The notes beneath the pieces are model-generated. The model was not told the DNA's origin. It ran no database searches and worked only from the letters and a program-made list of their open reading frames with translations. A stretch of 28,976 bases of DNA. Origin: a virus. The stretch lies in the IMG/VR virus record IMGVR_UViG_3300010413_000126, positions 1-28,976 of that record; one strand, given 5' to 3'. A program made the translations under genes and the position numbers. Shown one piece after another: positions 1 through 28,976 of the stretch. The stretch's first letter is position 1; every line of letters starts with the position of its first letter.

Positions 1-69
1 CACCTTTACGATTATGCCGTACCATTCGCACAAATGCGGTGTATGTGCGAAACCAAAAATTATCGCTAA
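1..69 (+). CDS. 3' end of an upstream gene (partial, uncertain frame)
   Basis: Frame 1 is open from the left edge and ends with TAA at 67-69, giving a 22-residue tail ending in ETKNYR. Frame 2 is also open from the edge, runs to a TAG at about 123-125 and holds an ATG at 14 with a CGVC motif (a possible small zinc ribbon). It would overlap the next start. Nothing in the window decides between them, so only the presence of a gene end is suggested. Confidence 0.3.
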   Translation, partial: HLYDYAVPFAQMRCMCETKNYR

Positions 70-114
70 TCTATCGACAAAAACCAAAGAACTATCGAAA
101 GGGAGACTTTACAC

Positions 115-777
115 ATGGGCGAACTAGAATACAAACACGCGCTTGAAACGCTCGGACAGCTCGTAGCGGCGGCGCATTCGGAGAATCGTCACGATGAGGC
201 GTACACGCTATTGGTCGCGTTGAAGGCGCTATGCGCGCGGGCGAATGCAGTCGTGGACCACTTTTTACCGTTGGATTACGCGACTGAGATCGAAGAGTAT
301 CATACGCGTCTTGCGCAAGCGCTCGCGAACATGCATAGCGATGTAACGCCTGAATTGTTCATCGCCGGAATACGCAAAGACCTGATCGAGGATCGACACC
401 TTCCCCGCGGACCACGCCCGTCGTTCGAACAAATGATCATGATTATGTGGGAGACGCAACGGAAGAAGGGTGCCGATTATGGTTCGTCTGAAGATCCGCT
501 CGCAAATCTCAAAGAGTCGGAAGAGTGGGGTACGCCCGCGTGGGAGAATGCTTTTGGACGTATCGGCGATAAACGGCGCCGGATAGTTTCGTACATTCGG
601 AAGGGTTACACGCTCGCCAACGAAAAGCCGTATGATGCGTTTCTTGATTTCTCGACTTATGCGGTGCACATGTGGCGGTTATTTTGTGAGTGGCTTGCTA
701 CGCGTGAAGGGGTTAAAGTCGAGGTGGGTGATCCGATTGAGTACCATGTACAGTTTACCAATCCAGTGGACGAATAG
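115..777 (+). CDS. Nmad1/DUF1599-like protein
   Basis: This is a 220-residue protein. Residues about 102-195 match the pattern I know from the DUF1599 / nucleotide-modification-associated domain 1 family: KGADYGSSEDPLANL at 118-132, then GTPAWENAFGRIGDKRRRI, then a helix with DAFLDFSTYAVHMWRLF. These domains are helical, MazG-like in general look, and are common in phages. They have been linked by genome context to modified nucleotides, but the reaction is not established. The N-terminal 95 residues are helical and I do not recognise them. The ATG at 115 follows an AAAGGGAG ribosome binding site at about 98-105. The gene stands alone, followed by a 247-base gap. The family call rests on motif memory only. 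Confidence 0.65.
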   Translation: MGELEYKHALETLGQLVAAAHSENRHDEAYTLLVALKALCARANAVVDHFLPLDYATEIEEYHTRLAQALANMHSDVTPELFIAGIRKDLIEDRHLPRGPRPSFEQMIMIMWETQRKKGADYGSSEDPLANLKESEEWGTPAWENAFGRIGDKRRRIVSYIRKGYTLANEKPYDAFLDFSTYAVHMWRLFCEWLATREGVKVEVGDPIEYHVQFTNPVDE

Positions 778-966
778 TCGCATTGTGGGGTGTTGTGTTC
801 CCTAGCGTTCCCAAAATATCTGATATGGCGCGAAAAATGCAACAGGTCGAGGCGTTGGGATGAGCCTCCTTTCGGTGGGAGATTGTGCGGTCCCGCTGAC
901 CGATAACGCGCACAAGCGGTATTGCCGGGTGCCGTAAACAAAGAGGGGGCTCCCCTTCACCGGCGC

Positions 967-972
967 TATAAT
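967..972 (+). promoter_or_regulatory. -10 box TATAAT upstream of the metallopeptidase-like gene
   Basis: A perfect TATAAT lies 52 bases before the ATG at 1025. No good TTGACA-like -35 hexamer is present at 16-18 bases spacing (the sequence there is G-rich), and a second box, TATACT, follows at 974-979. The promoter may therefore need a phage or activator factor, or be fortuitous. Confidence 0.45.
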
Positions 973-989
973 GTATACTAATCAAAGTT

Positions 990-1006
990 GGAAGCGTGTA
1001 GCTTCC
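990..1006 (+). promoter_or_regulatory. Leader hairpin before the metallopeptidase-like gene
   Basis: GGAAGC and GCTTCC form a perfect six-base stem with a five-base loop (GTGTA). It ends just before the purine-rich GGGAAAGGGG ribosome binding region of the 1025 gene. It could protect the transcript 5' end or tune translation; this is inference from position. Confidence 0.4.
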
Positions 1007-1024
1007 GGGAAAGGGGCGTAAGCC

Positions 1025-1672
1025 ATGGCGACAGGAGCAATTGTAACGTTATGTTTACTCGGCGCGGCACTGGTCGCGTTCGGGATCATTCTCGTAGTGA
1101 TGGGTGGTAAACCCAAATATTCCGTGAAGGGTAAGCGGTATTCGGGAAGCTACAATCATTTGAAAACGACCTTTATTATCGCAGACAAAATCGGAATCGA
1201 GGTATCAAAAGATCGGGGTGAACTGATGGCTAAATGGTGTAGTGTAATTAACGACACCGTAAGACATCAGTTTGATGTACAAAGGAAGTTCGTGCGAAAT
1301 GCGGCGAAGCAAACGCAGCACATCATTGTGCAATTAATGGACGAAGAGACCTACAACGCGATGGGTGGGAAACGTCATTACGAGCACTACCTACATTCGG
1401 CGGCGTGCATGGGCTTAACACGATGTTGGTTTTGGGGTACTGAAATTCCTACCGTGTGCATCAAAGTACGGACTAAGCAAGCACTCAAAGACTTCGTAAA
1501 CGTTTACGGTGAACCGGTTGTGCACGAATTGTGTCACGCATGTCTCGACGATTACACCGCGGATGATCAAGACCATTCCGACAAATACGTGTGGCTCGCG
1601 GTCGGCGGTAAGGATGCGATTCAATATCGAGTACACCAAGATTTAAGCGATTTTAGACCAGATTTTAGCTAG
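1025..1672 (+). CDS. Membrane-anchored HExxH metallopeptidase-like protein
   Basis: This is a 215-residue protein. Residues 5-27 form one hydrophobic helix that should anchor the protein in the membrane, followed by a basic segment. The putative zinc site is VVHELCH at 165-171 (HExxH with Glu168), followed by an acidic stretch DDYTADDQDHSDKYVW in which His184 or a nearby Asp could be the third ligand. This layout resembles small phage and SprT/ImmA-like zinc peptidases. The ATG at 1025 is preceded by GGGAAAGGGG. It stands 13 bases before the ParB-like gene and probably shares its transcript. Substrate and role are unknown; a job at the cell envelope is suggested only by the membrane helix. 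The protein could also be a non-catalytic relative. Confidence 0.6.
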   Translation: MATGAIVTLCLLGAALVAFGIILVVMGGKPKYSVKGKRYSGSYNHLKTTFIIADKIGIEVSKDRGELMAKWCSVINDTVRHQFDVQRKFVRNAAKQTQHIIVQLMDEETYNAMGGKRHYEHYLHSAACMGLTRCWFWGTEIPTVCIKVRTKQALKDFVNVYGEPVVHELCHACLDDYTADDQDHSDKYVWLAVGGKDAIQYRVHQDLSDFRPDFS

Positions 1673-1684
1673 ACGGGGGAATCC

Positions 1685-2311
1685 ATGCGTAAACGCCACC
1701 CAGAAATCAACGGGATCAAGGTGTACTGTAAGCACACCCGCATCGTACCTGTCGAAGAAGTGAAGCTACACCCGCGGAATCCGAACAAACATCCGCCGAA
1801 ACAGATTGATGTATTGGTGAGGATTTTGCGGGGCAATGGGTGGCGTTTACCGTGTACCGTGAGCAAACGTAGCGGATATCTGACGCGCGGTGAGGGTCGC
1901 TTTTTAGCGGCGCAAAAACTAGGTTTGCCGAGTATCCCGGTGGACGACCAAGACTACGCGAGTGAGGCGGAAGAAATCGACGACCTCATTGCCGATAATG
2001 TCGCCCCGAAGGGGGCGGAGATCGATGACGACATTCTTCGCGATCTAATCCAAACACTAGATGACACGGATCATGATCTGTCGCTCACCGGACTAGACAG
2101 TGATGAAATCAGCAAGCTCGTGTCGCCGATAGACGACGGGGTAATCAATACGGCACCTCCACTCGACGAACCTCCACGGATGAAGAAAGGGCGAAACAGC
2201 ATCGTGATCACTTATCGGGATCCGGATGAGCTCCACGAACTGAATCAATATCTCGGTGTCGATGGTGCGAAGCGTGTGTATTCGGCGTCCGAACTTCTTT
2301 GTAAGATCTAA
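1685..2311 (+). CDS. ParB/sulfiredoxin-fold (ParB-like nuclease domain) protein
   Basis: This is a 208-residue protein. The N-terminal half follows the ParB N-terminal domain: VPVEEVKLHPRNPNKHPPKQ (about residues 20-40), then a segment with PCTVSKRSGYLTRGEGRFLAAQKLGLPSIPV, where GEGR takes the place of the GERR box, and then an acidic stretch ending LIADN. The C-terminal 90 residues are acidic and not recognised; there is no obvious helix-turn-helix. Phages often carry such proteins next to terminase genes. Roles range from partition-like DNA binding to nuclease or CTP/ATP-dependent switches, so no specific function is assigned. A GGGGGA ribosome binding site precedes the ATG. The stop codon directly abuts the stop of the opposite-strand operon. 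Confidence 0.65.
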   Translation: MRKRHPEINGIKVYCKHTRIVPVEEVKLHPRNPNKHPPKQIDVLVRILRGNGWRLPCTVSKRSGYLTRGEGRFLAAQKLGLPSIPVDDQDYASEAEEIDDLIADNVAPKGAEIDDDILRDLIQTLDDTDHDLSLTGLDSDEISKLVSPIDDGVINTAPPLDEPPRMKKGRNSIVITYRDPDELHELNQYLGVDGAKRVYSASELLCKI

Positions 2312-2641
2312 CTACGACAGCACAAGGTAGACGGCTGTTTTATATCTATCGAGAAGATCACGGATTGGCTTCTCGTGTTCTTCCAGATTGTATTTTTGCT
2401 GGCGTGCCCGGTAGACTCCGCGCACGGTGCTGATAAAGCGCAATGCCGCAATTACGATTGTGAACGGTAGCACGTCTTTCGAGGCACCTTCGACCGTCGC
2501 TTTAGCGCGGCGTATTTGCGCGTTATCGTTACCCTCGACACGCGCGAAATAGGCGTCTACTTCGGTAAGAATCGCTTTGTGGTATGAGCCTAGGTTTTGC
2601 CTATTCTCAAGCCATTTCTCTTTCATCTTCGGACTTGTCAT
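2312..2641 (-). CDS. Small helical protein of unknown function (fourth gene of the leftward operon)
   Basis: This is a protein of 109 residues (104 if it starts at the second Met, 2626). I do not recognise it. It is predicted helical, with a polar N-terminus (KEKWLENRQN), a middle hydrophobic stretch DVLPFTIVIAALRFISTVRGVY at about residues 56-77 that could pack against or enter a membrane, and a charged C-terminal helix. The gene overlaps the end of the preceding leftward gene by 35 bases and has no clear ribosome binding site, which suggests translational coupling. Its stop codon touches the stop of the ParB-like gene head-on. The opposite-strand frames here give low-complexity Ser/Cys-rich products, so this strand is preferred. 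Confidence 0.5.
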   Translation of the reverse strand: MTSPKMKEKWLENRQNLGSYHKAILTEVDAYFARVEGNDNAQIRRAKATVEGASKDVLPFTIVIAALRFISTVRGVYRARQQKYNLEEHEKPIRDLLDRYKTAVYLVLS

Positions 2642-2981
2642 TTTGTAGTATCTTTATTACTGTGATGAGTTTTAGTTCGTGTTCGGCGGCGCGAAGTGCG
2701 CTTTCTGCTTTTTCAAGTTTGGTTTGTGAAAAGTATGTTGAGTTACGATATCTTACAAGAAAACGACGCGCGACGAGTACCGCGGTTTTGACGGTAGCTT
2801 GCGCACCGGCACCGATGTTGCGATTTCTACTCGCGTGTCTTGTGCTCAACCGTGCCGAGCATTTAAGTAGGAGTGCAAGATCGTTGTCTAGTAATCCGTG
2901 TACCCCGTACATGGTACGGCACGCACTTACACGCTGCGCAAGAGTTGCAATTACTTTATGTATTTGACCGCGAGTCGCCAT
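2607..2981 (-). CDS. Small helical protein of unknown function (third gene of the leftward operon)
   Basis: This is a protein of 124 residues from the ATG at 2981 (MATRGQIHKVIATLAQ). A longer reading from 3074 is open but would overlap the previous gene by more than 100 bases; 2990 is another possible start. It is rich in Ala, Leu, Arg and Lys, helical throughout, with a likely coiled-coil segment at the C-terminus (LEKAESALRAAEHELKLI). No family is recognised. The start lies inside the end of the second leftward gene (26-base overlap). Confidence 0.5.
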   Translation of the reverse strand: MATRGQIHKVIATLAQRVSACRTMYGVHGLLDNDLALLLKCSARLSTRHASRNRNIGAGAQATVKTAVLVARRFLVRYRNSTYFSQTKLEKAESALRAAEHELKLITVIKILQNDKSEDEREMA

Positions 2982-3279
2982 GCAATGCATCTTGTAAAGC
3001 TGTGATTGCAGTACGGGCGGCGCGGCATACATCGGTAAATTCTTCAGTACTTTCGGCGAGCTTGCAGAGCTCATTGCTCGAAGTAGCTAGTGTGTTTAAT
3101 TGGTACATGAATCTCTCTGTACGATTTCGCCGCAACTCACAGCGTGCCGTTTGAAAAGCGCCATGCGCTTTTAACCATATAGACCGCGCGGCACGAATTT
3201 CGGAATGTGATCCGATATTATGTAGGTGACCGAGGTATTTTTCTACCTCTTCGGCGAGCGTGAAGAGTGGACTAACCAT
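2956..3279 (-). CDS. Small helical protein of unknown function (second gene of the leftward operon)
   Basis: This is a 107-residue, wholly helical-looking protein (MVSPLFTLAEEVEKYLGHL...) with amphipathic stretches such as FTDVCRAARTAITALQDALHG at the C-terminus. No motif or family is recognised. Its ATG overlaps the stop region of the first leftward gene by 8 bases (ATGGTTAG), a typical coupled arrangement, and no separate ribosome binding site is seen. Confidence 0.5.
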   Translation of the reverse strand: MVSPLFTLAEEVEKYLGHLHNIGSHSEIRAARSIWLKAHGAFQTARCELRRNRTERFMYQLNTLATSSNELCKLAESTEEFTDVCRAARTAITALQDALHGDSRSNT

Positions 3280-3616
3280 TTTTAGTGTGAAGTCGAATCG
3301 TTGGTTTCGCTTTTTCTCGCGCGATAGCCGGCGGTGGATACGCTAGCACTATATCCTTATTGAGTTGTGCAAGTGATTTTGTGACGTCGCATGCGATGCG
3401 TTCTTCGATGAGAAGCAGGTTGATTTGCGTAAGGACGGCACTCACATGACGCCATATATCAGCACTGCCCTTTTCTTGTGAGGCGGTGCGGATAAGTTTT
3501 TCGTATACGTCCACGAGCAACGGAGCGACCGCATCTTGCGTGCGGCGACTGGCAGATCGGGATGCTTTTGAAAGTGTGCTGTAGCAATTTCTAGCAATTT
3601 TTGAAAGGTGACTCAT
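3272..3616 (-). CDS. Small helical protein of unknown function (first gene of the leftward operon)
   Basis: This is a protein of 114 residues starting MSHLSKIARNCY at 3616. The frame is open upstream to 3691, but that longer start would run into the terminase coding region, and the ATG at 3616 sits six bases after an extended -10 element. The protein is basic at its N-terminus (SKASRSASRRTQ) and otherwise helical, with a Pro-rich segment (AYPPPAIAREKAKP) near its end. No family is recognised. It is the promoter-proximal gene of four overlapping leftward genes, the only minus-strand genes in the window, and diverges from the terminase gene with 45 bases between the two start codons. Confidence 0.5.
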   Translation of the reverse strand: MSHLSKIARNCYSTLSKASRSASRRTQDAVAPLLVDVYEKLIRTASQEKGSADIWRHVSAVLTQINLLLIEERIACDVTKSLAQLNKDIVLAYPPPAIAREKAKPTIRLHTKNG

Positions 3617-3622
3617 GCTGAC

Positions 3623-3631
3623 ATTGTAGCA
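3623..3631 (-). promoter_or_regulatory. Extended -10 promoter of the leftward operon, apparently leaderless
   Basis: Read on the minus strand, the element is TGC-TACAAT, an extended -10 box. It ends six bases before the ATG at 3616, so transcription would start at or next to the start codon. There is no ribosome binding site between them. The 8-mer AATTGCTA that contains part of this element occurs twice more within the first codons of the gene (plus-strand 3582-3589 and 3592-3599). Confidence 0.5.
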
Positions 3632-3646
3632 ATTGCGGATGAATAA

Positions 3647-3655
3647 TGCTACCTT
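3647..3655 (+). promoter_or_regulatory. Possible extended -10 element of the terminase gene
   Basis: TGC-TACCTT ends six bases before the terminase ATG at 3662. The hexamer matches the consensus poorly (three of six), but the TG extension, the spacing and the lack of a ribosome binding site mirror the divergent element on the other strand 20 bases away. Confidence 0.3.
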
Positions 3656-3661
3656 TCGAGT

Positions 3662-6289
3662 ATGGCACCGGCTGCAAAAAATGTCGATCATGCATCAGTT
3701 GTTGAATCTGCACGACGTGCACGAATTGTCTGCGCGCGCAGTGATATCAACACATTTCTTGAACTTGTTCTAAAAGACGAGCAACACGGGTGTGGTATTG
3801 AGCAGGGACAATGCCATGTCGAATGGCATGAGGCGTGCGACCAACATGATCGCGTGATTTTGTACTCACATATCGAATCAGGTAAAGCGGTGCCGCTAGA
3901 CACTCCCATACCGACACCGACCGGGTGGTCGACGATGGGTGAGCTTAAAGTTGGTGACACGGTATTTGGTGCCGATGGGTTACCCCACAAAGTGACGTGG
4001 TGCTCACCCGTACAATATGGGCGTGATGTTTTTGAGGTAGTCTTCGACGATGGTGTGACAGAACTTGCCGATGCGGATCATAACTGGCTTGCGTGGAGTA
4101 TTGACGATTTAGCGGTGCACGGTAGCGGTAAACCGCGGGTAGTAACCACTAAAGAAATGTTTGCGCGCGTGCATCGTGTCGGACCGGAAAAACGTAAGCA
4201 AGCGAAGTGGCACGTACCGGTAGCGGCACCGGTGGAATATCCGGAAGCTGCACTTGATGTGCATCCGTACGTACTTGGTGCTTGGCTAGGCGATGGTGAA
4301 ACAGCTACTGCAATGCTTACCGTACATGAAAAAGATCGCATGATTGCCGATCGTTGCATCGAGTTAGAGGGTGGGCGTTGCGGTAAGTGGCATCGGCACA
4401 AAGAAAAGCCACAAGTATTTAAAATCAATATCGGCGGTGACGACGATAAGCACACAAATCATGATCCTACGCGTCTTCGCGCACGTTTACGTAAGTTGGG
4501 CGTGCTTGGTAATAAGCACATACCGTTGGCGTATCTTACTGCAAGTGTCGCACAACGGCGTGAACTATTGGCTGGCTTGATCGACACTGACGGGCACGTG
4601 TCGGGTGATGGTAAGGGGCGGGTTGAATTTACGAGTACAATTCAAGCGTTGGCGGAAGGTGTGATAGAACTTGTACGGTCTCTCGGTTTTACAGCGACGT
4701 GCGCAAAAGGGACAGCGCAATTAAATGGTAGAGTTGTCGGCGATAAATGGCGCGTCGCGTGGACGCCACACGAAGCTGTGTGCAAACTACCACGTAAATT
4801 AACGCGGCAACGGTTGGATGGCGATCGTCGGTGGACGCGACACAGGGCGGTGATTGATGTCCATCAAGTTGAAAGTCGTCCGGTAAAATGTATCACAGTA
4901 GACTCGAAAGATCACACGTACTTGATGGGACACGCGTACACAGTTACGCATAATTCGCAGCAAATGGCAGTCGGGCGGATTCTTTTCGAGCTCGGTCGTA
5001 ATCCCGAGTTACGTGTAGCGATTGTGTCGAACACTTTTTTGCAAGCAAAGAAAGCCGTTGACGCGATAGCCAAATACATCGAAGAAGATGAGCACCTACA
5101 TACGGTATTTCCGCACCTTGTGCCGGGATCGCCGTGGATTGCCGGCGCGATTACCGTAAAGCGTAAGATTACAAAGCGCGATCCATCAGTGCGCGCGGTT
5201 GGTGTGCACGGTAGCATCCTCGGTGCCCGTCTCGACCTCGTGATTCTTGACGATATTCTTGACTATGAAAACACACAGTCACCGCGGTCGCGACAGGACG
5301 TGTGGGACTGGTATCATTCGACTATTGCGGGGCGCCTAACTGCCGGCGGTCGAGTCATTGCTATCGGCACGGCGTGGCATCCTGACGACATTTTACATCG
5401 CTTTGCGGCACAGCCGCGGTGGTATTGCATGCGCTACCCTGTCGAAGACGCGGACGGTAATCCCATGTGGGAAGAGCAGTGGCCTCGAGATCGTATCGCT
5501 TTGAAGCGGGAAGAGCTCGGACCACTTGAATTTGCGCGACAAATGCTCTGCCAAGCACGTGACGATGCGGAGGCGCGGTTTCAACGACCATGGATTGATC
5601 AATGTCTTGCGGAAGGTGCCGGCTGTCAGCCGGCGTCAAGCGCGGTTGATTTCTTCCGCAAACACCCGACACTTAGTCCGCCCGGGTGGTTCACCGCGGA
5701 ACATCCCGAGCTTGCGGATGCGCTCGACGTCTTGCGGCGCATGGATTTAAATGTCGGCGGTCAGTTCTTTACGGGTGTCGACCTCGGTGTGCAGAAACAT
5801 TCGAACGCGGATGAAACCGTACTGTTCACGATTTTTGTGCACGCTATGACCAACAAGCGCCAAGTTGTCGAGGTTTTAGCGGGAAAATGGACAGGACCGG
5901 AAATCGTTAGGAACATCATCAGTGTAAATAAGCGTTTCAACAGTATCGTACTAGTCGAGAACAATGCGGCGCAACATTTCATTCTGCAATTCGCACTCGA
6001 CGAGGGTGGTGTTATCCCTGTGCTTCCGTATACGACCGGACGCAACAAGACAAATCCGTTACTTGGTATCGAAGCGCTTGCGGCTGAATTTGCAAATGCC
6101 GGGTGGATGATCCCGAGTAAAGGCGGTAAACCACTTTGTGAAAACATGGGCAAGTGGATCCAAGAAATGCTCTTTTATGATCCCGGCGGGCACACCGGCG
6201 ATCGCCTGATGGCGTCGTGGTTTGCACGCGAACTTGCACGACGTGCGGCTACAAAAGCAACACGTGTAGGTACAAAGGTGCTAGGCTAG
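3662..6289 (+). CDS. terL: Terminase large subunit, intein-containing precursor
   Basis: This is the motor ATPase and nuclease that packages DNA into the procapsid. The 875-residue precursor consists of exteins of 75 and 444 residues around a 356-residue intein, so the spliced product has 519 residues. The P-loop is rebuilt by splicing (HIESGK joined to SQQMAVG). Walker B is LDLVILDD ending at residue 531, and an IAIGTAWHP coupling motif follows. The RNase H-like nuclease domain shows GVDLG with Asp707, IVLVENN with Glu766, and GDRLMA with Asp847, the expected three acidic positions. No small terminase gene is recognised beside it. The start at 3662 lacks a ribosome binding site. The portal gene follows after 8 bases. 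Terminase assignment is firm; the exact start is less so. Confidence 0.95.
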   Translation: MAPAAKNVDHASVVESARRARIVCARSDINTFLELVLKDEQHGCGIEQGQCHVEWHEACDQHDRVILYSHIESGKAVPLDTPIPTPTGWSTMGELKVGDTVFGADGLPHKVTWCSPVQYGRDVFEVVFDDGVTELADADHNWLAWSIDDLAVHGSGKPRVVTTKEMFARVHRVGPEKRKQAKWHVPVAAPVEYPEAALDVHPYVLGAWLGDGETATAMLTVHEKDRMIADRCIELEGGRCGKWHRHKEKPQVFKINIGGDDDKHTNHDPTRLRARLRKLGVLGNKHIPLAYLTASVAQRRELLAGLIDTDGHVSGDGKGRVEFTSTIQALAEGVIELVRSLGFTATCAKGTAQLNGRVVGDKWRVAWTPHEAVCKLPRKLTRQRLDGDRRWTRHRAVIDVHQVESRPVKCITVDSKDHTYLMGHAYTVTHNSQQMAVGRILFELGRNPELRVAIVSNTFLQAKKAVDAIAKYIEEDEHLHTVFPHLVPGSPWIAGAITVKRKITKRDPSVRAVGVHGSILGARLDLVILDDILDYENTQSPRSRQDVWDWYHSTIAGRLTAGGRVIAIGTAWHPDDILHRFAAQPRWYCMRYPVEDADGNPMWEEQWPRDRIALKREELGPLEFARQMLCQARDDAEARFQRPWIDQCLAEGAGCQPASSAVDFFRKHPTLSPPGWFTAEHPELADALDVLRRMDLNVGGQFFTGVDLGVQKHSNADETVLFTIFVHAMTNKRQVVEVLAGKWTGPEIVRNIISVNKRFNSIVLVENNAAQHFILQFALDEGGVIPVLPYTTGRNKTNPLLGIEALAAEFANAGWMIPSKGGKPLCENMGKWIQEMLFYDPGGHTGDRLMASWFARELARRAATKATRVGTKVLG
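3887..4954 (+). mobile_element. Class 3-type intein with LAGLIDADG homing endonuclease, inserted in the terL P-loop
   Basis: The intein has 356 residues, from Ala1 (AVPLDTPIPTPTGW) to Asn356 (TVTHN), followed by Ser+1. The splice boundaries are set by the HN/S junction and by the extein sequence that rejoins across it. The first residue is not a nucleophile. Instead Trp67 (block B, two after His65), Cys335 (block F, PVKCITVD) and Thr354 (block G, before His355-Asn356) form the W-C-T triplet that defines class 3 inteins. Two LAGLIDADG motifs are present with their acidic residues: LGAWLGDGE at 130-138 and LAGLIDTDG at 228-236. All key residues are intact, so both self-splicing and homing look possible. 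Bacteriophage terminase inteins at this kind of ATP-binding site are known. Confidence 0.93.
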
Positions 6290-6297
6290 AGGGTGTT

Positions 6298-8049
6298 ATG
6301 TCCGAGAATACGTCTGACTCACAAACTCGAGAATATGTAATCAAAGCGCGAATTGCGGGGGAAGGTGTTTCGGCACCGTCGGCGATGCAAGACGACGCTA
6401 TCGATGCGTTACAAAAAGTTTTCAAGCGTGCCGGCGTGCTTACCCCACCATATGATCCGCGGTGGTTGATGAAAATCGCTGAAAATTCGTCCGCATTGAA
6501 TCAAAACGTCGAAGCGTACATGACGAATATAGACGGTCTTGGCTATCGCCTTGAACCTATTTTCGACTTTCAAGCGGCAGATATCGTCGATCAAGTTCGT
6601 GAAGCAATGTGGGTTAGTAATGGGAAAATGGATGCGGAACCTCCCGGTGATGAAGAGGTCAACACACAAATCAAAGTGTTGCGACGACAAGCACGTTTCG
6701 AAGAACTGAAGTTTAACGGTTTCTTGCAGTTCATTAATCCTGATGGATCTTTCACTTCCCTTCGTCGAGAGACACGACAACATCTTGAAATTACCGGTAA
6801 TGCATATTGGGAGATTCTTCGTAACCGTGAAGGCGCAATCGCGCGTGCGATGCTTGTCCCCTCGACGCATATGCGCTTAACGGCGGCAGACGAAGACCCT
6901 ATAGAAGTCGAGGACACGGTCCGTGTGGGGCAGTTTCAAGAGAGCACGGTGACGCAGTATCGGTTTTTTCGACGGTTTGTGCAGGCGATTGGCAATAGCA
7001 CTGTGTACTTTAAAGAGTTCGGTGATCCACGTATCGTGAGCCGTAAAACCGGCAAAGTGTATCCGGATATCGACTCGTTCGAAAAAGCGCGGACAGACGA
7101 AACAGATGCACCGGCGAATGAAATCTTACATTTCAAGCTACCGCGACCCGGTGAGGCTTACGGGATCCCTCGATGGATAGGTAGTCTTTTGTCGGTGCTC
7201 GGGTCACGGGCAGCGGATGAAGTTAATTACGATTACTTCGATAACAAGGCGATTCCCCCTTTAGCGCTACTCGTGCAGGGTGGGCGCATTGGTGCGGACG
7301 ATGTCACCGTGATTCGGGATTATATCCAAAATCACATCAAGGGGCGTCAGAATTTCCATAAGATTTTAATCATCGAAGCGGTGGCGGATGCGGCGTCGAC
7401 CATGTCGGGTGTCACAACACAGCCGACTTTGAAGTTTGAGCGCTTGAGTGATCAGCAATTGTCGGAGGGGCAATTTCAAAAATACGATGAGCGCAACATT
7501 GATAAAATTGGTTCGGCGTTCCGTCTTCCGCGGTTGATTCGTGGCGACGTTCGAGACTTCAACAAGGCGACCGCGGCGGCTTCCCTTCGATTTTCCGAAG
7601 AGCAGGTCTTTGCTCCCGAGCGTGGCGAGTTCGATGCGCTGTTTAATCGGAAAGTACTTCCCGAGCTCGGGATCACGCTTTGGCGTTTCAAGACACTCGG
7701 TAATCGCACGCGTGATCCGGATGTCGTATCCGAGATTGTCGAACGGCTTGTAAAAGCGCACGTCCTATCAGTCAATGAGGGGCGTGAAATCATTGCTGAT
7801 GCGATGGGTATCGCAGTTCCGTCTTTACCGTTTACGTGGGCAAAACATCCGATTGAGCTAGTATTAGCCGGGATGGTTCCGGAAGGTGGGACCGGCGAAG
7901 AGCAAAATGACGCGATGCGCATGCTCGTCGACGAAGCGCAACAGCTCGCCGCGGGGCACGATAAAGCGCTCGGTGCGGCAAAGGACAAGGCTGTAGAAGA
8001 TCAAAAAACCGGACTCAAAGAAGAGCAAACCGGTAATAAGGAGGGCTAG
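6298..8049 (+). CDS. Phage portal protein, PBSX (XkdE-like) family
   Basis: This is a 583-residue portal, which forms the dodecameric ring at the unique capsid vertex through which DNA enters and leaves. Family signs are NIDGLGYRLEP near the N-terminus, GNAYWEILRN with MLVPSTHMRL, and then the strongly conserved stretch EILHFKLPRPGEAYGIP followed by GSLLSVLGSRAADEVNYDYFDNKAIPP. The C-terminal 60 residues are acidic and Gln/Lys/Glu-rich. The frame is open from 6217, but the upstream part would overlap terL by 73 bases. The ATG at 6298 has a GAGGG ribosome binding site and gives MSENTSDS. It lies directly after terL and before the small beta protein, the usual packaging-to-head transition. Confidence 0.92.
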   Translation: MSENTSDSQTREYVIKARIAGEGVSAPSAMQDDAIDALQKVFKRAGVLTPPYDPRWLMKIAENSSALNQNVEAYMTNIDGLGYRLEPIFDFQAADIVDQVREAMWVSNGKMDAEPPGDEEVNTQIKVLRRQARFEELKFNGFLQFINPDGSFTSLRRETRQHLEITGNAYWEILRNREGAIARAMLVPSTHMRLTAADEDPIEVEDTVRVGQFQESTVTQYRFFRRFVQAIGNSTVYFKEFGDPRIVSRKTGKVYPDIDSFEKARTDETDAPANEILHFKLPRPGEAYGIPRWIGSLLSVLGSRAADEVNYDYFDNKAIPPLALLVQGGRIGADDVTVIRDYIQNHIKGRQNFHKILIIEAVADAASTMSGVTTQPTLKFERLSDQQLSEGQFQKYDERNIDKIGSAFRLPRLIRGDVRDFNKATAAASLRFSEEQVFAPERGEFDALFNRKVLPELGITLWRFKTLGNRTRDPDVVSEIVERLVKAHVLSVNEGREIIADAMGIAVPSLPFTWAKHPIELVLAGMVPEGGTGEEQNDAMRMLVDEAQQLAAGHDKALGAAKDKAVEDQKTGLKEEQTGNKEG

Positions 8050-8052
8050 ACC

Positions 8053-8451
8053 ATGGCGATTACTTACAAACGCCTTTATAACACAAATGGGCGGGTAGCG
8101 ATCCGCGAGGCTATTAGTGCGGCTGACGCTGCCGCATGGTTACCGACCGCAAACGCCGATATACTTGACGCGCGGGAGTGGGAAAAAATTCGTGTGCGTC
8201 CTGAGTTTGATGTTGCTCCCGGTGGGACGGGATCCGTAACTGTCGAGATGCTTATGCGCGTACCGTCCGACAGTGGGTACGAGTGGGTGGTTGGCGCATC
8301 CACAGTAATCGGTGTGGATGAAAGCGCCGAGTTTAGCGTTGACGGTCACTTTGTGTCATTTCGCGTTACCACGTACGTGAAGGGCACATCTTCGACGGTG
8401 TCCATTGTTGGGACCGGCGGTCAGTGGCTACGCCCGGGATGCATGCACTAA
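8053..8451 (+). CDS. Small beta-rich structural protein, unknown
   Basis: This is a 132-residue protein, not recognised as a family. The sequence alternates short polar and hydrophobic segments (SVTVEMLMRVPSD, EWVVGASTVIG, VSFRVTTYVKG), which suggests a beta-sandwich. It has one of the best ribosome binding sites in the window (AAGGAGGG at about 8038-8045) and a stop codon that abuts the start of the Mu F-like gene, so expression is high and coupled. Position between portal and minor head protein suggests a virion or assembly role; that is inference from context. Confidence 0.75.
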   Translation: MAITYKRLYNTNGRVAIREAISAADAAAWLPTANADILDAREWEKIRVRPEFDVAPGGTGSVTVEMLMRVPSDSGYEWVVGASTVIGVDESAEFSVDGHFVSFRVTTYVKGTSSTVSIVGTGGQWLRPGCMH

Positions 8452-9732
8452 ATGTTCGGTGAAAGTGTACCGTTGATGGATTACCCTGACGGGGTAATCG
8501 GTCCGCCATGGCGGATTGTGAAGCAACTCACGGCTGATGCGTTGTCGCTCGATCCTCCGACGATGCATAACTGCCAGCTACAGGCGGTATACTCTCCCCG
8601 TTTACGCGTACTTGTGCGCTGCAATAATGACCGGGAAGTAGAAGCGCGATCTCGTTACATCGCCGCAAAGGGGGACGGTGAAGCTCTTGTGCTTAAAGGG
8701 GCAATGCGCTTGAAGTCCGGACTGTGGTATTGGCCGTTTGCAGTCGAACGGGTCGCAGTCACAAAACGTCTTGATCCGTTGAAGAGTGTCGATCGCGCAC
8801 TTATCGCCAATAAGTTGCAAAAATCTCTGTTGAAGGCGGGGCGTGGCGCGGAAGCGGAATACCTAGGGGCGGCGCTCGATCGTCTCGATGTCGAATGGAC
8901 GGCAATGTCGGTTGAGCAAATGGACGCGGTTGTCGCCGAGACACGTTTAGCTGTTTCGATGATTGGCGCTAATGTCGGTGTGAAGGCGGCAACTACGGCA
9001 GCCGGTGCGACGCTACTCGCGACCGGTGAGGTTTCGCGACGTGCTTCGTTATTCGGAATCGCGGAAAGTTTCGCGCGACCGGACCGGGTAGCGGTGCGGC
9101 GTATAGCTAGCCAAATGCCGTTTTTTATGACCGGCGATTACGCGCGACGCGCGAACGCGTGGGCGGAACGGGATGCGCGGGCGGTGATTGCGCGGGGACT
9201 TCGGCGGGGACTTGATGATCGTGCCTTGAGTAAAGAGTTGCATTTAGCGCTTGCACAGCGCGTATCTGGTCGATCTGAACAATACTACCGCATGCTTGCA
9301 AATGTGACACTCGGTCGAGCAAGTAGCTACGGGCAACTTACAGGCTATCGCGATGCGGGTATTCTGTGGTTTTTGTGGGACGCTGTCCTCGACGGTGCGA
9401 CCTGCAATATCTGTCGGTTTTTGCACGGAACGCGATTACCGGTTGCGGATGCGCTAGACCAGTTTACGCGGGCGGCAGCGGACCAAGATCCGGAACGCGG
9501 GATCATGAGTGAACAGCCGTGGTATCGCGAAGCAAATGGCAGTATTTACGTCGCCCCACTTACTCGAGGTGGGAAGCTCGGTCCGCTTGTCGCAAATGTG
9601 CTACAAAGCGCGGTCGGAAGAGAAGATCAGCGCGGTTCGTTTCGAACTGCTTTAGCGCCGGGATCATCGGGTGCGACACAGACACCACCCGCACATGGGT
9701 TGTGCCGATGCATTACAATTCCGGCAGATTAG
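8452..9732 (+). CDS. Phage head morphogenesis protein, Mu F-like (SPP1 gp7 family)
   Basis: This is a 426-residue minor head protein, in other phages associated with portal and procapsid assembly and often ejected with DNA. The diagnostic C-terminal domain is present: LGRASSYGQLTGYRDAGI, then WDAVLDGATCNICRFLHGT with Cys318 and Cys321, and near the end HGLCRCITI with His415, Cys418 and Cys420, likely a zinc or structural site. The N-terminal 300 residues are mostly helical, with an Ala/Gly-rich segment at about 172-195. The ATG immediately follows the previous stop (TAA-ATG); a second Met at residue 9 is an alternative start. Confidence 0.87.
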   Translation: MFGESVPLMDYPDGVIGPPWRIVKQLTADALSLDPPTMHNCQLQAVYSPRLRVLVRCNNDREVEARSRYIAAKGDGEALVLKGAMRLKSGLWYWPFAVERVAVTKRLDPLKSVDRALIANKLQKSLLKAGRGAEAEYLGAALDRLDVEWTAMSVEQMDAVVAETRLAVSMIGANVGVKAATTAAGATLLATGEVSRRASLFGIAESFARPDRVAVRRIASQMPFFMTGDYARRANAWAERDARAVIARGLRRGLDDRALSKELHLALAQRVSGRSEQYYRMLANVTLGRASSYGQLTGYRDAGILWFLWDAVLDGATCNICRFLHGTRLPVADALDQFTRAAADQDPERGIMSEQPWYREANGSIYVAPLTRGGKLGPLVANVLQSAVGREDQRGSFRTALAPGSSGATQTPPAHGLCRCITIPAD

Positions 9733-9750
9733 CCAGGGGAAGGTGAAAGT

Positions 9751-10101
9751 ATGCCAGTTAAATCGAAAACAGAAATTCTCACGAATATGGTTGGTGACAA
9801 AGTGCAGCTTGCACGAGTCATTAATAGGATTGTGAAAATTGTTGCGCAATCATTCAAAGAAGATAAAGATCGTATCAGTAGCGATGTTATCGTATTGTCG
9901 ACCGCACACAACCCGACACGTGCTGAAATTCAGACACGCACCAACATGTGCTATGATCTCTTTATGGCAATGCGCTACGATTTACATTATTCGACCTCGC
10001 GCGCACTCGACACAATTCCGAAAGCACTTCGTGTGCAATTGGATGGTGGGAAGTGGGAGCCGCAATCCGAGCGGCAAGCGTGGGGCACTTCGGAGGCATG
10101 A
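9751..10101 (+). CDS. Small helical protein in the head operon, unknown
   Basis: This is a 116-residue, basic, helical protein (KTEILTNMVGDKVQLARVINRIVKIVAQSF). No family is recognised. A GGGGAAGGTG ribosome binding site precedes the ATG. The stop overlaps the next start as ATGA, so it is coupled to the protease gene. A virion assembly role is inferred from the operon only. Confidence 0.72.
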   Translation: MPVKSKTEILTNMVGDKVQLARVINRIVKIVAQSFKEDKDRISSDVIVLSTAHNPTRAEIQTRTNMCYDLFMAMRYDLHYSTSRALDTIPKALRVQLDGGKWEPQSERQAWGTSEA

Positions 10102-11501
10102 CAGTCATGGGAACAAAAGAACTACTTGCGGAAGCTCAAGCTTTTCTCAATAAACGGTGCGGTGCTCGCGGCAAAGACGAAGAGCGGCGAAGTCGGCGGA
10201 TGGCGCTATCGATAACCGGGAAGTTTCCTGCACTAAAAGTGCACGATCCTGAGTTTGTCGTTGGTCGCCTACGCGCTGGGGAGAGTGCCGGGTTTTTCTC
10301 AAAAAAGCAACTTATCTCGAAGATCGGTGAACCGCAAGCACTAGTCGGTGATGGGGACATCCCGATGGTGTACGCGATTGTCAGACAGTATGCTCCTGTG
10401 AGCACCGTTGACGTCGAGAAGTTTGCGGCGCATGTGGTCGATGGCGTGGATTCTATAACACGCGCAGAGTTCGACGGGGTGGATAGTTTTTACTACATTC
10501 CTTTGGAATTGGTGGAAGATTTATCCGACCCGGTTATCTTGAAGTCGCAATCTGCGATCATAAATTTCGAAACGGATATCGCCAAGGGGATGGTGGATCC
10601 ACGTGCATTCGCAGCCGACCCGAAGATCGTTGAGCTCGGGAGTATGCCGGCGGCTGAACTGATGCTACTTAGGGGGAGCCTAATTGACCTATTGTCACCG
10701 TCGCCGGTTGACGAAAGCCTTATTCCTGCGATTCAAGCGGCGCACTGTCTTGTAGTCGCAGAGTTGCAAGATCGTGGTGTTATGGCGGAAAAGGTAGACG
10801 CGAAAAAAGCCGTATGGTCGACTGCGTTTATCAACACGCTCCCTGACAGCTCTTTCCTGTACATCGAGCCAGGTAAGAGTAAAGATAGCGATGGGAAGAC
10901 GGTTCCACGAACTGCGCGGCATTTCCCCGTGAAGGATGCGAACGGTAAAGTAGACCTCCCCCACCTTCGAAACGCGATCGCGCGGATTCCCCAAAGCAAT
11001 GCGCCGGGACTGACACCGGATAAAAAGAAATCGTTGCAAGACAAAGCGCGACGCATGCTCGATGGAGCGAACAAGGTCGATGTCGGTAAGTGTGACGATC
11101 GAGAACGACGCGTTCGGATCGTAAAGTCAGAAGATCAGGTCATGGCAGAAGCGCCGGAAGAAGAACGGTTTATTTTTGGCGTGGTTCTCGTGCCGGATGA
11201 ACCGGATTCGCAGGATGAAATCTATAGCGCGGAAGAGGTGCGTAAAGCGGCGCACGCGTACATGGAACGTGCAAACGGCGTATTCAAAGTTATGCACAAC
11301 GGGCGTCCGGTGGAAGGCGTGAAGATTCTCGAAACCTATCTCACGAAGACTGCAGAAACGCACGGCGGCGAAACTTTTCCGCTTGGCACATGGTTGATGG
11401 GCGCACGTGTTACCGATGATGAATTGTGGGATGATGTGAGAAAAGGTGTCTTTACCGGCTTTTCAATTGGCGGGACTGCAATTCGAGAAGCCTTGCAATA
11501 A
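10098..11501 (+). CDS. XkdF-like prohead protease with N-terminal extension and DUF6582-like domain
   Basis: This is a 467-residue protein in three parts. Residues 1-230 are a mostly helical region I do not recognise. Residues about 243-322 (FINTLPDSSFLYIEPG, TARHFPVKDANGKVDLPHLRNAIARI, KARRML) match a small domain that in other phages is found next to or fused with capsid proteases. Residues about 355-467 match the XkdF putative serine protease: RFIFGVVLVPDEPDSQDEIYS, VMHNGRPVEG with His400 as a likely catalytic residue, LGTWLMGARVTDDELWDDVRKG, and GFSIGGTA with Ser456. It would trim the scaffold and capsid during maturation. An ATG at 10053 is rejected; the 10098 start overlaps the previous stop as ATGA. 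Confidence 0.85.
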   Translation: MTVMGTKELLAEAQAFLNKRCGARGKDEERRSRRMALSITGKFPALKVHDPEFVVGRLRAGESAGFFSKKQLISKIGEPQALVGDGDIPMVYAIVRQYAPVSTVDVEKFAAHVVDGVDSITRAEFDGVDSFYYIPLELVEDLSDPVILKSQSAIINFETDIAKGMVDPRAFAADPKIVELGSMPAAELMLLRGSLIDLLSPSPVDESLIPAIQAAHCLVVAELQDRGVMAEKVDAKKAVWSTAFINTLPDSSFLYIEPGKSKDSDGKTVPRTARHFPVKDANGKVDLPHLRNAIARIPQSNAPGLTPDKKKSLQDKARRMLDGANKVDVGKCDDRERRVRIVKSEDQVMAEAPEEERFIFGVVLVPDEPDSQDEIYSAEEVRKAAHAYMERANGVFKVMHNGRPVEGVKILETYLTKTAETHGGETFPLGTWLMGARVTDDELWDDVRKGVFTGFSIGGTAIREALQ

Positions 11502-11579
11502 CGAAATTTAGTGGTTTACTAAAAGAAATGTATGGAAGTTCGGTAGCGCAACTGTCACACTAAGAGAAAAGGGCACATT

Positions 11580-12938
11580 ATGCCACAAACAGAATTAGAC
11601 GCATTACTTGGAGCTTTACTCGGATTGGTCAAAAGTCCGGCGGCGAAGTTTCGGTTGCGCGACATTCTACCTTTCGAAATTTCATTAGTGGATCGAGCGG
11701 CAAATCGGCGGCGGTTCCTAACTGTCAAACAAGCAAACGGAGTAGAATCAATGAAGCTATCAAAAGTAGATCTTCCGAAAGATGTACGTGAAACTGTTTC
11801 AAAGGCGCTCGGCGATGCGCTGCAGCAATTGATCGACATCACAAAAGCGGTCGACGAGGGGCAAGCAATAGACAGCTCCGAATTACCGGGTGAGTTCATC
11901 GAAGCTTTTAGCGCGATGTACGATGCACTCGGTGGCGTCGTGGATGTCCACAAAGACCTACCATCTCGACTCGGGACCGAAACCAGCGATAAGCTGAAGG
12001 CAATTGCTGCCGTAATGGCGACCATAGCGGAAGCCGATAACCCGGAAGCTGTGACCGGCATGCTCGAACGGATGCTCAAGGTTTCAGCGGGTGACACCGA
12101 CACTGCCAAGACTCTCAAGGCACTCGGTGAACTTTCAATCGCGCTTGTCAGCGGCGACGAAGAGAAAGTCGTTTCGGAAGATGCGCTTATCAAGACACAG
12201 ACTGTCCTTAAGACACTCGGTGCATTGGTTGAAAGCCAGACTCCCGCGGAACCGCCCGCAACTGACCCGGCACCGGAACCGCCTGCGGTTGATCCGGCTG
12301 CCACTCCCGAGGGGACAACGAAGACTGATCCGGCACCGGTAGATTCCGCAACACCTCCGACCAGTGACCCGGTTGACCCTGCCCCTACCGCAAAAACGGA
12401 ACCGGCACCGGTAGATCCCGCTCCCGCAGACCCGGCGGCTTCCACGGATCCTGCTCCCGAAAGTACCGTGAAAACTGACCCTGCTCCCGCGGATCCGGCA
12501 GTTTCGCCCGAAGATGTGTCCACCGATACCGATCCCATAGTCACGAAAGCGGCTGACACTGTTTCGGTTATGGCAGCCGAAATAGCAAAGTCAGGTGCGA
12601 AGATGAGCGCGAAGCGTCTGAAGCATTTTCAGAGTGCTTTAAAAGTGCTCAGTGACCTACTCGAAGACTTGTCACCCGTCACAAAGTCCGATGTTACACC
12701 GGAACCGCCGGTTGTAACGCCTCCCGCGGAACCGCCGGTTGTGACCCCTCCTGTGGAAACACCGAGTGACACACCAACGGTAGCGGAAATCGCAAAAAGG
12801 CTACAAACACTCGACGAAAAATTTTCTAACCTGGCGAATAAACCGGTTGCACCGGTCTCGCGCAGGGTAGACCAAAACCCCGGTGCAGGTGATCCAACAC
12901 TCACGCAAGGGACCAAACCTAATAAGTGGGTTGCCTAG
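11580..12938 (+). CDS. Scaffold-like capsid assembly protein with Pro/Ala/Asp repeats
   Basis: This is a 452-residue protein. The N-terminus carries LPFEISLVDRAANRRRFL (about residues 30-47), a motif I associate with proteins of XkdF-type capsid modules. A helical region follows to about residue 220, then a low-complexity linker (about 220-315) of repeated PAPVDPAPADPA-like units, a second helical segment, and another Pro/Glu repeat (EPPVVTPPAEPPVVTPP) before a C-terminal helix. The location directly before the capsid gene, the helical content and the acidic repeats suggest a scaffold or internal core protein, perhaps a substrate of the upstream protease. The ATG has a weak AAAAGGG site 9 bases upstream. 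The long opposite-strand frame here is a shadow of the repeats. Confidence 0.7.
   Translation: MPQTELDALLGALLGLVKSPAAKFRLRDILPFEISLVDRAANRRRFLTVKQANGVESMKLSKVDLPKDVRETVSKALGDALQQLIDITKAVDEGQAIDSSELPGEFIEAFSAMYDALGGVVDVHKDLPSRLGTETSDKLKAIAAVMATIAEADNPEAVTGMLERMLKVSAGDTDTAKTLKALGELSIALVSGDEEKVVSEDALIKTQTVLKTLGALVESQTPAEPPATDPAPEPPAVDPAATPEGTTKTDPAPVDSATPPTSDPVDPAPTAKTEPAPVDPAPADPAASTDPAPESTVKTDPAPADPAVSPEDVSTDTDPIVTKAADTVSVMAAEIAKSGAKMSAKRLKHFQSALKVLSDLLEDLSPVTKSDVTPEPPVVTPPAEPPVVTPPVETPSDTPTVAEIAKRLQTLDEKFSNLANKPVAPVSRRVDQNPGAGDPTLTQGTKPNKWVA
12241..12540 (+). repeat. Degenerate in-gene repeat encoding PAPVD/PAPAD units
   Basis: Short tandem-like units encode Pro-Ala-Pro-Val-Asp and similar. 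The 15-mer CCGGCACCGGTAGAT occurs exactly at 12330-12344 and 12402-12416, and once more outside this gene at 14657-14671, where it again encodes PAPVD. Likely origin is slippage or recombination within a flexible linker. Confidence 0.7.
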
Positions 12939-12978
12939 CCGTCAAGCAATCCGTCAACAACTGTAGGAGCATAGAAAA

Positions 12979-13911
12979 ATGACCGATAATCGCACTCTGA
13001 TTCAAAAAGCGGATACCGCCCTTTCGACACTTGCGCCCGGGGGTATCTTAACCGCCGATCAGTACGACAAGTTCGTGCGACTGGCAATCGACAAGGCTGT
13101 CATGATGGGTAACATGACGCGCGTGGATATGCGTGCACCGAGTGAGCTTCGCGAGAAGATCCGTTTCGGTTCCCGAGCTCTCCGCAAGGGTCTCGAAGCA
13201 ACGGCGCTACCGGTGGCACAACGCAGTGCGCCGGACACGAGCAAGATCGAGCTCAATGCGCAGTTGGTGAAAGCCGAGGCGCGTGTCTCTTACGAGGCAT
13301 TGGAAGATTCGATCGAGCGCGGTAACTTCGAGTCCACCGTTCGCGACACGCTCGCCGAACGGATTTCCCTCGACCTCGAAGATCTCGCTTTCAACGGTGA
13401 TACGACCAGTTCTGACGACCTTTTGGTCATCATGGACGGTTTCATCAAGCAAGCGACCACGAACGGCGTGCCCGCGGGTAGCGCTTCGATCTCCCGAAAC
13501 CTTCTACGCGACATGATCAAAACCATGCCGTCCGAGTTTCGGCGCGATAAGCGATCCATGCAGTACCTAACGGCTGACGAAGTCGTGCTCGACTACCACG
13601 AGCTGATCGCTGCCCGTGAAACCGTAATGGGTGACACGCACATAGACGGACCGGCAACCCGCGGTTTCAACGGAATCCCTGTAACTGGCGTTCCCGTTTT
13701 CCCGGTTGATCTCGGTGCCGGAACTGACGAAAGCGTCGTGATGTTGCTCGATCCCGGAAACATGCTGTTTGGCGTGTGGAGAGAGCTTCGCATCGAAGCT
13801 GACCGCGACATCTCCGCGGGTGTGTGGTTGCTAGTCGTAACTGCGCGCGTTGTTTTCAAATTCGCGCATGAGCCTGCCGTTGTAAAAGCGACTGCAGTAA
13901 CTGCGGTCTAA
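12979..13911 (+). CDS. Major capsid protein, HK97 fold
   Basis: This 310-residue protein forms the icosahedral shell. Support comes from its size, its position after protease and scaffold-like genes, and its sequence style. There is an N-terminal helical arm (DKFVRLAIDKAVMMGNMTRVDM), an E-loop-like segment with SELREKIRFGSRALRKGLE, a long helix with ARVSYEALEDSIERGNFESTVRDTLAERISLDLEDLAFNGD, then SEFRRDKRSMQYLTADEVV, GIPVTGVPVFPV and a C-terminal beta region DPGNMLFGVWRELRIEADRDISAG. The ATG follows a TAGGAGC ribosome binding site. A short intergenic gap separates it from the next small protein. The C-terminus ends shortly after the beta region and carries no extra decoration domain. Confidence 0.9.
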   Translation: MTDNRTLIQKADTALSTLAPGGILTADQYDKFVRLAIDKAVMMGNMTRVDMRAPSELREKIRFGSRALRKGLEATALPVAQRSAPDTSKIELNAQLVKAEARVSYEALEDSIERGNFESTVRDTLAERISLDLEDLAFNGDTTSSDDLLVIMDGFIKQATTNGVPAGSASISRNLLRDMIKTMPSEFRRDKRSMQYLTADEVVLDYHELIAARETVMGDTHIDGPATRGFNGIPVTGVPVFPVDLGAGTDESVVMLLDPGNMLFGVWRELRIEADRDISAGVWLLVVTARVVFKFAHEPAVVKATAVTAV

Positions 13912-13967
13912 CCGCTTTCCCACGAGCAAACATTAACCAACTCTCATAAAAATCAGGAGTTTTAACC

Positions 13968-14291
13968 ATGGCGATCACAGTAAATAGCGCAACCCTAAGT
14001 CACGGCATGACGTCCGCTCCCGGACGTTGGTGCAAACTGAACGTTGATCTCGATAGTTCTTACCCGACCGGCGGGTATGACATTTCGAGCTCGCTCGAAG
14101 GTGGCACCGTCCGCATGTCCGAAACCGTTCTAGCCGATGATGGCACGACTTTGATTTTCCTCAAAGTCGCTTCCACGGGTAAGCTTATGGCTTACGCACC
14201 ATCGACTAACGGCGGCGTAGGCGCGGAAAAGGCGAATGCCTCCGATCTGTCCGCAATCACCGGCGCTGAAATTAGCGTGTGGGTTGACTAG
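13968..14291 (+). CDS. Small beta-rich protein after the capsid gene, possible head decoration
   Basis: This 107-residue protein is rich in Ser, Thr and Gly with alternating hydrophobic strands (GTTLIFLKVASTGKLMAYAP). No family is recognised. A strong AGGAG ribosome binding site stands 7-11 bases before the ATG. Head-stabilising proteins are typically small beta proteins placed next to the capsid gene, so decoration is plausible, but nothing in the sequence proves it. The stop codon lies within a 14-base palindrome (14283-14296). Confidence 0.7.
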   Translation: MAITVNSATLSHGMTSAPGRWCKLNVDLDSSYPTGGYDISSSLEGGTVRMSETVLADDGTTLIFLKVASTGKLMAYAPSTNGGVGAEKANASDLSAITGAEISVWVD

Positions 14292-14296
14292 TCAAC
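14283..14296. promoter_or_regulatory. 14-base perfect palindrome over a stop codon
   Basis: GTTGACTAGTCAAC is fully self-complementary and contains the TAG stop of the preceding gene. It could be an operator half-site pair or chance; it comes 24 bases before a strong hairpin. Confidence 0.35.
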
Positions 14297-14320
14297 TCTC
14301 GGCAATTTACGCAACATCGA

Positions 14321-14345
14321 CTACCCTATCATACTGGTAGGGTAG
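14321..14345 (+). terminator. Strong hairpin after the capsid/decoration genes
   Basis: An 11-base stem (CTACCCTATCA with TGGTAGGGTAG, one T-G wobble) closes a three-base loop. No T-run follows, so it is not a classical intrinsic terminator. It may stabilise the 3' end of capsid messages, act as a partial attenuator, or end transcription with a protein factor. Confidence 0.5.
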
Positions 14346-14371
14346 TTAGTGTTGGGGAAGGTAAGGTAGAA

Positions 14372-14938
14372 ATGGACAATCTTTCATACGTACGTGTTAC
14401 CCCGTACAATAAAGCCACAGGTGCCCTCGCGATGCGGGTCGCTGTCGATGGTAAGGTTTTTGTTTCCGGGAACTGGTATACCGTATCTGCGGAAGTCGGA
14501 GCGAAGCTTCGTAAAATGAAGCAAGACAGCGGCGCGCCATACTTCGAGGTGATGGATAAGGCGTCTTACAAAGAGGCTGCCAGATCTGACCTTGCAGCAA
14601 TTGCGACCGCGGCGGGACTGAAAGGTTTTGCGCTTCGTGAAACGGAAATACGGGAACCGGCACCGGTAGATAAAAAAGCGCGTACACAAAGCGAGTATGC
14701 AGGCATCGGGAAACAGGTTAAAGATGTCAATCCCGGAAGTCTTGCGACCGCAGACGCGATACTCGATGACGTTGACGATTCCGATATCGTTGATGAACCT
14801 ACAGAAGAGGTTCCTGATATCGATAACATGAAACGGGATGAATTGGTTGAGCTCTGTAAAAAGAACGATATCAAAGTTCCGTTTGGTTCATCGAATAACG
14901 AGCTCAAAAAGAGTCTACGCGATAACGGTATCGCTTAA
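14372..14938 (+). CDS. Structural protein with C-terminal SAP/HeH-like domain
   Basis: This is a 188-residue protein. Residues 1-70 look beta-rich (YVRVTPYNKATGALAMRVAVDG). An acidic linker (DAILDDVDDSDIVDEPTEEVPD) leads to a C-terminal helix-extension-helix of about 36 residues (MKRDELVELCKKNDIKV, then NELKKSLRDNG), typical of SAP/HeH/Rho_N-like domains that often bind DNA. Such small modules are frequent in phage genes close to the capsid and connector. It has a GGGAAGG ribosome binding site. It could contact packaged DNA at the head-tail vertex; the role is inference. Confidence 0.65.
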   Translation: MDNLSYVRVTPYNKATGALAMRVAVDGKVFVSGNWYTVSAEVGAKLRKMKQDSGAPYFEVMDKASYKEAARSDLAAIATAAGLKGFALRETEIREPAPVDKKARTQSEYAGIGKQVKDVNPGSLATADAILDDVDDSDIVDEPTEEVPDIDNMKRDELVELCKKNDIKVPFGSSNNELKKSLRDNGIA

Positions 14939-14962
14939 ATTGCGTAGTACGAATTGCCCATC

Positions 14963-14996
14963 AATGCCCGCACGTCTCCTGACGTCAGCGGGCATT
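14963..14996 (+). terminator. Long GC-rich hairpin between structural genes
   Basis: AATGCCCGC pairs with GCGGGCATT over nine bases, and an inner ACGTC/GACGT stem with a TCCT loop extends it, with a two-base bulge. Only a weak TGTGTGTT tail follows. This is the most stable hairpin I see in the window and a good candidate for a terminator or processing site before the 15027 gene. Confidence 0.6.
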
Positions 14997-15026
14997 GTGT
15001 GTTACGCTTAAAACGGAGCGTGTGTC

Positions 15027-15632
15027 GTGGGCAAACTAGTAATTGATCAAGAGACGCAAGTTGGTAATTCTGATTCGTATGATGATAGCCTTCCCTCAGG
15101 TTCCACACTTCAGACTGATGTACAAAACTTACGCGATGATCTCAATGCTTTAAGATCACAATTCAAACGCGTTATTCACGGGAGTGGTTTCGGGAAATGG
15201 TTCGATGATCCGGAAACTGTTTTCGGAAGTGATGCGTCATTGAAGGCGTTACTTAATTCTATTGGTAACGCGGGACAGATTCGATCGGATACGGGACAGT
15301 ATACGGTTCCAAGTGGCTTGCAACTTCGCCGCCTTGTTTACTTAACAGGTCCTGATACCGTCGAACATGCGGATAACAGCGCGATTGCGACCGCACCGGT
15401 GATCGGGATGTCTATCGAAAAGCCGACATCAACAACGGCGACAATTGTTTTCTATGGCGTCATAACCGGATTCACTGGCTTGACGCCAGGTACGGATCTA
15501 TTTCTCGGCACAGACGGACAAATTATTGTCCCACCTTTGCCAACTACACCGGGAACTGTTATACAAAAAGTTGGGCAAGCACTTACATCGACGGTGTTGT
15601 TACTTGATCCTGATACCCCTGTGGTCCTATAA
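15027..15632 (+). CDS. Virion structural / fibre-associated protein
   Basis: This is a 201-residue protein with a GTG start, chosen for its CGGAGC ribosome binding site. A short coiled-coil-like segment (VQNLRDDLNALRSQFKRVIHG, about residues 32-52) is followed by a WFDDPETVFGSDASLKALL stretch and a beta-rich C-terminal half with TGLTPGTDLFLGTDGQII and GTVIQKVGQALTSTVLLLDPD, a style common in phage fibre and virion proteins. It may assemble as a trimer. The exact location in the virion is not evident. Confidence 0.68.
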   Translation: MGKLVIDQETQVGNSDSYDDSLPSGSTLQTDVQNLRDDLNALRSQFKRVIHGSGFGKWFDDPETVFGSDASLKALLNSIGNAGQIRSDTGQYTVPSGLQLRRLVYLTGPDTVEHADNSAIATAPVIGMSIEKPTSTTATIVFYGVITGFTGLTPGTDLFLGTDGQIIVPPLPTTPGTVIQKVGQALTSTVLLLDPDTPVVL

Positions 15633-15633
15633 T
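15604..15633 (+). promoter_or_regulatory. Candidate promoter for the fibre block
   Basis: TTGATC (15604-15609) and a perfect TATAAT (15628-15633) are spaced by 18 bases. The -10 overlaps the stop of the preceding gene, and transcription would start just before the GTGAGG ribosome binding site of the 15649 gene. This is the best two-box promoter I find in the window. Confidence 0.5.
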
Positions 15634-15648
15634 ACATTGTGAGGTAAC

Positions 15649-16062
15649 ATGGCACTTTATCCAAAAAAAGAAAAAACTCCAAAAATTCGACGCAAGAGAG
15701 TTCTCGACAACGTAGAGACTGAAAGTTCTGAAATCGATGTTAAGTTGTATCAACTTAACACAGAGCTTGCGGCACCTTTCATGCGCAACGGTGCGTTCAT
15801 TTTTCGCGTAGCGTTCGATTCCTATGTGGGAGGTGTTCCAAAACGACGCGATAAGAGCGTTTGTCCTTTGATTCAGCTCACCGCTGATCAAGTCGTGCAG
15901 ACTGAAAACGAAACCGCGCAAGCGATGATCGAAAATTTCATCGTACCGACCGGTACGATCCGAAACGGCGAAACACGACCCGGTGGATCCCTGTTCACCG
16001 ACGTGACGGCAACAGAAACAACGTACGATGTAGATCTAGACGCGCTTTTTGACGCTGTCTAA
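15649..16062 (+). CDS. Hypothetical structural-block protein
   Basis: This is a 137-residue protein with a very basic N-terminus (PKKEKTPKIRRKR) and an acidic C-terminus (YDVDLDALFDAV). No family is recognised. GTGAGG precedes the ATG. It sits between a fibre-associated protein and the long fibre, so a virion or assembly role is likely but unproven. Confidence 0.68.
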   Translation: MALYPKKEKTPKIRRKRVLDNVETESSEIDVKLYQLNTELAAPFMRNGAFIFRVAFDSYVGGVPKRRDKSVCPLIQLTADQVVQTENETAQAMIENFIVPTGTIRNGETRPGGSLFTDVTATETTYDVDLDALFDAV

Positions 16063-16079
16063 ACGGAGGCAAACAGACA

Positions 16080-17954
16080 ATGGCTATTGCATTAAAATTA
16101 GATACCACTAATGGCGTACTCGCACAGCTAAGTAGCAGCGACGTTCTCGACATCAACGAGATACAGCAACGCACAGCCGGCGCGGATATGAAAATCGGCG
16201 CCAACCTAGGCAGCGGCGATGAACTGCAGCTAGGTAAGTCCGGCGAGCTCGTGCGCGTGATGGGTGATTTGACCGTTGACGGTTCCGAAATCGTTTCGAC
16301 GAACGAAACCATCACCGGCACTTTCACCGCAAACGGGAATGTCAATCTCGGTTCCGGCGATGACACGATCAACATCGGTCAGGGTGGCGGCGACACCGTC
16401 AACTTGAACGAAGACCTCGTGGTCGGTGCGGGTGCTGTCGGTATCGGTTCTTCGGTAACCGATTACCTTGCCGAGTTGTGGCTCATTGCCGTCAACGACG
16501 AAGGTCCGAACTTGGACGCCTATAACCTCGCGGCTTCGGGCACGAACTGCGGTGCGTATTCGATCGGAATCGATGCGAGTTTGCTCGGGAACGTAACGCG
16601 CACCGATTTGATGGGCGCGTTGGATCAATTGGATGCGGCAATCACGGCAGCGGGTGCGGATACCCTGCAGACCGCATACGAGGCGGGAAACACGATCGCT
16701 GTCACGGCAGCCGAAGGATCGGTTGCGTTGTCGAATAACACCGATTCCGACACCACGATCATATTGGACATTAACAAGTCACCGGCTTCAACCTCCACGG
16801 GCGGCAACGCTGCGCAAATCACGACCGGCGCGAATGCGACGGGATCGGCATTGGAGATTGATAACGGCGGAAGCGGCAATGCTCTCGACGTGCAAGACGG
16901 TAGCGCGAGCGTTTTCGTTGTCGACGGTAGTGGCAAGATCATCATGACTCCGACCAGTGGTCAAGATGTTGCGATTACGACCGCGGGTGCTGGCAAGCTC
17001 GACGTAAGCGCGGCGGCTGGCGTAGAAATAGATGCGGCGGGCGCTTCCTATTTCTCGGTTGCGGGTGCTGGCTTGACTCTGTCGACCACGACTTCCGGCG
17101 CGTTGACACTGTCTTCGGCTGGTCTTTTGGACGTGGACGCCACTTCCATCGAGATTGATTCTAGCGGTGCAATCGCGATCGAGAGTTCCGGCGGAGCAAT
17201 CAGCATCGGTGCTGACGCTGTCGCGCAGAACATCAACATCGGTACCGGCGCTGCAGCGCGTACGATCGTCCTCGGTAGCGCTTCTTCGACTGAAGCGGAA
17301 ATCAACGCAGCTCTCGTTGACATCAACGCGGGTGCAAACGGTTTCACGATTGACGGTGCAGGCGCTTCTTCGCTAGCCACTTCGTCCGGCAACCTAAGTC
17401 TTGATGCGGCTGCAGGCGAATTGAGCTTCGACGATGTCGGAAATAGCGGAATCACCCTTTCGCAATCCAGTGACCGGACTTTGACGGACACCGGAACGGG
17501 CGAAGTTTTCGAGGGTGTGACCTCCATCATCGGTGCGTTGAATGCATTGGCGGACAGCGTTTCCTACGGTTCGGTGCAAGAGGTTGCCATCGAGAACGGT
17601 GTAACCATAAGTGCGGGTGAGTGTGTGGCGCAATCCACGACCGCAAGTCGGGTTACACAATGGAATGGTAACGCGAACACGAATTCACGATTTGTCGGAA
17701 TCTGTATTACAGGTGGAACCGGCGATGCGGGTGGGACGGTGCTTTGCCGCTTTGCTCGACCCGGCAGCCTTGTTGCGGTGTCCGGCGCTTCTTTCACAGC
17801 CGGTGCGCGGTTGTTCGGACCTGATGGGACTGGTATTCCGGTTGCTGTCGGTTCGGCTCCTGCAGACGCGGGCGATGCTTTCAAGTGTCTCGGTTACGCA
17901 CACAGCTCGACTGAGATGTTCATCGATCCGGGACCAACGATTATACGCGGGTAA
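16080..17954 (+). CDS. Long repetitive beta fibre protein
   Basis: This is a 624-residue protein. Residues 1-70 form an N-terminal module (MAIALKL, IGANLGSGDELQLGKSG, MGDLTVDGSEIV) shared with the 18982 protein. Residues about 75-460 consist of Gly/Ser/Ala/Asp-rich short repeats such as SSGAIAIESSGGAISIGADA and NINIGTGAAARTIVLGSAS, the pattern expected for a trimeric beta-helical fibre shaft. The C-terminal 140 residues (FVGICITGGTGDAG, LCRFARPGSLVAV, AGARLFGPDGTG, MFIDPG) look like a small beta domain found at the ends of phage structural proteins. It has a CGGAGG ribosome binding site. Position soon after the capsid genes leaves open whether it is a tail or a head fibre. Confidence 0.8.
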   Translation: MAIALKLDTTNGVLAQLSSSDVLDINEIQQRTAGADMKIGANLGSGDELQLGKSGELVRVMGDLTVDGSEIVSTNETITGTFTANGNVNLGSGDDTINIGQGGGDTVNLNEDLVVGAGAVGIGSSVTDYLAELWLIAVNDEGPNLDAYNLAASGTNCGAYSIGIDASLLGNVTRTDLMGALDQLDAAITAAGADTLQTAYEAGNTIAVTAAEGSVALSNNTDSDTTIILDINKSPASTSTGGNAAQITTGANATGSALEIDNGGSGNALDVQDGSASVFVVDGSGKIIMTPTSGQDVAITTAGAGKLDVSAAAGVEIDAAGASYFSVAGAGLTLSTTTSGALTLSSAGLLDVDATSIEIDSSGAIAIESSGGAISIGADAVAQNINIGTGAAARTIVLGSASSTEAEINAALVDINAGANGFTIDGAGASSLATSSGNLSLDAAAGELSFDDVGNSGITLSQSSDRTLTDTGTGEVFEGVTSIIGALNALADSVSYGSVQEVAIENGVTISAGECVAQSTTASRVTQWNGNANTNSRFVGICITGGTGDAGGTVLCRFARPGSLVAVSGASFTAGARLFGPDGTGIPVAVGSAPADAGDAFKCLGYAHSSTEMFIDPGPTIIRG

Positions 17955-18007
17955 TCCCTGATTTCTGAAACACATAAACAAGCCAAAAGCGGGAAGGTAC
18001 AAATATA

Positions 18008-18982
18008 ATGGCTCCACGAAAAAAGACAGCTACGGGTGCGGCACCTAAGAAGCGCACCCGTAGTACTGCAAAACCAAAAACAACGACACGCAAAACAAAA
18101 TCCTCAAAAAGCACGACGGCAAAATCAATCAAACCAGTTGAAGAGATTGCCCCGATCGAGCAACAACAAACGCCAACGGCGCCAACAACAGAATTGCTAG
18201 ACACCCCGTCTTATGTGATGGTCGACGGGGATCCGGTTGCAATCCGCGGGATTGCGCCTCCCGGCGTGCTGGAACCGGTAGCGCAACCATCACCTGCAAC
18301 ACAACCAATGCTTGACGAGCAAGAGCGGGCTCGCCAAGCGCGGCTACAGGAAAAAATACGGGCACGCGAGCTTCGACGACAGAAAGCGCAACAGCCTGCA
18401 GCGATGTCAAATCCGCCTCCTGTGGCTCCCGTCCCTGTGGCACCTCCCGCCATCACCCCGTTACCAACTGTGACGGCACCGCCTCCAATAGCCCCACCGC
18501 CTGCCCCACAACTTGACGTGCAACAAGCGGCGGAAATGTCACCACAAACTTCGGTTGTGCCACAACCTGCGCCGCAGGTGCAAGCGCCGGAACAACCACA
18601 AACAATATCAATGCCAGCACTACCGAGTATTCCAACAAAGGTAGAAAATAAGCCAGATCTCAAGTTACAAATCACCGAGTTACCGCGGTTGCGCATCCAA
18701 GTTGCTGAACAAAAAATGCGCATGCTGTCAGGTCCGATTCGTGCCAAACTTAAAGCACAAGCTGAGATTTGGCTTAAGGACGCGATCAATCAATCATTAG
18801 CGCAAAACGAAGAGTACATGAAGGTACGACGCGAAGCTGAAGTCACCATAAACGGGTTACTTACCGAGCTAACACCACAATTACCCGAAGGGTACGCGGT
18901 AGTCGTAGTCGATGCACAGCATGGAGAGGCACTTTGTCGCTATGCGCCTGACCAAGTAGGGAAGAGATTTAAAATTGATTAA
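18008..18982 (+). CDS. Protein with histone H1-like basic tail and Pro/Gln-rich middle
   Basis: This is a 324-residue protein. Residues 1-45 are almost entirely Lys, Arg, Thr, Ser and Ala (MAPRKKTATGAAPKKRTRST...), like a histone H1 or HU tail, and would bind nucleic acid or acidic surfaces. Residues about 100-215 are rich in Pro, Gln, Val and Ala and likely disordered. Residues about 216-324 form a compact region with helices (EQKMRMLSGPIRAKLKAQAEIWLKDAINQSL) and a beta end (GYAVVVVDAQHGEALCRYAP). I do not recognise a family. It has a GGGAAGG ribosome binding site. The stop overlaps the next start as TAATG, so it is coupled to the 18982 fibre protein. Confidence 0.7.
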   Translation: MAPRKKTATGAAPKKRTRSTAKPKTTTRKTKSSKSTTAKSIKPVEEIAPIEQQQTPTAPTTELLDTPSYVMVDGDPVAIRGIAPPGVLEPVAQPSPATQPMLDEQERARQARLQEKIRARELRRQKAQQPAAMSNPPPVAPVPVAPPAITPLPTVTAPPPIAPPPAPQLDVQQAAEMSPQTSVVPQPAPQVQAPEQPQTISMPALPSIPTKVENKPDLKLQITELPRLRIQVAEQKMRMLSGPIRAKLKAQAEIWLKDAINQSLAQNEEYMKVRREAEVTINGLLTELTPQLPEGYAVVVVDAQHGEALCRYAPDQVGKRFKID

Positions 18983-19605
18983 TGGCGATTGCGCTCAAAT
19001 TGGGTGCCGATGGGTACCTCTATCAGATAGGAGATGACGAAGCTCTCCAAGCGGACGCGTTTGAGCGTAAGCAAGCATCTGGTAACCTGATCGTCGGATC
19101 AACTTTAGGGGCGGCGGAAGAACTACAGCTCGGTTCTTCCACTGCTCTTATCAATATTCTCGGCGATTCGAAGATTGACGGTTACGTAGAACTGCTCGAC
19201 CAAAGCGCGCCCGGGAATCCGAGTGACGGGGAGGGGCGTCTTTATAAAAAATCCGGCGATGCTGGGTTATTCTGGATTCCTGACTCTGCCGGCGGTGAGA
19301 TAGACCTCACCGACAAACTATCGTCCGACACTCACCGCACACTCGACACGCTAGCGCACGAGCTCGACGAAGACTACTACGAAGAGTATTCGTATAGCGG
19401 TAACGAGATCACAAATGTGACTGTGTGGACAAATTCTGGTAAAACCTTAAAGATACGTGAATCTGATTACACTTATTCGAGCGGTCGTGTAGCTACAGAA
19501 ACAGTAAAACAATATAATGGCGTTGGAACATTGGTAGAGACACTTACCCACACATACACTTATAGTGGTGGGAAAATTCAATCAGTTACCTGTGTGAGAA
19601 GTTAA
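18982..19605 (+). CDS. Fibre protein with the shared N-terminal module and YD-like C-terminus
   Basis: This is a 207-residue protein. Residues 1-75 (MAIALKL, IVGSTLGAAEELQLGSSTA, LGDSKIDGYVELL) parallel the N-terminus of the 624-residue fibre. Then comes a GEGRLYKKSGDAGLFWIPD segment, a motif common in fibre proteins. The C-terminal 70 residues contain Tyr-rich strands (EEYSYSGNEITNVTVW, YTYSSGRVATETVKQYNG, THTYTYSGGKIQSV) resembling YD-type repeats. The gene follows with TAATG overlap and ends flush with the next gene. It probably plugs into the same attachment site as the long fibre. Confidence 0.72.
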   Translation: MAIALKLGADGYLYQIGDDEALQADAFERKQASGNLIVGSTLGAAEELQLGSSTALINILGDSKIDGYVELLDQSAPGNPSDGEGRLYKKSGDAGLFWIPDSAGGEIDLTDKLSSDTHRTLDTLAHELDEDYYEEYSYSGNEITNVTVWTNSGKTLKIRESDYTYSSGRVATETVKQYNGVGTLVETLTHTYTYSGGKIQSVTCVRS

Positions 19606-20763
19606 ATGTCAGTCGCCTACATAGTCATTGACGCATCAAGCTCGCAAACGATATCCGGATTACACATCTATGACCGCGACAACGGCGGCACATTGGTTGT
19701 CCCGAGCGGTACGAGCTTCCCGGGAACACCGACCGCGAAAGAGCTCTTTTGGCGTTCTGATGAAGATAAACTCTATCGGCGTAACGATGCAAATGACGCA
19801 TGGGACGCAGTTACGACCGCTGTCGCAGCGCATGCTTCTTCGCATCAAAACGGTGGCGGTGATGCCATCAAAATAGATGATCTCTCAGCTCCTGATGACA
19901 ACACAGATCTCAACGCATCAACTAGTGCACATGGACTTTTACCAAAACTCGGCGGTGGGACAACAAATTACCTACGTGCTGACGGCAATTGGGCGGAACC
20001 ACCGGGAGCCGGCGGGGGTGAGACTGTGTTCCCGACCGGTTATATGTACGGCTTTCGCACATACAATAATGCGTCGAATCCGACGTATCAAATCGACATA
20101 GAGGCGGGCATATGTCGAGATCAAGCCGATACTTTCAACATGGTTTTGACATCTACCCTCACCGTCGACATCACGCAATCCGGCGCGAACGGTCTCGATA
20201 CGGGTAGTGAGGGTGCGTGGTATTGGTACTACATCTATGTGATATACAATCCGACAACGACAACTTACGCGGGGTTGCTAAGCTTGAGCTCAACATCACC
20301 GACGTTGCCGAGTGGGTACACAAAATATCGTCGCATCGGGAGCGTAATCAATAACGGTAGTAGCAATTTCTACATGTTTGATTACAAGAGCGACTTAGGG
20401 CGGGAACGCTACTGCTCATATGACGAAGAAGACGAAGACAATATCGAAATGCTGACGAACGGTGCGGCTACTTCGTGGACTGATATTTACCTCGGTGCGC
20501 GGATTCCACCGACAGGATTATTCATCTACCTCATGTGTCGCTACACTGCAGCGAACTACGACCAAAGTGCGGCAATGCGGAATAAAGACTCGTCACAAGG
20601 TGATCCGCCATTTATCATTTACGGCGGGGCAAACGGCAACGATGCAACTTCTGCAGCCGTGTTTAAGATCTGGGCATCGACCACACGCTACATTCAATAC
20701 ATTAATTTTAGCGCAAACTGTGCTCTTACGGTTTGGGTGAAAGGTTTTTGGGATTTCTGCTAA
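19606..20763 (+). CDS. Tail-fibre-like protein
   Basis: This is a 385-residue protein. It has ELFWRSDEDKLYRRNDANDAW near residue 45, then AAHASSHQNGGGDAIKIDDL and TSAHGLLPKLGGGTTNYLRADGNW, stretches that recur in many phage fibres and adaptors. The C-terminal 230 residues are rich in Tyr, Asn, Ser and Gly (YWYYIYVIYNPTTTTYAG) and may form a receptor-binding or trimerising head. The start directly follows the previous stop without its own ribosome binding site, so translation is probably coupled. The stop overlaps the next start (TAATG). Confidence 0.75.
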   Translation: MSVAYIVIDASSSQTISGLHIYDRDNGGTLVVPSGTSFPGTPTAKELFWRSDEDKLYRRNDANDAWDAVTTAVAAHASSHQNGGGDAIKIDDLSAPDDNTDLNASTSAHGLLPKLGGGTTNYLRADGNWAEPPGAGGGETVFPTGYMYGFRTYNNASNPTYQIDIEAGICRDQADTFNMVLTSTLTVDITQSGANGLDTGSEGAWYWYYIYVIYNPTTTTYAGLLSLSSTSPTLPSGYTKYRRIGSVINNGSSNFYMFDYKSDLGRERYCSYDEEDEDNIEMLTNGAATSWTDIYLGARIPPTGLFIYLMCRYTAANYDQSAAMRNKDSSQGDPPFIIYGGANGNDATSAAVFKIWASTTRYIQYINFSANCALTVWVKGFWDFC

Positions 20764-21476
20764 TGCCTACAGATAATCGAAATGCTGTCGTTAATACCGC
20801 AACGGGTGCCGTGCTTCGGTACGGGTTTTCTGATTTCTTAACCGATTACGATCCGGCAACTGATGCCATCGTTCCGCTTGAGTGGAGCGCGACACCAATC
20901 AAAGGGGTGTATCTCGGCTATCAAAAAATCGAGAATGATTATTTTGTCGAGATGTCGGAAGCGGAAAAGGCAGCGGTAGTTGTTGCCGGATTAGGTCCGA
21001 AACACACATCAAGGCGTTATCCTGATTCGGAAACGGATCCCGAAGACGGCGAAGATGGCGATCGGTACTTCAACACGTTGCTTGGGATGGAGATGCAGTA
21101 CGACATTGTGTGCGGAAAATGGCTTTCGTCCGCCACTTTCCCATTACATGCCGAACGCAACGGTACTACTTCCGCGGGCGCGTATTATCGCGGTAGCGAC
21201 GGACGGGCGATGTCGGCAACTCGTGGTTTAACGGCGAAGCATCGGGGGACGGTTGTGTCAATCAACTACACACGCGATACGAATCTTCCCGCCACTTTCG
21301 AGGTGACTGCGTCTGGAACACCGATCGCCGAGCTCGTATCGGTTGAAACAAGTGGGTTCTACAACCACCTTTGTGGTGATTTCGAGCAAGGTGATGTGCT
21401 TGCGGTGCGCAACAAAGCGGGGGGAAATCCGACACAATATGCATCCGTCGATCTCGAGATTCGTTGGAGGGTTTAA
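20763..21476 (+). CDS. Fibre/receptor-binding type beta protein
   Basis: This is a 237-residue protein from the ATG that overlaps the previous stop; an ATG at 20733 is rejected. The N-terminal part (GAVLRYGFSDFLTDYDPATD, EKAAVVVAGLGPKHTS) is followed by DGDRYFNTLLGMEMQYDIVCGKW, a segment typical of fibre-associated proteins. The C-terminal 100 residues (AKHRGTVVSINYTRDTN, ATFEVTASGTPIAELVS, QGDVLAVRNKAGGNPTQYA) look like a jelly-roll or C1q-like trimeric domain that could contact the host surface. Function is inferred from motifs and position. Confidence 0.72.
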   Translation: MPTDNRNAVVNTATGAVLRYGFSDFLTDYDPATDAIVPLEWSATPIKGVYLGYQKIENDYFVEMSEAEKAAVVVAGLGPKHTSRRYPDSETDPEDGEDGDRYFNTLLGMEMQYDIVCGKWLSSATFPLHAERNGTTSAGAYYRGSDGRAMSATRGLTAKHRGTVVSINYTRDTNLPATFEVTASGTPIAELVSVETSGFYNHLCGDFEQGDVLAVRNKAGGNPTQYASVDLEIRWRV

Positions 21477-21477
21477 C

Positions 21478-22227
21478 GTGGCTACTATAATCGCAAGAAA
21501 CGTCACCGCTGCCGCACTCCCGCTCGACAACCTCACTGCCGAAAACCGTGAACTTCCTCCTGATGTAGACGTTGACCTTACAGCATCGAACAAGGTGTAC
21601 GAGATTCCAGCCGCTCCGCAATTGCAGGGGTACATCGCCGCGGGGCAGTGCATTCTAAATGATGGATCTCGTGATCTTTCACAGGATGAGTCGCTTAATG
21701 TTGCGATGCCAGTGGTGAGCACCGCAAGTATTTATAGCTTCAATGATGCCCCTGAAAAAGAGCTTGTCAACGAAGATGACATCTTTCTTGTCGAGGACAG
21801 TGGCGACGGGTGGCGGAAAACGAAAGTCAAATCGTCAAACGTTATTTTTGTAGGTGCGGGAACCATCATCTTCACCCCGGAACGCATCGTTGAAACAGCG
21901 TTAGCCTACACGAAATCAGAAGCACCAATTCCTTTGTATGGAATGGAAAAACTTGTTGAGATTGAGGGTAACTACGAAGTTGAATTTAATGGACAGTTTG
22001 CGTGTTTAAAGAGTTCCGAAACTGTGTTTATCGCGATATACGTAGACGATGAAATGCTTCCGGAAACCAGACGCATTGTCGAGGCGAAGTCGTATGTTGC
22101 GGTGCAAACCGATGCGGGGATTGAAAACCTGCAGGTCGGGCAGATAATCAGTGTGCGATGGTGGACGCATCGCGGACGGCAAGTAATTACTGAAGCGCGA
22201 TCAATGAAGGTGCGACGATATGTTTAG
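21478..22227 (+). CDS. Fibre-type beta protein with GTG start
   Basis: This is a 249-residue protein from GTG at 21478, which has a GGAGGG site 7 bases upstream. An ATG at 21343 would overlap the previous gene by 134 bases and is rejected. The middle holds VNEDDIFLVEDSGDGWRKTKV, a motif common in phage fibres. The C-terminal half is a jelly-roll-like beta region (NYEVEFNGQFACLKSSETVF, QVGQIISVRWWTHRG). Likely a partner of the preceding fibre protein. It overlaps the next gene by 8 bases. Confidence 0.72.
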   Translation: MATIIARNVTAAALPLDNLTAENRELPPDVDVDLTASNKVYEIPAAPQLQGYIAAGQCILNDGSRDLSQDESLNVAMPVVSTASIYSFNDAPEKELVNEDDIFLVEDSGDGWRKTKVKSSNVIFVGAGTIIFTPERIVETALAYTKSEAPIPLYGMEKLVEIEGNYEVEFNGQFACLKSSETVFIAIYVDDEMLPETRRIVEAKSYVAVQTDAGIENLQVGQIISVRWWTHRGRQVITEARSMKVRRYV

Positions 22228-22780
22228 CAAAAATTACAGTATTGTTAAAGATTCAATAAACTTTGCGTTACTGCTTTCGCAACTTGAAGATGAGACCACT
22301 ATTCCAGATCCTGACGCTATTGCGTTTTCGAGCGATGGTTTGACTCTCTCTATTACCTTTGCGGACGCACTTTCAACCGAACAAAGCGCCACCCTTGACA
22401 CAATAATTGCGGCACAAAATGCTGATGTGTTACTCGAAGCGTTGAAAGTGCAGCGGCGAAAAGAAATCGATAAACGAACAACCGAGCTCGTCGCCGACGG
22501 TTTTGAGTTTGCCGGAATTACATTCTCCGCATCGGTGGAATCACAAGCGCGAATCATGGCGTGCGTCATTGCCGGCGCTAATGCCCCTTTCCCTATTCGA
22601 TGGATGTCAAAAGACGATACCGAGTATTATGATGTCGAGGACGCTGATACAATGGCGGCTTTTTACGCCACAGGGTTAGGCACGCTTAAAGACAAGATCG
22701 ATCTTGGCACGAATTTAAAAATTCAAATTAATGCGGCAACTTCCGTAGAAATGGTTAATAGTATTGAAGACCCGAGATAA
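22220..22780 (+). CDS. Fibre assembly-like protein with DUF4376-like domain
   Basis: This is a 186-residue protein. The C-terminal 115 residues fit the DUF4376 pattern of phage tail-fibre-associated proteins: RRKEIDKRTTELVADGFEFAG, then ITFSASVESQARIMACVIAGA, then the WMSKDDTEYYDVEDADTMAAFY segment. The N-terminal 70 residues are beta-like and not recognised. Such proteins often act in folding or attaching the preceding fibre. An AAGGTGCGACG stretch precedes the ATG, and the gene overlaps the fibre gene before it by 8 bases. Confidence 0.68.
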   Translation: MFSKNYSIVKDSINFALLLSQLEDETTIPDPDAIAFSSDGLTLSITFADALSTEQSATLDTIIAAQNADVLLEALKVQRRKEIDKRTTELVADGFEFAGITFSASVESQARIMACVIAGANAPFPIRWMSKDDTEYYDVEDADTMAAFYATGLGTLKDKIDLGTNLKIQINAATSVEMVNSIEDPR

Positions 22781-22826
22781 TCGGAATACTGTAACCAAAA
22801 ACACACAACACCCTAGGAGGGGGCAC

Positions 22827-24341
22827 ATGTTTTATTTGAAAAATCTATTCGTATGGCTCACCGGCATTGTTTTGCTGGGGTCACTAATTGCCATTTGCAC
22901 AAACTGTGCGGTCTATGACGCGGAAAAAATAGACGTCGGTAAAAGCACGTCTGAAGTCGTCTTAAGCACGATCGACTTTGCGGGGCGCACATGGGACGTG
23001 AAAAGCGGCTATTGTTCGACCGGCAACACTGCAGGTCCGGGACCGAACTATTGGTGTGGTGATGAAGAAGACATATGGGTAGATGCCTACGACCGCCTAC
23101 ACATGAAGATGAATTACAAGTCAGCACTCGGTCATTACAGTGCGGTATCGATTAAAACTACTGTAAGCGGCTGTGGTTTTTATCGCTACTCGGTAACCGA
23201 CGGACCTAACGGCTCACCTGACTCTTTTGATCCGAATGTGGTACTAGGTTTATTTACCTACGATGATGCCCCTGCGTACGATAACTATGAAATCGACATA
23301 GAAATTTCTGACTGGGGTGACTCGACGCCTGACGCAAATTTATGGTACGTCACTTGGCTAGATAGTAGTTCGACCAACGATAACACGCTTGAGACGTTCG
23401 GGACTGGGGTAGTTGAGCATTCGTTCACGTGGCTACCGTCTTCGATCACATTCAACTCGATAAAAGACAGCGTTTACATGTTTGACGGGGTACGCACAGG
23501 ATCGGATGTCTATCCGTGTCCGACCGAACCGATTTATGCTCGAATTAACTTTTGGCTTGTTGACGGTGATGACCCGGCTAGCTGGCAGGAGGTGGTAATC
23601 GACGATTTCGAATTTGTACCTCTCGTCATTCTCAACCAACCGACCGGACTTTCCGCGACCGCGACATCGAGCTCTAGTATCGATCTTGAATGGAATGACA
23701 CGTCAAGCGGTGAATATGGTTACCAGATAGAACGTAAAGAATCCGGCGGATCGTATAGTGTTGTCACGACTACCGATGCGGAAGCGACTTCGTATACTGA
23801 CGAAAACCTGGCAGCGAGTACGACTTACATTTATCGAATCGCGGCAGTAAATGACGGTGACGAATACAGTGATTATTCGAGTGAGGCGCAAGATACGACC
23901 GATAGCGACCCGGATGCGGGCGTCGACGGTGGGAGCGAGGATCCTAGTTTGTCTGCGATTACGTTTTCGTTCATCGGGTATTCTGGGTATGTAGCCGGCA
24001 CGATTTCAGATGTACCATCCGGCAGTTGGCATGCGCGATCGTGGGTGCAGACTAATAAGATGTATCGTGCAGGGAAAGACTTATCTGTCGATTCGAATAA
24101 CAATTCATTTTACGCCACTAATGGGTTGTGGGGTGATTGGAGTACGGTTACCTGTCTTTGGGTAAGCTTGCACGATGCCTCGACCGATGTGTATGGGACC
24201 GGCGACGGGGTCACTATGAATTTGAATCAGTGGCCAGAATACGCGAGTCCTGAATATATGTGGGCATGTTCTCTCGATACTTCGACAAGCGGTACGTGCG
24301 TACCGTACACCGGCGTTGAAGAGGTTTGCGGCTATAACTAA
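22827..24341 (+). CDS. Exported GH16-like glycoside hydrolase domain with FN3 domain
   Basis: This is a 504-residue protein from the ATG at 22827, chosen for its AGGAGGGGG site and because it exposes a signal sequence: residues 5-25 are hydrophobic after Lys5, ending IAICTNCAVYD. A lipoprotein cysteine is possible but no clean lipobox is seen. Residues about 48-263 resemble the GH16 beta-jelly-roll: DPNVVLGLFTYDDAPAYDN followed by the exact active-site pattern EIDIE (155-159). Residues about 268-357 are a fibronectin type III domain (PTGLSATATSSSSIDLEW, STTYIYRIAAVND). A DPDAGVDGG linker leads to an unknown 130-residue C-terminal domain. It would act outside the cytoplasm on a polysaccharide. 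A hairpin follows the gene. Confidence 0.72.
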   Translation: MFYLKNLFVWLTGIVLLGSLIAICTNCAVYDAEKIDVGKSTSEVVLSTIDFAGRTWDVKSGYCSTGNTAGPGPNYWCGDEEDIWVDAYDRLHMKMNYKSALGHYSAVSIKTTVSGCGFYRYSVTDGPNGSPDSFDPNVVLGLFTYDDAPAYDNYEIDIEISDWGDSTPDANLWYVTWLDSSSTNDNTLETFGTGVVEHSFTWLPSSITFNSIKDSVYMFDGVRTGSDVYPCPTEPIYARINFWLVDGDDPASWQEVVIDDFEFVPLVILNQPTGLSATATSSSSIDLEWNDTSSGEYGYQIERKESGGSYSVVTTTDAEATSYTDENLAASTTYIYRIAAVNDGDEYSDYSSEAQDTTDSDPDAGVDGGSEDPSLSAITFSFIGYSGYVAGTISDVPSGSWHARSWVQTNKMYRAGKDLSVDSNNNSFYATNGLWGDWSTVTCLWVSLHDASTDVYGTGDGVTMNLNQWPEYASPEYMWACSLDTSTSGTCVPYTGVEEVCGYN

Positions 24342-24365
24342 ACGCGACCATTTCAATTGTGAAAA

Positions 24366-24392
24366 ACATGGTGCCTACTTAGGGCACCATGT
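24366..24392 (+). terminator. Hairpin terminator after the GH16-like gene
   Basis: ACATGGTGCC and GGCACCATGT form a perfect ten-base stem around a seven-base loop. AAAA precedes it and GCTTTAAT follows, so it may terminate weakly in both directions. It marks a transcript boundary before the patatin gene. Confidence 0.6.
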
Positions 24393-24423
24393 GCTTTAAT
24401 GTATTGGAAAGTGAGGTGCGCGT

Positions 24424-25302
24424 ATGTTGGCGATTGTTCTTTCAGGTGGCGGTGCAAATGGAGCATATGAGGTCGGCGCTTTGCAGTATATTCTTGCACA
24501 CTGTAACCCTGAAATTTATTGCGGTGTTTCGGTCGGTGCGATCAATGCGGCGTTTCTTGCTCAATACGGACTTGGTCGAGAAAAACAAGCGATCGCCGAG
24601 CTTAAAAACCTGTGGATGCATCTCAAAGACTCGTCAATTTACAAGCAATGGTGCTACGGACTTCTATGGTATCTTCCCGCCCTTTGGAAAGGCAGCGTGT
24701 ACAACACCAAACCTGTGCGCGATTTAATAAGTGGGAATCTGCAAATCGAATCTTTAAAGTGGTCTGGCAAAAAACTGCGCGTTGTCGGTGTTTCGCTAAA
24801 CACCGGCGAATGCAAAATGTGGACGGAGAAAGATAACGACATCATCGCGGGGGTGCAAGCTTCGAGTAGCTATCCAATCTTTTTCTCGCCTATTCGCGTT
24901 GGTGATTCAAGCTACAGCGACGGTGGTCTGCGAAGCATTACCCCATTACGGACCGCAATCGATGCGGGGGCGAAGCGCATCATTGTGGTGACGTGCACAC
25001 CGAAGACAATCACGATGTCGAAAAAGACATCGTTCAGTACGCTTGAACAGGTGACACGCACACTTGACATCATGTGCAGTGAAATCAATCGCGACGATTT
25101 GCGTGCGGCACGTTTGCATAACGAGCTCGCCGTTGAAAAAGCGAAGCATGGGGAGTGCCACTCAAAGCGTTACATCGACATCCATGTGGTGCAACCTGAG
25201 AAGGAATTGGGGGATAGTCTCAATTTTGAGCGAAAGAAGAACATCTCGTTGATGGATATCGGCTATGCTGATGCGGGGGCAGTGCTCGCCAATTTGTGGT
25301 AA
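24424..25302 (+). CDS. Patatin-like phospholipase
   Basis: This is a 292-residue acyl hydrolase with a Ser-Asp dyad. All patatin signatures are visible: the oxyanion-hole loop LSGGGANGAYEVGAL (residues 6-20), the nucleophile elbow GVSVGA with Ser36, and the catalytic DGG with Asp166 (SYSDGGLRSITPL). The region between is helical (LKNLWMHLKDSSIYKQW) and includes a hydrophobic stretch LLWYLPALW that could touch membranes. There is no signal peptide, so it acts inside the cell or is released by lysis. GTGAGGTG at about 24411-24418 is the ribosome binding site. The length is normal for a single-domain bacterial patatin. Substrate is not readable from sequence; phospholipids are usual. It stands between terminator-like hairpin and connector genes and looks intact. 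Confidence 0.9.
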   Translation: MLAIVLSGGGANGAYEVGALQYILAHCNPEIYCGVSVGAINAAFLAQYGLGREKQAIAELKNLWMHLKDSSIYKQWCYGLLWYLPALWKGSVYNTKPVRDLISGNLQIESLKWSGKKLRVVGVSLNTGECKMWTEKDNDIIAGVQASSSYPIFFSPIRVGDSSYSDGGLRSITPLRTAIDAGAKRIIVVTCTPKTITMSKKTSFSTLEQVTRTLDIMCSEINRDDLRAARLHNELAVEKAKHGECHSKRYIDIHVVQPEKELGDSLNFERKKNISLMDIGYADAGAVLANLW

Positions 25303-25305
25303 ACT
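25297..25305 (+). promoter_or_regulatory. Extended -10 element before the 25314 gene
   Basis: TGG-TAAACT ends eight bases before the ATG at 25314 and overlaps the patatin stop codon. No ribosome binding site lies between them, so the message could be leaderless or nearly so. Confidence 0.4.
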
Positions 25306-25313
25306 TGCAGTAA

Positions 25314-25589
25314 ATGAGCGCATTTACTGTCGTCAATACGGTTGTCGGTGACATCAATGGTGTGAATACTGACTTTACGACCCCTACCGATTACACGAGC
25401 GGGACGCTTCGTGCTGTTATAAACGGGATTACATATCCAGTAGACGACGATCAGTACGGAATCACAGAACTTACGAGTAATTCTTTTCGACTCAATTTAG
25501 CGCCGAAGACTGGTTTTAACGTGCAAGCGTTGTACAGTGAAATTGCAGTCGTAGGGTCACCGTTTGACCCGGATGGCGTGCTACCCTAA
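25314..25589 (+). CDS. Small beta-rich structural protein
   Basis: This is a 91-residue protein with a pattern of strands and turns (VVGDINGVNTDFTTPTDY, GTLRAVINGITYPV, NSFRLNLAPKTGFNVQALYS) often found in phage fibre-adaptor or baseplate-type modules, where it would bind a partner in a trimer. No ribosome binding site is visible; an extended -10 element lies just upstream. It precedes the head-tail connector gene by 15 bases. Confidence 0.68.
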   Translation: MSAFTVVNTVVGDINGVNTDFTTPTDYTSGTLRAVINGITYPVDDDQYGITELTSNSFRLNLAPKTGFNVQALYSEIAVVGSPFDPDGVLP

Positions 25590-25604
25590 ATGTGAGGTCT
25601 GGCT

Positions 25605-26678
25605 ATGCCAACTATTCCGCGTGGACAAGAAAATACCCCTTCGAATATCAATTGGTTCACGTCTATCGGTAACGTGAAAACCGACATGTATCTGGTCGAA
25701 GTACGCATCGAGTACATCGCCACGAGTACGCAGGTGTTTCCGGCGACCGGGTGGGAAGACGTAACCGCGGCACCGGGACGTTTTGATGAAGGTTCCTACT
25801 ACGTTTACGACAACACAAATGGTTGCGGGTGGACACCTGCAATAGACGCAGAGCTCGGGAGCTATCGCGTTTATTGGCGGTGGAAATACCTTTCAACGTC
25901 CGCCTATCAGACCGGCGAAGAAGACATCACCGTCGAAATCGAGTCAACGGGGTCGCCAGGGACCGAGACCATGTACTGTTCGGTGGAAGACATGCGCGAC
26001 GAAGGGGTACCATCCACGGGGTCGGCGGCAGTATCGGACGACCGTTTGACGACTCTGATTCAACGCGCATCGCGACTAATTGATATGTATACGGGGAGGT
26101 GGTTCGAGTCTCGGTCAATGACTTTCACACTCGACGGGAAAAATGCGTTGTTATTACTACTCGAACAGCCAATCATTCGGATCGATTCAGTAAAAATCGA
26201 AGGGGTTACGATGGATTCGGCTGATTACATCGTCTACAATCGCCACATTACAGAAAATCTTACAGCTCCCGACGATCGTGAGAATCCGAAGATTGAAGTT
26301 AGCCAACCTCTTGAAAACGAGTTTCTTTTCAAGATGGGGTTGACGTGGTTCCCGCGGGGACAACTGAACGTCGAGGTGTCCGGTCTTTTTGGGTACACCG
26401 ATTACGATGGATCGGAAACGGGGGCAACTCCGCTCGCGATTACCGAAGCGTGCAAGCTCATGGTTATCCGCGAAATACCCGTGAAATATGGTGCCGATCC
26501 GACAGACGAAACAACCTCGTCTTGGCGCATCACGAGTCAGCGCACGCGTGATCAGTCGATTAGTTACGCAAATCCGATATCGCTCGGACGGCAAGGGGTG
26601 GGACCGTACACCGGCGATCCACGCATAGACAACATTCTTGTGCGCTACAGCCGACCACCTAAAATCAGGATCGCGTAA
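25605..26678 (+). CDS. Head-tail connector protein, gp6-like, with N-terminal beta domain
   Basis: This is a 357-residue protein. Residues 1-120 are a beta-rich domain (MYLVEVRIEYIATSTQVFP, GSYRVYWRWKYLS) not usual for this family. From about residue 124, the connector pattern begins: YCSVEDMRDEGVPS, DDRLTTLIQRASRLIDMYTGRWFE, PIIRIDSVKIEGVTMDSADYIVYN, WFPRGQLNVEVSGLFGYTD, and an ITEACKLMVIREI helix. It would form the ring below the portal that seals DNA in the head. GTGAGGT precedes the ATG. Confidence 0.78.
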   Translation: MPTIPRGQENTPSNINWFTSIGNVKTDMYLVEVRIEYIATSTQVFPATGWEDVTAAPGRFDEGSYYVYDNTNGCGWTPAIDAELGSYRVYWRWKYLSTSAYQTGEEDITVEIESTGSPGTETMYCSVEDMRDEGVPSTGSAAVSDDRLTTLIQRASRLIDMYTGRWFESRSMTFTLDGKNALLLLLEQPIIRIDSVKIEGVTMDSADYIVYNRHITENLTAPDDRENPKIEVSQPLENEFLFKMGLTWFPRGQLNVEVSGLFGYTDYDGSETGATPLAITEACKLMVIREIPVKYGADPTDETTSSWRITSQRTRDQSISYANPISLGRQGVGPYTGDPRIDNILVRYSRPPKIRIA

Positions 26679-26679
26679 C

Positions 26680-27192
26680 ATGGCACGGGGCAAACTGATA
26701 TTTCCTTTCACAATAGACCTTGAACAGGTTGACACTGAACTGACAGCGGCGGTCACGGATGGCGGGTACGACGATGTGTTTCGAGAACCGATAGTAGTTC
26801 CACCCGCAAGCGGTTCGGCGCGCGGTACGATAAGTCGGGAAGAGGTTACGTACAATTACAAATGCCAGATCGAACCGGCTGTGTTCGAAGCGATTGAAAT
26901 GATGGTGACGGGTAAGTCGCCGAATTCTGAAATCATGGTGGTGATGCACTACCGAGATCTCGAGCTTGCGGGGCGGGTGGATGCTACCACTGGGCGCCCG
27001 TTGATTCGAGATGGTGACCGGATGAGTGCAATTCGCCACGCAAAGACGGGTGCACTCATCGAAACTATCCCTAATCCTCCCGGATTGTACGTTACCCAAA
27101 TTCGTTCAGGTGGTTTCGGATTAAACAGCCTGCAGCGTAATTTACTCTTCGTCGTATTCGAAGAGCGGGAGCTTTCCACCCGTACCGCGTAA
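26680..27192 (+). CDS. Head closure / neck-type protein
   Basis: This is a 170-residue protein starting at 26680, one base after the previous stop; an ATG at 26638 is rejected because it lies inside the connector gene. It is beta-rich (REEVTYNYKCQIEPAVFEAIEMM, SEIMVVMHYRDLELAGRVD). The order connector, this gene, gp10/gpG-like gene matches the position of head-closure (stopper) proteins in siphophages. I do not see a decisive family motif. Confidence 0.65.
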   Translation: MARGKLIFPFTIDLEQVDTELTAAVTDGGYDDVFREPIVVPPASGSARGTISREEVTYNYKCQIEPAVFEAIEMMVTGKSPNSEIMVVMHYRDLELAGRVDATTGRPLIRDGDRMSAIRHAKTGALIETIPNPPGLYVTQIRSGGFGLNSLQRNLLFVVFEERELSTRTA

Positions 27193-27194
27193 TA

Positions 27195-27824
27195 ATGATC
27201 GAAGTTAAGCAATATGGTGATTGGATACGGGCACGCCGATCAATTAGTGCGGCGGCAGCGTTACGCATGAATCGTGCATGGCGCAAAGCGATGCTGAAAG
27301 AAGCGCACATTTGGCGCAAAGCACTTGTAACCGGTATGACGCGGCAAATGCCGGGAGGTAAGAAATACACGAAGCTTAAACAGCTCACGTGGGCGAAGCG
27401 GCGCGCGGAAGGTTTTTCGGGTAGAAAAGCGTTATTGCGCACCGGCGCTTTTCGACGAAACATCAATGTGACTGAACGTGGAAAAACGATTTTTGTTGGC
27501 GTACTTCGGGGAGTGCGCACGCGGGACGGCAAAGAGATGGTCAATATCTTCCGGGTGCACGAAGAAGGGCGCATCATTGTCATGCGAGTGACGCCCGCGA
27601 TGCGTAACTACTTCTACGCGATGATACGGCGATCGGGGATACAACTTCACGGGAAAAAGGGCACCGGTGGGTTTAAGCGTGGAATTCTCATCATTAAGAT
27701 TCCGGCACGCCCCACATTTGCCCCTGTGTACGAGCATATGCTAAGAAACAAAGGATCGATGCGACGACGAATTATGCGAGCATTTAGTATTGCGTCAAAG
27801 GGCGAATTCGGTCTTGTTTGGTGA
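27195..27824 (+). CDS. Tail completion / virion morphogenesis protein, HK97 gp10 or Mu gpG-like
   Basis: This is a 209-residue, strongly basic protein. The sequence LTWAKRRAEGFSGRKALLRTGAFRRNINV, followed by FVGVLRG, VHEEGRIIVMRV and, near the end, ARPTFAPVYEHM, follows the gp10/gpG-type pattern (loss of helix, LxxTGxLRxS-like motif, RPFL/RPTF near the C-terminus). It would act where tail joins head. The start is two bases after the previous stop and lacks a clear ribosome binding site, so coupling is likely. Confidence 0.75.
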   Translation: MIEVKQYGDWIRARRSISAAAALRMNRAWRKAMLKEAHIWRKALVTGMTRQMPGGKKYTKLKQLTWAKRRAEGFSGRKALLRTGAFRRNINVTERGKTIFVGVLRGVRTRDGKEMVNIFRVHEEGRIIVMRVTPAMRNYFYAMIRRSGIQLHGKKGTGGFKRGILIIKIPARPTFAPVYEHMLRNKGSMRRRIMRAFSIASKGEFGLVW

Positions 27825-27827
27825 TCA

Positions 27828-27836
27828 TGGTATACT
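27828..27836 (+). promoter_or_regulatory. Extended -10 promoter before the IPT/TIG gene
   Basis: TGG-TATACT is a near-consensus extended -10 box. It ends six bases before the ATG at 27843 and no ribosome binding site lies between, so transcription and translation would start at about the same base. Confidence 0.5.
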
Positions 27837-27842
27837 AGACAC

Positions 27843-28829
27843 ATGGCGGTTCCCACAATTACAGCTATATCCCCTAACACGGTGCACACCGGGGGACTTA
27901 CCTTAGTCGAGATCACAGGAACAAACTTCAAGGTCCCTACTGTCCCACCTCCCGCGGATGGTCCGGCGAGCTCACCGATCCCTACCGTAGCCGTTCTATG
28001 CAACACAGAAGAGGCGTCCGAAGTTTCGGTGATTAGCGCAACACGGTTATTTGTGCTTGTTCCGAAATCGCCTATCACGCCAACCAAAGCAAATTCGTAC
28101 GGTGAAGGCTCGGTCGACATCACGATCAAGAATCTCGACGATGATGGTGATCCTATTCCGGGGGAAGAGGTCACCGAAACTGATGGGTTGGCTTATTCCC
28201 GCGTACAGCTCGCGACCGAAAGCGACTTTCAACGTTTGATTCGCGAGATAGTGCTTGAGTTGCGCTTACAGACTATCCCGAATGTGGCGATATCCAATCA
28301 CACCGATTTCGACGACGACACCACCGATTCAGCCGACATCACAACGTTAGCCGAGCTTCCCGGGATTGCGCTTCTCGGCCCGACATTGCGAGAGAATCGT
28401 TTTTACTCACAAAACGCGCCGATAGCAGTTGCGGCTTCAAATCCGGGGGAGTATCTAAAGCGGCGAGTCGGCTACACTGTTGATCTTGAGTTCAGGATTA
28501 TCGGTGTCTCTAACATCATGGTGGAACTAATAAATTTAATGGCGGTGGTAAACGGCTACTTCGAAAAAAATAAGTACATCGAGCTCACGCGCGATCCTAA
28601 TGATTCATCGCTCGGGAAGGCGCGCTATGAAATCGATTTTACAGAAGACGGAGATCTTGATACAATTAGTACACCTAACGACTCGAACATACATGCGTTT
28701 AGTGGTAGGTTTGTTATCAGAGGATTCGACATGCAAGATCTGACCGGTTTTGCGAATGACCAAACAGTAGGGCAGACGGCGACAACCGATGATGAAGGTG
28801 TGCGCCTTACTGCTTATCAAAAGGGTTAA
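27843..28829 (+). CDS. Structural protein with IPT/TIG domain and possible tail-terminator domain
   Basis: This is a 328-residue protein. Residues 1-115 form an IPT/TIG immunoglobulin-like domain (TITAISPNTVHTGGLTLVEITGTNF, then SVDITIKNLDDDG). Residues about 122-310 form a mixed alpha/beta domain (FQRLIREIVLELRLQTIPNVAI, KRRVGYTVDLEFRIIGVSNIMVELINLMAVVNGYF, YEIDFTEDGD). Its position after the tail completion gene, and its size, would suit a tail terminator carrying an added Ig-like domain. That role is inferred from gene order. Such Ig-like additions often bind weakly to host surface glycans. Confidence 0.65.
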   Translation: MAVPTITAISPNTVHTGGLTLVEITGTNFKVPTVPPPADGPASSPIPTVAVLCNTEEASEVSVISATRLFVLVPKSPITPTKANSYGEGSVDITIKNLDDDGDPIPGEEVTETDGLAYSRVQLATESDFQRLIREIVLELRLQTIPNVAISNHTDFDDDTTDSADITTLAELPGIALLGPTLRENRFYSQNAPIAVAASNPGEYLKRRVGYTVDLEFRIIGVSNIMVELINLMAVVNGYFEKNKYIELTRDPNDSSLGKARYEIDFTEDGDLDTISTPNDSNIHAFSGRFVIRGFDMQDLTGFANDQTVGQTATTDDEGVRLTAYQKG

Positions 28830-28845
28830 AGGGGAGCTATAGCAA

Positions 28846-28976
28846 ATGAGTGACACCATAACTTTAGTCAACAACACACCTCGAATGATTCCGATAACGC
28901 TAGATCATCCGGCATATCGTAACAAAAGGAGCGGTTATCGAATGGTGACGCGGAATTTTGTCGATGAGTCGCGGGA
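28846..28976 (+). CDS. Start of a structural-module gene, truncated by the window edge
   Basis: The ATG at 28846 has a GGGGAG ribosome binding site about 10 bases upstream. Forty-three codons remain open to the edge (MSDTITLVNNTPRMIPITLD...). The opening strand resembles small proteins that sit before tail tube or sheath genes, but too little is visible to name it. Confidence 0.6.
   Translation, partial: MSDTITLVNNTPRMIPITLDHPAYRNKRSGYRMVTRNFVDESR

Follow-up and report, generated by a model that had tools for sequence, protein, structure and literature searches.

A predicted patatin-like phospholipase of a phage-specific clade in the late gene block of an uncultured tailed phage

We describe an intact patatin-like phospholipase gene, phage-borne with near certainty, at 24424-25302 (+) of an IMG/VR virus record of 28,976 bases (hereafter the window, i.e., the whole stretch of DNA that was analyzed), which is probably a genome fragment of an uncultured tailed phage. 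Judged from its sequence, the gene would encode a phage-adapted phospholipase A or acyl hydrolase. What appears to be new is the phage-specific clade of patatins to which it belongs, together with the recurrent place of such genes in the late block; phage patatins as such have already been published. Regarding function, we tentatively propose, with somewhat less than even confidence, that a late-made, cytosolic patatin would weaken the host membrane and aid release.

Sequence sets and phylogeny

Relatives of the window were gathered via its major capsid protein (Table 1), and the whole contigs were then searched for patatin genes, while a peptide-pattern search for relatives of the head-tail adaptor found none. 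The phylogeny is a quick maximum-likelihood tree, for which the bacterial set came from pattern sampling and from two phyla (approximately 150 genomes each) searched by profile. Short records named 'Listeria phage' and fecal 'Bacteriophage sp.' were left out, and a record deposited as 'Acinetobacter phage MD-2021a' (L162, CAKLQH020000002.1) was dropped, as secA, fadJ, and other chromosomal genes were found around its patatin, a gene content that suggests bacterial DNA under a wrong phage label.

Identity and fold of the patatin

The frame is open and intact over 292 codons (292 aa) and is preceded by a ribosome-binding-like GAGGTG. Its product matches PF01734 (Patatin) along the entire profile (positions 1-191 of 191; E = 5.9e-25; 89 bits with a cut-off of 27.7), a score by which chance motifs are far excluded, and carries the glycine-rich oxyanion loop GGGANG (residues 8-13), the GxSxG serine motif GVSVG (residues 34-38, with Ser36), and the DG[GA] aspartate motif DGG (residues 166-168, with Asp166); whole-domain profile, motifs, and fold (see below) all agree with membership of this family. 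The first-pass annotation, which had claimed an intact patatin with all three motifs and a complete Ser36-Asp166 dyad, was thus confirmed. It had also noted the lack of a signal peptide, and here again we agree, as no membrane segment was found in the protein by a hydropathy scan and the fold begins with its first strand right at the N-terminus, so that there is no space for a signal peptide and none is expected. No PHROG match was obtained for the protein. Ser36, Asp166, Gly34, Gly38, and Gly167 are invariant in 40/40 aligned phage patatins, and a decayed or inactive copy was ruled out by the intact frame together with this conserved dyad.

An AlphaFold2 model based on 40 phage relatives reached a mean pLDDT of 92.8 and a pTM of 0.91 (with an input of 3 sequences, the pLDDT was 40). 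The nearest solved fold was the catalytic domain of PlpD from Pseudomonas (PDB 5fya; Z 29.2, rmsd 2.4 over 245 residues, 22% identity), followed by CapE (Z 27.4), CapV (Z 27.0), and the plant patatin, patatin-17 (Z 27.0). On the strength of this model, we are confident that the 292-aa protein would adopt the patatin fold; function does not follow from a common fold. PlpD is a secreted protein in which the patatin is fused to a barrel, whereas the phage protein consists of the patatin domain alone.

The likeness to CapV and CapE (9jeh, 9iom), which are also stand-alone patatins of the cytosol, comparable in size and fold, and are thought to degrade the cell's own membrane, as well as weak matches to CBASS lipase models, could suggest a phage-carried anti-phage defense effector of the CBASS kind or a decoy of such an effector. 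We consider this very improbable, since the protein scored 30.7 bits with the CBASS lipase model NF041079, far under its cut-off of 200 bits, and no nucleotidyl-transferase (CD-NTase) was seen beside the patatin among the ORFs of the window, where the neighbors are virion-type or unassigned. On both counts, membership in the CBASS patatin effectors (CapV/CapE) was rejected, and the intact dyad speaks against a dead decoy.

Gene neighborhood in the window

The genes around the patatin (Table 1) lie on the same strand and are tightly packed within the late virion block, an arrangement that would fit late expression of the patatin. They had previously been annotated as fiber genes on one side and connector genes on the other. 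The downstream part of this description stands, with a head-tail adaptor (PHROG 442) and further connector genes, while the upstream gene is FN3/GH16-like and no clear fiber. The EIDIE of its product resembles the motif of GH16 glucanases, although a GH16 assignment was unsupported by Pfam or by PDB sequence search. The gene is kept in two relatives of the window (G003 and G004, approximately 81% identity), in both of which the N-terminus is lipoprotein-like; we describe the product as a predicted exported FN3/GH16-like protein, not a proven fiber. The hairpin between this gene and the patatin may act as a weak terminator that lowers read-through; G003 has a hairpin at the equivalent position with a different stem sequence. 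A hydropathy scan found no membrane segment in the 91-aa protein encoded downstream of the patatin.

Table 1 Features of the window around the patatin gene and genes found at the corresponding place in relatives
Feature	Position	Strand	Evidence or remarks
Major capsid protein	12979..13911	+	Hits in 216 phage records, of which several carry the annotation major capsid protein
Upstream gene	22827..24341	+	Start set by AGGAGG site; FN3 domain (fn3 E=2.2e-9), hydrophobic N-terminus, EIDIE motif
Hairpin like an intrinsic terminator, 11-bp stem	24366..24392	+	-19.3 kcal/mol, z -4.3; weak T run
Patatin-like phospholipase	24424..25302	+	PF01734, motifs, AlphaFold2 model, PlpD Z 29.2
Predicted catalytic dyad	Ser36 codon 24529-24531; Asp166 codon 24919-24921	+	Motifs
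91-aa protein	25314..25589	+	Directly downstream of patatin; adjoins adaptor in relatives with and without patatin
Head-tail adaptor	25605..26678	+	PHROG 442 E=5.8e-18
More connector/tail genes	26638..28829	+	PHROG 14218; neck/tail completion PHROG 222; TIG-domain protein
Poly-gamma-glutamate hydrolase-type genes	L033 ~11547-12400; L034:12247-13137		In G007 and G008, in the region of the window's FN3/GH16-like gene and patatin

Presence, deletion, and replacement in relatives

Three of the contigs gathered via the capsid protein hold a patatin at the same place. In G004 (140.7 kb) the patatin is 64% identical and the gene order is the same from the capsid gene to the TIG-domain gene; in G006 (37.6 kb) it is 36% identical and has a virion-type gene on one side and, on the other, a 100-aa gene followed by the adaptor; and in G001 the C-terminal third (56% identity) is found at the contig end, followed by the genes for the 91-aa protein, the adaptor, and the neck. 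Relatives that share the phage context, for which the first-pass annotation had suggested a search, are therefore present, and the outcome that it had named as damaging (relatives on bacterial chromosomes only, together with a chimeric contig) did not occur, as phage relatives were found with the same order in independent contigs. Between the patatins of the window and G004, 27% of the nonsynonymous vs. 83% of the synonymous sites differ, the latter being saturated.

Other relatives have lost or exchanged the gene. In G003 the gene order is the same and the patatin is cut to its first 13 codons (MLAVVLSGGGASG), fused to a sequence that resembles the 3' end, which we read as an internal deletion that left the flanking genes in place. 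The whole fiber region of G013 holds unrelated genes and the patatin is absent, and a poly-gamma-glutamate hydrolase (PF05908, E = 8.8e-15) lies upstream of the 91-aa-type and adaptor genes of G008, with a similar sequence upstream of the same two genes in G007. This pattern of presence, deletion, and replacement points to an old, dispensable gene in a variable region next to the connector genes. The region tends to hold host-barrier enzymes, judging from the hydrolase type in G007 and G008 and the FN3/GH16-like protein beside the patatin.

The same pattern bears on the origin of the gene. Patatins are common in bacterial genomes (found at E ≤ 1e-30 in 56/146 genomes of one sampled phylum), and a misassembled bacterial gene, or chance motifs, might accordingly be suspected in a metagenomic contig. 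This explanation has a practically negligible probability, given the same place of the gene in independent contigs (G004, G001, G006), the deletion remnant at that place in G003, the phage-specific clade described below, and a GC content of 49.1%, close to that of the genes on its two sides (48.9% and 52.1%).

A dispensable gene by the fiber region, with its patchy presence, its deletion in G003, and the different content of G013, would also fit a role in superinfection exclusion or competition, in which altered lipids block other phages or the enzyme freed at lysis harms other cells. We regard such a role as distinctly unlikely, since a cytosolic enzyme encoded in the late block is a poor match for exclusion and no immunity-type partner was seen.

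The phage patatin clade

An alignment scan of IMG/VR recovered 47 patatin loci, many of which lie on long contigs (100-480 kb). Of 18 patatin-locus records tested for the window's capsid gene, one (G004 itself) contained it, and most of the other loci thus belong to different phages. In the tree, 41 rows (39 phage and 2 MAG copies) formed one clade (SH-aLRT 97) separate from 40 chromosomal patatins, with one phage row (L085) and the patatin of Rhodothermus phage RM378 placed outside. By its sequence, the patatin of the window falls within this clade and is distinct from the chromosomal patatins sampled. The RM378 gene (Rm378p022) encodes a phage patatin too, aligned with 90% of the query at 27% identity; it sits near a DNA polymerase gene, not in a connector block, and on a long, uncertain branch.

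A pattern-based direct search of the species-level genome collection gave a best match of 28%, which is itself a phage-borne copy (L088) in a Phycisphaerae assembly. This copy is clearly on phage-type DNA, because its upstream gene is homologous to the gene upstream of the patatin in eight viral loci. The other MAG copy in the clade is a truncated patatin (L150, 50% to L058) from bacterial genome G143; on contig C58, its neighbor is an apparently bacterial gene, and the copy is perhaps a prophage remnant. Two phages carry two different clade patatins in tandem (L043:4968-6725 and L078:4992-6730).

The genes near related patatins encode head-tail adaptor Ad2, T4-like Gp23 capsid, tail fiber, fiber Gp80, homing endonucleases, and sugar-modification proteins, and endolysin, holin, or spanin families were not among the top 25 families in the 121 proteins encoded near them. 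Profile comparison found no convincing homology between the neighbors in other phage lineages and the genes of the window (single-protein profile matches connect a few of them), so that these neighborhoods have virion-type content in common, not the same genes. For several of the related patatins, the start is only a few bases away from the stop codon of the preceding gene, which fits expression with the late block.

A patatin among virion genes both in the window and in unrelated phages (adaptor Ad2, T4-like Gp23, tail fiber), with conserved late genes as its immediate neighbors, raises the main rival to the role proposed here, namely that virions carry the enzyme, either packaged or attached to the tail, for use on membrane lipids at genome entry. 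We hold this to be unlikely, as no virion-domain fusion, signal, or anchoring segment was seen in the patatin, gene order alone does not show packaging, and G003 lost the patatin and kept the flanking genes.

Proposed role in late membrane attack

In the role that we tentatively prefer, the patatin would be made late together with the structural genes, would remain in the host cytoplasm, and would cleave inner-membrane phospholipids from the inside near the end of the cycle. The weakened membrane would then lead to faster or completed host breakdown and progeny release, beside a separate lysis set, with the patatin as an accessory enzyme for exit, encoded in a variable slot by fiber and envelope-enzyme genes. 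We prefer this exit model because the gene lies late, its product has no export signal, and relatives carry host-barrier enzymes at or beside the slot. By analogy, the lipase nature of the nearest folds (CapV, CapE, and PlpD) may also count toward it; CapV and CapE attack the membrane of the host cell itself.

Several observations weigh against an exit role. In contrast to phage WO, the top 25 families near related patatins include no endolysin, holin, or spanin. In G004, the tail genes are followed by a separate cluster of small membrane proteins that, from its sequence, looks like a lysis set, and the patatin is therefore not required as the sole lysis enzyme and would be accessory rather than main (no cell-wall hydrolase was found in G004 among the best 25 of 58 Pfam families). 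In addition, the patatin is dispensable, as it is deleted in G003 and absent in G013, and the hairpin just upstream may reduce its read-through.

Acyl-chain hydrolysis is the textbook activity of patatins in general, and the enzyme could instead free fatty acids or alter membrane composition as an auxiliary metabolic gene, the class to which megaphage and lake-virus patatins have been assigned (PMC9723777, PMC9469726). For the gene of the window, this is quite unlikely, since a late-block site by connector genes is unusual for metabolic genes and no lipid-metabolism gene was recognized beside the patatin in the lineage examined.

Relation to known phage patatins

In phage WO of Wolbachia, a patatin lies in a gene group upstream of the tail module that was proposed to be a lytic cassette (PMC9203015). 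As in the window, a patatin-like phospholipase of a tailed phage adjoins a structural module, and its proposed role in phage WO is exit or entry through membranes. The partners of the WO patatin are a holin-like protein and an ankyrin protein, whereas that of the window stands between FN3/GH16-like and connector genes with no recognized lysis partner. Protein searches of a phage collection, which may lack WO genomes with the patatin, gave no WO record among the matches listed. A WO-type lytic cassette was thus rejected here, the neighbors being the FN3/GH16-like protein and the 91-aa protein without membrane segment. The marine megaphage Mar_Mega_1 likewise has a patatin-like phospholipase in its (large) genome, reported as a single auxiliary metabolic gene (PMC9723777); the report gives no conserved position or clade, and the comparison is by description only. 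A lake virome study also lists patatins, mostly from algal viruses (PMC9469726). The first-pass statement that patatins are not a standard phage structural gene has to be qualified accordingly, as phage patatins had already been published (PMC9723777, PMC9203015). In the part of the literature that was covered, we found no paper describing a phage patatin clade or a conserved slot.

Other features of the window

The large terminase subunit gene (3662-6289) contains an intein (insert ~3884-4921) at the Walker A motif (GK/A...HN/S, slashes marking the insert boundaries), with Ala as its first residue; its splicing domain is of the DnaB type (PDB 6rix, E = 4.6e-19), and its endonuclease part is of the LAGLIDADG kind and similar to PI-SceI. 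The G004 terminase is without this insert and shows a gap of 1.2 kb elsewhere in the gene. Four small minus-strand ORFs (2312-3691) lie between a ParB-like gene and the terminase, opposite to the other genes. The product of 1025-1672 has an N-terminal membrane segment and a HELCH zinc-protease-like motif, and the cluster of small membrane proteins in G004 includes a lipoprotein-like HELVH protein (L142:4244-4879). Two virion-type proteins (16080-17954 and 18982-19605) have a similar N-terminal module of approximately 70 residues, seen as cross-matches in relatives.

Conclusions

A widespread, phage-specific patatin lineage in the late block of several unrelated tailed-phage lineages could be a general, undescribed phage tool, used either to break the membrane from the inside at exit or, particle-borne, at entry; we consider this quite possible, at a little under an even chance. 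In Gram-negative hosts, holins, endolysins, and spanins open the membrane, the wall, and the outer membrane without lipid hydrolysis, and a recurrent late-block phospholipase would mean that lipid hydrolysis is an added phage route of membrane attack. As bacteria deploy enzymes of this class against phages (CBASS), phage and host may wield one weapon in opposite directions. The clade of phage patatins is well delimited for this purpose and a catalytic mutant offers an obvious control, which makes the proposal directly testable.
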